Positions 1-64,000 of a stretch of DNA of 64,000 nt are shown piece after piece. Position 1 is the stretch's first letter; each line of letters begins with the position of its first letter. Location: NCBI RefSeq assembly GCF_000149955.1, contig NC_030991.1:4396438-4460437 (forward strand). Direction: 5' to 3'. The DNA is from Fusarium oxysporum f. sp. lycopersici 4287 (taxonomy: Eukaryota; Ascomycota; Sordariomycetes; Hypocreales; Nectriaceae). Under the pieces are notes generated by a model. That model saw only the letters and a program-made list of their open reading frames with translations. It did no database searches and was not told where the DNA came from. The position numbers and the translations under genes were made by a program.

Positions 1-851
1 GTCTTCTCCCTTTCCTTCTCCCGAACCTGCATTTTACGTTGTCGTCTCTCGTAACCAGCTTTGATACGATCTCTTCTAAGTTCTGGGTGGAGCCTCCAAC
101 AAGTAGACCTGTCATGCCCTTTTCTTCCACAGTATCCACAGCATGATGTATCCTGGGCCATCATGGCTCTATGTGCCATCTTGGCCGTGGCGCTTCTTTG
201 TCTGTCCTCCTCCTGAGGTGCGGCAAAGATGGCGGTTTCAAACGTAACGGCCTCTTTGAGAACAACGTTGCGATTGCTCGGATTTCGGATAGGAAGGATG
301 TTGTGATTCTGATTGAAGGCAGTGAGAAACAGTTCATAGTCCGGACCAAGTCCACAAAGGAACTTATTGACAAAATGCGGTTCCCCGATCTGGCAGGTGT
401 CATCCATCTCCAAGAGTTCAGCCCTGACTTGACGTAGCTTATTTGCGTATTCCATGACCGAATCGCAAGATTCAAGCGTGAGTTCTTGATATCTGCGGTC
501 GAGCTCTTGGAAGATGGCGCTTCCGACGGGCCGATATCGGGTCTCAAGGTGGTTGATCATGCCCTGAGCCGTCGAGATCCCTGTGGTAAACACTCGGGCG
601 TTATAACCGAGACGACTTCGAATGGCACCGCATGCTCGATCTTGGCGGCTCCTCCAGGCCTCAATCTGGGTTGCAAGGTCGTTACCTTCTGTTGGTGGTT
701 GAGCATTCCTGGTCAGAAGGTCTCCATATCCACACATGTCCAGAAGGTCGAGCATTTCTCTCTTCCAGGTCAGCCACTGGCTGGTTTGCTCCAGCTTTGG
801 AATGGTGCCGGAACTGCCTATGAGATTGAGCGATTCTTTGGAAAGGGACAT
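1..851 (-). CDS. Copia-type Gag, partial (runs off the left edge)
   Basis: An open frame starts at the ATG at 851 and stays open to base 1, giving about 283 codons with no stop. The middle has the layout of the UBN2 (Copia Gag) family, with the string FCLGLGPDYE-like 'LCGLGPDYELFLTAF' and 'ILPIRNPSNRNVVLKEA'. It is followed by a CCHC zinc knuckle (C-G-Y-C-GRKG-H-DRST-C) at about 75-140 on the minus strand, then a basic tail. A stop codon (TAG) lies just upstream in frame, so 851 is the first available ATG. Gag would package the element RNA in virus-like particles. Protease, integrase, RT and RNase H would lie beyond the left edge. No frameshift or stop is visible, so this copy may be young. 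Family is confident; whether the whole element is intact cannot be judged. Confidence 0.88.
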   Translation of the reverse strand, partial: MSLSKESLNLIGSSGTIPKLEQTSQWLTWKREMLDLLDMCGYGDLLTRNAQPPTEGNDLATQIEAWRSRQDRACGAIRSRLGYNARVFTTGISTAQGMINHLETRYRPVGSAIFQELDRRYQELTLESCDSVMEYANKLRQVRAELLEMDDTCQIGEPHFVNKFLCGLGPDYELFLTAFNQNHNILPIRNPSNRNVVLKEAVTFETAIFAAPQEEDRQRSATAKMAHRAMMAQDTSCCGYCGRKGHDRSTCWRLHPELRRDRIKAGYERRQRKMQVREKEREK

Positions 852-1478
852 GATAGATTCTCGTAGAAGCTAATGATTAAGAGACATGAGGGCGAACGGC
901 AATCGACCAGTCTTGGATCGAGTCTTGGGAATGAATCTTGGCTGCGTTCGGCAACATGATAATGCCGTGCAAATAGGGGTTATCGGAGTCGGGTAGAGAT
1001 TGTCCGAAGGGTGAAACGCCTAGTGGTCTCAGATATCCATATCATTCCCTCCGTCTGGAGGAAGGGCAATGATCTGATGTCGATCATGTTGCAAACCACG
1101 TTTCAGGCATTCTTGGGCTATGTGGGCGTAGGTCGTCCGACCGGAGAACTTCAGCAATCTCAGACTGAAAGGCCGGTCTGGTCTGGCGAATCCATCTACC
1201 AGATTGCAATCTGGGAAAATTTTGGTTATTCAAGATTCGACGATTTAAATTGGATGCAATAAACGGAGGGTCAAAGGATCTTTCCGTAAACGTTTCTAGA
1301 CATATCCTGTTAGCGGATCTGCAAGCTCTATCAGAGATCCAAGAGGGAAATAGCTCCAATTAAGCTGAATGCGTATGCGCAGTGGAAGGAAGCCTTTCGA
1401 CTTCTTGTGTTATCTTGGAAAGTAGAAAGGAGACAGAAAACACTCAGCTTTTTGGTTGGAGAAAAGGTCGTGCCCTCC
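852..1478 (-). other. Copia untranslated leader
   Basis: About 630 bases lie between the primer binding site and the gag ATG on the minus strand. I see no long open frame in gag orientation here. It is the expected position of the 5' leader and packaging region of the retrotransposon. Confidence 0.5.
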
Positions 1479-1490
1479 GGGCTCATAACC
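1479..1490 (-). other. Primer binding site, half-tRNA type (initiator Met)
   Basis: Immediately inside the LTR the minus strand reads GGTTATGAGCCC. This is complementary to the anticodon stem-loop of eukaryotic initiator tRNA-Met (GGGCTCATAACC). Priming from an internally cleaved half tRNA is the known mode of Drosophila copia and several fungal Copia elements. Position and sequence agree with an LTR ending at 1491. Confidence 0.72.
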
Positions 1491-1626
1491 TGTTAAAGCA
1501 AAAACGGGTTGATTGTATTGTTGTTTGTTCTAAGTTACATGTGTCTGAGAGGAGCACAGCTCCTTACATAGTATCCACATCCCAGCCACCAGTAGGTCGG
1601 ACCACCTTAGCCACACTGTCTCAACA
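1491..1626 (-). repeat. 5' LTR of the Copia element (136 bp)
   Basis: Read on the minus strand, the segment starts TGTTGAGAC and ends TTTAACA, so it has the 5'-TG...CA-3' ends of an LTR with a short TGTT/AACA inverted terminus. The primer site follows directly. The first 45 bases recur, diverged, at 19840-19907. The partner LTR lies outside the window, so the target duplication cannot be checked. Confidence 0.75.
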
Positions 1627-2063
1627 CACCTGACAACACATTGGGTGAGACAGCTGAACTTTGCGAAGCTGGGAGCACTAGCCATGTTAGGAAATGTAAC
1701 GCTTAAGGTTAAGACCAAAAGCCAGAAAAAAAGCTTCATACACTAAAAAGGTGAGAAGAGATCCCACTCAGGTCTTCTATGCGTGTCATGAGGTCCGTCA
1801 TTTTGATGAAGCTGCGAAAGCACTAACAGGAAAGGCTGCGCTTGGCGAAGTTGCGCCTATGCTAAGAAGAGGACTTAGTCGCTGCCCCTTGCCTCTCCCC
1901 TGCCCTCAGTTGACTAAAGCCAAATCATTACGCACGACAGTGCCCATGAGCGCAGACTTCATACATGGTTGGCACGGGGCACCAGGAGAGAAACGAGAAA
2001 TTCGTCGCGTTCTTGTTTTCCAGTCCTAGATGGAAATGTGGCGCATTTCTAGCTTACATGCTT
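1627..2063. other. Intergenic, no gene seen
   Basis: About 440 bases between the Copia LTR and a short repeat fragment. The ORFs here are short, lack recognisable domains and have no clear intron signals linking them. Confidence 0.4.
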
Positions 2064-2102
2064 AATTAGGGGTACACGACAATTAGGAACAGAAGAGTAG
2101 GG
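2064..2102 (-). repeat. Fragment of the tyrosine-recombinase element 5' terminus
   Basis: On the minus strand this reads CCCTACTCTTCTGTTCCTAA followed by TTGTCGTG-ACCCCTAATT. That matches, with few differences, the starts at 22796, 24021 and 28387. Similarity stops after about 40 bases, so this is a short stub. Confidence 0.65.
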
Positions 2103-2550
2103 CATAAACTGCCCTGCCGTTAAGGTCCAGTCGCACAAACCTTGTGACGATATGGGACAGTTTATCCACGCTAGCCAAATGGGGGAATCGTCACGCTCAC
2201 TAAGAACTCTACTAGTCCATAAGAGGAAATCGTCACGGTCGAACGGTAACGGCATTGTTTCTTAAGTTTAACAAGTAGCTACAACAGAAATACAGATCTA
2301 ATCATTAAAAAAAAAAATTTATCTTCATTCAGTCCGAAGGACTTCTATTACGACGATAACTTGAAAGCATAACCTCTGCTCTCATTGGCCAGGCGTGTCT
2401 TATGTACCCACTCATCGGGGACTGGTCAGAATGCGTCTTGTGTCCCCACTCTGTAATGTCGGCCTGCCAACATCACACGTCGCCGCCAACGCGCAGCGCA
2501 GCCCTTCCTCATTCTTCCTCATCAATCCGTCCCTTCAATCCAACATATCC

Positions 2551-5500
2551 ATGGCTGATTTCATCACTTCAACGAAGGTTTGCAGGAATTGCAAGCGGGA
2601 GAAGCCGGAAGATCAATTCATGTCGAAGAAAAATTCTTCCATATCATGTGGAAGGCTTACGGTTAACTGTCTCGACTGTAGGAACCGGCAAGCCCCACGC
2701 GCCCCTAAGCGTACCGCAGAACATGCCGAGCTACCCCCAATACACCGAGATGGGCCGCCATTGATAGACTTGCAATTATGTACACCAATTAACCCACAAG
2801 AATCTATTCTGCTGGGAACACCAGTTGCCACATCATCACGAGCAGGCGCGACGATTCCTTCCCCAGCAGGTCCCTCAATTGCTTCTCAAGAAGGCGTACA
2901 ACTTGGGACGCCGATTGAATCTCCGGTATCGAGTCCTTCTCCTTGGCCGAGATCGGCCCGGGGAAGATATGCCCGCCAAGTTGTGCAGCCGCAACAGTCG
3001 GCTATCGAATGCCCGGTCATGGAACGTCGATGTTTCGAGCTTCCGGATCCTGACTGGATGCATGATCTGTCGCATTGCCCGTTATCTGATAGAGATAAGG
3101 AGCTACTGGAGAAGTTCTGGACGGAGCTGGAGAACGACGGAATGGAACACTGCGCTCGCTGTCAGGAGACATGGTTTGATATGGGCTTGAAAGATGGCAT
3201 TTGCAAGCGTTGCATTGCCAAGGACAAGAACAAAAAGGAGGACGAGCCTTGGTTTTTTTCAGCCGAAAATCAGTTAGATTTTGGCTTAATCCCCGCGTTC
3301 CTCCCCCAATTGACGATAGTAGAAGAGATGCTAATTGCTCGTGTTCATGTGTTCGTGAACGTCATGCAGGTTCGAGGGCAGCAGTACAAGTACCGTGGCC
3401 ATATTGTGCACTTTCTTCGCGATGTTGGCAAAGTGTATCGCCAACTTCCCCTTCTACCTGCTGAATTGGATGTTATCCTGCTACGCCCTCCGAACGCAAG
3501 CGAACATGCCCACCTTAACCGCCAATTCAGACGCCAGTTCCGCGTACGCCGTCGTTGCCTTCAGGCGTGGCTGGATTTCCTGTCTCAAAACCACCCGGGC
3601 TACCGAGATATTACTGTCTGCCAGACACGGATGTCGGTGCTGCCTGAAGATGGCGATGTACTTGACCAGGTTGCTACTGCGGAATCCACCGATCCTCCCT
3701 CAGCTAATTTGGGTACTGCGGAGCATGACGATGTTGAGCCAGACGAGGTTGATCAGTGCGCAGTGCCAGATCTGCTACCAGAGGATACAGAGATGGAAAC
3801 ATTACATTTGCATGTTCTCGGCGAAGAGCGCGATGAGCCGCTTCCTGTACGGCCACCGACGCAACAACATCAGCTTGATATGCCAGACATTCGGAGGACG
3901 CCGATCAATGAGTTCAGCCAGTCACAGGCACTCCTGTCCCTAGCCTTTCCAACACTATTTCCTCGCGGTCAAGCCGATTTCGTTGAGCCAAGGTTACGGC
4001 CTATCAAGTATGCGGACTACATACAGCATGCCCTTCGATGGCACGATGGCAGATTTGCCCGTCATCCCACTTTCCGGTTTGTGGTTTTCAACACGCTGAT
4101 GCGAGCACAGGCACGGGCGAAAAGCGGCTATTTCGTCAAGCAACACCAACAAAGGCAGGGCCTAACAACGCGAGATGATCTACTCGAAGCTTTCCAGAAC
4201 CCCGAATCTGCAGAAGCTCAGCAGTTGCTCAATTCGATCAACCGCCAGACAGCACAACTTCGCGGGACACGCCCCTATTGGTACCGAAAGCGTCGAGAAC
4301 TTGAGTCTTACGCCTACAACCTCGACTGTCCTGGTGCTTTTATTACATTCAGTCCAGCAGACCTACACTGGAGAAGCCTATATCAACATTTGCCTCAGTT
4401 TCAAGACTGGCAGGAGCTGCCCGAGCAACAGCGAATGGGCATGTCTAGCAAACTTCTCAGGGACAACCCACATATTGCAGCCTGGCACTTCTACAGGCGG
4501 TTTGGCTTATTCAGAGATATCGTTCTCAAGCAGAAATTCAACGTCACTGATTATTGGAACAGGTACGAATGGCAGGGTCGTGGGAGTAGCCATTGCCATG
4601 GCCTATTCTGGATGGACGGTGCGCCCGGTGTCGACCTGGAAAACGAGGATGCACGTAAGGAGTTCGCCCGTATCTGGAGATTCCACGTCACAGCTTTCAA
4701 TCCTGAGCCAGCTCGAGTGCAACAGCAGGGAGAAGGTAACCCGTTGGCTGTAAATCCCTTACAGCATCCCCTGACGTTTCAATGGCTCTCACAGGTTCTG
4801 AACCGCTGCCAACGCCACCATTGCAGTGATGCATACTGCCTACGAAAGAAGAAGGGTTCAGAAGAGATTTCTTGCCGCTTCTTCTTCCCGCGAGACACGA
4901 GAGATACGGCTGAGGTTGTTCGACGACAAGGACAATCCTACTTCTCCTTCGAGGCGGCCAGGAATGACAGCCTTATGAACCACTATAACCGGTGCCTGAG
5001 TCTTGGCTGGTTAGCCAACATTGATATCTCCCCCTGTACAAGCCTCCAAGCTGTGATTAATTATGCAGCCAAGTATTGCAGTAAGATGGAGAAGCGGACT
5101 GACAGTTATGCCGGCCTGGGGCGGCAAATCTTGCCCTATGTCTCCCACCAGAATCCACTTCTATCTTTTGCCTCGCGTCTGATGAACAAGTTGCTTGGTG
5201 AGAGAGACTTTTCGGGACAGGAGATCTGCCATATCTTGCTCAACTGCGAGCTGCAGGAGGGTACCCGTGTTATAAGAGCCGTCGATTGCCGTCCCTACGA
5301 GCAACAGGGACGGTCGCTTCGCCTCCAAGGTGATCATGACGAAGGTGAGGTCGTTGGAATATATGAGAAGTATCTTTCTCGCCTTCCCCTTCATGAAGAA
5401 CTCACTTATCTCGACTTCCTAGCCAACTGGAATACAAGCAAGAGGGATGGGAGAAAGTGGACACGCTGGAGTCGTCAAGCCAAGCCTCGCGTGCTATACT

Positions 5501-7353
5501 ACTTCCCGCGGTACAAGTCCAATCCCCGACATCACCAATACGATGATTTTTGTCGTGTGAAGCTAATGCTGGCTCATTCACATCGCGATCCCAGCGAACT
5601 ACGCAAGATCGACGGCATTGAGTATGACTCGTATGCGTCTGCCGCCGAAGTCTGTTATGCGAAGCATCAGCACCCTGATGACTATTATGGCACACCTGAC
5701 GCTGAAGAACGTCGACCAGATCCGGACGAGTTCGAGGAAGAATTTCACGAGCCTGAACTTCTAGAGGAGGACTGGCTTGAACTTGCCCGCCAGCTTCCCG
5801 ACTGCGCACCAAGCCAAGAGGCAATAGATCTTCTGGGTCGGCGGGATATCGATATCCAATACGACTGGACGCCCCATGTCGGCCGCTACGCTGACCCAGG
5901 AATCGTTCAAGGCGATTATTGGCGCCACTTCATTGAGCAGCATCGTCTCTATATGGATGTTGAAGACCTGCCTTTAGACGTCCGTGATACACTCAACCCG
6001 GAGCAGCGTGTAGTATACGATACCTTTATTGGGCACTTCCAAAGCGGCAGCGAGGAGCAGATTCTACTCCATGTTGATGGTGGTGGTGGGACAGGCAAGT
6101 CCTACATGATCAAAGTCCTGTCTTCGCATCTTCAGAGGCTTGCAGGTAACCGGCCCAGTCCAATCTGGAGAGTTGCACCCACCGGAGTTGCAAGCAACCA
6201 GATCATGGGGACAACATTACACTCTCTCCTCCGGCTACCCGTGGATAGGGCTTTTACAGAGCTATCCCCAGCAGATGCTAATGCTGTCCAGAATAAGCTA
6301 CGCGACGTCAGGTATCTTGTGATTGATGAGAAAAGTATGTTGGGTCTGCGTCAGCTTTCGTGGATCGACAAACGCCTTCGCCAAGTCTTTCCTGGCAGAG
6401 CAACCGAATTCTTTGGCGGCATGAGCATCATCCTCGTTGGTGACTTCTTCCAGCTCCCGCCGGTTGCGAACAAGACTCTCTACTTTGATGGGCCACTCAA
6501 GGACCTGCATGAGGTCTCTGGCCAGACAGCATATAGGGCATTCAACCACACCGTCTTCTTGAAGAAGGTCCAGCGGCAGCAGGGCGATGACCAGGCCGGC
6601 TTTCGTCTCGCGCTTTCAGAGCTACGTGGTCTCAAGTTGTCCATCGAATCATGGAAACTCCTGAGCCAGCGGGTGCGGGTCAAGCTAAGCCAGCGCGAGG
6701 TAGATACGTTTGACGCTGCTCTTCGTATCTATAGTAAGAAGGCTCGTGTTGACGAGTACAACTACGAGCACCTCATCCGCTTGAAGCACCCAGCAATCAA
6801 AGTCATGGCGAAGAACATTGGTAATGGCGCTGACAAGGCAACATCGGAACAAGCTGGCAACCTGGCTGGCCAGTTTCCGGTATGTATTGGTGCTCGTCTC
6901 ATGCTAACCCAGAATATCTGGCAACCAGCAGGTCTAGTCAATGGCGCCCGAGGAACAGTATATGACATCGGTTGGGCCTCTGGTGCTGATGCACATCGTG
7001 ACCCGCCATGTGTCATCATGATGGTGATGGATAACTATGCCGGGCCGTCATATTTAACCACAGACGACGGGCGCGAGGTAGTACCCATACTCCCAGTAAA
7101 GCGAGACTTCTTTCTGGGGACATCCGCGTGTACACGAAAGCAGTTCCCACTTATGGTATCATATGCCATTACGGTTCACAAGTCACAGAGCATCACGGTG
7201 GACAAGATGGTGACAGATCTGTCGGAACGTGACTTCCAGACAGGGCTCAGCTATGTTGCAGTGTCCAGAGTCAAGACGTTAGACGGGTTAATGATTGATA
7301 CCCCTTTTGAACGGGCATCTCTCCACTATGAGAAGCTACCTGATGGCAAGTAG
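2551..7353 (+). CDS. Helitron RepHel: HUH endonuclease plus Pif1-like helicase
   Basis: A 1600-aa protein that nicks and unwinds its own element for rolling-circle transposition. N-terminal Cys pairs (CRNCKREKP ... CLDCRN and HCARCQETW ... CKRC) look like zinc fingers. The Helitron-like N domain follows. The Rep part has the metal-binding HUH-type motif HCH at H681/H683 and the two-tyrosine motif YAAKY at Y838/Y842. The C-terminal Pif1-type superfamily 1 helicase has Walker A GGGGTGKS at 1177-1184, a VIDEKS-type motif II, and the terminal VAVSRVKTLDGL motif. The frame is open upstream to 2395 but starts there with GTG. The ATG at 2551 is chosen because the second copy begins at the equivalent ATG (46119). 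No internal stop, so it may be active. Confidence 0.93.
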   Translation: MADFITSTKVCRNCKREKPEDQFMSKKNSSISCGRLTVNCLDCRNRQAPRAPKRTAEHAELPPIHRDGPPLIDLQLCTPINPQESILLGTPVATSSRAGATIPSPAGPSIASQEGVQLGTPIESPVSSPSPWPRSARGRYARQVVQPQQSAIECPVMERRCFELPDPDWMHDLSHCPLSDRDKELLEKFWTELENDGMEHCARCQETWFDMGLKDGICKRCIAKDKNKKEDEPWFFSAENQLDFGLIPAFLPQLTIVEEMLIARVHVFVNVMQVRGQQYKYRGHIVHFLRDVGKVYRQLPLLPAELDVILLRPPNASEHAHLNRQFRRQFRVRRRCLQAWLDFLSQNHPGYRDITVCQTRMSVLPEDGDVLDQVATAESTDPPSANLGTAEHDDVEPDEVDQCAVPDLLPEDTEMETLHLHVLGEERDEPLPVRPPTQQHQLDMPDIRRTPINEFSQSQALLSLAFPTLFPRGQADFVEPRLRPIKYADYIQHALRWHDGRFARHPTFRFVVFNTLMRAQARAKSGYFVKQHQQRQGLTTRDDLLEAFQNPESAEAQQLLNSINRQTAQLRGTRPYWYRKRRELESYAYNLDCPGAFITFSPADLHWRSLYQHLPQFQDWQELPEQQRMGMSSKLLRDNPHIAAWHFYRRFGLFRDIVLKQKFNVTDYWNRYEWQGRGSSHCHGLFWMDGAPGVDLENEDARKEFARIWRFHVTAFNPEPARVQQQGEGNPLAVNPLQHPLTFQWLSQVLNRCQRHHCSDAYCLRKKKGSEEISCRFFFPRDTRDTAEVVRRQGQSYFSFEAARNDSLMNHYNRCLSLGWLANIDISPCTSLQAVINYAAKYCSKMEKRTDSYAGLGRQILPYVSHQNPLLSFASRLMNKLLGERDFSGQEICHILLNCELQEGTRVIRAVDCRPYEQQGRSLRLQGDHDEGEVVGIYEKYLSRLPLHEELTYLDFLANWNTSKRDGRKWTRWSRQAKPRVLYYFPRYKSNPRHHQYDDFCRVKLMLAHSHRDPSELRKIDGIEYDSYASAAEVCYAKHQHPDDYYGTPDAEERRPDPDEFEEEFHEPELLEEDWLELARQLPDCAPSQEAIDLLGRRDIDIQYDWTPHVGRYADPGIVQGDYWRHFIEQHRLYMDVEDLPLDVRDTLNPEQRVVYDTFIGHFQSGSEEQILLHVDGGGGTGKSYMIKVLSSHLQRLAGNRPSPIWRVAPTGVASNQIMGTTLHSLLRLPVDRAFTELSPADANAVQNKLRDVRYLVIDEKSMLGLRQLSWIDKRLRQVFPGRATEFFGGMSIILVGDFFQLPPVANKTLYFDGPLKDLHEVSGQTAYRAFNHTVFLKKVQRQQGDDQAGFRLALSELRGLKLSIESWKLLSQRVRVKLSQREVDTFDAALRIYSKKARVDEYNYEHLIRLKHPAIKVMAKNIGNGADKATSEQAGNLAGQFPVCIGARLMLTQNIWQPAGLVNGARGTVYDIGWASGADAHRDPPCVIMMVMDNYAGPSYLTTDDGREVVPILPVKRDFFLGTSACTRKQFPLMVSYAITVHKSQSITVDKMVTDLSERDFQTGLSYVAVSRVKTLDGLMIDTPFERASLHYEKLPDGK

Positions 7354-7621
7354 AGTTCCATCATGTTATTTACGCTTAATGCTCTGCGAGCCCTAACAGT
7401 GTAGTAGGTGTTTTGATGAAAGTCCGCGACCAGGATCGACGCAAGAAACAGCAACTTGATCAGCCACTATTCCAATCTCTTTTTTCTTTATGATGTCGCT
7501 GTAGTATATAGACTGCGAACAGAAAGGTCGCGATCATGCACATGCCGCTTCACAGAGCGACGTACACAGAGTCATTAGTATAGAATATCACATCATAGAG
7601 ATACATCCTTCGGACTGTATT

Positions 7622-7649
7622 ACACCCTCCCCACCTCCGGTGAGCGTGT
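7622..7649 (+). other. Helitron 3' subterminal hairpin
   Basis: ACACCCTC and GAGCGTGT flank a 12-base loop and pair with one mismatch. In the second Helitron copy (51303-51330) the stem is ACGCCCTC/GAGGGTGT, with a compensating wobble, and the loop is nearly the same. The position, about 14 bases from the element end, suits the termination hairpin of Helitrons. Confidence 0.65.
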
Positions 7650-7828
7650 CGGCATATTTTATCATAGTATAAGAATTTAAAAAGATTTATTCACGTAACC
7701 TATCTCAAACTTTGCTTAAGCTTGCTCTATTGAGCCAGAATGCTCATAAGGATTCAGAGTTTGCTCTCCTTGAAAATTCTGAATTCTATCACGAAGAAGA
7801 TCTTGAGAGTAGGGTTGATACAAGTTGA

Positions 7829-9954
7829 TCAAGCAGTAGGATCGTCATTAGAACACACGCACGAGGGAGTTCTAAAATCTATGTTAGTCACCAATGCTTC
7901 CTCATCTGTGGGAAAAACAAACCCATTGCTGCAATAGCCACCCTTGTAATTCATTGTCCGGCAAGTTTGCGGGCAAGGATCCCCTGCAGGACAGTCTGCA
8001 ACGCACAAAAATCCCTTGGGCCTAACAGTGGAGTTAGTAACAGAGGTATCTCAAAGCCGAACCTACACTTACTGAGAGTAAAGGCAAGCCCTCTTCCCGT
8101 TGACCAAGTTCTGACATTCGGGCACCCCATTGTCTGTTAAGTTGCAGTTGGTGGTATCACCGATAAAGGGAACAGGTGTCTGTATACTTGGTACAGTCAC
8201 CAGCGTACTTGAGCCATTGGGGGCTGGAATTGTCACCAGGATTGAGGTAGTGTTTACAGTAGATGTCGGAACTTCTGGCTTGGGAGATAGTGTCGTCAAG
8301 AAAGTCGAAGGTGAAGGCGTGCCAGAGATGATAGCGGTAGTATTAGAAGCGCCTGGTGTAGAGGTTGGTGCAGGCTCAGCAGAAGAGCTGACTTGGCCAT
8401 ACTGTGGGATGAGTTGCAAAAGCTGTTCATTACTCATGCCAGACAAATCCCTACAAGCTGCATTTCCTTCCGAACCATACGTCGCTGTTGTAGTTGGTGC
8501 GCTGCATGACTCTGACTCAGTAGAGGGTGAGGTCGGGGTTGGAGTGGATGTAGGCTCTTTCGACTTGTCATCCGGGTCTGTTGGCTTCTGTTCGTCCTCA
8601 GGTTTGGCCGTTACGACAGCACCGGCAGCAACGGGGATCAAGGCTCCACCAACAGAGATGAAGCCGCCTCCTGGTCCGCCAACAACAACTGCGCCAACAG
8701 GTACTACCACTGTGGCACCGCCGCTGACGGTCGTAGTTGGTGCTGCCGATGACGTGGTCGCGGTCTCGATGAACGAAGTGGTAATAGGGCTACCTGATGT
8801 AACCGGCTCTGTAGGAACCCCGCCTGGCGTAGTAACGTTGCTGGTAGGAGTCACAGGAACCTCGGAGGACAAAGGTTCCGTGCTAGTCTTTGGAAAGGTA
8901 ATGAAGCTAGCAGAAGTGTTCTGGAAAGGAGCAGGCGGCACAGATCCTGGTAGTGGCCGTGCTTGACGCTTGAAGAAGTTTAAGAAGGGTGCTTCTTCGC
9001 GCTTCTGGGGCAGGTTGCATGACGAAGACGGAGATCCTGCAGCATCAGGGAAAGCCAATACATCGAGTGCATATATAGCGTAGTTTTGGGCGTTCTTTAA
9101 CTTTTGGGCATCGGAAAGCCGGAAGCAACTAAACTATATCAGCAACAGGCTTTAGAACCTCCATTTCAGACTCACCAGCTAGCTGAATAACAGTCCTTGT
9201 TATCCTCAAACGGGTCCTGCAAGTCGTCGCATCGTTCCTCTTCTGACTCGGTTGCCTGGATCATATGCTGAACTTCATGCACGAGTGCAAAGCCACCCGA
9301 CAGATTGTCACCCAGGGTATGCTCCGTCTTCCACAATTGAACAGCACTATCGAGGTTAGGCTTGTTTCCGAAGAAGTCGGGGCAAAGAACGAGAAGCGTC
9401 GCCCCGAATACTGCCGCTCTGGAACCGGTTGCACTCTGAACAGCTGCCACCGTATTGCCATCGCATACTGGCTCGGAAGGGGGAGGACAGGCGTAGACCA
9501 GAGAAGACTCGGTGATGGTAGAGCCTTGCTGGGGATTCAGGAACGGGCTGTGCGAGAGTCGAAATTGGGCGGCAGCAGTGGATGGGACCAGATTCTCCAA
9601 AACGGCTTGAAAATGTCTTTTGAGAATGATATCTCTTCTATCAGGAGTCCCGTTACCTTCGAACTGTAGTTAGAATGGTTATCATGTTGTGCAGGAGGGA
9701 GACATACTTGAGCCAAACCAAGAGTCGAAGGCGATCGACTGCTCGGAGCCAGGCTTCGAAAGGACATTGATAGCTGCCTTGGCAAGATCATGTGCCTCGT
9801 CGATGGCCCCAGAAATTGTTTTCAGCTGATCTTGGGAACATGGCCAAGCTCCGTTGAAGACGTAGAATGCCGTGTCGAACGGTTTGCGAGGGGTCAATAT
9901 GGCTTGTCCCAGACAAGCCCATAAAACGAAAGGAAGGAAGTAGAGTGCAATCAT
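7829..9954 (-). CDS. Secreted zinc metalloprotease (aspzincin/M35-like) with mucin-like tail
   Basis: Four exons on the minus strand: 9708-9954, 9176-9656, 8073-9128 and 7829-8021. The introns are 51, 47 and 51 nt, all GT-AG, with a CTAAC branch site in the first. The joined length is 1977 nt (658 aa), an exact multiple of three. Residues 1-20 form a signal peptide (MIALYFLPFVLWACLGQA). The catalytic motif HEVQH is at 209-213, followed by a Cys-rich stretch and an A..NAQNYAIYA motif as in lysine-specific/deuterolysin-like metalloendopeptidases. A long Thr/Ser/Pro/Val-rich segment follows, likely O-glycosylated, with a C-terminal Cys-rich module in exon 4. An in-frame ATG at 10035 is possible, but 9954 gives a clean signal peptide. 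It probably digests extracellular or cell-wall-associated protein. A mimp-like element sits 395 bases upstream. Confidence 0.82.
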
Positions 9955-10348
9955 CTTGATTGATACAATGAACGTGACAGAGATGAAAAGAAAGAAGGAA
10001 AGGACTGTGGTTTGTAACAACTTGAGGCATCGCATAACCGTCAGATCTTTCTAGATCGCGCTACTGTTATACCAACTCATAATTGTTATGAAAGTTAATT
10101 AAGATTATAGATCCATCTTTACGAACGACGATCTCTAGTAAAGTTCCTTGGAAGGGTTTCAAATATCCCAAAATTCTCACCTGAAACAAGAAATGGTTTT
10201 CAGTAAACCTTATTTCGCAGATATACCTGCCGATTCGGATATATCCGTCCACAGCTCAACCTTATTTATAAGTAGAGGCGTCTGTGCTTCTAAAGGTCCA
10301 GAAAATAGCATTATCTGTTAAGTACCGTTGTCTCAAGTGTATGGAGTA

Positions 10349-10555
10349 CAGTGGGATGCAAAAAGTATTCGCAGGTGTGCAGATAGGCTTAATGCTCGGA
10401 AGCTAGTCGTGGGTAGCTTGTCAGGTCCTCAATACCTTATATCACACCTATATCAGGTGGATAATCTAGTATCAAGTACCCAAGCTAAGCTAAGCTAGTA
10501 ACTAGAGAAGCTAGGGCCTAGCTGCACACCTGCGAATACTTTTTGCATCCCACTG
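10349..10555. mobile_element. mimp-like MITE (miniature impala, Tc1/mariner)
   Basis: A 207 bp element with perfect 34 bp terminal inverted repeats that begin CAGTGGGATGCAAAAAG. It is flanked by TA on both sides (10347-10348 and 10556-10557). The first 16 bases fit the published mimp terminal pattern CAGTGGG-NN-GCAA-W-AA, and the size is typical. Later TIR bases differ from the common mimp families I recall, so it may be a variant family. It has no coding capacity; impala transposase is not in the window. Confidence 0.82.
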
Positions 10556-10557
10556 TA

Positions 10558-11086
10558 GCTGCACTCGGAACTTTCCAGGCACTGACAGTTCAGGGTCAAT
10601 GAACCCGGTACGAGAGCGCATCAGATGATGCAGTCCAGAATTCTTTGCACTAGTTTAGCCATCGCAGCCATCTTTTATTCCGATGAGAAGTGATGGAGAT
10701 GATACTAGTTTTAAACTCTATCAGAAGGCCTGAGGAACCGAAGTTTTGGGCGCCATTCCAGCCAGGACAGGGGTTCGCTCTGACACGAATTACCGAAACG
10801 GCAGTGAATTTCGTTTACCGAGGACTGCGTTGTTTCCGACACAAGACACAGTAACCCCAGCATTTACCATCCCCTTTATGGGTAACCAGAGCGATAATGG
10901 CAAGGACAGGTGCCGAAAGTCAGGACTTAAATTGATTGCACTAGCCACGCTGTTGGGAATTGGCACAAATCCCCTCCTTTCCGGCCAGCCTATGTAATTC
11001 AGCCTAGCCGTCCCTCGAATGATTTGCTAAGTTTCTTAGTGTATCACCGAAGGACTCTAGTCTTCCAACCATTCATGTCTCCCCAG
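10558..11086 (+). repeat. Dispersed ~525 bp repeat, copy 1
   Basis: Starts GCTGCACTCGGAACTTTCCA and ends CATTCATGTCTCCCCAG. A second copy with scattered differences lies at 17444-17967 in the same orientation. No terminal inverted repeats, no protein motif and no poly-A are visible, so the class is unknown. The mimp-like element abuts its left edge exactly. Small ORFs inside it are not conserved between the copies. Confidence 0.8.
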
Positions 11087-11224
11087 TGTCTAATTCTACG
11101 CCTACGGAGAACCTGGCACGCTGCTTCTCAGCTGTCAGAATGGCATGACCACAATGCACTCAAGCCGGTATTGTGATCATCCAGGCTGGCGAATCTTTCT
11201 ACCGATGTAGATGAAATGTAGATA

Positions 11225-11334
11225 CAGTCAATTGCAGGTTCAGTTTCCCATCAAACATCAATAGTTTTACTATTTTGGCCGGTGGGGAGGAAAATTCAAG
11301 ACGGAAGTCGGGAAACTGAACCTGAAATTGGCTG
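11225..11334. mobile_element. 110 bp MITE with TA target duplication
   Basis: Inverted repeats of about 25 bases start CAGTCAATTGCAGGTTCAGT on the left. The right end pairs as ACTGAACCTGAAATTGGCTG, with three mismatches. TA flanks both ends (11223-11224, 11335-11336). The form suggests a tiny Tc1/mariner-type nonautonomous element. Confidence 0.6.
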
Positions 11335-11336
11335 TA

Positions 11337-12518
11337 ACTGTCTGCAAGTGACTCCTTAAAAGGACTAGTAAACTCGATCTTACGGTAAGCACACCTCGGC
11401 AGTTGAACTCAATGCGATACATAGGAATGATGATGGCGGAGGCGCTATACTTAATTAGGACGGCCCCATGCAGTTTTAGAAGGACAGTTACACGCCCCCC
11501 TGTTGATCGCCATCGCATTCGCAACGCACGGGCCAACCCCCAACCCCCAGTTTAGGAGTCAGACCAATGAGATGCAGCATCAATCATGCTTCTCCCCCTG
11601 GCGTGCAGCTTCGGCAATCCACTACGGGAAGGTGGGGTTGAATTGAAGGAGCCTGCGGGCGCGGAGGGGTAATCTGCGGGGTCTAGCTTCGGGAGCGGCG
11701 CCCGTCGTGTTGGAGAAATTTTGGGACTCGTCCTCTTCCTCGCCGGATCATCTTCGACTTCTCTTCATGATTTCAATGATCCTCATGACTACGGGGGAAG
11801 GATGGCTGGTTGTTGAGTTTGAAATTGCATACTAACCGTATGTAGGTTAGAACTGGCAGCCCAGGAAGCTAGTGGTTTCCACAGGGCGTGGCCAATCTTT
11901 CGAGTCGATACGGTATTAGGACTAGAGCTAACAGCTGATCGAAGCACTTCGGGGAAGTTAGAGAAGTGGTGGCTGTTACTACTGTATGATGCAGGCCTTT
12001 CTGAAGGCCAGGACAGTCTTTCTCTTATGGCTCAAAGGTGGTTTTAGCATAGCCAAACCTTGTAAACCACTGAAGAGTCGCAGCAATGCTCGGCTACGCT
12101 GGCAGCAGGAACGGTGCCGGGTTAAGGTGCCCTGAGGGGCAGGGGTCGCGAACTGAGTTTGCCTGGTGACAAAAGAGAGTTTTATCGCATATCATCGTCC
12201 CAAACGGTTGAGATGACAATACGAGCTAATTACCACTGACGGCTACTGGGATGGCAATTGTTTATATGTATATAAGTTATATGCAGTGATGTTATTGGAC
12301 TGGAGGGCTATTTGGATTGGACTGGAGTGGACGGAAAATGGCTGGACTGGATTTGGGTTTCTCGAAGATTTGGACTGGATTGGATTGATTGGCAACCAGC
12401 TCCTGGAGCTCCAATGGTCTAACCTGATAAGGCAAGAGCTAAGCCTAATTGAGTGATCATGACGGGGCTCCCGTCGCAGACCACGACACGACGCGCGAAC
12501 CATCGTTCCGCCACAGGC
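11337..12518. other. Intergenic; low-complexity GGACTGGA tract near 12290-12400
   Basis: No convincing gene is seen. Around 12284-12400 there is a degenerate GGACTGGATT-type tract that begins CAGTGATGTTATTGGACTGG. This could be a leftover hAT subterminal region, but no partner end was found. Confidence 0.35.
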
Positions 12519-15333
12519 CAGTGTTGCGAATAATATAAACAATACGTATATTGGCAATATGGAAGCCTCGCAATATTATTGTATTGCCAAGTGGTGCATA
12601 TTGTATTAGGCCATATGACATTGGCCTATATTGTATTGTATTGCCAAGAACCCAATATATTGCCAGTATGACAATACATCCCATATATTGCATGTGATCT
12701 GGGTTCTTCTACTGCGGCAACTAAAGTACATCACCTTGAAGCTCTTGTATCCCAAACCATGACTTCAGGTACTCCAGAGCCTCAACTACATCACTACCAA
12801 GCCGATTTCGACGATCTGTAATGGTTATCTTGGCCCCGGAGAAGAGTCGTTCGGGCTCAGCAGACATTGCGGGAATTGACAGTATGTCCACCGCCATTTT
12901 ACTCAAGTTTGGGTAGTTTTTCTGCTGTGTCTCCTCTAGCCACCATGCAAGGGCGCTTGTGAACCCGTAAACCCGTTCAGAGTTGCAATATCGTTCATAT
13001 TCATCCGTGACGAGCGACGGCTGCAGGTGCTTGTTCCTCCAGTTCAAGAACTCGTTCGTGGTCGTCGATGGGACCTCGCAGAGAGGAAGAGGTGATTCCA
13101 CGGGTTTATAGTCATTCCACAGCGTCTCCATCAACTTCTTTGACGACTCAATCCACTCCTTTTTCCAGTTCTCCTGTATGTAGTGCCATTTATGCGAAGG
13201 GTGGAGCACGATAGCGGCAACGTAGGCAGGCGATTCATCAGTGAGCCGGTAGTACTTGTCCAACTTGGCCCAGCCAGAGTTATACATGGGCGCCATTATC
13301 GGATCGTCAATATATGCCTCCTTCCCTGCTTCGAATTGTGCCAAAACGAAATCCATAGCCAAGAGGACGTTATCGAGTGTTGCAAACGATGACTCGAGAG
13401 CCTTGGTCGTCATCTTCAGCTTCTCTAAGAAGGACTTGATTTTCTCCAAGATGATCCAGTCCTCTGAAGAGAGCTCGTCTCCAGCGCAATCTAATTCCAT
13501 CCATTTGTTGAAATAGCCGTCAATCGCATCTCTGAGGTTCAGGGCCACTCGCAGCATGTTATACCACGAACTCCATCTTGTGTCGTTGTCCCGTGCGAGC
13601 TTACGGTTATGGCTAATAGTAAGAAACTTTTGGCTGCGCTGGACACTTCGTTGGATGAAAACGACGAAGTTGTGAATCTTGCCAAGAGGCCCCTTTTCCC
13701 GCCACGCTTCAATATGTTTTAGTGTCACATTATGCACACCAGGATCGTCGAGTTCGAGCTTCTCATTATCGGTGACGAAGAGGAAGGCTTTGGCGGCGAG
13801 GTTGATGATATGGCCTTGGCAGCGGAGTCGGTGCACTTTGGGATCGTATTGGATGTCATATCGGCGTAGGAGGCCTGTGGGGTGTTAGGGCCGCCAGTCA
13901 GGGGAAATAGTGAGTTGTACTGACCAAGCGAAAGGGATCTCATCATGGTGTCGTTATTGCCAGCGTTGTCCATCACGAAATATCCAAGCTTGGAAGCAAA
14001 GCCCCATTCGTCAACCACCTTCAAAATGGCCACAGCGAGATGAGAACCGTCGTGCTCACTGTCGATGTCTTTCAACGCCAAAACATGGTGTTCCAGCTGA
14101 CCGTCTTCCGTGACATAGTGTGCGACTACGCCTAAAATGGCCAAAGAATTGGGAGAAGTCCAAAGGTCGCAGCTGATGTGAATTCTTGACTTTGCCGACT
14201 GTATGCGCTGCTTGACCCTCTCTTTCTGGCATTCATATTGGCGCATAATCCATGTCTTGACGGTATCATGCGTATCCGGAAGCCAAGTCTCGATATCGTT
14301 ATTGATGTAGGCCAAGAGTGCTCGGAACTCTGGGCATTCCACGAGCCGAAATGGGAGAGAGCAGGCCGTGATAAACCTCACGTATAACGCCTCGAGCTGG
14401 TCGGGTTCGATCGAGTCTCCGGATTGATCGTTGAGTCGACGGCGTTTTCGGGGATTTTCTTCTGCCGCAACACGAGCTTGTTCGATAATAGTTCGTATAG
14501 TTGTAACTTTCGCTGTTCGCGGGGCTCCTTTTGGCAGGCCGTGACCGTCAGGAGGAGGGTCCATGAGATGTTTTGCAGGAGCTGCAGTACCCCCTGAAGA
14601 GGCATAGGTTTTGTCGCAATGTTTACAGCGCCACTCTTCCTTTCCGGTCCGCTGATTATAGTATCTCGTCTCTACCTCCTCGTCTGGCATATGAGAGAAG
14701 ACCCATGATGTTCTGGGCTTGGTAGAGGAGGTTGTGGAGACGGTGCGAGGTCGAGATGACAGGCACTTGGACTTTTGGCTTACGTCCAGATCATCCGATT
14801 GCTGGCTGGAAAACTCCAGAAGGTCGCCAGAAATTGACGACCCTCTTCGTTGTGACCATTGCGCAAAAGAGAGGCGTTGTTGAGGCATGGCAGTTAGATC
14901 TGTAAAGTTGAGTTCGACGAGTGATTTTCAAAAAAACAAAAGAAAAAAAAAAGAAAAAAAATTGGGGGGAGCAGAGGCGAAGATGGCCCAACCCAACATG
15001 GTCTGCACTCCCTCACGCGTTTCTTTCATGTGTGATCGCGTGTTAGGTCTAATTGTCAACAAAGAAGTGCGTGGAAGTGAACGATGGCCAATAAAATGCC
15101 AGCTATCCCTGCTTCTTATATAGGGTAAGACCGAGTTCTGCAGCTTTCACGGGGCTAATTCACCCAAGAATTGACAGCCCAATATAGATAATATATTGCC
15201 AATATGGACATCCTCATATTATATTGTCACAATATCGTAGACTTCATATCATATTATCACAATACCAGAAAAGGCATATTATATGGTATGTATTGCAATA
15301 TACTACTTTATTGCCATATTATTCGCAACACTG
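12519..15333 (-). mobile_element. hAT DNA transposon 1, coding region intact
   Basis: The ends share an 18 bp perfect inverted repeat, CAGTGTTGCGAATAATAT at 12519-12536 and its complement at 15316-15333. AT-rich subterminal regions follow with many ATATTG/CAATAT motifs. The 2815 bp interior holds one transposase gene on the minus strand. The expected 8 bp target duplication is absent (CCACAGGC left, GCAACATT right), so one flank has been deleted or rearranged since insertion. Confidence 0.8.
12721..14888 (-). CDS. hAT transposase
   Basis: Two exons, 13925-14888 and 12721-13874, joined across a 50 nt intron with a GTCAGT donor and CCACAG acceptor. The total of 2118 nt (705 aa) is in frame throughout. 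The N-terminal part has a BED-type zinc finger (WRCKHCDKTY ... H). The RNase-H-like core shows HISCDLWTSPN and YFVMDNAGNND as candidate catalytic Asp regions. The DNDTRWSSWYNML block is typical of the family. The C-terminus carries the hAT dimerisation region (YPNLSKMAVDILSIPAMSAEPERLFS). The protein cuts and pastes the element by its terminal repeats. Terminal repeats plus an intact gene suggest recent or current activity. Confidence 0.9.
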
Positions 15334-15463
15334 GCAACATTGTATGCAGAGGGAGATGACTCGTCTATCTCACAATCGTTGATGCTGATGGATATGTTGT
15401 TACTCCATTACGAAAAAAAACCACGTACCATTCAATCTATCCACATCAAGTCAATTACTAACA

Positions 15464-16309
15464 TTGTATCAGAAGATATATCAGTCGGATGAACACTCCG
15501 ACGAACAGATGGTTCGAGCCATCGATATGGGATGGTTTATCCTCTCTAAATACTACCGCCTAACTGACGAGGTTCCCGTATACGCCGTCGCTCTCCTCCT
15601 TGATCCCCGTAAACGCATCGCGTATATCAAGCAGAACTGGCCAAAGGAATGGCATGAAGATACTATTGCCTCGGCCACAGCATTCTGGCAAAAGGAATTT
15701 AATTACGAGCAACCCAGCGACCATCCCTCCACCCCGACGTCGATGCCACCACCGCTGGCAAAGAAGCCAAATCAACTCGCGATACTATCAAAGAAGCTGG
15801 AGGTTAGGACTATTAACGCGAGTGTTAGGGATGATTTCACTAGCTTTGTCAACGTTGATGCAACAGATATCCCTCCGGATTGTGCGCCTGTGGAGTGGTG
15901 GTGTCAACCACAGCAGAGAAAGCAGTATCCGAAACTTAGCCGCATGGCTATTTGCATTCTTTCTATCCCGGCAGAGTCATCGGAGCCGGAGAGGACGTTT
16001 TCTGGGGCAAGAAGAACATGTTCATGGGATAGATTACGAATCACATGCAAAACTATCGAGATGATTGAATGTACGGGCAATTGGTTGCGTCAAGGACTCA
16101 TACAGCCTCTGCATGAGAACGGGATGGGTTTAATCGGAATCCCACGGCCGGAGGGTGACTCTCAGGACGTTGACGATGATAGTGGGCATTATTTTGACTG
16201 GTATCAGAGCAGGCGCGGTGGATATTTCTCACTGTCATACAGTCATAGATCGTTCATTCGTTCGTTTAAATCGTTTCTTCGTTCGTTTAACCGTTTGCAA
16301 TATTTTTGA
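15464..16309 (+). pseudogene. hAT transposase, C-terminal half only
   Basis: The frame begins abruptly and encodes only the late core and dimerisation part of a hAT transposase: MGWFILSKYYRLTDEVPVYA, a WWCQPQQRKQYPKLSRMA segment, and ILSIPAESSEPERTFSGARR. The N-terminal DNA-binding domain, the first catalytic Asp and both ends are missing. It lies 130 bases beyond hAT 1 and in the opposite orientation. Its sequence differs from hAT 1, so it is a separate, older element cut on its left side. The missing half is not on the other side of hAT 1. Confidence 0.78.
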
Positions 16310-16832
16310 ACCTTTCAAACGTTTGAGGAAATATTCGACCGTTTAAACGGTTTGCCCATGTATGCTACTGCGCGTCTCTTCGTATGGTTGGAGCCTAAAT
16401 GGTGCTCATGACCACCTTGTGGTTCTGGGAGGACTGCAAGTCCCTGTAGCGGCATCTTCCAACCATTCAAGAACGAAATCACAAGCCCCCTTTTCGAATT
16501 CTTGTCGACAGTAAAGGCGGGTCGAATACGTTGTAGTTGCTGGTGATGAGCGCAGGTTACTTTTCTTAATGCAGGATTGACCGCCGACCTGAGTTAGGTA
16601 TTTTGTCTCCTGGTAAATGAGTCTTTAAAACAAGACGGGGAAAGTATTTAGGCGAATGGGCTGATACAGCACCACATTGCTAGTAGTTACTGCCAATAGT
16701 TTTGCCAAGATAACCAGACTTGTAGCATGACCTTAATTCTTGATTTCGCTGTCGAGGGCTCCGATAAACTTGGCCTTGACTTCAAAACTGTGGGAGTCTT
16801 TGTTGATGTGATACTGCATAACATATGTTCCC
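16310..16832. other. Non-coding stretch beside hAT relic
   Basis: The first 60 bases repeat CGTTCGTTTAA/CGTTTAAACGG motifs and may be the subterminal region of the truncated hAT. The rest shows no gene. Confidence 0.4.
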
Positions 16833-16903
16833 TATCTCCTCAGTGCCCACAAGCCTCAATCCCGCACGGTGCGGGATTGAGGCTTGTGGGCACTGAGGAG
16901 ATA
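16833..16903. repeat. 71 bp perfect palindrome
   Basis: Two 35-base arms (16833-16867 and 16869-16903) are exact inverted copies around a single central G. The arms begin TATCTCCTCAGTGCCCACAA. This could fold into a long perfect hairpin. No TA or longer flanking duplication was seen. Confidence 0.9.
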
Positions 16904-17443
16904 ATGGCATTATCGCGGCAAGTCGGTCGCCTCTACTCGTTGCATGGGTTACCAAACTCTAAAATAGACGAATCACGTAGGGCGGAAATGACTTGTCGAC
17001 GCCTCGCGCCGAACTAGAGCAAGGGAAGTATCGCGCGAGTGGCGCGGTATTTGCATTAGTTTCAACCCGAGGAATAGATAGGCAAATCCGATCATTACTC
17101 GATGTCTCATCTGATAGCTCATTCGATATCCCACTTTGCGGGCGAACGCCCACATGCTTCAGATGGGAGCTGTCCATGACCACCATCGCAGACAGCGGCA
17201 ATTGAAATCCCGGCATATGCACTGTAAAGCATCTAGATGCCAGAACGGCGCTATGAAGATCAGTAGCCCTACAGTGCCCCTGACACATGTGATCAAGCAT
17301 ACCTGCCTGTCCTTAAATGGGTTACAGTCCGGCTCGCGAGACGCTCCGCCAGCACTGTTCACGCCTGAGCATTAGCAACCAATCCGCTCGGCTCACTAGC
17401 CTCCCGAGCATCAATCAGTCTAGATCTCCGCTATTATTTTGCG
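16904..17443. other. Intergenic, no gene recognised
   Basis: Overlapping short ORFs occur on both strands but none has a domain, a signal peptide or supporting splice structure. Confidence 0.4.
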
Positions 17444-17967
17444 GCTGCACTCGGAACTTTCCAGGCACTGACAGTTCAGGGTCAATGAACCCGGTACGAG
17501 GGCGCATCAGATGATGCAGTCCAGAATCCTTTGCATTAGTTTAGCCATCGCAGCCATCTTTTATTCCGATGAGAAGTGAGTGGAGATGATACTGGTTTTA
17601 AACTCTACCAGAAGGCCTGACGAACCGAAGTTTTGGGTGCCATTCCAGCCAGGTAGGGGTTCACTCTGACACGAATTACCGAAACGGCAGTGAATTTCGT
17701 TTACCCAGGACTGCGTTGTTCCGACACAAGACCCAGTAACCCCAGCATTTACCATCCCCTTTATGGGTAACCAGAGCGATAATGGCAAGGACAGGTGCCG
17801 GAAGTCAGAACTCAAACTGATTGCGCTAGCCACGCCGTTGGGACTTGGCACAAATCCCCTCCTTTCCGACCAGCCTAATTCAGCCTAGCCATCCCTCGAA
17901 TGATTTGCTAAACTTCTTTGCTCACCACCGAAGGACTCTAGTCTTCCAACCATTCATGTCTCCCCAG
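17444..17967 (+). repeat. Dispersed ~525 bp repeat, copy 2
   Basis: Same orientation and nearly the same length as 10558-11086, with a few single-base differences and small indels. The flanks are unrelated beyond GCTGCACTCGG at the left and CTCCCCAG at the right, so these are the likely element edges. Confidence 0.8.
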
Positions 17968-18245
17968 AGCGACGCTATGAATCCGGGGGTCCGTCTTTAA
18001 TTAATTAACTCCTGGCTTCTCTCGACCAACAGCCTGGATTGACGCGGGGTCAGGGGCTATCCCAAACTTTCATGATATGACAAGACCAGACAGTACAGCC
18101 TTCGATCTGGCTAACTTAATAGGAGAGTGATCTTCGCCGCCAGGGTCTCACCTTTAAACTCCTTGGCGCCGTCACATTGCCTTTTCTACTCAGCCTTTTC
18201 GTCACTTTCTTCCTCTATCCATTCTTTCGACATTATTGATCGACA

Positions 18246-19382
18246 ATGGCGGCTGTACCAGTGTTTTTCGAGCTGAGCTGGTCTATTCTTTGCACCATAT
18301 GCATTGGAAACGTCTTGCTCGGCTGTCTCGTGTGCGGCATCACGAATTGGACGCTCCTCGCAGCTGTCCCGATGTTCTCGTCAGCGACCGGAGCGATTGC
18401 TAATGGACTGTGCTATTATGTCTATTACGAGAAACATCCCCCGATGTATACAGCGATAGCTTCAGTATTTACTGATATTTTCTGGCTAGTATGACCTCAC
18501 GTCTCAATTGGAATCTGCCCGAGCTGACAAACTGCCAGCTGCAAGAAGCCAGTCTTTTATTTTATAGTTACATCATCCTCAAACTAGTCCTGAGAGGACT
18601 GCGGTGGAGAGTGTTCGCTTCGCTCTTCTGGACAGGCATAGCTGGTATCATTATGGTTCGAATTGTCATCATCGTCTTCCGAGTCCGCTCTATCCTCGCC
18701 GGAAACAACGACTTGTTGACGATTATCAATCACATTCATATCGCATACTTTGGTCTCATCGCTTCGCTCGAATGTCTCAGCGCCTATTTCCTCATAGTCC
18801 TCTTCACTTCGGCCAAGGCTTCATCCGCCGAAATTGCGCGTAACGGCGGTCTGTTCCAATACCTCGCCCGAAGTACCGAGATGCGAGTCGCGCTTCTAGC
18901 TCTGCAGGGTGTACTTCGTGCTGTTACGCATTCCTTTAAGACTGCGGGTCAGACGGCAGAGAATATTGCCACTCAGCTCGATCGCTTCTTCTACGCAGTC
19001 TTTTGCTTGTACTCCATGGTGCTATAGTACGTCCCTCCTTTGCGCTATCTTGATCAGACCTTGGGCTGACTCGTGCAGTATTGATCTCCTTGCTTCAAAA
19101 CTCAAGTTCAGTGGCACTCGGGATTATCCATCCTTTTGGGATCGCTACCCACATCAAGGTAGTCAGCCAGGTCGCTTCACCTCGACACAAAAGGACGATT
19201 TTGGTCAGTGCAGAAGTGAGCATGTGGTCGGAGTCAACGGAGGCAAGAGCAAGACACGCAATGACTCAACAGACCACATCATAGAGTGCGGCTCCTCGCA
19301 GGGAGATGGTTCTATCAAAATGGACGATATGGACCTTAAGGGTAATGTCATCAAGAAGACCGTTGAATTTAGAGTCGTATAA
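18246..19382 (+). CDS. Seven-helix membrane protein of unknown function
   Basis: Three exons, 18246-18488, 18539-19026 and 19079-19382, with introns of 50 and 52 nt (GTATGA...CCAG and GTACGT...GCAG). The joined 1035 nt encode 344 aa. About seven hydrophobic helices occupy residues 1-270, the first starting directly after MAAVPVFFELS, and a hydrophilic tail of about 100 residues follows (cytosolic by inference). The layout resembles fungal seven-transmembrane receptor-like proteins, but I do not recognise a named family and see no pheromone-receptor or rhodopsin Lys motif. About 280 bases separate it from the upstream repeat, enough for a promoter. The exact exon arithmetic supports the model; the function is open. 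Confidence 0.75.
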
Positions 19383-19839
19383 AGTGTTGTGTATTGTATA
19401 ATAGGATGGATGTCTCCCAAATTTCCTTGTACCTAGATAGTAACTCTCAAGATTTAATGACCACTAATTTCGATTCTTATCAGAGCACTATGGATACTCA
19501 CACTTATACTTCTCGTTAGAAGGATAACCAGTGAACTCTCGATATGTTCGAAACAGGCCACATCCCGCATCACCTCTTCTAGAGCGTGGAAGTGGCTTCA
19601 CGTCCATGGCCAATGACAACTGGACAATCCGCAAAGAGTTATGTAAATTGTTCTAGACATGATCAGTATCGTCACAAGTAAAAAGGGGCATTTTATTCGG
19701 TGTAATTGACTCTTTGATACTCCACATCTACGCAAGCGCCTTAACGGCCCAGAAAATAAGCATCTTACAGTAGCGTTCGGGTCCGAGCAGCTGAACTATC
19801 GTCCAATGGACCCGGAATTTACTCCTTAAAATCCACGTT
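19383..19839. other. Intergenic, nothing recognised
   Basis: No domain-bearing ORF or repeat structure is apparent between the membrane-protein gene and the LTR relic. Confidence 0.4.
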
Positions 19840-19907
19840 TCTGCAGATCGTTTCAGCCAAGCAGGCCCACCAGCAGATCGGACCATCTTAGTCATACCGT
19901 CTCAACA
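19840..19907 (-). repeat. LTR relic related to the Copia LTR at 1491-1626
   Basis: On the minus strand it starts TGTTGAGACGGTATGACTAA and continues to a TGGTCCGATCTGCTGGTGG block. This lines up with the first ~45 bases of the Copia LTR with about six mismatches. The rest of the LTR is not recognisable. Confidence 0.62.
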
Positions 19908-20331
19908 AGAAGTTCTTCGGTTTGTTCTCGTTGATTGGTCGTTGTTGTTCTGTCTGCTCTAATGAGCTAGGGTACTTTTCCAAAAGTTGCCTCATCCCCG
20001 GATTTTATGTATTTGGCTGCTTTCCAGACGTTGTCATTATCCGCTAGAAACTCCTTCCAGTGAATGTTCTTCCGTTGCCGTATGGCATCGTGGTATTGCT
20101 TCACCACAGCCTTTGTCGTGTTTCCCAGATACTAAGCCGGCGCCGAAGGGCAAAAAGGACTGGACTACAGAATGCAGAGCAATGAAAGTAGGGGAAGCAA
20201 GGCAACTAATTGACCAGATGGATGCGGATGCACAGGTAGTGGCTGAATTATCGAAAAAATGGTGGTGGAGAAGGGTCGGCGTGACCGAGGGAATGAATGA
20301 ATTTATTACGCCCGGGAGAATACGCCTCATA

Positions 20332-22535
20332 CCATGCAGTACCCACCTACCGGCAGTACCCACCTACCGGCAAGCAAAAAAAAAGTTTCCCCATACAAAC
20401 TGCTATCTTTCAACCCCCTCACAGAGAGTCACCAAATATAGGAATAACAAACTGATTGCTATTTTCCAGTTCGGAATTGAATGTATTTTAATATTGTCTT
20501 GGCCTCTTGACTGCGCGCCCAGCGCGCGTGCGTGCCACAGGTAACTCTTCCGCCTCCGAATTTGAGCCCTCATTCTCTTCCGCTCCTCCCACCTCGATCA
20601 CTTCCTCAACAGCCTCTGTCTCTTCAGCTGCTTAATGTGGCTCTGAAATAGCATCGCCAGCCACTAGAGCCTCGGCTACTGTCATAAACTTCCTGTTGGG
20701 ATTCGGTATCGCCTTGCTCTTCTTGCCTCTGCTCAACCGCCCGACTTCCTCCTCTAAACTGGCTACTCTTGAGCTTAGGGAGGCGATCTTTGACTCTTGC
20801 GCTTCAAATCCTTTTGATATCACAGAATACCGTCTTCTTGTTAAAGGGCTCTTGTTCTTCCCCAGATCCCTGATGTGACGGCTGGTCTTTGGCGTATTAT
20901 CAGAGTCGTCTTGCCCATCCTTGTGGCCGTCTGATGCAGGCGTCGTTTCCTTCTTGTCTGGCTGAATCTCAGGGTGCATGAGCGCTTTCCGTCGTGAAAT
21001 CGGCCAGTTTCCAGTCACTCTCCAGCCCGAAAGGATGGTTTTCTTCGTCATACCCACTTCCCTAGCTTTGGCATAAGCCTTGATGAAGTTAACCTTATCC
21101 ACCGGCACAGAATCAGTCAGGCTTGTCAGTTTTTGGAGTTCTTTGCGGTAAGCAGCTTTAGAGGCATTAAACACGCCATTGTCAAGTGGCTGTAGGCCGT
21201 GAGAGCAATGGGCTGGCAAGTAACAATAATAGACGTTGTTCAAAAAGCACGTAACCATCCACTCATCCTGGATTTAGGGTCAGCGGCATTTTTGGTTCAG
21301 GAGGTTCAGGGCAGGCAGATACTTACAGACACATGGCTTCGATGGCCATCTAATATGATGAGCCTTGCATCAGACTCATCGTCCGGCTGCGTTTGGGGAA
21401 GATAGACCTCTCTGAGCCACTCGATTGCGATATGGTTGTCTATCTAGCCGTTGTCGGACGTGATATAATACCAGTCGGCCACCTCCTTGAGCTCATTGAT
21501 AAACCACTGTTGTTGAAGTTCTTTGCCTTTGAAGATAATCCCCGGTTTCAGAAGACGGCCAGTTGCCGTGACGGCCTCGATAAAGCTAGTCCAAGTGCGG
21601 GACTGGGAGCCTTTGAGGAAGGCTTTCTTCCTGGGATCGCTACTGCTGATAACCAAAGAATCCAAGCCTAGATTCGCAATAGATTAGCTGAATTCTTGGT
21701 CAAAACAACAGATACTCGCCAAATCCAGCCATTATACCGCCCTCATCAACGTTAACCGGGTTCTCGGGTTTGATCCAGCCATATTCTCTCTCCCGGATAT
21801 CAAAGTACTAATTCACAGCGGTCGGGGTAAAGCAATTGAACTTCGACGCCTCCTGCCGTTTTCCTATCTTTGTCTTTATGGATGGATGTCGTTTCATGAA
21901 CCTGGCTAGCCAATGTACACCGACAGGCTTTTCCCTTCCTTGTTGTCGTAGGAGGGCGTTGACGGTGGCGCGAACTTGACTGTGAGAGGGAGCATAGCCT
22001 AAGGCCTCTTGCCGAAGTATCCATGCGACTAATCTAGACTCCTCAGGTTTGGATAACAGCTGGGCAGGCTGTGTGACCTCTGACCTTGACGGTAGGCCCC
22101 TTAATCGGTCCCCGAGAGTCGACCGAGGGATCTCACGTTTCTGGGCGGATTTGTTCTGCGAGAGGCAGTTATCCGTGACATCTAACATTGCTTCAGCAAC
22201 TTCATCCTCTGTATAAGACACGCGTGGCATTTTTAAGGCGATTGTTAGGGGCTGCCGTCGGGAACATTGGACGGAGCGTCGGGGAGGCTGGGTGTCAAAG
22301 GAGACGTTTTGACAAATTTTACATTGGTCCCGTGCGACCATACTGCATACGTAATCAAAAAAGCAATGTGATGATATCAGACGGAACGAACTCCCCAATA
22401 CAACAGACATTGTTCCATGCTAATAACTTCAATTCTGGTCAAATACTGCGTAAGTGAAATTGGGCATTTTGTATGAGGAAACTTTTTTTTTGCTTGCCGA
22501 TAGGTGGGTACTGCCGGTAGGTGGGTACTGCATGG
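20332..22535 (-). mobile_element. pogo/Fot-type DNA transposon, decayed
   Basis: A 2204 bp element with terminal inverted repeats of about 65 bases starting CCATGCAGTACCCACCTACC. The unit GTACCCACCTACCGGC is duplicated inside each terminus, and an A9 tract with AGTTTCC follows. A TA target duplication flanks it (20330-20331 and 22536-22537). One transposase relic lies on the minus strand. Confidence 0.85.
20632..22230 (-). pseudogene. pogo/Fot transposase with two nonsense codons
   Basis: The relic starts with MPRVSYTEDEVAEAML, followed by the helix-turn-helix (psq) and CENP-B/Tc5-type domains (APSHSQVRATVNALL, VGVHWLARFMKRHP). A DDE_1 core follows, with NVDEGGIMAGF, LILDGHRSHVS and LPAHCSHGLQPLDNGVF. 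A probable intron (GTAAGT...CAG) sits just after HRSHVS. Two TAG codons interrupt the frame, near 21812 (context VN*YFDI) and near 21447 (context TSDNG*IDNH). They are best read as CAG-to-TAG and TGG-to-TAG changes, both C-to-T or G-to-A at CpA/TpG sites. A coiled-coil-like tail rich in Lys/Glu follows. It cannot make transposase without repair. Confidence 0.85.
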
Positions 22536-22669
22536 TAGCAGAAAGAATTGCTGTTAGTCAGCCTGCTTCGACTGACAGAAACGGTGGAGTCAAGGACGTG
22601 AACGCAGAACTGCAAAAGTGGGATTTAGTCTTACGGGCAAAAGGATCTCCAGACAAGCCACGACTCTAA

Positions 22670-22795
22670 TCACAAGGAAAGTCTCAAGGCAAGGGGGAAT
22701 CTATTTATGATATCTCATTTAAGGGAGCTATTTTATATCTTACATCTTTAACCTAGTAACAACTAAGAAATAGGATCTAGGTATTCCAATAATAG
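22670..22795. other. Short spacer
   Basis: AT-rich spacer between the interrupted ORF and the next repeat; nothing recognised. Confidence 0.4.
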
Positions 22796-22996
22796 CCCTA
22801 CTCTTCTATTCCTAATTGTCGTGCACCCCTAATTATCGCCTACCCCTGTCCACTGCTTAAGTACCTGTCCATCTCCGGTTTATTTCCCCTCAATCCATAC
22901 TGTGGCGATTGATTTGTCCCATTTCGATCGACGATCTGCACTCGCGTCATATGCGTTTAAACGCATACTTAAGCTTTCATACGTTATACACCCTAG
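22796..22996 (+). repeat. Tyrosine-recombinase element 5' end, relic A
   Basis: Starts CCCTACTCTTCTATTCCTAA and keeps the blocks TGTCCATCTCCGGTTTATT, CATTTCGATCGAC and AAACGCATACTTAAGCTTTC, which are shared with the copies at 24021 and 28387. It is cut by a LINE fragment at about 22997, so the coding part is missing. Confidence 0.7.
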
Positions 22997-23920
22997 TGCT
23001 ACACACACACACACACACAAAGTCTATTACGCCCGGCAGGCCATTGCCCAGAGGGCTCTATGAGTTAAAAATACATACATCTCGCTAGTTGTTGCCTTGA
23101 TCTCGCCAAGCCCATGCAGTTCTTTTCTTGTTCTTTCCAGCCTGGTCATCGCTTGTCTCCTTGATCCCCGTAGTTGTTAGTAGTAGCAAGTCAACTTGAA
23201 GCCCAATTCCTCCAAGTGTTCAGTTTCCTATCTTCGGCGGCTGAAGCGGTGCCTGCTTCTGGTTGCACGGGGCAGTCGTTAGTAGGTATAAGTTTATGGC
23301 CGATAGGTTAGTAGTGATGTTGTTGTCATCTCTGTTCCAGGTGACCTGTGGCGATTGCGAAACGGATTGTGGCTCGTACTGCTTCCATGTTCGGTGTCCA
23401 TTTTTGTCCATCTGATGCAGCTTTGCCCCCCAAATGAAAGGAGAGGTTGCCGCGCTTTTCCTCTACACATTGAAGCATCATCTCCTTGCGCTGTGCCATC
23501 CATTTTACACATCGGAAGAGGAGGTGCTCTACTGTTTCTTTTGCTTGCCCGCATGGGCATTCATCGGTCACTGCTGCTCCGATTTGATACAGGTAGCCGT
23601 TCAGTCGTGCCATTCCGGTCCTGAGTTGTGCCAGCACGCTGGCTTCCTTCCACGGTAGCTGGTCGTACAGTAGCCGAGTATGTTTACCAGGCAGAGCTGA
23701 GTCGACCTTTCTCGAATGTCTGCCAACTCCGTCTGGCAGTTTTCTCTCCCTTCGCAAGTCTGCTCTCGTTCGACTGAGAATTGTCGTCTTTGCTTTGCTT
23801 GTTCCTATGCGTGGTGTGACGTACGGCTCTGTTGCGTGGCGGGCTGGCATCTTGGCTATCCTCTGGATTTTGAGCTCACTGTCAGATGGTAGCCAGATGA
23901 GCCTAGGTACTATTAAGAGA
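22997..23920 (-). mobile_element. 5'-truncated Tad-like LINE
   Basis: On the minus strand this holds only the end of ORF2 (23326-23910), the 3' untranslated part, and a (TG)n tail, seen as CA repeats at 22998-23018. Recognisable residues are LPGKHTRLLYDQLPWKEASV, MARLNGYLYQIGAA and the zinc-finger-like CPCGQAKETVEHLLFRC. The left end with its microsatellite tail and the truncated right end are typical of target-primed reverse transcription. It inserted in a relic of the tyrosine-recombinase element. The sequence is unlike the ORF2 end of the full LINE at 29401, so it is another Tad family. Confidence 0.7.
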
Positions 23921-24020
23921 CGATTTGAGTCAAATCGCGCACCAAAATGGGGTTGCAGGGTATGGAAATTTGGTCCAAATCGCTTTGGTCGAAGCCGAGT
24001 CGCTGATTGGTTCAAATTAA

Positions 24021-24290
24021 CCCTACTCTTCTATTCCTAATTGTCGAGTGCCCCAAATTGTCGCGTTCCCCTGTCCATTTCTCAAGTACCTGTCTATCTC
24101 CGGTTTATTCCCTTCCAATCCATATTGGGGCATTTGATTTGTCCCATTTCGATCGACAATCTGCACGCGTATAAACGCTTACTTGAGTTTTCATACATTA
24201 CACACTCTCCTTTCCGTAATCTCGATCCGAGGATTCTTTCCAACGACCTTTGCGAGCTCAGATCATCGAGCGGCTAGTTTAAATTCCGTC
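24021..24290 (+). repeat. Tyrosine-recombinase element 5' end, relic B
   Basis: Starts CCCTACTCTTCTATTCCTAA and follows the 28387 copy for about 260 bases, including CATTTCGATCGACAATCTGC and a TTCCAACGACCTTTGCGAGC segment. It stops near where that copy has its start codon. The coding region is absent; the NLR gene promoter begins soon after. Confidence 0.7.
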
Positions 24291-24755
24291 ACATTCTTGG
24301 TACGAAGATGCTGGTCTACGGGGGAAATGCTGACGATCTACCGAGGAAAGAGCGGGTCAACGAGCAATTCAAGGCTTAGTTCGTGTTTACGTTACAATCG
24401 AGGGTAGTTCCGCTCTAGCTTGAACTTTATACCGCCCAATTGACTTTCATGATTGAAATGATTCTGTAATCTATCTAAACCAGACTTTACAGCTCACAGC
24501 TTGAGCATGACGGGTATAGCCACCACGACACGTTAATGAGGCGGTGGCAGTGCTGAAGTCACGTGAATTCGACAAGTCCTTTGTCGCAGCCTGATTCCAG
24601 CCTCCATGCCCTCGCCATCTTTTCCTCGTGCATCTCCAGTCTTCCACGAAACGACCGTCTTACTGAGCGTCAAGACAACATCCCTTTTTCCCCTGTCACA
24701 CAAAAAGGTCCCCTGCGCTGACCGTGGCGTGTAGCGTGAGAGCAATCTTGTCAGC
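24291..24755 (+). promoter_or_regulatory. Probable promoter and 5' leader of the NLR gene
   Basis: About 465 non-coding bases precede the receptor gene, with a pyrimidine-rich stretch at 24600-24700 (CCCTCGCCATCTTTTCCTC), as is common near fungal start sites. No specific operator can be named. Confidence 0.35.
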
Positions 24756-27700
24756 ATGAACCCCGCTTTGTTGCCTAACTTCGATGATGACCATCTCCGA
24801 CTCCCGAAGCGACAAAAGACCTCTCATTCGAATACAGACTCAAATACAGAGAACAACCTACCATATGGCCGCTATACTATAGCTTGGATTTGTGCGCTGT
24901 ATATCGAGACGGCTGCTGCTCAGGCCATGCTAGACGAGAGGCATGGTGAACTACCGAGACGTCCTAATGACAACAATGCCTACACGCTTGGAAGCATTAA
25001 GAATCATAATATCGTTATCGCATGCTTACCTCAAGATCAGTTCGGAAATAACACTGCCGCAATTGTGTTAACAGACTTGAAGCGTACTTTTCCATCAATC
25101 CGCCATGGGTTAATAGTTGGTATCGGCGGCGGGGCGCCTGGCAAACTCGATATTCGTTTGGGCGACATTATTGTGGGAACCAGGGTTATGCAATATGACT
25201 TCGGGAAAGTTATGGCTGGTGGCAAGATTAAAACAACAGCAGTTCCTAGAGTCCCTGATTATTCTCTTCGCACGGCCGTAACAAACCTTCGTGCTGGGCA
25301 CGAACTAAATTCAAGCCGCGTCTCAGGCATCCTTCAGGAAAGGATGAAGAGCCTTACGAATTACAACCATCCAAATGCGGCCGATCGTCTATTCCAGGCA
25401 TCGTATCGGCACGACCCTTCAATGGCGAATTGCCAAACCTGCGATCAATCGCAACTAGAGCAACGGGAGGCGCGAAGATCTTGCGAACCAAAGATTCATT
25501 ATGGCGGAATTGCCTCCAGCAACCAGGTCATGAAAGATGCAATTACGCGCGACCGTCTTGCCCAAGAATTGGACATTATATGCTTCGAGATGGAGGCTGC
25601 AGGGCTGATGGATGTCCTTCCCTGTCTTCCAATTCGAGGTATATGCGACTATTCAGATTCTCACAAGGCTAAAGACTGGCAGAAATATGCAGCAGCAGTC
25701 GCTGCAGCATATGCAAGAGAGTTCTTGGAGGCTCTACTGGCAACCGACGACGGGTTAAGAGACTCTCGGCCCAATGCCCATTTTCGTATGTTTGCCATTC
25801 ACCCTTCAACTGCTAAAGTAAAGGAAGCTAACTTGTTATTACAGCTGAGCAAGCAGATCTTGGTAATCGTCGGCTACAGCTAATGGAGTCTCTCCGGTTC
25901 GAGCAAATCGATTCGCGCAAAACCACAATCAAAACTGCTTATTCCAAGACCTGCAGCTGGTTCCTCAAACACCGTGACTATCTGGAATGGCTCGATTTAG
26001 AGAAGCATTCGCAGCACCATGGTTTTCTTTGGATCCGAGGCAAGCCAGGTGCCGGTAAATCAATCATTATGAAGTTCATCTACACAAAGATGAAAAAGAC
26101 AGATATCCCAATGAAAGCACTCACTGTCTCATTCTTTTTCAACGCCAGAGGAGAATTGTTAGAGAAATCAGTCTCAGGGATGTATCGATCTCTACTCCTG
26201 CAGCTCCTCGAAGGCTTCCCCGATCTACAGAAAATCCTGGACGATCCTGACTTGATACCACGGAACCAGGTCACATGCCCACCGTTAAACATCCTCAAAG
26301 ACTTGATCCGTTCCGCAATCTCGTCTCTGGAGAAGCGATCCCTTACCTGTTTTGTCGATGCGCTGGATGAGTGCGATGAGCAGCAAGTCAAGGACATGGT
26401 CGAGTTTTTTGAAGAAGTCGCAGAACACTGTGTGGAAGACAATGTGAGATTTCAGGTGTGCTTCTCGAGCCGACATTACCCTTACATTGACATCAAGTCG
26501 GGGATTCGATTGACGTTAGAAGGCCAAGACGGTCACAACGAAGACTTGAAACGCTACATCAGCAAACACCTGCGGATTCAGGATCGTTCCCTTGTGGATG
26601 AGTTGACGCAGATGATGCTTGAGAAGGCGGCCGGTGTCTTCCTCTGGGTTGCTCTGGTAGTGGACATTCTAAACGAAGAGAATCGCCATGGACGCCTAGC
26701 ACTTCGGAGAAGATTGCAAGAGGTGCCAAGTGAATTAAGTAAGCTTTTCAAAGCTATCCTGACTCGGGATCAAGAGCACATGGAAGATCTGTTACTCTCT
26801 ATTCTCTGGATTCTTCTTGCAGAACGACCGTTAAAGCCTGGAGAGTACTATCATGCGCTTTGGTCTGGACTATCACTGAAAGGCCTGGTAGATCTCGAAA
26901 TACCGCCTGTCAACACTTCGGATGCCAGCGACTGCTTTAACAAATGCGTCATCAGCTCTTCTAAAGGACTCGCTGAAATCACCAAAGCCAAGAAGCCTAC
27001 AGTGCAGTTTATACATGAGTCTGTCCATGATTTCCTAATCAAGGACAAGGGTTTGTATCAACTATGGCCAGAACTTGGGGCAGAATGGGAAAACCGAGGT
27101 CATGTTGTAGCGCCTACATATTTCATGAGGCCATAGGAGAGGCGATTGACGGACAACAATCTACTGAAGCACAGACCATAAAGGATGACCTGTTAAGACA
27201 GTTCCCCTTTCTAGAGTACGCCAGTCAGTTTGTTCTTGGACACGCTGATGCTGCTGCCCAAAAGATTACCCAGCAACAGTTCATTAGCGAATTTCCAGTA
27301 TCAAGCTGGGTCCGTATCTTTAATATCTTTGAAAAGCATAAAATCCGAAAGTATAGTGAAGGAGCAGACATTCTCTACATCCTCGCAGACAGGGGATATC
27401 CTGAACTCATTCGGATGAGACTCGAAGTAAACCCTGGGATTGACTGTGGAGGAGGAAGATACCGTCACCCGCTCCTTGCTGCGATGGCCAAGGGAAACAA
27501 AGATAGTGTCACAGCGCTGTTGGGTTTATCATCGAGGTTCCATAACGGAATCGACATTACAGATGGCCTCAAGAGCAAAATAGACTCAGTAAAGACGAAT
27601 CATACCCCTGTTTCTTGGGCATGCGAAGAGGGTCATCTGGCTATCGCTGCATTTCTTCTGGACCAGGATGCGAAAGTCGGTGTGGATGACTTAGTGAGAT

Positions 27701-28362
27701 TTGTGGGGAACGGCAATTTCGAGGTAGTGAAGATGCTTCTTGAGAAGGGAGCAGATGCTAGGGTTGCAACTAAGGATGGACGGACACCACTGCTTCTATC
27801 ATTACGGAACGGTCACTTGGAGATAACGAAGATGCTTCTTGAAAAGGAAGTGGATGCTGGAGTTACAGATAAGGATGGATTAACACCACTGCATCTAGCA
27901 TCGCAAAATGGTCACTTGGAGATAGTAAAGATGCTTTTCGAGCAGGAAGCGGATGCTAGGGTTGCAACTGAGTATGGATTGACACCACTGCATGTAGCAT
28001 CGCAGAACGGTCACTCGGAGATAGCGAATATGCTTCTCGATAAGGGAGCAGATGCTACGGCTGCAGCTCTGGATGGACGGACGCCACTGCATCTAGCATC
28101 GCAGAACGGTCACTTTGAGATGGCGAAGATGCTTCTCGAGAAGGAAGCAGATGCTACGGCTGCAGCTCAGGATGGATTGACACCACTGCATCTAGCATCG
28201 CAGAACGGTCACTTGGAGATAGTAAAGATGCTTTTCGAGCAGGAAGCGGATGCTAGGGTTGCAACTGAGTATGGATTGACACCACTGCTTTTAGCATTAC
28301 GAAACGGTCACTCGGAGATAGCGAAGGTTTTAGGGTTTGGATTAGGGTTAGAAAAGGGTTAA
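24756..28362 (+). pseudogene. NOD-like receptor: PNP_UDP - NACHT - ankyrin, frameshifted
   Basis: Exon 1 (24756-25785) encodes a PNP_UDP nucleoside-phosphorylase-like domain (YTIAWICALYIETAAAQAML, IVGIGGGAPGKLDIRLGDI). A 59 nt intron (25786-25844) joins it to a NACHT NTPase with Walker A GKPGAGKS near residue 409 and Walker B CFVDALDECD, then a winged-helix-like part ending HESVHDFLIKDKGL. Near 27105 the frame shifts (position class 2 to 1), and the following frame to 28362 holds about seven ankyrin repeats (TPLHLASQNGHLEI type). Such fungal NLRs act in non-self recognition and programmed cell death. The frameshift separates the sensor repeats from the NACHT part. The last ankyrin unit runs into a TTAGGG-like tract and stops, so the 3' end is also truncated. 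A sequencing error at the shift cannot be excluded. Confidence 0.85.
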
Positions 28363-28386
28363 TATTTACTATCTAAGCTGTCTTTG

Positions 28387-28669
28387 CCCTACTCTTCTAT
28401 TCCTAATTGTCGCCTACCCCTGTTTATTTCTCACTTGTTTATTTATCTCCCGTCTATTCCCATATGACCATGCTATGGTGAATTCTGTTTTCTCATTTCG
28501 ATCGACAGTCTGCGGGCGCATTACTTACGCGTGTAAACACGCGTAAACGCGTACTTCAGCTTTTTTACATCGTCTACTCTCTTGCTGTAATTTCAATTCG
28601 AGGTTTCCCCCAACGATCTTTAAAAGCTCGTGCCATCAAAAGGCTAGTGGACTATAAACGACTTTCACT
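28387..28669 (+). repeat. Tyrosine-recombinase element 5' leader, copy C (attached to its gene)
   Basis: Starts CCCTACTCTTCTATTCCTAA directly after the receptor gene and runs to the ATG at 28670. It is the reference for the relics at 2064, 22796 and 24021. It contains the palindrome-rich block ACGCGTGTAAACACGCGTAAACGCG. Confidence 0.72.
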
Positions 28670-29529
28670 ATGGAACTTGAAGATCTCTTTTACTACGATC
28701 CTTCTTGGCGTATCATTGTTTGCAAACAGTGTGGCGTTGTACCGCAAACCAATATCGCCCGGCATATCCGACGGCACCACAATGCGACGCGTGCCTTTAA
28801 GGTTACTGCCATCAAGCTATTTGAGAGAAGTTTCGACCATCTACCTCTCATAGGAGACGCCGATGAGATATGTAGGAACGTGCGACCGTTGCCGATCGCC
28901 CATCCGATTCGGTTCCTTGATGTTTTTCACGATGGAATTTGTTGTCTACTTTGTCAAGACGACCGAGACCGGTATGTCTGCCGAGGTCGCACAGCAACAG
29001 AAGATCATCTCAAAAAGGTTCATAATCAACCATTGCGCCAACCAGGGCGTAGACGAAGGGGAGAGGCTGGAGGGATCAAGGGTTTGGCCCAGGCCGGTCT
29101 GGTCCGGACTCCAGTCTCTTATCAAACCCTTTTTCACGGCTCACGATGTAGGTACTTCATCGTCGAGGCCCGCAAAGTTCACAAGGACATGGAGGAAAAC
29201 CCATCTGGATTTGATGCAGGAAGTAGCGCGACCAATATCAGCCCTGCGTTTACTCAAACTAGACTCGAGGACATCATAAACCTTCAGCTTGCCCAGTAAG
29301 AAAACCAAAACTCAGCAATATTAAACCAGACTGGTTTTGACATAAACCTTCTATCTTCCGACCCTAGACATCAATCCCAGTGGCTTCGAGTCACAGAATG
29401 CACCTTCCTTTGTCATCACACTTTCTTGGCATACAAGTGTTAAGAAAGTGGCCCTGTCTACACCTAAATCCTTAACAAGTGCACAACAAACATTCCAATC
29501 TGCGCTTTGCGCAGTCGCAAGCCGCAGTG

Positions 29530-31170
29530 ATGGCTTCGTCTACGACGATCCCGCCTGCTGCCCCAGATCCCTTTGATCTGGGAATCCACACTCCCGTCAA
29601 CCTGAATCGGGGAGCCCGTGCAGCCCTCTTGCAGAACAGTCCGGCAGCCGTCAACGGCACCATTGGTGTTTCAACCGGTTCCGGCCGGATGGCCCAGACA
29701 CCATCCTCACCACTTAACCCCGCCACCACCGCTGCAGCTACGGAAGGAGCTGAGCGTGCCAGTCCCGCATCCATTTTTGAACAAAGACCAATCTCTATTA
29801 TCGAATCAGCCAATGATCTCGCGCGAGAACGCGTTGAAGAGTACAACACCAAGTTGATGGTTTTTCAGGCCTTTTGTACCAAGTTTGAAGAAGCGGCCCA
29901 GCAATTCGTCACCGGACCGCAACGACGCTTCGCTCAGCAATTTGCTGATGATTTCCTCGGTTTTTGGAAACGAGAGCTCTCCTGCTCCGGACCTGTGACC
30001 CCCAAGCCTACATACAGCAGCGTGGCCGCTGCCGCGCCTCCCACTGACCATGACCGTCTGACCTACAGACAACAACAACAACATAAAGGCCGACAAACAG
30101 ATCCACCTCATCGCCAAGGGCAACAGACGACCATCGCCCCACCCCGACAAGACCTCCGCGTCTTTATCCGCCTAGAAGCCGGAGCTCCGGCCAGGGCCCA
30201 CAGTAGCTATGCCATCCGGACTCTGATCAGGGAGAAGCTCGGCGCCGTCTCAGACAAGATCCGGCAGGTGTTCCAGGTCAGATCGGGATGGGCCGTCCTG
30301 GCTGCCGACTCGGCAACACGCGACTTTCTGGTAGAAAAGCAAGCTGAGTGGGCTGCTGAACTAAAACCTATAGCAGTAGAAACGAACAAGGAATGGTTCA
30401 CCTATGTGATCTCAGACGTTCCTACAAGGCTGACTGACTTTTACGGAAATGAGGTGAATAGTGACAGCGTCGTTAGCGACGAGATAGAAATCCAGACTGG
30501 GCTCAAGCCCATTGATGTACGTACCGGAAGACAATTCTCGGATAACCCCTTGACCAAGGCCCTGCTTGTGTCTTTCCTGAAGCCCACAAAGAGATTCTGG
30601 TCGCTCTTTGGCAGCAGCGCAGCCAGACTCGTCGACAAAACCGACCGACCTAGACAATGTGAGAAGTGCTGGGGCCACCATTTTGCCCGCAACTGTCACA
30701 GACAGCCAGTTTGCCGACGCTGTGGTGAGGCCGGCCACCTCGTAGACGATTGCATCGCACCAGAACAGTGCGTCAACTGCTTGGGCCCCCACCAGGCCAA
30801 CTTTCGTAGGTGCCCAGCTCGGCCAAAGACAGTGCACGGCGTGCTCCGCCGACTGACTAAAGAACAACGAAAACATGTCAGGGCCGTTGGTGCGGAGACA
30901 TACCGACAACGACACCAAGAACCACAGTCGGGATCACATCAGGAAGCCCGGCAGGGCATGGCTGAGCGACAAAACGAGGATGTCACATCACAAGAACGAC
31001 CGAACGCTCGTGCTCCAAGCCCAGCTGTATCAGGAGCACCTTCGTGCATCATGGTGGCCACGACCCCTCATGCTGGCTATGAAGCAGAGGAAGAACCCGA
31101 ACAGCCCAGACCAGGCTCACCGCGAAAGCGCCGAATAGTTCTCATTAATCGCTCGCATGGCCAGGAATAG
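29530..31170 (+). CDS. LINE ORF1, Gag-like nucleic-acid-binding protein
   Basis: A 546-aa protein. The frame is open upstream to 29479, but that start is GTG, so the ATG at 29530 (MASSTTIPPAAPDPFDL) is used. The N-terminal third is Ala/Pro/Ser-rich. A central region resembles the RRM-like part of Tad ORF1 proteins. Three zinc knuckles follow: CEKCWGHHFARNC, CRRCGEAGHLVDDC and CVNCLGPHQANFRRC. The tail is basic and ends KRRIVLINRSHGQE. It should bind LINE RNA to form the ribonucleoprotein. The stop codon lies inside ORF2, giving a 14-base overlap. Confidence 0.88.
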   Translation: MASSTTIPPAAPDPFDLGIHTPVNLNRGARAALLQNSPAAVNGTIGVSTGSGRMAQTPSSPLNPATTAAATEGAERASPASIFEQRPISIIESANDLARERVEEYNTKLMVFQAFCTKFEEAAQQFVTGPQRRFAQQFADDFLGFWKRELSCSGPVTPKPTYSSVAAAAPPTDHDRLTYRQQQQHKGRQTDPPHRQGQQTTIAPPRQDLRVFIRLEAGAPARAHSSYAIRTLIREKLGAVSDKIRQVFQVRSGWAVLAADSATRDFLVEKQAEWAAELKPIAVETNKEWFTYVISDVPTRLTDFYGNEVNSDSVVSDEIEIQTGLKPIDVRTGRQFSDNPLTKALLVSFLKPTKRFWSLFGSSAARLVDKTDRPRQCEKCWGHHFARNCHRQPVCRRCGEAGHLVDDCIAPEQCVNCLGPHQANFRRCPARPKTVHGVLRRLTKEQRKHVRAVGAETYRQRHQEPQSGSHQEARQGMAERQNEDVTSQERPNARAPSPAVSGAPSCIMVATTPHAGYEAEEEPEQPRPGSPRKRRIVLINRSHGQE

Positions 31171-34100
31171 ATATTCTCAAACACGAAAGAACGACAGGAA
31201 GCCGATCAGGATCTTCCAGGCCAACGTCGGCAAGATCCCTCCGGCCCACGACTGCGCTCTAGCGCTGGCCGACTCGGAACGATATGACGTTGTGCTCTTG
31301 CAAGAGCCGTGGACGGCTCATACAGAGACCCGCTCTCTAACCAAGACTCACCCTGCATACGACACATTTACGCCGGTCGACATGTGGAACAGCAATGATA
31401 CTCGGCCTAGAGTCATGACATATGTCCGGCGAGACCCCAGACTTCTGGCTGACCAGATCCGGCCCTTTCAGACTCGCGATATCCTTTGGCTCGCGATCAA
31501 CGACATGACGATCGTCAACTTCTATCGTCAGAACGACGAGATGGATGCCTTGAACACGCTGTTGCAATGGTCTGTTCCGGAGCGCTGCCTCGTTGCTGGC
31601 GATTTCAACGCCAGGCATCGTAGTTGGCAGACAGGTCAAACTACGAACCGTGGCAAAGAGATCGCAGGCTGGGCGTTGGAGAATGACCTCGACCTTCTCA
31701 ACACTCTAGATATACCGACAAACCCGTACGGCAACACGATTGATCTGGCCTTCACTAATATGCCACTGGCCGAAGCTACTGTCGAGGACCATCTCGCCAC
31801 GAGCTCTGACCACTTCACACTCAGCTTAACCCTCCCTGACACCAAGCCGGCTCCGATGCAGCCGGGCAAGATTCGGGTGACGACGGAAGACGAGCTCAAA
31901 CGATTCGCCGAGATCGTGGAGCTTGGCGCTACAGGAATCCCTCTCACCGATTCGACCTCCGAAGAGCTAGATGAGCTTGCCTCTGCACTTGTAAATTTAC
32001 TAACATCAGCAGCGAAGGCAGCTGGCTGGCCCGCCCGGAAAGGCGGACGTCCGGCTCCCTGGTGGACGGAGGAGTGCGCCCACGCCGCGGCTGCTTTTCG
32101 AGCCATCAGACGACTCTACCCTATTGGATTCAACCAGGATGTCCAGATGGCCAAGAGAGACTTTCATCGTATAGTCCGTCGGGCTAAAAGACAGTATTGG
32201 CGGAACCTCATCGATAGCTTCTCCAGCAGCAGCGCTGTCTTCAAAGCTGTCCGATGGCTGAAATCGCCAGGCGCTTTTCAGCCTCCACCCTTGCAGGTCG
32301 ACAACGTCGTCTTCGAGACCCAGATGGATAAAGCCAACGCACTCCGACAGGCTACGTTAGAACGACGAACTGCAGACGACGACATTGACAATCCTTGGGC
32401 ATCAATCTCTCCCTCTAGATCGATTGCATTTTCGAACAAAATCTCCTTGGACGAGGCGCAGCATGCCACCATCCACACAGGCAATACATCTCCAGGAGCA
32501 GACAATATCACTGTGAACCTTCTCAAGGCCGCGTGGCACATCATCGGGACACATGTCCGCCGCTTGTTCGAAAGATGCCTCACTATAGGCCACCATCCGA
32601 AGCCGTTCAAGGAAGCAGAAGTAGTCATGATCGCCAAACCCGGACGCCGTGATCTCACGTCGCCTAGGGCCTGGCGACCCGTCTCTCTGCTCTCTTGCCT
32701 CGGTAAGGGACTAGAACGGCTGATCGCACGCCGTCTAGCCTGGGCAGCTGTTTACTTCGGCGTCCTACACCCTCAGCAGGCCGGAGCGCTCCCCAAGAGG
32801 TCGGCGACAGACTTGGTGACCGCCCTGATCCACGACATCGAAGAAGCATTTGCACGCAACAAGGTCGTCACCCTGGTCACGATGGACATACAAGGTGCTT
32901 TCGATACTGTCATGCGCAACAGACTCGTCCTGCGACTTCGTGAACAAGGCTGGCCTGACCATCTAGCCAGATGGGTTGAGTCTTTTATGATGGAACGATC
33001 AGCCCGTGTCAGATATCAAGACACCACCACTCCACTTTCCTCTCTCCAGTGTGGCCTTCCCCAAGGTTCACCGGTATCGCCAATCCTCTTTCTACTCTAT
33101 ACTGAGCCAATCTACCGACTAGGCAACCCCCAGGGCCGCTTCGGATATGCAGACGACACGGCCATCCTGTCCGTAGGCGACACAGTAGACGAGACTACTG
33201 CCATGGCATCCAGCTCTGTTGACGAGATGGTACGCTGGGGTGCGGCAAATGGCATCTCTTTCGACCCGAAGAAAACCGAAGTCATGCACTTCTCCCGCAG
33301 CAAACTCAGGACTGCCCCGGTAGTACACCACGGCGGTGTCGAGAAACATCCTGAATCAGCTCTGCGCTGGCTAGGCATCTGGCTGGACAGCAGGCTATCT
33401 TTCCGACTTCATGTCGAAAAGTGGGCGGCGAAAGCGAAGGCAGTAGCTTATCACCTGCGAGGACTGACCAACACGGTACATGGCCCTCTGCCGAGCGCCG
33501 TGCGAAGTGCTGTCAGAGCATGCGTCGAGCCAGTGCTGCTTCACGGCTCCGAGGCATGGTACCCGGGCAAGACCAGGCCACGGTGGACCCAGCCTACGAA
33601 AGATCTGCCATCAAGTAATCAGCATCTCCTACAGAGAATGAGCAAGGCCATGAACCAGGCCATGCGAGCTATACTTCCTGTCTGGAAGACAACACCTATC
33701 ACCATCCTCCATAGGGAGAGCGGGATCCCGCCAGTCGACCAACTGCTCGAAGCAAGGCGACTTAGGTTCTCCGCACGACTCAAATCGCTGGACGAGGCTC
33801 ATCCTCTGGCGAGCCGAACGCGCCCGCCTACCCAACCTACCTACCACGACCTCATCAAGCGAAGATACCAAACACAGACGGAAAACGTCTTCAGGACGCG
33901 TCTTCGACGCGCAGACGAGCTGCTTGCACCATGCCCGCGGCCGAAGCTCGTACAGCGATGCTTCCAACAAGAAGAAATAGTACCACTACAGACTGCATCA
34001 AAGGAGAAAACAACTAGTGCCTTTCTCTGCTGGCTTCAGTCACTCGGCCCGTTCACTTTGGTGGTATACTCGGATGGCTCTCTATCCTCGGAAGGGGCTG

Positions 34101-34900
34101 CCAGCTACGGCTTCACCATTCATCAGAACAATGTCCCAATCTTTAACGGATCGGGTCGCCTTGGACCCGCTGAGGTCTTCGACGCCGAAGCTGCCGGGGC
34201 ATTGGAAGGCCTCAAGGCTGCTCTGAACCTGCGAGAATCAGCAACACAAAACATTTACATATGCCTAGATAACCTGGCAGCCGCCACGTGCCTACGAGGC
34301 ACACCCTCTGACTCTTCTCAAGACGTCTTTCTTGCGTTCCAGGCTCTGGCGACATCACATCGAGCCATCCAGGTCCGTTGGGTCCCAGGACACTCCGACA
34401 TCCCTGGCAACGAACAGGCCGACAAACTGGCAAAAGCAGCATCATCATTCCCTGAGCCCGAAGGCACTCAACCGACGCTGGCTTACCTACGAAGATTCGC
34501 AAGACAGAAATCGAAAGAAACATTCGAGGCGTGGTGGTCAGCCTCCGCTCCTGAGCAGTACAAGCGACTCAATCTCAAGGCGACCACAAGCTGTCCGCCG
34601 GAGCTCTCGCTCCCGCGCGCAGCCTTGCACCATCTTCTGGCAGCGAGGTCCCTCCACGGGGACTTCGCCGCATACCACGAAAGATTCGACCACGTCGATG
34701 CACGCCTTGTCTGCTCATGTGGGCGACGCAAAGCACCGGATCACATTTTCTATTGCAGAAAGGTACCGCCGCGTCATCGGATGAGGCTGGCACCCTCACC
34801 GAATGCGGTAGTAAACCTTGCAATAGGAAAAGACTTTACCAAATTCATCGATCTGTCCAAGGACAGCGCGTTCTTTGGAAAGATCTGCCCTTTTTATTAG
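31157..34900 (+). CDS. LINE ORF2: endonuclease, reverse transcriptase, RNase H
   Basis: A 1247-aa polyprotein. The N-terminal AP-type endonuclease shows IFQANVGKI, LLQEPW, GDFNARHRSW and SDHFTLSL. The reverse transcriptase has PGRRDLTSPRAWRPVSLL, the finger motif GLPQGSPVSPILF and the catalytic FGYADD with Asp666/Asp667. The RNase H domain has SDGS at Asp973, an acidic DAEAAGALEGL motif, LDNLAAA, and GHSDIPGNEQADKLAK. The C-terminus has a CSCGRRK...H..YC finger. The protein nicks the target and copies the RNA at the nick. The ATG at 31157 overlaps the end of ORF1 (ATGGCCAGGAATAG), which suggests reinitiation or coupled translation. Its domain order fits the Tad1 group. Confidence 0.95.
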   Translation: MARNRYSQTRKNDRKPIRIFQANVGKIPPAHDCALALADSERYDVVLLQEPWTAHTETRSLTKTHPAYDTFTPVDMWNSNDTRPRVMTYVRRDPRLLADQIRPFQTRDILWLAINDMTIVNFYRQNDEMDALNTLLQWSVPERCLVAGDFNARHRSWQTGQTTNRGKEIAGWALENDLDLLNTLDIPTNPYGNTIDLAFTNMPLAEATVEDHLATSSDHFTLSLTLPDTKPAPMQPGKIRVTTEDELKRFAEIVELGATGIPLTDSTSEELDELASALVNLLTSAAKAAGWPARKGGRPAPWWTEECAHAAAAFRAIRRLYPIGFNQDVQMAKRDFHRIVRRAKRQYWRNLIDSFSSSSAVFKAVRWLKSPGAFQPPPLQVDNVVFETQMDKANALRQATLERRTADDDIDNPWASISPSRSIAFSNKISLDEAQHATIHTGNTSPGADNITVNLLKAAWHIIGTHVRRLFERCLTIGHHPKPFKEAEVVMIAKPGRRDLTSPRAWRPVSLLSCLGKGLERLIARRLAWAAVYFGVLHPQQAGALPKRSATDLVTALIHDIEEAFARNKVVTLVTMDIQGAFDTVMRNRLVLRLREQGWPDHLARWVESFMMERSARVRYQDTTTPLSSLQCGLPQGSPVSPILFLLYTEPIYRLGNPQGRFGYADDTAILSVGDTVDETTAMASSSVDEMVRWGAANGISFDPKKTEVMHFSRSKLRTAPVVHHGGVEKHPESALRWLGIWLDSRLSFRLHVEKWAAKAKAVAYHLRGLTNTVHGPLPSAVRSAVRACVEPVLLHGSEAWYPGKTRPRWTQPTKDLPSSNQHLLQRMSKAMNQAMRAILPVWKTTPITILHRESGIPPVDQLLEARRLRFSARLKSLDEAHPLASRTRPPTQPTYHDLIKRRYQTQTENVFRTRLRRADELLAPCPRPKLVQRCFQQEEIVPLQTASKEKTTSAFLCWLQSLGPFTLVVYSDGSLSSEGAASYGFTIHQNNVPIFNGSGRLGPAEVFDAEAAGALEGLKAALNLRESATQNIYICLDNLAAATCLRGTPSDSSQDVFLAFQALATSHRAIQVRWVPGHSDIPGNEQADKLAKAASSFPEPEGTQPTLAYLRRFARQKSKETFEAWWSASAPEQYKRLNLKATTSCPPELSLPRAALHHLLAARSLHGDFAAYHERFDHVDARLVCSCGRRKAPDHIFYCRKVPPRHRMRLAPSPNAVVNLAIGKDFTKFIDLSKDSAFFGKICPFY

Positions 34901-35412
34901 GCGACAACGACTAGAGAAGCACTTGCATCTCTATTTCTCTCCTTATTTTCAACACGTTTCTTTTGCTAACTTTTCTCTTTCTTATGTGCTCACGGCTAGA
35001 TGGAGGGCGCCGACACGCCCTCCATCCGGCCGCGATTACTCGGAGGCAGCCCTGCGACAACCGTGTCTAGAGGCTCACGATCGCCTGGCAACAGGCTTAC
35101 CTTGCGGTTTTCGTTTATCAGCCGCGCTTGATCATCCCGCTGACGGGTAGCAAGCTTGATAGAATGCGCCATTTGTGCCGTTGATATGCTGGATAGAGTG
35201 CGGTCTACGGACGCGTTTGCAGAAATTGGATTCTGATGGAAGACTAATTTCGCGCGGCGAATGACTAATCCTTTATAGCCAATAGTAACTCTGTAAATAG
35301 CGTGTAGATAGATTCTGATTTCTCTAGCTCAGCACGTCCTGTGCCCCAGTAGGGGACTTTCGGGGCCTACGGGCCCCCCGGACGAAAAATATACATAACA
35401 TAACATAACATA
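34901..35412 (+). other. LINE 3' untranslated region and (ACATA)n tail
   Basis: About 510 non-coding bases end in ATACATAACATAACATAACA directly before the right target duplication. A GC-rich patch with GGGGCCTACGGGCCCCCCGG at 35353-35380 could fold into a hairpin near the end. Confidence 0.6.
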
Positions 35413-37504
35413 GAGTCACAGAATGGCCCCGCTTCCTAGAGCCCCACAAACAAGAACTGATGCAGGTTGCCGCTCTGGTTTCACTTCCGAACCTAGCCAC
35501 GTCGTATGAGCTAGGCTCCCCAGGCAGTCCTGAAACTTTACTGTCTATTCTTCTCGACTCTCTCTCACGTGTGATCACCCGATCACGGATCTCGCTCCAG
35601 AATGGCATGTTAAATGCTTTCGATCAACATCGACTCAACTCATTCATCGCTGGTCGCTCGTCCCGGAAGCCACTAATCCACAACCTAAGAGAAGACAAAA
35701 AAATACAGCCGCGTCCTTCAGCATTTAATGTGCTATCTTTTTCGACTAGCATGGTTAAAGAGGGGTCCAAAATTACACTACCGGCTTACTGAAGGACAGG
35801 CTGTAGCGATGATGGACGCCGTTCACACAGCGTCAGAAATGAGTGCCACCAGCGGCGATGGACGGAATCCCGATCAATCTGAGGAACTCCGCAAGAGACT
35901 GGACGATAAATGCCTTATTCTAATGGTTTCGCTACTAGATCACAAGTTATATGGCGATGTTTATGATAGCATTGTTGTCAGCTTTCTGGCAGTAATGGGA
36001 ATCCGTCAAGATGTGACATCCAGCAATGCGCAGAAATTGTCAGAGGCTGCTGAGTTTACTCCGAAGTTATCAGCGCTCATCAAGATGGGCCAGCTTCTTG
36101 TTGCCGAGAGGGCGCTTCTCGCGGTCGAACTCGACGAAGCAGACTTCCCGGCTTCCGCAGTAGAAGAAATGCAAGACAGGTTTATGACAAAAGACGCGAG
36201 GTCGCCGATAAGCTGGTCACTAAAGCTTCGCGCATACGGCTTTGCCGTAAAAGATAACACGACAAGCCTTGGCTACATCATGTGGTCAGACGACGACGAG
36301 ATTCTGAGCTACAAAAAAATGCACTTCTCGATGACTGGACTTCGTGACCTGGTTTCTGCAGAAGTAGAAGCGGCGCAGAACCAGTTAGCAGATTTACTCT
36401 TGGTGCCATCTGACACAGAGAGAAAGCATATGGTGCCCCAGTTTAGCCTGCGATCAGTCGTGGATGATCCGTCGGAAGGGGCCCCAGGTTGGAACTTCAC
36501 TTGCCATCCCCAGAACGAGGTCTTGCATGGCCATCGGAGGTGGATATTTGACCGTATACTCAAAGAAGCTTTCCTTCGACGGGACTTCTTCGAGAATGAA
36601 TCAACTGGTAAATGGAGGTTGCAAACTGTAGGCCGATACTTATCTACAGCCAACGCATTCCTCGAGCGGTTGCTACTTCTTGTGCATATTACAGGGGGTC
36701 AGCCAGCACGTGGGACGGAACTACTTTGTATTCAGCACTCTAACCCTAGAGACGGGTCGGGAGGCCGTCAAAATATCTTCGTTGAAAATGGCCTTGTTAG
36801 CTTCGTGACATATTATCATAAGGGATATAGCGTCACTGGTACAACCAAGATCATACATCGATACCTACCGAGCGACGTTGGGGAACTTCTTTTATACTAT
36901 GTTTGGCTCATCGTCCCATTTCTCAGCCAGCTTTCTCAGCTAGTTCAGATTCCTGGCTTCAAGCAAGGATCCACGCCATACTTGTGGGGCGAGTTTTCCA
37001 TCGCAATTGTTGCCATCAGGGAATACAAAAGTGCAGACCCTGCCTTACCTGCAAGCGAACGATAAGGAAGCTCGTAAAGAAAGAAAGAAGGCTTCTCGCA
37101 TATTTCAGAAATTGACAACTGAGAAAGCAGAAACTGATTCAGTAACAGCTGGTGTCTCAGACGGTCCGTGGTCAGCTACACGACTTAGTGTTACGCTGAG
37201 CCGCACTTTCAAGCTCAGTTTTGGAACAGAAACCAACATCCAGATGTGGCGCCACGCAGCTATTGCGATCTCACGTCGGCATTTGCAGCAAGCTAAATTC
37301 AAGAGGGTCTTTATTGAGGCGGTTTCATGGGCTTGGAACGATGAGATGGCGGCTCACTCGACTAAGATAGCCGGGCTGACATATGCGGGGGGGCTAGAAG
37401 AAGCACCCGGGCATATTGCTGGTGCAAATGCCGAGTACCGGCGAATTAGTCGTGAATGGCATGCATGGCTTGGTTTTGGGGGGTTTAGGAATTCTGCTAT
37501 CTAG

Positions 37505-37747
37505 CTGCCTCTACTAGGATGTGCGGAGACAATTCTGGCGAAAGATATGTCTAATTTCATCCAGGTCAAATTTCACTTGAACTTCCAATGTAGAACAAAG
37601 GGATTCAGGAAAAGCATTAATGCTGTATAATAGTTAATAAATTTGAAAGGTCAATGTAATATTTTAATATTTTCTAATTTATTTGTAGTAAAGTATTTTA
37701 TATATAATCTAGAGTTTTGGCTTCTCTGCTGCCTCTCTTGCCAGATT
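37505..37747. other. AT-rich spacer between two recombinase-type genes
   Basis: Strongly AT-rich (TAATATTTTAATATTTTC type) non-coding segment. It holds the 3' flank of the first gene and the 5' flank of the second. The CCCTACTCTTC terminus is not present here. Confidence 0.4.
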
Positions 37748-38847
37748 ATGGTAACCCAGAAACAAATTAGGATATATCTTCGCAGTGCTCCGCATAATCT
37801 CAACATTCAGGAGATCAGGCTTGCGCAAGAGTGGGCATCTAAGCATGATGTCTTTGAGGGTCAGCTAGAGGCTAACGTTAATTTACCACCCAGGCCCGAT
37901 GATGCACCGCCAATTACAGCTTTAGGTCCGCCAGGCACAGGAGGTATTCGGTGTGAGTTTATCCCAGAGCGAAGCACGTCGTCTCGGTCCAATTGCCCAT
38001 ATGTGGGCACAGAGTTGAGGCGGATTCGAGAACATCTCAGGGTTAAGCATAATTGGGACATGGAACTTAAAGGTGGACGTCGCTCAGCTGCTATGACAGA
38101 TGAAGAAAGGAGCAACAGTCCGTGGAGAACAGGAGTCTGTTATCAACGACTATTCTCTAGTGGGCCGGGAAGCGAGCTATTTGAGGTGGGCAAGAGGACT
38201 GAATCTCGAGCAATTAAGGGCTCAAGATAACGAGTCACAAGCCGCACTCCAGAGGGCCATTGATGCATTCCAGAGCAAGGGTAAAGATATTCGAAGTCGA
38301 GAAGCAGAGCGTATTGATGAGGAGAATGACTTTACTGCGCCGAATCCGTGGCTTCGTCGGCTTGGTTCTGCTGTCCACTTAAAGGAATTTAGTGGGAAAA
38401 AGGGCTTCTTGAGGGGCTTGATCGCTATGGAATACGAAGTGGATCCGGATGACCCAGAAAAGTCAGACGACGCTCAACTACGGTTCATACACGTCGCATT
38501 CGATCGGTTGGTTAACCATGCCAAGGCTGTCATTACTCCAGATATTCTATCTTGGAACGCTCTATTTGAGGTCAATCGCAAAGAATTGATGAAAGAGAGG
38601 ACAAAGCCATTCCATTTACGGTTTAAGCTCGAAACACAGAGGAGATATGCACTTGTGGTCAAGCAGCTACTCGCTTACATCGTTCAATGCATATCTTTCG
38701 ATGATAAGGCGGATCGGCCACAGGCAACAGAGCGCTTACAATGCCATGATGGAACATGCAGATGACTTGACCGACGCTTGGAAAGAACACGGGGATGACC
38801 CGGAAGCATCCGAGGTTGTCAGGCTTCTTGATCTGCTAGAGACCACC
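37748..38847 (+). pseudogene. Second OrsD-type zinc-finger/recombinase gene, N-terminal part only
   Basis: Starts MVTQKQIRIYLRSAPHNLNI and has one finger-like unit (CPYVGTELRRIREHLRVKH), then the PWLRRLGSAVHL motif equivalent to QWLRVTEWPRFL in the copy upstream, and a T..RYALVVKQLLAYIVQC motif. The frame changes near 38190-38225 and again near 38735, after which it ends in EASEVVRLLDLLETT. The recombinase core is missing because an unrelated repeat begins at 38848. The N-terminal sequence differs from the first copy, so it is a different member of the family, placed head to tail. Confidence 0.6.
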
Positions 38848-38960
38848 TAGTCCTACATACCAAAATCAACTTTAGTAGAGTTGATTATTTCGTCCCACTT
38901 TGCAGGGGGGTAGAGTTAAATCTATAATTAGCCATGAAGCTTGCCATCTAGTGAGGCGCA
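38848..38960 (+). repeat. TAGTCCTACATACC repeat, copy 1
   Basis: Begins TAGTCCTACATACCAAAATC and contains the small inverted repeat TCAACTTTAGTAGAGTTGA and a GGGGTAGAGTT motif. It matches the repeat at the right end of the window (63714 on), with about 90 bases fewer in the middle. It truncates the gene to its left. Confidence 0.7.
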
Positions 38961-40075
38961 TCATAGGTGAGGAACGCCAGTACGCGTTGCGTAAGGTAAG
39001 AGCTCGTTATAATTAGCGTTTAGGGAGGCGCACTGAAGCCGGATGGACTAAAGTGTCGAGAGTGCGGCACCATTCTGCGTCAGGTTCGGAAGATTCGGGC
39101 TCATTGTGCATGAATGGATTAACCCAAGATGTAAAAGAAGGCCATCGACGGGATGCCCAATGCCTCCTGCTGAATTACCAAACATTCTTGTTGGTCGCAT
39201 GTAAACCAAAGTGAGCGGAACTTCCCACTCCCAGGCCATCACATGTCAGTAACATCTGCTTGTAGGGAAGTACACCCCACCTGCCAGCTGAGCAGCCAGA
39301 ATCTATGGCTTGAATTATTAAAACCGTAATAGCAGTTTGAGCCCGCAGTTTAAAGGCAGTCCAATTGAATTTGCAGTCTTCAAGGCTATCCCTGCAAGTG
39401 TTGACACGACGGGGCATCATAACACGAGAAGACTTGTGGTTCGGCTTCACGTGGAGGCTAAAGGTGGGCTGGCTGAATTTCTTTTACACACTTCTGAATC
39501 TTACTGGTCTTGAGAGTTTACGTGCATTACAGTCACATTAGGAAGGGAGCTTGGCATTCGATGGAGTCCTACTGTTGGAGGGGTAACGAGGCCCTCAACA
39601 GGTTCTATGTTCGTAACCTACTTCTGTATCAATACCTCAATACCCTGGAAATCTTCATCTTATGGCAAACCAGTTGCAGCAAAGGCATAAGATACGGGAA
39701 TATAGTTCATTACCCTAAATATGTCTAATGATCACCAACAGCGTCAGACACGGCTCATCGTGGATGGAGATTGGGACAACGAGGCTGGCTGAGATAACGG
39801 TGGCGCTGTAATCTGACTCTGCTACAGGTCTCAAGCTCGAGGAGTGTGCACCAAATCAATGTTACACTTGAGATTAGAGATGTAAGTCGGAATCGCCGTG
39901 GAGACTGGGCGCCTCGACACTAACTCGTGTCTTTAAGCACTCCAGAAAAGTATAAAATTAGTTGTCACTCGCGTCTTAAGCCTGCCCACTAAACATTTTA
40001 ACCAAGACTTCTGCCAATTGCGCATTTGGCGTCTTTCAGAGAGCAATCATAGTCCAAATTCCGGGTTTTGAGGGG
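38961..40075. other. Intergenic, no gene recognised
   Basis: Only short unsupported ORFs. The last 150 bases before 40076 are the likely promoter of the oxidoreductase relic. Confidence 0.4.
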
Positions 40076-41750
40076 ATGCAATACTCCCGCGATGGCACTC
40101 AAGCTGAGAAACAGGACTACGCCTACTTCAACCAGCAATATGCAACCTCAACTTACCAGGTTGATCACAATATGTACCCAGATCTCATCGTTCAGCCGAA
40201 AGGAGACGAAGACGTCATCAAGGATGTAATTTGGGCCAGAGAGAACAAAGTCGCTATTGCTGTTAAGAGTTGGCGCGTCGTCTACCAGTGGCAAGAACAT
40301 TCAGATGGACCTTAGCAACACGTACAAGGACTTGATGGTTCTGAATCCCCATGACCCCATTGACCAAGATAGAGCCTTGGTGTACGTTGGCGTCAGCAAT
40401 CAACTCAAAGAGCTCAACACATATATCAAGCACAATCAACTGTTTGTCCCCCACGGAGATTGCGCTTACGTATGTGTGGGTGGGCATGGTCAAACTGGTG
40501 GTTATGGCCAGCTTGGCCGTGGCTTTGGCCTTTTTGGCGACCACATCAGAACCATTCGTATGGTCTGTCACGACGGTGTCATTCGAGACATCTCTAAAGA
40601 GAACGACTTCGAGCTTTTCTATGCCATACTCGGGGGCAGTCCAGGTAATTTTGGTATCATCTCACACTATACCGTCGAGGTGTATCAGGCCAAGAGCTAC
40701 ATGGGGACTATTGCCGGCCCAAACGGATTCAAGGGACCACATGGCATCAAAGGGTTCTGGATCTACTCCCCCAAAGTCCTCAACAAGCTGCTTACCGCCG
40801 TCGCACAAATGGCCGACAATGCCAAGGTCCCGCGAGGCTTTGACCTCACTGTTAACGTCCTCAGCACCGACTTTCCCATCGCGATGCTATTTCCCACATT
40901 GAATAATGCTAATCTTTGGGAACACATTCAAAACAAGATCAAGAACGCCCTTGCGGATGAATTTCTTGAGTGGCTTAATGGTCGCTTCCCCGCCGTCATC
41001 ATAGTTAATGCGCAATGGTGCCCTACCAGCAAGAAGGATAAGTATGACGAGAGTGTTGATCAATGGTTCAACAAGTTCCGGGCCCTCAAGAGTTTCTTCA
41101 AAAATGAGACTCTCCTCATCGACGAGTTCGAAGAGGACATGTCTCGAATGACTGGAAGATGGATCCTCCCCAGGCGGCGAGAGTTTGATCTCCCTTATGT
41201 CAAGCGCACCTACTCTACCAACTCGAAATCTCTCGAAAAGGACGGCTGGGTCGACTCGGTCATTGATCGCAGCGACTTGATCTATAACCCGCGCCAGTTA
41301 CTCGATAATAACCCAGGGGATAAGGAGTACGAGGTCTACACCTATTGCAAGCTTGTAACGCAGATCCAATGCTTTGGAGGCGCCAATTCGCACTTCTATC
41401 TAAACAAAGATAACGGCACTTCCTACAGCTGGAGGGATGCATCGGTTGTCCAGACGCTGGACTGTTTTCATGAACTGGGTGACAGGTATAAAGAATATGC
41501 CGAAAAGTGGCAGGCCAAGAATGACTCTATTATGGTTGGTCCCTCGAGCCCATTTAGTAAGCAGGACAGACGTTTGCTCTGGGGCTCTTATGGTGACTGG
41601 GACTTGGGGAAGCCGGAGGTTTGGGAATATTATTATGAGGATGCGGATAAGTACCAGAAATTGGGTAGAGCAAGGGGTAAAGCTGATCCTAACGGCACCT
41701 TCACTGCAAACCTATTTGCTGTTTCGGCCATTGAAACAAAGGGCGTTTAA
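40076..41750 (+). pseudogene. FAD-linked oxidoreductase (BBE/VAO type) with a lesion in the FAD site
   Basis: Frame 1 from 40076 encodes the start of the FAD-binding domain (YPDLIVQPKGDEDVIKDVIW, AIAVKS). Around 40266-40275 the frame changes, and the rest to 41750 continues GASSTSGKNIQMDLS, GGHGQTGGYGQLGRGFGLFG and a BBE-like C-terminus (PEVWEYYYEDADKYQKLG). In this family the motif between AVKS and GASSTSG contains the Gly-Gly-His that covalently holds FAD; here it is missing and replaced by TTGG. No GT-AG intron fits. I read this as a deletion plus frameshift, so the enzyme would be inactive. The remaining frame has no stop, so the lesion is recent. Substrate unknown. Confidence 0.78.
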
Positions 41751-42344
41751 ACTACAGATTACTTTATTGAGGGGCATATAATAGCTGGCCGTGTATCCCA
41801 TCGGATTATCCTTAACCTCTATGACTTGCAAGTGCAATTGGTGGGATGTAGTATTGAGATGCCATAATGATGCAATATGAATCAGTTCTGAGAAAACTGA
41901 AGAGCCACCCAATGTTGTTGAGAGGTATTTTATTAACTAAGATTCACTATTTACTAAGACTTCATACTCATCTTACATATGATAAAGGATATTACGGTGG
42001 CTTAAGCATGGTTCTAGGGAGCCTATAGATACGAGTCACACTGGAGTCCATGAGAGCGACTAACCCTGCCGTGCCAGGAGGGGCATGCAGGTAAGATGTC
42101 GTATTCATCTTGTCATACCATGAAAGATGCTATCAGTGGCTTAAGATTATTGTGCCACCACTATTTGCAGCCATGGCACCATTCCCCTGCCCTTGAGCTG
42201 AAACCTTTGCGCTATCATCAATCATATGACATGTGAACCTAAGGAGACGCATGTAAACCAAATGCTATATTTCCCAGGACTCCCGCGAGTTTCCTCCTGT
42301 TACCTAGACCATTTGTGTCGTGTCCTTCGCCCTATCTTGTTAAT
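41751..42344. other. Intergenic
   Basis: About 590 bases with nothing recognised except the likely promoter of the following gene; a C/T-rich stretch lies at 42290-42340. Confidence 0.4.
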
Positions 42345-43688
42345 ATGTTTCGTTTGCTACAAAATTGGATCCGAGCATTCTCGACACGTCTCGCAAACAT
42401 GACCTCGAAAATACGCCCTGCACTTCTTACACTCGGCTCATACATAGCTGGCACCTTTCTCACCTTGGCAATTAAGGTGTTTGTCGCTGCAGGCGACACA
42501 CAAGTGGTCAATGCAATCCTCCAGGCGATAAATCGGTCTCTAGAAGCCATGACACAAAGTCTCAGCGGCGCAGCCCTCATTTGGAGGGCTATCTTTACCA
42601 ACGGCGTCAACAAGCCCTCCCTAAACTTCATATTAAACCATCTGCCCGAACTGGGCCAGTTCTTATACGACTTGATCAGACCTGGAACCGTCTTGGGTAG
42701 ATTTCCGTCCACTGATGGTGCGACAAAGACCCTTGATGCTGAGTTCCGCATAGACAATCCGTACAATGAACTCGACTTATGGCTACCGGAGAACAGAAAC
42801 GCTGTGGTTTGCCAAGCACAGCGGGTAGCTTTAACCATTGTTGCCATTCTGAAGATGGGCAGAGGCAAAATACCAAACGGACTCGACGATGTTCAACTAA
42901 ATGTCAGTCTACGCAGCGACTTTGATGCAAATGCCAACCCCCCATCACCAACATACATTTCAGCGCTTCACGGCGGGCCGCCGTCCCCACCAAATGAGAA
43001 ATGGCTCTTCATCAACGGCATTGCGAACGAATTCTTTTGGTTTCAACGGTCGTGCGATAAGATCCGTGACACCTTCAACAGAGAAGTCACAGGAGTATAT
43101 AACAGAAGCGACGGCATCCTCTGGGACTTTATCGAGTGTTGCGGCGAACGCAGGGATGGTGAGCCAAATACTCTTATTGGAAGGACACAGAGTAGCAAGG
43201 CTGCTCAGGAGGCCCTCGAGCAAGAACTTAGGGCTGCTCTATGGCCCGCCGCTGGTAAGGTCCCTGACAAAGTCGTCATGATCGCGCACTCTCAGGGTTG
43301 CCTGGTCTTGCGCCTGGCGCTACAGACGCTGGTAACAGAGACTCCAAAAGGTTCCCCTCAAAGACAAATAATTAAGGGAAGGCTAAGAATATTCACCTTT
43401 GGGAACCCAAGTATCGACTGGAAGGTGATAGATGGGACTGAACAGCCTTTGAGCAAATACGTCCACACTACAGAGCATTTTGCGAATGAAACCGACTTTG
43501 TGGCCATGCTAGGCGTTGTGATGCACCGCGACGACAAGGGCTCGGGTTATGATCTAAACATGGTTTTCTATAGCAAGACGGGAAAGGCGCATCTATTCGG
43601 TGCACACTATTCTCTCGGGGTTGATGCTTATCACGATGGGGAGAATTCGCGGTTGTTGAAAGCTGTGAATGGAACAGAGATAGTTTGA
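42345..43688 (+). CDS. Alpha/beta-hydrolase-like protein, unknown substrate
   Basis: A single-exon, 447-aa protein; the frame is open to 42315, but that start is GTG. An N-terminal amphipathic/hydrophobic region (residues 1-75, SYIAGTFLTLAIKVFVAAG) may contact membranes. The centre has EKWLFINGIANEFFWFQ and then VVMIAHSQGCLVLRLALQTL, a nucleophile elbow with Ser in A-H-S-Q-G. Later strands (RIFTFGNPSIDW, NETDFVAMLGVV) give an Asp, and GAHYSLG a candidate His. This is the order of lipase/esterase-type hydrolases. Similar uncharacterised proteins are common in Fusarium-type genomes. Function beyond ester or amide hydrolysis cannot be named. Confidence 0.72.
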   Translation: MFRLLQNWIRAFSTRLANMTSKIRPALLTLGSYIAGTFLTLAIKVFVAAGDTQVVNAILQAINRSLEAMTQSLSGAALIWRAIFTNGVNKPSLNFILNHLPELGQFLYDLIRPGTVLGRFPSTDGATKTLDAEFRIDNPYNELDLWLPENRNAVVCQAQRVALTIVAILKMGRGKIPNGLDDVQLNVSLRSDFDANANPPSPTYISALHGGPPSPPNEKWLFINGIANEFFWFQRSCDKIRDTFNREVTGVYNRSDGILWDFIECCGERRDGEPNTLIGRTQSSKAAQEALEQELRAALWPAAGKVPDKVVMIAHSQGCLVLRLALQTLVTETPKGSPQRQIIKGRLRIFTFGNPSIDWKVIDGTEQPLSKYVHTTEHFANETDFVAMLGVVMHRDDKGSGYDLNMVFYSKTGKAHLFGAHYSLGVDAYHDGENSRLLKAVNGTEIV

Positions 43689-45564
43689 GCGATGTAGCCT
43701 GGTATATCATCTGCGAGTATCGATACACTTCGATATTCATCAGACTAGTACCGTAACATAATGTTTAACGGCATATGGAAGAAGGGGGTAGTACCCTGGA
43801 GACGAGGCACCGAGAATGGATAATGCAACTGAATCAAGACGGATCAAAGTTATCGACAGCAATGAATACAATTAAGCAAATCTAAAATTGCAGTGAAACC
43901 GCTACGAACCGATTCTGGACTACCTGCCTGCGATCTGCCTTGGGCTGTTTCTCTCCCGCTATCTGGCCTAGCCTACTTTCTTGCTGTAACTCCACATTTA
44001 GCTCGGTAGCTTACGACTCGAGTTGCAGCCCCTTTCTACCCTGGGGTCCATGCACTACTCAGGCTTAGGGTTAAACATGTGTGATATCAAATGTAGATGC
44101 ATGTGATTCCATAACAGGGCTCCATGATTGCACCCAATCGGGCTATTCATGATGATGGCCACTGACTTGATACTTACGCTCGCCCCGAACCTTAAATCTT
44201 TTTAGGCTAAGCTTACTGGCAGGTATGCAGTGCACCACGATACTGAGTTACAAGGCTATAGTCGGGTTAACTCTATTTCGATGACCAAGCTCGACGTTAT
44301 TGTCATGTTTCTGGCTACCGCGTCCATAACGTTTCCAGCCCAGGATAAACCTTGAGACGCATTATCTATTAATGTGTGACCACCAGGCTCTATAGTAACA
44401 CAACCTTGTCCATCAGCCCTTGTAGCCAGTGAGAGCAATTAGGCGGGCTTGAGTATGGTTAGCTGAACCCTCTCATGTATCAATACAAGGGTATATTTAA
44501 TGCTTCATATAGCCTGTTTAGTAAATGATCTTTCAAGAGCATTAAGCCATGACAGTATTGACGGGTTGCCGAAGAGGATGGTTGCCTAACAGGACGGCCC
44601 TCATCGTTCTGCATAATCTGTATGGATTGGAAAGACAACTTCTCTCACATGAAATTGCCACAAAAAGGACGAACACATCTCCGGAACGAGCCTTGATGTA
44701 GCAGTTAGGCAATTATTGCATTCAATGGTGACTGGCTGGCTCAAGGACCCCTACTGAGCTACACAGGAGTGCTGCAAGGACCCAACTGCCGGGCTCCTCC
44801 TAGCCGCCGGACGACTCCCCATCCGCCCAATACCGCACTCAACTGATCCAGCAGCGAGTACCGTGCTATTACGCCAAACGTGGGTGTCGGGTCAAGCACT
44901 GCCAAGTTGGGGAATGTTTTTGCTGCATAGAGCCGGTTGCAGTGACATTCCTGGACCCCAGGCCACCGGGTGGTGGGGAACCAGTTGTCAACAACCAAGC
45001 TAAGCTGCCAAACCAATCCCCAACCATCAGCTAATACCCATAGTAGGTCCTTGCTTCGGAAGGTTAACTATCGCCATATCATGCCGCTGCAACGCCGTAT
45101 AAGTGACAGCGTGCTGACCAAATCGTGCATATGGAAAGTTCCGTGCACCCCGCTCAAGCCTGCGGCGACAGATAGCAGGGACTGATCTAGCTGAAGCAAC
45201 CCATGTGTGAACCAACAAAATGAGATGCGGAACCTCCCACAGGACAAGCAAACCAATCTTAGTGGCTAGGAAATTCCCGAGTCGTAAGGGGATCCGGCTC
45301 CTGACCTGTCCAGAGCTGCCGTACATGTTGAGGGCCAGGGGCGGTCGCAAACTCCACGTCGTAGGATTAAGTTATTTCTGTACAGGTTGTCCATTCCACA
45401 GGGCTATGCCTGGACGAGTTATGTGGAGCGTATAGACGTAAGCTTCCGTGATGTCCTACTGTAGCCTCCCCTCTTGCATTTCGACAAAACGCACACAAAC
45501 AGGCCCGTGCGTACAGTCTTTTCCCTGAGTTCTCCATGTTTCTTGCCAACATGCGACAAAATTC
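43689..45564. other. Long intergenic region, no gene supported
   Basis: Nearly 1.9 kb with only short ORFs. A minus-strand frame at 44256-44438 (GQGCVTIEPGGHTLIDNASQ) has coding-like composition and could be an exon relic, but no second exon was found. No terminal repeats are evident. Confidence 0.4.
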
Positions 45565-45566
45565 TA

Positions 45567-46004
45567 ACGTACTCCACAAGGGAGTGTCCCATACAAGTGA
45601 GTGTCCCACCTATACTGTGCACCTAAAAATGGCAATATTGGATTTCGCAAATTCCGCCATAGCACTGCTAGCTTCTTGAAAATCTTATCCATAGTCTCCT
45701 GAGCAAAAAGTCATATGTTTGAGGTTCCTCCAAACCATTCGACGGTCTATTCGATGTTCTATGCCTGAAAATAGGAGAAAAGACAGTGCGAACACAGCTT
45801 TTCCTCGTAATATTCTAAATAATACAAATAGAATTTAGAAAACGTCTCTTCTATGTGTTCCCGTTGTTCATTGGCCTGAATCTAAGTTTTCAGGCAGTTT
45901 AAGCTTGATTAAGACTTTCGATGTAGTTTTTTAAAATGGCAGTTTAAGGTGTAAAATGTGTTTGGGACACTCGCTTGTATGGGACACTCACTTGTGGAGT
46001 ACGT
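45567..46004. mobile_element. 438 bp MITE with 42 bp TIRs
   Basis: Ends are ACGTACTCCACAAGGGAGTG on the left and CACTCACTTGTGGAGTACGT on the right; the 42-base arms differ at only two positions. Each arm has the unit GAGTGTCCCATACAAG-type sequence twice. A TA duplication flanks it (45565-45566, 46005-46006). It has no ORF of note and is probably a pogo/Fot-derived nonautonomous element. It sits 115 bases upstream of the second Helitron ORF. Confidence 0.85.
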
Positions 46005-46118
46005 TAGTACTTTATAACTCTCTTATTTTTAGTAAATTTGTTTGAACTATAGCAGGCAGCTTGAATAAACTCTAATGCAAATCCCGTCGTTGGACCCTCC
46101 AATCCAACACAGTCAGTC

Positions 46119-49100
46119 ATGGCTGATTCTATCCCTTCGATGAACGTTTGCAGGAAATGCAAGCAGGAGAAGCCAGCAGATCAATTCATTTCGAAGACAA
46201 AGTCGTCACTCGCATGTGGAAGACCTACGACCGACTGTCTAGACTGTAGGAATCGACGAGCCTTAGGCGCCTCTAAGCGTACGGCAGAACAAGCTGAGTT
46301 ATCCCCAATATTTCGAGAAGGATTGCCATTGATAGACTTGCAACTGGGCACACCAATCACCACGTCAACACGAACGGACGCGCCGATTACTCCCCGACCA
46401 GGTCCGTCGGCTGCTTCTCAAGAAGGCGTACGACTCGGGACGCCGATCGAATCTCCGGTATCGCGTCTTTCTATTTACCCGAGGCCAACTCGAAGGGGAA
46501 GAAATCCCCGCCCGCCCGCACAGCTGCAGCAGCCGGCCATCGAACACCCAGAACATCGAGATTTTGAACTTCCTGACCCGGACTGGGCGCGTGATCTGTC
46601 GCATTGCCCGTTGTCTGATAAAGATAAGGACCTCCTGGAGGCGTTCTGGACGGAGCTGGAAAACGACCGGATGGAACACTGCGCCCGTTGTCAGGAGACA
46701 TGGTTTGACATGGGCTTGAAAGACGGCGTTTGCAAGCGTTGCATGGCCAAGGACAAGAACAAAAAGGAGGATGAACCTCTGTTTTTTTCAGCCGAAAATC
46801 AATTGGATTTTGGCTCAGTCCCCGCATTCCTCCCCCAGTTGACAAGAATAGAAGAGATGCTAATCGCTCGAGTTCATGTATTTGTGAACGTCATGCAGGT
46901 CCGGGGCCAGCAATACAAGTATCGTGGCCATATTGTGCATTTTCTCCGCGATGTTGGCAAAGTGTATCGCCAACTTCCTCTTCTACCCTCTGAATTAGAT
47001 GTTATCCTGCTACGCCCTCCGAATGCAAGCGAACATGCCCACCTTGACCGCCAATTCAGACGCCAGTTCCGCGTGTTGTTTATATTGCGCAGTAGTGCTG
47101 GGTGAAAGTATATTTTATGAAACTTAATTGTTCATTATTGAGATGAGAGTTCTTCTCGGGTTTATATCTCTAGATGATTTCATCTAGGACTTTGAACTTT
47201 AAATCTAGGACTTTCAGACTAACAGTCTGAATCCTGAAGATAAGGGGGATTCCCGGATTTTCCAACACCGCGTACGCCGTCGCTGTCTCCAGGCGTGGCT
47301 GGATTTCCTGCGCCGTAGCCATCCGGGCTACCGAGATATTGCTGTCTGCCAGAAGCGGATGTCAGTTCTGCCTGAAGATGACGATGTACTTGATCAGGTT
47401 GCTGCTGTGGACGTGACTGATCCTCTTTCAGCTGATTTAGGTGCCACGGAGAATGACGACGTTGAGCCGGATGAGGTTGACCAGCCTGCAGTACCAGATC
47501 TGCTACCAGAGGATACAGAGATGGAAGCACTGCATTCGCGCATTCTTGGCGAAGAGCGCGATGAACCGGTTCCTGTACGACAGCCGACACAACATCAGCT
47601 TGAAATGCCAGATATTCGGAGGACGCCGGTAAACGAGTTCAACCGATCGCAAGCACTTCTCTCCATGGCCTTTCCAACACTATTTCCTCGTGGTCAAGCC
47701 GATTTTGTTGAGCCGAGGCTACGGCCTATCAAGTATGCAGACTACATACAGCATGCCCTTCGATGGCACGATGGCAGATTTGCCCGCCATCCGACATTCC
47801 GGTTTGTGGTTTTCAACACGCTGATGCGAGCACAGGCGCGGGCCAAAAGCAGCTATTTCGTCAAGCAACACCATCAAAGGCGGGGCCCAATAACGCGGGA
47901 TGATCTACTGGAGGCTTTCCAGAACCCTGAATCGGCAGATGCCCAGCAGCTACTCAACTCGATTAACCGCCAGACAGCGCAGCTTCGCGGGACACGGCCG
48001 TATTGGTACCGCAAGCGTCGAGAGCTTGAGTCTTATGCCTACAACCTCGACAGTCCCGGAGCCTTTATTACTTTCACCCCGGCTGACTTGCATTGGAGGA
48101 GCCTCTACCAGCATCTGCCCCAGTTCCAAGACTGGCAGGAGTTGCCCGAGCAACAACGGATGGGCATGTCTAGCAAGCTTCTCCGAGATAATCCACACAT
48201 TGCAGCCTGGCACTTCTACAGGCGATTCGGTCTATTCAGGGATATCGTTCTGAAGCAGAAGTTCAACGTGACTGATTATTGGAACAGGTATGAATGGCAG
48301 GGCCGTGGAAGTAGCCATTGCCATGGCTTATTCTGGATGGACGGTGCGCCCAGTGTCGACTTGGAAAATGAGCATACGCGTAAGGAGTTCGTCCGTATCT
48401 GGGGGTCCCATGTTACGGCTTTGAATCCTGAGCCGGCTCGAGTGCAGCAGCAAGGAGAAGGCAATCCCCTGGCCGTAAATCCCTTGCGGCATCCCTTGAC
48501 CTTCCAATGGCTCTCGCAGATTCTGAACCGCTGCCAGCGTCACCATTGCAGTGAGACATACTGCCTACGGAAGAAGAAAGATTTAGGGGAGATTTCTTGC
48601 CGCTTTTTCTTCCCAAGAGATACGAGAGATACGGCCGACGTTGTTCGGCGACAAGGACAGTCCTACTTCTCCTTTGAGGCGACCAGGAACGACAGCCTGA
48701 TGAACCACTACAACCGGTGCCTCAGTCTTGGCTGGTTAGCCAACATTGACATATCCCCCTGTACCAGTCTCCAGGCTGTGATCAATTATGCAGCCAAGTA
48801 TTGCAGTAAGATGGAGAAGCGGACTGACAGCTATGCCAGCCTGGGGCGACAAATCTTGCCTTACGTCTCACACCATAACCCGCTTCTCTCTTTTGCTTCG
48901 CGTCTAATGAACAAGTTGCTTGCGGAGAGGGATTTCTCGGGGCAAGAGATCTGCCACGTCTTGCTCAACTGCGAGCTGCAGGAGGGCACTCGTGTTGTCA
49001 GAGCTGTTGATTGCCGTCCGTACGAGCAGCAGGGACGGTCTCTTCGCCTCCAGGGTGATCATGATGACGCCGAGGTTGTTGGGATATATGATAAGTATCT

Positions 49101-51090
49101 TTCTCGCCCACCCCTCCACGAAGAACTCACCTATCTTGACTTTCTAGCCAACTGGAATACAAGTAAGAGGGACGGGACAAAGTGGACACGTTGGGGTCGT
49201 CAAGCCAAGCCTCGTGTTCTATACTACTTCCCGCGGTACAGCTCTAACCGTCAACATGACCAATACGATGATTTTTGCCGCGTCAAGCTGATGCTGGCCC
49301 ATCCACATCGCGATCCCAACCAACTACGCAAGGTCAACGGTGTCGAGTACGCATCTTACGCACTTGCCGCCGAATTCTGTTACGGGAACCACCAGCACCC
49401 TGATGATTACTACGGCACACCCAACACCGAGGAACGTCGACCAGATCCGGATCAGTTCGAGCGGGAATTTCACGAACCTGACCTTGTGGAGGAGGACTGG
49501 CTTGAGCTTGCCCGTCAGCTTCCCAACTGCCCACCAAGCCAAGAGGCAATAGATCTTCTTGGCAGACGGGATATCGACATCCAATACGATTGGACACCCC
49601 ACGTCGGCCGCTACGCCGACCCAGGAATCGTTCAGGGCGATTATTGGCGCCAGCGGATCGAGCAGGATCGTCTCGATATGGATGTTGAGGACCTGCCTTT
49701 AGAGGTCCGCGATACGCTCAACCCGGAGCAGCGGATAGTATACGATACGTTTGTTGGACACTTTCAGTGTGGCAGCGAGGAGCAGATTCTACTCCACGTT
49801 GACGGCGGCGGCGGGACAGGCAAGTCCTACATGATCAAAGTCCTGTCTTCGCATCTTCAGAGGCTCGCTGGTGACCGGCCCAGTCCGATCTGGAGAGCTG
49901 CACCCACGGGTGTTGCAAGCAACCAGATCATGGGGACAACTCTACACTCCCTTCTCCGGCTACCCGTTGATAGAGCTTTTACAGAGCTATCGCCAGCAGA
50001 TGCTAATGCTATCCAGAAGAAGCTACGGGACGTTCGGTATCTCGTGATTGACGAGAAGAGTATACTGGGTCTGCGCCAGCTTTCGTGGGTTGACAAACGC
50101 CTCCGCCAAGTCTTTCCCGGCAGAGCAGCCGACTTCTTTGGCGGCATGAGCATCATCCTCGTTGGCGACTTCTTCCAGCTCCCGCCGGTTGCAAACAAGC
50201 CCCTCTACTTTGATGGGCCGCTCAAGGACCTGCACGAGGTCTCTGGCCAGGCGGCATATAGGGCCTTCAACCACACTGTCTTCTTGAAGAAGGTCGAGCG
50301 GCAGCAGGGCGACGACCAGGCTGGCTTTCGTCTCGCGCTTGAAGAACTGCGCGGTCTGAGGTTATCCATCGAATCATGGAAACTTCTGAGCCAGCGTGTG
50401 CAGGCCAAGCTAAGCCAGTGCGAGGTGGACAAGTTCGATACTACTCTCCGGATCTATAGCAAGAAAGCTCGTGTCAATGAGTACAACTACGACCACCTAG
50501 TCCGTCTGAAGAAGCCAGCAATCCAAGTCATGGCCAAGAACATTGGCAACGGTGCTGACAAGGCAACATCTGAACAGGCTGGCAACCTGGCTGGCCAGTT
50601 TCCGGTATGTATCGGTGCTCGCCTCATGATCACCCAGAACATCTGGCAGCCAGCAGGCCTGGTTAATGGGGCCCAGGGGATAGTGTATGACATCGGCTGG
50701 GCACCTGGCGCTGATACACATCGTGACCCGCCGTGTGTCATTATGATGGTGATAGACAAGTATACGGGGCCATCTTATCTAACCACTGATGATAGGCGCG
50801 AGGTAGTACCCATACTCCCCGTGAAGCGAGACTTCTTTCTTGGGACGTCCGCGTGTACACGGAAGCAGTTCCCACTTACAGTATAATACGCCATTACGGT
50901 TCACAAGTCACAGAGCATCACGGTGGACAAGATGGTGACGGATCTGTCGGAACGGGACTTTCAGACGGGGCTTAGCTACGTTGCAGTGTCGAGGGTCAAG
51001 ATGCTAGAGGGGTTAATGATCGATGCCCCATTTGAACGCGCATCTCTCCACTATGACAAGCTACCTGATGGCAAGAATAGTACCACGTGA
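46119..51090 (+). pseudogene. Helitron RepHel, broken by an LTR insertion and a nonsense codon
   Basis: The frame starts MADSIPSMNVCRKCKQ, matching the first copy's ATG at 2551. It is stopped after residue 328 by a 194 bp solo LTR plus a 5 bp duplication (199 bases, frame +1). The frame resumes until a TAA at 50884, where the first copy has TCA (context PLTV*YAITVHKSQS), and then runs to a TGA at 51088. The HUH motif SSHCHGLFW, YAAKY and Walker A GGGGTGKS are all kept. The substitutions relative to copy 1 look mostly synonymous or mild, so it was under selection until recently. The TCA-to-TAA change is not a RIP-type change. Confidence 0.93.
47074..47267. repeat. Solo LTR (194 bp) inside the Helitron gene
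   Basis: Starts TGTTGTTTATATTGCGC and ends GGATTTTCCAACA, with a 5 bp target duplication CCGCG at 47069-47073 and 47268-47272. The intact Helitron copy has a single CCGCG at this place. It is the product of LTR-LTR recombination that removed the internal part. It is not the same family as the LTR at 1491-1626. Confidence 0.9.
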
Positions 51091-51344
51091 GGCTCTATAA
51101 GTCCTAACCGATTAGTAGGTGATCTGATGAAGGTCCGCGACCAGGACCGGCGGAGGCAACAGCAACTTGATCAGCCGCTTTTCCATCCTCTTTTTTCTTA
51201 AAATCTTAACGACATCCACAGTTAGCAATATAAGCAATGCAATATGAAATTTCATCTCAGACAATCCTCCACAGCATAGAGATACATCCTTCGGACTTTA
51301 TTACGCCCTCCCCGACTCCGGTGAGGGTGTCACCATATTTTATC

Positions 51345-51524
51345 CTCTTCGATACCGAGCCACCAGGACTCTTTTATTGAAGACCGAATTTGACGGCCAG
51401 CGTATTTCACTATCTCCAGACCCCCATTGATAAGACAGCCTTCATCAATGATTCCTTAGAAAAACTGGCCCCTCAAACTGACAGTTTCTCCTTTTTATTT
51501 TCAATCATCCAGCCTTGCTACACT
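51345..51524 (+). promoter_or_regulatory. Probable promoter of the DUF2235 gene
   Basis: A short 180-base gap between the Helitron 3' end and the gene, with a T-rich stretch TTTCTCCTTTTTATTTTC at 51484-51501. The Helitron end therefore lies within the upstream region. Confidence 0.35.
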
Positions 51525-52955
51525 ATGCCAGAAGACACGACCAAGCTAGCAAGCTATAAGCGTATCATCCTCTGCTCAGACGGCACATGGCTTGCGTCCG
51601 ATACGGGCGGAAAGGCCATGCCTTCCAATGTCGCTAAGTTGGCTCGAGCAGTTGCGAACAGTGGCCCTGATGATGAAGGGAACCTCGTCAAGCAGATCGT
51701 ATCCTACCATTCGAACCTTGGAAGCGGGGACCTCCCCTTCCAGAAAGCTATCTACGGTGAGCTGCTGAAATCCAAATCTCCCTCTTCGCTTTCCCTCTGA
51801 CAGCTTTACTGACATTTTTGCTACTGCATTTCACAGGCGGCTTCGGCTGGGGTCTTGACATCGATGTGGCTCAAATCTACGATTTCATTTCCAATAACTA
51901 CGAGCCTGGCGATGAGTTGTTCTTCTTCGGCTTCTCGCGTGGGGCTTTCACTGTGCGATCGGTCGCCGGCCTTGTCTGCGATGTCGGCGTCCTTTCAGCT
52001 GTGCACATGTCGCGCTTCGCAGAGATGTGGAGCGTGTACCGTTCGAATACGAGTGGTGAGCCCTTCAGGAAGTCAGCGTGGTATCTGGACAATAAGGAAG
52101 AGCTGGGTCTTACGGACGTCAGGGTTAAGGTGGTTGGTGTTTGGGATACCGTTGGAGCTCTGGTACGCGACGCAAGTTATCATGCATGCTTCTCCCGTTT
52201 GACTGACCTTGCATGGCTAGGGAATCCCGGAATGGCCCGTGGTAGATTGGGCGGCAAAAGTTGGCCTCCCAATCAACAAGCAGTATGCATTCCACAATAC
52301 GAACGTATCAAAGAGTGAGTATTATCGCACGTGTTCCTCACAGAACGGCCGGGCCTAAATGACGACTCCTTCAGATCTAGACTATGCTTTCCAAGCCCTC
52401 GCCATTGACGAAAAACGACTAACCTTCTCTCCTACCCTGTGGCACAAGACTGCTGACGGTCCTGCGAAAGATCTGCAGCAATGCTGGTTTCCCGGCGTCC
52501 ACGGCAACATCGGCGGCTGGGGCTGTGGGCCGATCGTCGATAACTTCTCAGGGCTGCAAGGCCTCTTCTTCTGGCTTCTCGGGAAGAAAGACCGCGCACC
52601 GGGCACTTATCCGCGGGACCCAGGCGATGGCACTAGTGGCGCCACGAACGAGTATTTCCATCCTATCACTCGAATCCGCAAGGACAACCTCAACTACAAC
52701 CCGGTGTCGTTGCAGGGATATGCCATCGAGAGACCTGATGGCAGCGAGGGGTGGAAGTGGGTGAAGAGGGGCGTCCAGTCGATACCCGAGTACGTGATGC
52801 GCCCGGAAAAGAAGATGAGTGTAGCGTACGAGGAGAGTGGGAGGGTGAAGTATCGAGTCAAGGAAAGTTTATCGAGATTACTGTGTCCAGAGAGCATTCT
52901 GTTGGATCTAGATAGGGACAATGGGATAAACGGGATGAGCAGGGTCGTGGGCTGA
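51525..52955 (+). CDS. DUF2235 (Tle1-like) alpha/beta hydrolase
   Basis: Four exons: 51525-51756, 51837-52162, 52221-52314 and 52375-52955. The introns are 80, 58 and 60 nt, all GT-AG, and the joined length is 1233 nt (410 aa), an exact multiple of three. The N-terminal LCSDGTW, the elbow GFSRGAFTVRSVAG with Ser111, VGVWDTVGALGIPEWP and the late WFPGVHGNIGGW motif are hallmarks of DUF2235, a family related to type VI phospholipase effectors. The second intron is placed to restore GALGIPEWPVVDW; the obvious alternative acceptors break the frame. In fungi such hydrolases are often unassigned and occur near NLR genes. It is likely cytosolic, as no signal peptide is seen. Confidence 0.85.
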
Positions 52956-54039
52956 GTGACCATGGGAAAATAGCATCTCGAGTGAACGAAGAATCCAACC
53001 GTAGCAGAGAGCCAGAGTATCCGTGGCCAACAAAGCCCCGAAGGCTGCGGTTTATCCAATTAGAGCCCATTATAATGTTACAACCCTTCGTTTTGTAAGG
53101 CTTTTCCTGTAGTGCGGAATATTATCCGGCGAACAGGAATGCAGTCAGGGTAAATGAATCGATTATGGCTCCCTTTTTTCCGCTAGCATTAAGAGTGTGC
53201 ATCGATCCATTGAATTCCGCGCCCCAGCTGTATCGTATTCACGATAATTCTGATGCTCATATGATGACCAGAGAGGTTCTACATGTGTTACCACACACTG
53301 TCCGACGCCTTTTCACATGCTTAATCAAGCTCTAGAGTGCCAACCCGGCTTCGAGTGCTCTTAGGGTGGGCGACAAGCCCATATACGACGGTGGTAAGAC
53401 CTCTGCATGTAAAACAAATTCCATTGGCAGAACTTACTAAACCGAAAATCGAGAAGCAGAGTAGCATGCGCACTTTCTAATGATTTTGTGGTTGCGGCAG
53501 ATGGTAGCGGTTACTGACATGAGAAGCAAGGCTGATATTCTTGGTGCGATAATTCAATAGCATAGCGGCTGATTGAAAATAAAAACCCCACCTTGGGATT
53601 GTTTTCACAAAAATGCTCTTTAGAAAGTGCGGTAAAATGGTGATGATTATGTCAGGCAGGCGGCTATCGGGATCCGCTATTTTCACATGCCCCGGATAAC
53701 GGATGGCTATCAGGAAACCTAAAAGAGATCACATGCTGCAGGCCAGACGAAGAAAGTTTAAAGCAGCTTCGAGTGAGCAAATAATATAATCATTCCCTGA
53801 CTAGCGTTCCCGCATCCGGATAGGAGCAACTGGGAAAGCCGCAAGATATGGTTCCTTCACAGGAGGCAGCAAGATTAGGCGGAAAAGGCAGGGGTGGGTA
53901 CTCACTTGAGGCGGTAAATCGGCATCTTTACCTTCCAGAATTGCAGTTCAAGGCATTTCCCACTCATGAGCGATCCCCATCGGCTCCCTAATTGCAGCAT
54001 TATCACAAATACCCGGTGACTCCTCTGCTCTAGCATATC
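52956..54039. other. Intergenic, no gene recognised
   Basis: About 1.1 kb with only short ORFs on both strands. The last part before 54040 should hold the promoter of the HeLo gene. Confidence 0.4.
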
Positions 54040-54906
54040 ATGGCTGAGATATTCGGCGTCGTTGCCAGCGCGCTGAGCGTTGCGGTACTCTTCAATAACG
54101 TGGTTGACTGCTTTGAATACATCCAGCTGGGACGGAATTTTGGGGAGGACTACCAGACTTGCCAGGTTAAACTCGACATTGCTCGACTGCGTCTTTCTCG
54201 TTGGGGAGATGCTGCCAAGATTAACAATGACAGCAGATTTACGGAAGTCAAACCTAGCAACAATCAGGTCCGCGTAGCGAAGAACACATTGGAGCAACTC
54301 CTAAACCTGTTCCGCAATGCACATACGGAGTCGTCCAACTTCAAATTAGGCGAGGGAGAAGAGGAGTTGGCTCTATTCGATCCAAGCACGAATACCAACC
54401 AGGCCGTCGTGGCACTGCGAAACACGATGCGTGATCTTGCGCACAAGCGGCAGAAGACCACGAGTCTATCGAAGAAGATATCCTGGGCACTCTATAAGCA
54501 AAAGTCCTTCATGCGGTTGATTGAGGATATTCAGGAACTTCTTGACGGCTTGGAGGCCATATTTCCGCAACAGGAAACCTACAAGCGGATGGTGGAGATC
54601 GAAATTGAAGAAGTTGGAGAAGGGCCAAGCCTACAGGTGTTGTCAGACGCGGCGCAAGAGACAGATGACCTTCTTCAAGAGGCAGCAAGTAGGAGACTAG
54701 AAGCACTAGGCAGCAGCAACGCGATAGACCAAGCGAAGGTGGCCGAAACCGCAAAGGTAAAGGTGGGGAACGAATATATCTTTCAAGCAGTTCCCAGCAG
54801 GACTGGCATCACGACGAACAGGATTGGGGATTTAGATGCGCAGGGAAGGTCGAGAGTGCTTGTCGGGGATAGTCATGGAACCAAGGGATTTATGGACAGC
54901 GACTAG
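54040..54906 (+). CDS. HeLo-domain cell-death effector with C-terminal amyloid-like motif (HET-s type)
   Basis: A 288-aa single-exon protein. Residues 1-225 match the HeLo domain: a hydrophobic N-terminal helix (AEIFGVVASALSVAVLFNN), then FEYIQLGRNFGEDYQTCQVK, ARLRLSRWGDAAKIN and the KKISWALY block. Residues 239-286 hold two pseudo-repeats, with KVKVGNEY near 240-246 and RVLVGDSHG near 272-280. They resemble the two beta-solenoid turns of HET-s-related amyloid motifs. Known family members stay soluble until their amyloid part is templated by a partner NLR or prion; the HeLo domain then attacks the plasma membrane. No break is seen. The gene lies 560 bases upstream of, and on the same strand as, a NACHT gene, the classical arrangement. 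Fold assignment is by recognition; activity is inferred. Confidence 0.88.
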   Translation: MAEIFGVVASALSVAVLFNNVVDCFEYIQLGRNFGEDYQTCQVKLDIARLRLSRWGDAAKINNDSRFTEVKPSNNQVRVAKNTLEQLLNLFRNAHTESSNFKLGEGEEELALFDPSTNTNQAVVALRNTMRDLAHKRQKTTSLSKKISWALYKQKSFMRLIEDIQELLDGLEAIFPQQETYKRMVEIEIEEVGEGPSLQVLSDAAQETDDLLQEAASRRLEALGSSNAIDQAKVAETAKVKVGNEYIFQAVPSRTGITTNRIGDLDAQGRSRVLVGDSHGTKGFMDSD

Positions 54907-55467
54907 GGCATGCTCAGAGAAATCCCCTCCAAGCTAGAACGATGTCATATCCTGAGGTTAGCAGCGCTGGGAACTATGTTCCTGCACATAGGCACGCCAT
55001 TTATTGATAAATACTACCACCTCGCCTCGAGGGAGTCCTGCTATTCCACAGCCTGATCTCGTGATTCGTACCTTCTCCCGCCAGCAAGCCCGTTGGTTTC
55101 ATTTCTGGGCGAGCGACAAACCCCAAGCCGGCTGCGCGACCCTGGAACCACTGGCGCTATGCCCTTATCTGGAAAGCGCCCAGGTCGCAGATGTCAATCC
55201 CTAAAAATAACCTAGCTGCTTCTTAAACTCCGCGGCGGCTTAGTGGCTTGTGCAGACGACTGTTTTGAGCATTGATTGGCTCCAATCTACAGAGGCAGGG
55301 TCAAAAAAAGGACAGCTAATCTGTACGTACCAGTGCCCAAAATCTTCCTAATATGAGTCACTTCCCTAGTCGAGGATGGCAGTGCGGTCAACATTATCCA
55401 ATTTGACTGGGTACAGCTGATCTCGGAGGACTTTCGTGTTCGGTGCCAAACCCTCGATGTGCTCGAA
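54907..55467 (+). promoter_or_regulatory. Spacer between the HeLo gene and the NACHT gene
   Basis: About 560 bases without a supported gene, large enough for a terminator and a separate promoter. No specific signal can be named. Confidence 0.35.
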
Positions 55468-56616
55468 ATGGCAACGAATGACGAACGAGGAAAGGGGACT
55501 ATCAATTCCCTGAGGAATGCGACAATTTCTGGCAATGGCAGACTCGAGGTGGGAGATAACTACACGACAAACAATTACATGACGAACAACTACGCGAACC
55601 ACAGCGACCTAAACCTTGACCAGTGCCTTATCGACCTACAAGTAACCGATCCCCGCCATGACAAGAGACGCATTGAGGAGACAAAGGGTGGGCTTATCAA
55701 GGACTCGTACAAGTGGATTCTGCATCATCAGGACTTTCGGAGATGGCGAGACGACAGAGACAGCCGGCTGCTCTGGATCAAGGGCGATCCTGGCAAGGGC
55801 AAAACCATGTTGCTCTGCGGCATTGTCAAGGAGCTAGAGAAGCAAGGCAAGAAGCCTCTGGCTCACTTCTTTTGCCAGGCCGCCGACTCGCGCATTAACA
55901 ATGCAACGGCCGTGCTGCGCGGTCTCATTTACCTCCTTCTTGACCAGCAACCGTCCCTCATCTCGCACGTAAAGAAAAGGTACAAAAATGCCGGTAAAAG
56001 ACTCTTTGAGGATGTGAATGCATGGGTGGCTTTGTCTGAAATCTTTGAAGACATCTTTGCAGAAACCTTGCGAGACAGCACCTTGCTGATCATCGACGCG
56101 CTCGACGAATGCCTGACAGGTTGTCAGCAACTTCTCGACTGGATTGTCAAGATATCATCTGAATTTCCTCGTGTCAAATGGATTGTCTCGAGTCGCAACT
56201 GGCCAGACATCGAGGAGAAACTGGATAATACGAAGCAGAAAGTCAGGCTTCACCTCGAATTAAATCAGGCTTCAATCTCCGCCGCCGTACGCATTTTCAT
56301 TCGGCACAGGGTTGAAGCACTGGCAAAAGAAAAGAAATATGATCGCCAGACACGGGATGTCGTTGAACAACACTTGGTCTCTCATGCCAATGACACGTTT
56401 CTCTGGGTAGCTCTGGTCTGTCAAGAGCTCGCAGATCCCAAGGTCCGAAAACGACATATGCGCGACAAGTTGAAGTCATATCCCCAAAAGAAGAGGAAGG
56501 GCAAATTAATACAAGAAGTCAAGCCAAACGAATACTTTACTCAGACCTCAGGAGCATCAACCTTTAGCCCGCAGCAGTCGCCAAGCAACAATTGCAATCG
56601 TACGAAAGCCTTTTAA
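55468..56616 (+). CDS. NACHT receptor, short form, with candidate amyloid N-terminus
   Basis: A 382-aa frame from the ATG at 55468 (the frame opens at a GTG at 55459). Residues 11-32 include TINSLRNATISGNGRLEVGD, which shares the G-x-x-R-(L/V)-x-V-G-D pattern with the C-terminus of the HeLo protein. The NACHT part follows: Walker A GDPGKGKT at 106-113, Walker B LLIIDALDE at 206-214 and the SSRNWPDIEEKL sensor region. After HDTFLWVAL-type residues the match ends at about 345, and the C-terminal 38 residues (QKKRKGKLIQEVKPNEYFTQ...) are unrelated. No ankyrin, WD or TPR repeats are attached, so the gene is probably truncated or has lost its sensor; a gap and an ankyrin relic lie downstream. It would oligomerise on ligand binding and template the HeLo protein. 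Confidence 0.78.
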   Translation: MATNDERGKGTINSLRNATISGNGRLEVGDNYTTNNYMTNNYANHSDLNLDQCLIDLQVTDPRHDKRRIEETKGGLIKDSYKWILHHQDFRRWRDDRDSRLLWIKGDPGKGKTMLLCGIVKELEKQGKKPLAHFFCQAADSRINNATAVLRGLIYLLLDQQPSLISHVKKRYKNAGKRLFEDVNAWVALSEIFEDIFAETLRDSTLLIIDALDECLTGCQQLLDWIVKISSEFPRVKWIVSSRNWPDIEEKLDNTKQKVRLHLELNQASISAAVRIFIRHRVEALAKEKKYDRQTRDVVEQHLVSHANDTFLWVALVCQELADPKVRKRHMRDKLKSYPQKKRKGKLIQEVKPNEYFTQTSGASTFSPQQSPSNNCNRTKAF

Positions 56617-57559
56617 GTTGGTAGAGCCGTTGCTAATCTATAGTAGATTCCCTTGACTCGACCCAGACTGCCGCTTATTACCCCAGTGGAACCACTGCAG
56701 ACATGTACAATGCCGGGACGCAGATGCATCCTCCGCAAGAAATGGACCCACGACTACGGTGATGCACGAATTGTGGACGGGACAGGAGTAACGCTTCCCA
56801 GCATCAACATAACCAGATAGTGTCTGAACTATCTAAGTCAAGGGTGCAAGAACTCCGAGCCATCGTCTCGGCTAGCTGAACGAAGCACTACGCAGCGTTC
56901 CATTGATATGTCCATTATTCTTTTCAGAACAAACTTATTAGCCGCATTAGCTATAATCCAAATTAAGATCCACTATCAAACAGCCTACTCAAGAATTATC
57001 ACCAGAGACGCATTGCGTTTCTGGTTTTTGACCAATCACCGTCTAGCATTTTCGCCCTATATTTCCCCTATAGAAACGCACTGCGTTTCTACTGTAACAA
57101 GGGCTCGTTGTAATGTGCCGAATTACACAGAATCTGGCCCGTGCACGCATCGAGCTTCTTCTAAATATGGGCAAGATCATCATGACACTCCACTTATTCT
57201 TCATTCTGATCGCAATTTCTGTTGAACAGGTGCTGGGGCCTCACGTGCAAGCAGGGATACTTTAAGATTACAGCCGAAATGGTAAAACCTCTAAGGGGTA
57301 GAATACAACACAACATGAATATACCAATCTGGGTCAATGGACCGAATACACGTAATGTCTGACAATTTCCCCAACCGTGCACGTTAGCAAGATCTCCCCT
57401 ACGGGCCTTCATTGCGGTAGAGCGCCACTAACGCCAGAATCGATACCCTTCTTCAAATCATATGCTTACAGGCTTAGGCGAGTGGCCATGCTCGAATGAC
57501 GCTGAATTGTTGAGCGCGAGAGTTGGCTCCAAGCAATTGGGGATGTAGAATGGTAAAAT
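56617..57559. other. Non-coding region up to the gap
   Basis: No supported gene. Two related hairpin motifs occur: AGACGCATTGCGTTTCT near 57004 and the perfect palindrome TAGAAACGCACTGCGTTTCTA near 57070. Part of the missing receptor 3' end may once have been here. Confidence 0.4.
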
Positions 57560-58198
57560 NNNNNNNNNNNNNNNNNNNNNNNNNNNNNNNNNNNNNNNNN
57601 NNNNNNNNNNNNNNNNNNNNNNNNNNNNNNNNNNNNNNNNNNNNNNNNNNNNNNNNNNNNNNNNNNNNNNNNNNNNNNNNNNNNNNNNNNNNNNNNNNNN
57701 NNNNNNNNNNNNNNNNNNNNNNNNNNNNNNNNNNNNNNNNNNNNNNNNNNNNNNNNNNNNNNNNNNNNNNNNNNNNNNNNNNNNNNNNNNNNNNNNNNNN
57801 NNNNNNNNNNNNNNNNNNNNNNNNNNNNNNNNNNNNNNNNNNNNNNNNNNNNNNNNNNNNNNNNNNNNNNNNNNNNNNNNNNNNNNNNNNNNNNNNNNNN
57901 NNNNNNNNNNNNNNNNNNNNNNNNNNNNNNNNNNNNNNNNNNNNNNNNNNNNNNNNNNNNNNNNNNNNNNNNNNNNNNNNNNNNNNNNNNNNNNNNNNNN
58001 NNNNNNNNNNNNNNNNNNNNNNNNNNNNNNNNNNNNNNNNNNNNNNNNNNNNNNNNNNNNNNNNNNNNNNNNNNNNNNNNNNNNNNNNNNNNNNNNNNNN
58101 NNNNNNNNNNNNNNNNNNNNNNNNNNNNNNNNNNNNNNNNNNNNNNNNNNNNNNNNNNNNNNNNNNNNNNNNNNNNNNNNNNNNNNNNNNNNNNNNNN
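57560..58198. other. Assembly gap (639 N)
   Basis: A run of N. The size may be an estimate. Any open frame drawn across it has no meaning. Confidence 0.99.
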
Positions 58199-58473
58199 CC
58201 TGTGTGGCACCTGTTGAGCTGAGTTGATCGAATGGTTTGTATCGGTTGCCTAGCCTATATACTAAAGTGTTCTAGCGAATTAGAAGACCAAATGATCATC
58301 TCGGTGTTGATTGAGTTATATTTCTTAGGACCATATACAATCAAAAAAAAAAAAAAAAAAGTGACCCCGAAATCATGAAAACATCCGTTCAGCATAACGA
58401 CTCACTTCGTTGCGCAGGGGAGCCAAAGATGCGAAACAGACACAAACTGCCCCAGAATTTACGTAGATCGCAG

Positions 58474-58652
58474 CGTTACACCTTGTGGGGCGCGGCGAGA
58501 GGACATGAGTCTATCGTTAAGCTGCTTCTAGACATAGGTGAAGTCGATGTTAATGCCCAAGACGCGGATGGCCAGGCGGGCGAAATCGTCAAAAGGATCA
58601 TGAGCACGAGCAAAAGTTCTCTCCAGAGCAGGAAAAGAGCCCCCCGAGGATA
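58474..58652 (+). pseudogene. Ankyrin-repeat relic
   Basis: One ankyrin unit is legible: YTLWGAARGHESIVKLLLDI followed by GEVDVNAQDADGQ. The frame then changes character and stops at 58651. It may be what remains of the sensor end of the NACHT gene to the left, with the rest in the gap, or a piece of another NLR. Confidence 0.55.
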
Positions 58653-59761
58653 GCAGCCAAGTCGGAGAAATATCACAGTATAGATGAATTGACTACGTCA
58701 CACTAAGCGGCATAGTGGATACTGGGCGATCAGATTGGCCTCACTGATGAGGCTTTCAGCGCTCCAAATTCCTGTTGTCTTGCAGTTCGAACTAGAATAA
58801 TTCATAGTGACGCAATTATTCGGGGCTGACGTGGATGTGTCTGAATCCCGTTGTGAGAAGGCGCCATGGCTTAAGACCTAGAACGTCGGTCCCTATTTTT
58901 AGGGTTTTCAATACCGAGCTACATCGATGCTACAGCCCTATCAAGTATTGAAGGGGTGTGCTGCCAAGCCATCGGGCTGTCAACAGCAGGGTCGAGCCGC
59001 AGAAAGGTTGAGCCTCAACAGGCTATTTCAGGAAGAGCCTGGCCTGGTTGAAACTGCCACGTCTATCGAGAATCTGGGCTAACTAGTATGACTGAAGCCC
59101 CTTCTCAATGTCCTCCTCGCTCTCTGATAGGTTAGGACACAGCCGCACAGGTCTTATGTAGTCGGATCATGGAGCCTCCGGGCCTAGTTGTCATATTGTT
59201 GCTAGAGGTATAAGTGAGATTCCGATGATTAAAATACTCTAGGTGCATTTATCTATCAATTCATAAGTGTATATAACGGCCATCAGATCCGAACAAGTCC
59301 CAATTCTCACTAGGATCGCTATTATCAATCACTTGCTTAACAAAACATATCAAGTCAACCACATCTATCTTCAACCTGATCTAAAGTGCAATCTAAATAA
59401 TTGCTTGACGCGGAGCATTCGCCATTTGGTGGAGCATCCCACCCACCCATCCATCCATTCTTATATCGCTAGGTGCTGGCACGAGGCTTCACAGCTGCGT
59501 GGCTGAGTTGTGGCTGAGGCCGAGGTACGTGGACTGGTGGCTCTCTGGCTTTGCGGCGGTGACCGCCACCTGAGCGTCTCGCTAACCCTCTGGATGTCGT
59601 TCAAAGTTAAACTTTCCTCGAGCCTTATCACCTGCATTTTTGCGAAATTTAGACATCAAATTACAGACTTATATAAGTAGTCAAGTATGCGTCCAAACTT
59701 TACTACCCTAGATTATACCTCACTATAATAAGTCAAAATAGTACATTCGTCTCTCAACAAT
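58653..59761. other. Intergenic, no gene recognised
   Basis: Short ORFs only. The AT-rich last 130 bases (59630-59760) are the likely promoter of the tandem-repeat membrane-protein gene. Confidence 0.4.
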
Positions 59762-60742
59762 ATGACTTCGCAAATTGTTCGAGATGCCGTCAACGATGGT
59801 ACCCAGGCTGGAATCAGCAGCGCCCGAGACAATATTCAAGGGACCCTCCAAAATGCCGTCAACGATGGTACCCAGGCTGGAATCAGCAGCGCCCGAGACA
59901 ATATTCAAGGGACCCTCCAAAATGCCGTCAACGATGGTACCCAGGCTGGAATCAGCAGCGCCCGAGACAATATTCAAGGGACCCTCCAAAATGCCGTCAA
60001 CGATGGTACCCAGGCTGGAATCAGCAGCGCCCGAGACAATATTCAAGGGACTCTCCAAGATGCCGTCAAGGATGGCATCCAGGCTGGAATCAGCGGTGCC
60101 CGAGAGACTATTCAATGGACTCTCCAAGCTGCCGTCAAGGATGGCATCCAAGCTGGAATCAGCAACGCCCAAGAGACTATTCAAAACACTGTTCGCGATG
60201 CCTTCGTGGATGGTACTCGTAATGCTGATGATACTGCGCCAACCTTAAAGTGGTTTGAAGAATTTCTTCTGCATATAATTAAGGTATCCATTTTCGGGGG
60301 ATCAATTACCTTCACAGTCATCGTCATACCGATCCAGGATCCCGCTCAGCTGCATGGGAACAATATAGCATTCCGGAAGGAAACTGTTCTCAAATTTCTC
60401 ACAACGGCCTGGCTTCTCTTTTGCAGTGGACTGAGCATTGCAAGCGTCACCAAGCTTATTGTGACGTTTGCTCGTGGGAAGATCAACAAAGCCTTTAATA
60501 AGGAAATGGGGATTTCGAAGTTGGCCGTCTTATTTCATTTGCTTTCCCTCCTTCTTTGTGCTGTTTTGTTAGGGGCTTTTACTTTTCTCTCACTTGGTGT
60601 AGTTGCTTACGTGGGGACTGTGGGCTGGATAGCTTGTACCGTCACCTTAGTGACTGCGGTTATTGGTCTATGCTGTTGGGTTTCTGAGGCTATGCGGATG
60701 TATCCAAGGGTGTGCTCAACTCAACGTATTTCAATATGTTGA
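59762..60742 (+). CDS. Membrane protein with 23-residue tandem repeats, 3' end replaced by a hAT
   Basis: The frame encodes 326 aa. Residues 9-146 are six copies of a 23-residue unit (AVNDGTQAGISSARDNIQGT plus LQN), probably amphipathic helix, ending in AFVDGTRNADD. Then follow about four hydrophobic helices (SIFGGSITFTVIVIPI; FLTTAWLLFCSGLSIASVT; LAVLFHLLSLLLCAVLLGAF; TVGWIACTVTLVTAVIGLCC). The last 13 residues come from the hAT terminus. Before the insertion the frame continued after Tyr at 60701-60703 into HKWQGQGSQLSPTYQNQL and a stop at 63729-63731. All predicted helices are kept, so the present protein may still work. The family is not recognised. Confidence 0.7.
   Translation: MTSQIVRDAVNDGTQAGISSARDNIQGTLQNAVNDGTQAGISSARDNIQGTLQNAVNDGTQAGISSARDNIQGTLQNAVNDGTQAGISSARDNIQGTLQDAVKDGIQAGISGARETIQWTLQAAVKDGIQAGISNAQETIQNTVRDAFVDGTRNADDTAPTLKWFEEFLLHIIKVSIFGGSITFTVIVIPIQDPAQLHGNNIAFRKETVLKFLTTAWLLFCSGLSIASVTKLIVTFARGKINKAFNKEMGISKLAVLFHLLSLLLCAVLLGAFTFLSLGVVAYVGTVGWIACTVTLVTAVIGLCCWVSEAMRMYPRVCSTQRISIC
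59786..60199 (+). repeat. 69 bp coding tandem repeat, six units
   Basis: The 69-base unit begins GCCGTCAACGATGGTACCCA. The first four units are identical or nearly so over their whole length, and the last two are diverged (GTCAAGGATGGCATCC). Every unit is a whole number of codons, so copy-number change keeps the frame. Confidence 0.95.
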
Positions 60743-63667
60743 ATGGATTGACGATCAACGTCAACTCAACGTCAATCAATATCGAATACGGATTACATAA
60801 ACATCAATCCATTTTGAGTTATCATTGATTGAATGGATTGAAGGTGGTGGATTTAGGGTAGCTGGTAATAGGACTCGTGATTCCTGAAGAGATTTTGGTA
60901 TCTTGAATAGGTTTAGTCTGTGCGATCCACCCTTCCCGTTATACTAACTTTAATATGGTTTAGCTCATCACTTGGGGTTTTTTCCCTCTTGGATCAGTGC
61001 CCACGCGCTCCATGTTCGCGTTCTTCCGCGACCGTGATCCAGCTGGACGCTCTGAACCAGAAGGAATGGAGTCTACATCGCCCTCCACGAACGACGTTGA
61101 CCTGTTATCTTCCGCAACACTTGCAGTGGCTTCTTTAGCGACGCCAGCTCCCAGCCTGCAAGAGGAAAGACCACATGAAGAAGTAGAACATCAGTACCTC
61201 TGGCGTTGCTTCCCGGATTACGTTTGGTCCCAACGCGTCCGAGATACGCCATCGTGGGTATGGGGCTTCGGGTATGATGTTGAGGATTCTTCTGGTGCCC
61301 GGCGGTGGGTCTGCAGGCGCTGCATCCAGAATAAGAATCCTAAACCCAGAAGCTTCGCGGAGAAGGGAATCCAGAATGCGAACGCCCATTTATTCAAGGG
61401 CCATGGAATACGCGCTCCCCCTGATAAGACGAAATCAGCCGCTGAGAAAAAAGCCGAGAAATTAAAGGCCAAGGATCAGAGGTCCATCGCCGAAGTGATG
61501 AAGCTCGATACGCGACTCCCGCGCGAACAAGATATTGCGAACAGTCTGGCCAAGGGTTTCGACCGCAAGCATTTCCAGCGCCTCCTACTCGAATGGATTA
61601 TCGAGGAAAACCACGCATTTAGCGTCTGTGAGCAAGGAAGACTACGCCAGATATTCGAATACCTCAACCCACTTGTCAAGATCACGGATGCCAATATTAC
61701 CAGGACAACCATCCGCCGCAAAGTTCTCTCGGCCTACGAAATGCACAAGGATAAGGTCGTCGCAGCGCTGAAGCAGTCATGCGGCCTGATTCACGTCTCC
61801 TTTGACGGATGGAAGTCAGGCAACAGGCACAGCTTGTACGGGATTGCTTGTTTCTTTCGGGATGAGAATAGCCAGCCACGCAAGCTGGCGCTTGGTGTAC
61901 CGGAATTGAGAACTCGCCATTTCGGACACAACATTGCGGCCGAAATACTGGACGTCCTTGACGCCTATAGTATCCAGGATAAGATTGGGTACTTCACACT
62001 GGACAACGCGGAAAGCAACGACAAGGCCATGGAGGTAATTGGTGGTGAGCTCGGGTTCGTCGGGTCGAGGAGGCGTGGGCGCTGCTTCGGCCATACGCTA
62101 AATCTCTCGGCCAAAGCACTGCTGTTTGGCCACAACGTCGAGGCTTTCGAAGAGCAGTTGTCAGGGGAAGCTGCTCTGTCTGAGGCGGAGCACACACTTT
62201 GGCGGCGCAAAGGACCTGTCGGAAAGCTGCACAACCTGGTGGTTGACGTCCGAAGGTCGGACCAGCTTACTTATTTGCTGCGGAGTATACAACGCTCCGA
62301 ATTCGATCTATCTTCGGACCCCAGGATTAGAGCGAGGCAGCCGGTCGATTTGATCATTGACAACGATACCCGGTGGCTTTCTCAACTATACATGATTAGA
62401 CGCGCCATCATTCTTCGACCATTCATCGAACAACTCGTCTTGAAGCATCGTCAACAGTGGGAGCAGGACAACAGATCAAAGAGGACAGGGAATCTCAGAA
62501 AGTCTGCAAGGGAGCCCCGGATTTGCTTGGAGGAAAACCAGCTTACGGTCAATGACTGGGTAGTCCTGGAACACCTGGCTAAGCTTCTTGGATTCTACGA
62601 GGACGCCGTGAAGACTCTGGAAGGCGATGGCCAACAACGCAAGCGGAAAGGAGGGTGGGTTGGCTCGTACGGGAATGTATGGGAGGTTATCCAGGGATTC
62701 GAGTTCTTGTTGGAAGTACTCGAGGACTATAAGCAGCTTGCTTCTGAGATACCCGACGCGGAGCACTTCCGAATCAATATTAATCTGGGTTGGGAAAAAC
62801 TCAACAAGTACTACAGCAGGCTGGATGAGACACCAATCTATTACACGGCCTTAGCGCTGCACCCGGCTTTCCGGTGGGGGTATTTCGAGAATGAGTGGAA
62901 GGATAACACGAAATGGGTGATGAAGGCGAAGCAGATGGTCCGAGAAGTGTGGGAATCGGACTATCGTCACCTGCAGGTGGTCCGGAGTCCCGTGGACGAC
63001 GAACCAGTTGCGAAGCGGCAGCGAAAGTACTACAACCCATTTCAAGCGTACTGTGAGCGCACGCGGCCGGTTCTCGGATACGGTTTGGTGAAAGAGGAAG
63101 CGACTTTGTCTGACGACATCAATGAAGATATTAACGAGCTCGAATTATGGCAGTCGTCATGGGAGGATGGAGATAACGATGTTAGAGATCCAATATCATA
63201 CTGGCATGAGCGCAAACGTCGGTATCCTCGTCTTTCACGAATGGCGCTGGACTTCCTTACGATCCAGCCGATGTCAGCAGAGTGTGAGAGGATGTTTGCG
63301 GCGGCAGGGCGGATGGTGACGCCACTACGAAATCGGCTGGACGCGGACATTATAGGAATGTGTCAAGTGCTGCGATCGTGGTTACGGGCTGGGGTGATTG
63401 ACGACCTGGACTTGTCACTACTTCCTACTGAGAATGGTAGTGGTGATGGGACGGAAGAAGGATCCTGGGTAGAGGTGGGATGTGAAGAAAAGGGGATGGG
63501 AGAGTGGGAGTGAACTAGCTCGGCTTGGAGATCAACGACTTCAACCAGTGTCCATTCAACTCAATTTGACGGATAATTGATCAACGCCACTAGAGAGAGT
63601 GGTTGACCAGGTCAACTCACCGCCACCGAGCCATTCAGTTGATTGAATTGAGTGGTGCACACCCTTG
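60705..63667 (+). mobile_element. hAT DNA transposon 3, intact
   Basis: A 2963 bp element with a perfect 8 bp target duplication, GATGTATC, at 60697-60704 and 63668-63675. The ends share CAAGGGTGTGC (and complement), and both subterminal regions are rich in TTGAATGGATTGA / TCAACTCAA motifs. It carries one uninterrupted transposase. The perfect duplication and open gene suggest a recent insertion. Confidence 0.95.
61012..63513 (+). CDS. hAT transposase
   Basis: An 833-aa single-exon protein; the frame opens at a GTG at 60997, and the first ATG is at 61012 (MFAFFRDRDPAGRSEP). An N-terminal BED-like finger has RRWVCRRCIQNKN and HLFKGHG. The core shows HVSFDGWKSGNRHSLYGIAC and GYFTLDNAESNDKAM (candidate catalytic Asp sites), CFGHTLNLSAKALL, and DNDTRWLSQLYMI. 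The C-terminus carries the hAT dimerisation segment YPRLSRMALDFLTIQPMSAE followed by CERMFAAAGRMV. It differs clearly from the transposase at 12721-14888, so it is another hAT lineage. The tail is acidic (Glu/Gly-rich). No lesion is seen. Confidence 0.94.
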   Translation: MFAFFRDRDPAGRSEPEGMESTSPSTNDVDLLSSATLAVASLATPAPSLQEERPHEEVEHQYLWRCFPDYVWSQRVRDTPSWVWGFGYDVEDSSGARRWVCRRCIQNKNPKPRSFAEKGIQNANAHLFKGHGIRAPPDKTKSAAEKKAEKLKAKDQRSIAEVMKLDTRLPREQDIANSLAKGFDRKHFQRLLLEWIIEENHAFSVCEQGRLRQIFEYLNPLVKITDANITRTTIRRKVLSAYEMHKDKVVAALKQSCGLIHVSFDGWKSGNRHSLYGIACFFRDENSQPRKLALGVPELRTRHFGHNIAAEILDVLDAYSIQDKIGYFTLDNAESNDKAMEVIGGELGFVGSRRRGRCFGHTLNLSAKALLFGHNVEAFEEQLSGEAALSEAEHTLWRRKGPVGKLHNLVVDVRRSDQLTYLLRSIQRSEFDLSSDPRIRARQPVDLIIDNDTRWLSQLYMIRRAIILRPFIEQLVLKHRQQWEQDNRSKRTGNLRKSAREPRICLEENQLTVNDWVVLEHLAKLLGFYEDAVKTLEGDGQQRKRKGGWVGSYGNVWEVIQGFEFLLEVLEDYKQLASEIPDAEHFRININLGWEKLNKYYSRLDETPIYYTALALHPAFRWGYFENEWKDNTKWVMKAKQMVREVWESDYRHLQVVRSPVDDEPVAKRQRKYYNPFQAYCERTRPVLGYGLVKEEATLSDDINEDINELELWQSSWEDGDNDVRDPISYWHERKRRYPRLSRMALDFLTIQPMSAECERMFAAAGRMVTPLRNRLDADIIGMCQVLRSWLRAGVIDDLDLSLLPTENGSGDGTEEGSWVEVGCEEKGMGEWE

Positions 63668-63713
63668 GATGTATCACAAGTGGCAGGGGCAAGGATCACA
63701 ACTTAGTCCTACA

Positions 63714-64000
63714 TACCAAAATCAACTTTAGTAGAGTTGATTATTTCGCCCCACTTTGCAGGGGGTAGAGTTGAATTTCCGAAGTCACTCGACAGGGGAG
63801 CGCGATGATCAGGACCGGGGGTAGAGTTGGTTTTTGCCAGGGGTAGAGGTGTTTTTATGATTGGCTATGAAGCTTGCTGTCTAATTAGGCGCGTCTACCC
63901 ACAATGGGTGCAATGAATTGTAGTAGAGTTCATAGAAAAACCCATATAAAATGAAAAGGCGCTATTGATGACATGGGGTAGAGTTCATAGAAAATACAGG
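63714..64000 (+). repeat. TAGTCCTACATACC repeat, copy 2 (runs off the right edge)
   Basis: Begins TAGTCCTACATACCAAAATC, as at 38848. Over the next 280 bases the motif GGGGTAGAGTT recurs about five times in varied form (near 63764, 63820, 63840, 63920, 63975). It supplies the stop codon of the interrupted membrane-protein frame. The element type is unknown and its right end is outside the window. Confidence 0.65.

What the first reader, a model, noticed from the sequence alone, without database searches (positions are those of the whole stretch)
54040..56616. HeLo effector and NACHT receptor pair that may signal by amyloid templating
A complete HET-s-type HeLo protein with two C-terminal amyloid-like pseudo-repeats sits next to, and in line with, a NACHT gene. 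The receptor's first 32 residues share the G-x-x-R-(L/V)-x-V-G-D pattern with the effector's second pseudo-repeat. In known systems this shared motif passes the fold from receptor to effector. The receptor has lost its sensor repeats, so the pair may be decaying or the receptor may work in a new way.
Basis: partly seen in the sequence, partly recalled or inferred. Interest (0 to 1): 0.85.

Follow-up and report, generated by a model that had tools for sequence, protein, structure and literature searches.

The report
HET-s-type signalling pair with truncated receptor
A fungus carries, on a duplicated chromosome segment, a gene for a cell-death protein of the well-known HET-s prion family next to its partner immune receptor, but the receptor has lost its sensing half, so this looks like a broken copy of a known kind of system.

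Summary
The window's contig matches in length one of Fusarium oxysporum f. sp. lycopersici 4287. The effector (54040-54906) is a full-length HET-s homologue: HeLo domain (PF14479, 178 bits) plus a HET-s prion-forming region (PF11558, just over its cut-off) with two 21-residue repeats that AlphaFold2 models as two stacked rungs. The receptor (55468-56616) has one such motif at residues 11-31; by a repeat profile it is the best of 59,081 six-frame 21-mers in the window after the effector's own two repeats. Pfam's receptor profile does not match it, but reached its cut-off in 0 of 4 other receptors with such motifs. Four orthologues, 90-96% identical up to residue 339, continue into WD40 repeats; here homology stops at base 56484. 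An identical copy on C3 has the same break, and the fetched flanks do not hold the lost half. So this is a NWD2/HET-S-type pair (HRAM1) with a truncated receptor: a known family and a known kind of decay (nwd2 is a pseudogene in Podospora het-s strains). The same genome keeps a fuller pair on C12. Whether the sensorless receptor is dead or seeds without ligand is open; I favour dead.

The parts
54040..54906 (+). effector gene, 288 aa, no intron needed
   Evidence: open frame; HeLo and HET-s_218-289
54055..54642 (+). HeLo domain, residues 6-201
   Evidence: PF14479 178.3 bits; model matches 2wvn, 2wvo, 2wvq, TM 0.95 by target length
54712..54774 (+). amyloid repeat r1, residues 225-245
   Evidence: strands in models
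54811..54873 (+). amyloid repeat r2, residues 258-278
   Evidence: strands in models
54907..55467 (.). 561 bp between the two genes, same direction
   Evidence: coordinates
55468..56616 (+). truncated receptor gene, 382 aa
   Evidence: open frame; identical on C3
55498..55560 (+). receptor motif r0, residues 11-31
   Evidence: profile 20.5 bits; nearly the same in orthologues P0241-P0244
55705..56292 (+). NACHT region (NPHP3_N residues 80-243, NACHT 100-275); Walker A at residue 106, Walker B at 206, sensor-1 SSR at 241
56484..56484 (+). last base homologous to related receptors
   Evidence: 96 of 120 strong alignments end here, the rest between 56421 and 56583; orthologues
56485..56616 (+). 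non-homologous tail of the receptor frame
56730..57023 (.). dispersed piece, 98% identical to C6:1447660-1447953
57089..57559 (.). nested dispersed repeats (one, 57217-57367, inside another)
57560..58198 (.). assembly gap (639 N); 100 N at the same place on C3

Best explanation
A NWD2/HET-S-type amyloid-signalling pair of the HRAM1 class in F. oxysporum. In its intact form (another F. oxysporum strain, F. solani) a NACHT-WD40 receptor would sense a ligand, oligomerise, fold its N-terminal 21-residue motif into one rung of a beta-solenoid and so template the two-rung prion-forming region of the HeLo effector, which then attacks membranes and kills the cell. In this genome the receptor was cut after the nucleotide-binding part, before the WD40 repeats, and the segment exists twice (C3 and C6). 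The effector is intact and probably still convertible; the receptor is most likely a non-functional remnant. Shown here: homology, motif, predicted fold, truncation, duplication, fuller orthologues. Inferred from the Podospora system: templating, membrane attack, cell death. Inferred: that the truncated receptor is dead rather than active.
For: Effector: PF14479 178.3 bits, PF11558 over cut-off, HET-s structures. Two rungs in the model of residues 217-288, best PDB matches HET-s and HELLF amyloids. Receptor motif 20.5 bits, 1 of 20,000 shuffles. Orthologues P0241-P0244, 89.9-95.8% identical over the part of residues 1-339 that aligns, with WD40. Homology ends at 56484 in 96 of 120 strong alignments; no later piece of P0241, P0242 or P0244 in the window or C3:18000-36407 at E 1e-3. 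P0001 (effector, 96%) and P0244 (receptor) list the same longest contig, 6,774,195 bases.
Against: The frame 1-339 is fully open with intact Walker and sensor motifs, so long decay is not seen. Pfam does not recognise the receptor motif. It starts at residue 11, while most HRAM motifs in receptors start at 5-9 (PMC9815663 passage). No expression data, no seeding data.
Confidence: 0.72

Rival explanations
1. The truncated receptor is active: without the WD40 domain it assembles without a ligand and seeds the effector, giving a constitutive or prion-like state.
For: NWD2 pieces without WD repeats (motif plus NACHT, 1-543 in the text, 1-534 in the legend) induced the HET-s prion in yeast without ligand (PMC4344463 passages). 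The window receptor keeps r0, Walker A, Walker B and sensor motifs in an open frame.
Against: It is shorter (homologous only to residue 339) and ends before the region that matches a winged-helix profile in P0121 (22.7 bits, under the cut-off of 27). A constant seeder beside a working effector should kill its carrier, unless the effector is inactive or expression is low (inference).
Confidence: 0.12
2. The effector is kept for another trigger: the complete receptor on C12, or contact with a prion form, as HET-S reacts to [Het-s]. Compatible with a dead neighbour receptor.
For: Complete-looking pair on C12 with an HRAM1 motif. HET-S homologues of Podospora and F. graminearum with 37% identity in this region cross-seed (PMC7885112 passage). 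Podospora incompatibility needs no NWD2 (PMC5485727).
Against: Window and C12 prion-forming regions are only 30% identical (20/67). No functional data.
Confidence: 0.15
3. The receptor is whole in life and the break is an assembly error or a very long intron.
For: There is a gap 1.07 kb beyond the break, at the same place in both copies.
Against: The sequence between break and gap is unrelated DNA and repeats; no sensor piece beyond the gap in the window, nor in C3:18000-31387; the gap is written as 639 and 100 N. In the whole genome the best match to the lost half (taken from P0121) is 77% and belongs to another receptor.
Confidence: 0.05
4. The receptor N-terminus is not an amyloid motif; the likeness is chance or common ancestry of a linker.
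For: No Pfam match; only 10.2 bits with the r2-only profile, with one unrelated 21-mer of the window higher.
Against: 1 of 20,000 shuffles with the joint profile. Of 228 related receptors 17 score 20 or more, one 19.8 and the next 11.8; at 20.5 this one lies in the upper group.
Confidence: 0.03

Closest known systems
NWD2/HET-S of Podospora anserina (and its het-s haplotype)
   Same: HeLo effector with two 21-residue repeats next to a NACHT receptor with one repeat at its N-terminus. In het-s strains nwd2 is a pseudogene scarred by a repa element (PMC3321046, PMC4344463), so a broken receptor beside an intact effector is known.
   Different: Here both genes point the same way (divergent in Podospora). 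The receptor is cut short, not interrupted by a small insertion. The effector has N at position 33 (H in HET-S, P in HET-s).
Fuller orthologous pair, F. oxysporum P0001 + P0244
   Same: Effector 96% identical; receptor 95.8% over 309 aligned residues, nearly the same r0.
   Different: Receptor 753 aa with WD40 repeats. That they are neighbours is inferred from the same longest-contig length, not from coordinates.
Second pair of the same genome, C12:1782-1788 kb
   Same: HET-s homologue (PF11558 76.2 bits) and NACHT receptor with r0 (PF17108 44.8 bits).
   Different: Divergent genes; the receptor goes on in a further 744-aa frame; effector 34% identical to the window's.

Membership tests
HET-s family effector (HeLo + HRAM1) | N-terminal HeLo domain | tested here: met
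   PF14479 178.3 bits; TM 0.95 to HET-s HeLo structures
HET-s family effector (HeLo + HRAM1) | two C-terminal 21-residue repeats with linker of 6-18 residues | tested here: met
   PF11558 34.1 and 37.7 bits, cut-off 32.2; linker 12
HET-s family effector (HeLo + HRAM1) | key positions N3, hydrophobic 5/8/10/16/18, R or K15, G19 (PMC4518210) | tested here: met
   read from the repeats; positions 8 (r1) and 10 (r2) are the small residue A
HET-s family effector (HeLo + HRAM1) | two-rung beta-solenoid | tested here: inconclusive
HET-s family effector (HeLo + HRAM1) | amyloid formation and induced cell death | not testable with these tools
   needs experiments
NWD2/HET-S-type pair | receptor gene next to the effector gene | tested here: met
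   561 bp apart, same strand
NWD2/HET-S-type pair | single motif of the same class at the receptor N-terminus | tested here: met
   20.5 bits, 1 of 20,000 shuffles; PF17108 and PF11558 do not match, but PF17108 reached its cut-off in 0 of 4 comparable receptors
NWD2/HET-S-type pair | NACHT domain with nucleotide-binding motifs | tested here: met
   PF05729 58.2 bits; motifs
NWD2/HET-S-type pair | C-terminal WD40 or other repeat sensor | tested here: not met
   homology ends at 56484. So the receptor is filed as a truncated relative, not as a working NWD2
NWD2/HET-S-type pair | templating of the effector by the receptor | not testable with these tools
   needs experiments

The most novel reading that the evidence does not exclude
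The sensorless receptor is a natural, ligand-independent amyloid seeder kept next to its effector on a duplicated segment. The locus would then hold a self-propagating HET-s-like state that makes carriers react with strains carrying an intact pair: a compatibility barrier or drive system built from a truncated immune receptor.
Probability: 0.07. Interest if true: 0.75.

Novelty: new member of a known kind. Interest (0 to 1): 0.36.

Why it matters
It is a well-resolved natural case of a receptor cut down to motif plus NACHT, close to the artificial arrangement that seeded without a ligand in yeast (PMC4344463 passages). It also puts two HET-s lineages in one genome (window and C12), so cross-talk between pairs becomes testable. 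As a system it is known; the gain for a specialist is modest.

Tried and rejected
Pfam on the receptor N-terminus: no PF17108 or PF11558 match; read as low sensitivity, in which PF17108 reached its cut-off in 0 of 4 receptors that score 21 or more with my profile (P0124 below cut-off at 21.4 bits; P0131, P0137, P0205 no match). P0121 and P0123 were in that call too, also without a match, and are left out of the count: P0121's model lacks r0, and P0123's motif is one residue short for my scan.

Special fit of r0 to this effector clade: scores are higher for the own clade (p 3e-6, sequences not independent), but the C12 motif behaves alike (45.3 against 38.6), so I claim no cognate specificity.

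HeLo activity from residues 23, 33 and 86 (here D, N, Q): among 122 aligned sequences D23 is in 72, N33 in 27 (H33 in 83, P33 in 1), Q86 in 34; all 20 nearest relatives have D23 and N33, so I infer no loss of activity. The N-terminal stretch is the most hydrophobic of 120 compared (2.07; mean of the other 119 is 1.66): compatible with membrane insertion, no proof.

Upstream start of the receptor: the frame before 55468 has no ATG. Search for the lost half in the genome: best 77%, in another receptor. Inverted or direct repeats in 56400-58800: none found. The sigma-70-type promoter scan says nothing in a fungus. Papers: six searches listed none on this locus, but the gene tables of PMC3321046, PMC4518210 and PMC4344463 are in supplements that I could not open, so I do not claim that it is unreported.

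Full report
WHERE IT IS. The window is G000:C6:4396438-4460437 of a 61.2-Mb assembly. C6 is 4,589,937 bases long, and protein P0332, named FOXG_06947 of Fusarium oxysporum f. sp. lycopersici 4287, has a longest contig of exactly that length; I take this as that strain. The locus is present twice: C3 carries it at about 31-36 kb, on the other strand, with 100% identity over 5,020 bases (window 52540-57559), and beyond the gap one difference in 4,880 (58199-63078).

EFFECTOR. The 288-aa protein at 54040-54906 matches HeLo (PF14479, 178.3 bits) and HET-s_218-289 (PF11558, 34.1 bits; 37.7 for residues 217-288 alone; cut-off 32.2). By sequence its best solved relatives are the HET-s/HET-S HeLo structures (205 bits) and the HET-s amyloid 2kj3 (E 1.8e-4; 1.2e-5 for residues 217-288 alone). 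An AlphaFold2 model with 94 sequences has mean pLDDT 82.1; its HeLo part matches 2wvn, 2wvo and 2wvq with TM 0.95 by target length. Of 158 proteins at E 0.001, 120 were listed; the nearest two are 96% identical and from F. oxysporum. In a tree of 39 HeLo sequences it lies in a group of 24 (100/100) apart from 15 others that include the C12 protein; the program flags long branches, C12 among them.

RECEPTOR MOTIF. A profile of 108 r1 and 109 r2 sequences (window and P0001-P0003 left out) gives receptor residues 11-31 20.5 bits: 1 of 20,000 shuffles reaches it, and of 59,081 six-frame 21-mers of the window only r1, r2 and this motif do. With r1 alone it is 19.5 bits (0 of 20,000), with r2 alone 10.2 (25 of 20,000, and one unrelated 21-mer at 13.0). 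Of 228 related receptors, 17 score 20 or more, one 19.8, the next 11.8; the orthologues P0241-P0244 score 19.8-25.8. PF17108 does not match the window receptor; on P0124, P0131, P0137 and P0205, all 21 or more by my profile, it reached its cut-off in 0 of 4. In the genome PF17108 is over its cut-off only at C12, and PF11558 at C12, C3 and C6. One listed pair with consecutive locus tags, Triagg1_8862 (effector P0098) and Triagg1_8863 (receptor P0208, 28.5 bits), shows the same arrangement.

TRUNCATION. Of 120 strong alignments of related receptors to the window, 96 end at 56484 and the rest between 56421 and 56583. P0241 (F. solani, 1,092 aa), P0242 and P0244 (F. oxysporum) and P0243 (Dactylonectria, partial record) are 92.6, 94.7, 95.8 and 89.9% identical over 339, 339, 309 and 318 aligned residues, carry nearly the same r0 and continue. 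WD40 is listed for all four; Pfam finds 11 WD40 stretches in P0241 and 4 in P0244. tblastn of P0241, P0242 and P0244 finds nothing after 56487 in the window, nor the corresponding part in C3:18000-36407, at E 1e-3. Behind the break lie 245 bases without another match in the genome search, a 294-bp piece 98% identical to C6:1447660, nested dispersed repeats, and the gap. Effector P0001 and receptor P0244 both have a longest contig of 6,774,195 bases: probably a pair in another strain, inferred from length only.

OTHER COPIES. C12 has a HET-s homologue (PF11558 76.2 bits) and, divergent, a receptor with r0 (PF17108 44.8 bits), NACHT and a further 744-aa frame of which part matches P0241 beyond its NACHT. 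The prion-forming regions of the C12 and window effectors are 30% identical (20/67).

MECHANISM. In Podospora the NWD2 N-terminus folds into a HET-s rung and templates HET-S, which then permeabilises membranes (PMC3321046, parts 2-3 of 8 and passages; PMC4344463 passages; PMC3531502 passages; PMC5485727 abstract and one section). Pairs in tandem as well as divergent are described. NWD2 mutants in the P-loop, Walker B or sensor lost activity. The present receptor keeps these motifs and r0 but has lost the rest. NWD2 pieces with motif and NACHT but no WD repeats seeded without ligand in yeast, so an active seeder is possible; they were longer than what is left here, and beside a working effector a constant seeder should kill. 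Hence I favour a dead receptor, with the effector perhaps kept for another trigger. The het-s haplotype of Podospora, with nwd2 scarred by repa, is the nearest parallel.

NOVELTY. F. oxysporum HET-s homologues were in the 2012 paper (FOX1713, FOX14669); the 2015 table lists 22 HRAM1 proteins for the species; a 2025 paper found 6 HET-s motifs in strain Fo5176 (PMC12261475, one section and passages). I could not check whether this gene is among them. Truncated receptors are a named category in Sordariales (PMC12258605 passages). Hence: new member of a known kind, with a truncated receptor.

Noticed in passing
L037 (C8:3548500-3557500), 3269-6501, minus strand: A HeLo domain 76% identical to the window effector stands before TPR-bearing frames of a receptor-like gene (HeLo 167 bits; TPR_12; NB-ARC itself not matched at E 0.001, the P-loop seems split by an intron). 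It sits inside the effector group of the tree (7 rows, 100/98), which suggests that a HeLo domain moved between amyloid effector and fused receptor. dN/dS over 224 codons is 0.27 or 0.42 by two methods.
   Followed up: partly
24735-28362: Overlapping frames of a phosphorylase-like (PNP_UDP_1 36.6 bits), a NACHT-like (NPHP3_N 116 bits) and an ankyrin part (Ank_2 254.5 bits), probably one more receptor gene with introns.
   Followed up: partly
P0121 (Ilyonectria destructans), residues 43-82: This deposited receptor model matches the window's r0 region in a different reading frame, so its protein lacks r0: a frameshift or a wrong gene model.
   Followed up: no
59762-60742: Open frame that begins with near-identical coding tandem repeats about 69 bp apart, then hydrophobic stretches; DUF7872 26.3 bits, cut-off 26.
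   Followed up: no
58492-58563: Scrap of one ankyrin repeat just beyond the gap (21.2 bits, cut-off 21.1); the orthologues of the receptor have WD40, so it is probably from another gene.
   Followed up: no
47209-50886 and 60964-63513: The locus is flanked by a Helitron-like frame (154.3 bits) and a hAT-like transposase frame (63.2 bits).
   Followed up: no
52359-52955: Upstream neighbour matches the Tle1-like phospholipase catalytic domain (53.4 bits).
   Followed up: no
effector residue 16 (54085-54087): V in the predicted membrane helix where 101 of 121 aligned relatives have A and P0001 and P0002 do too.
   Followed up: no
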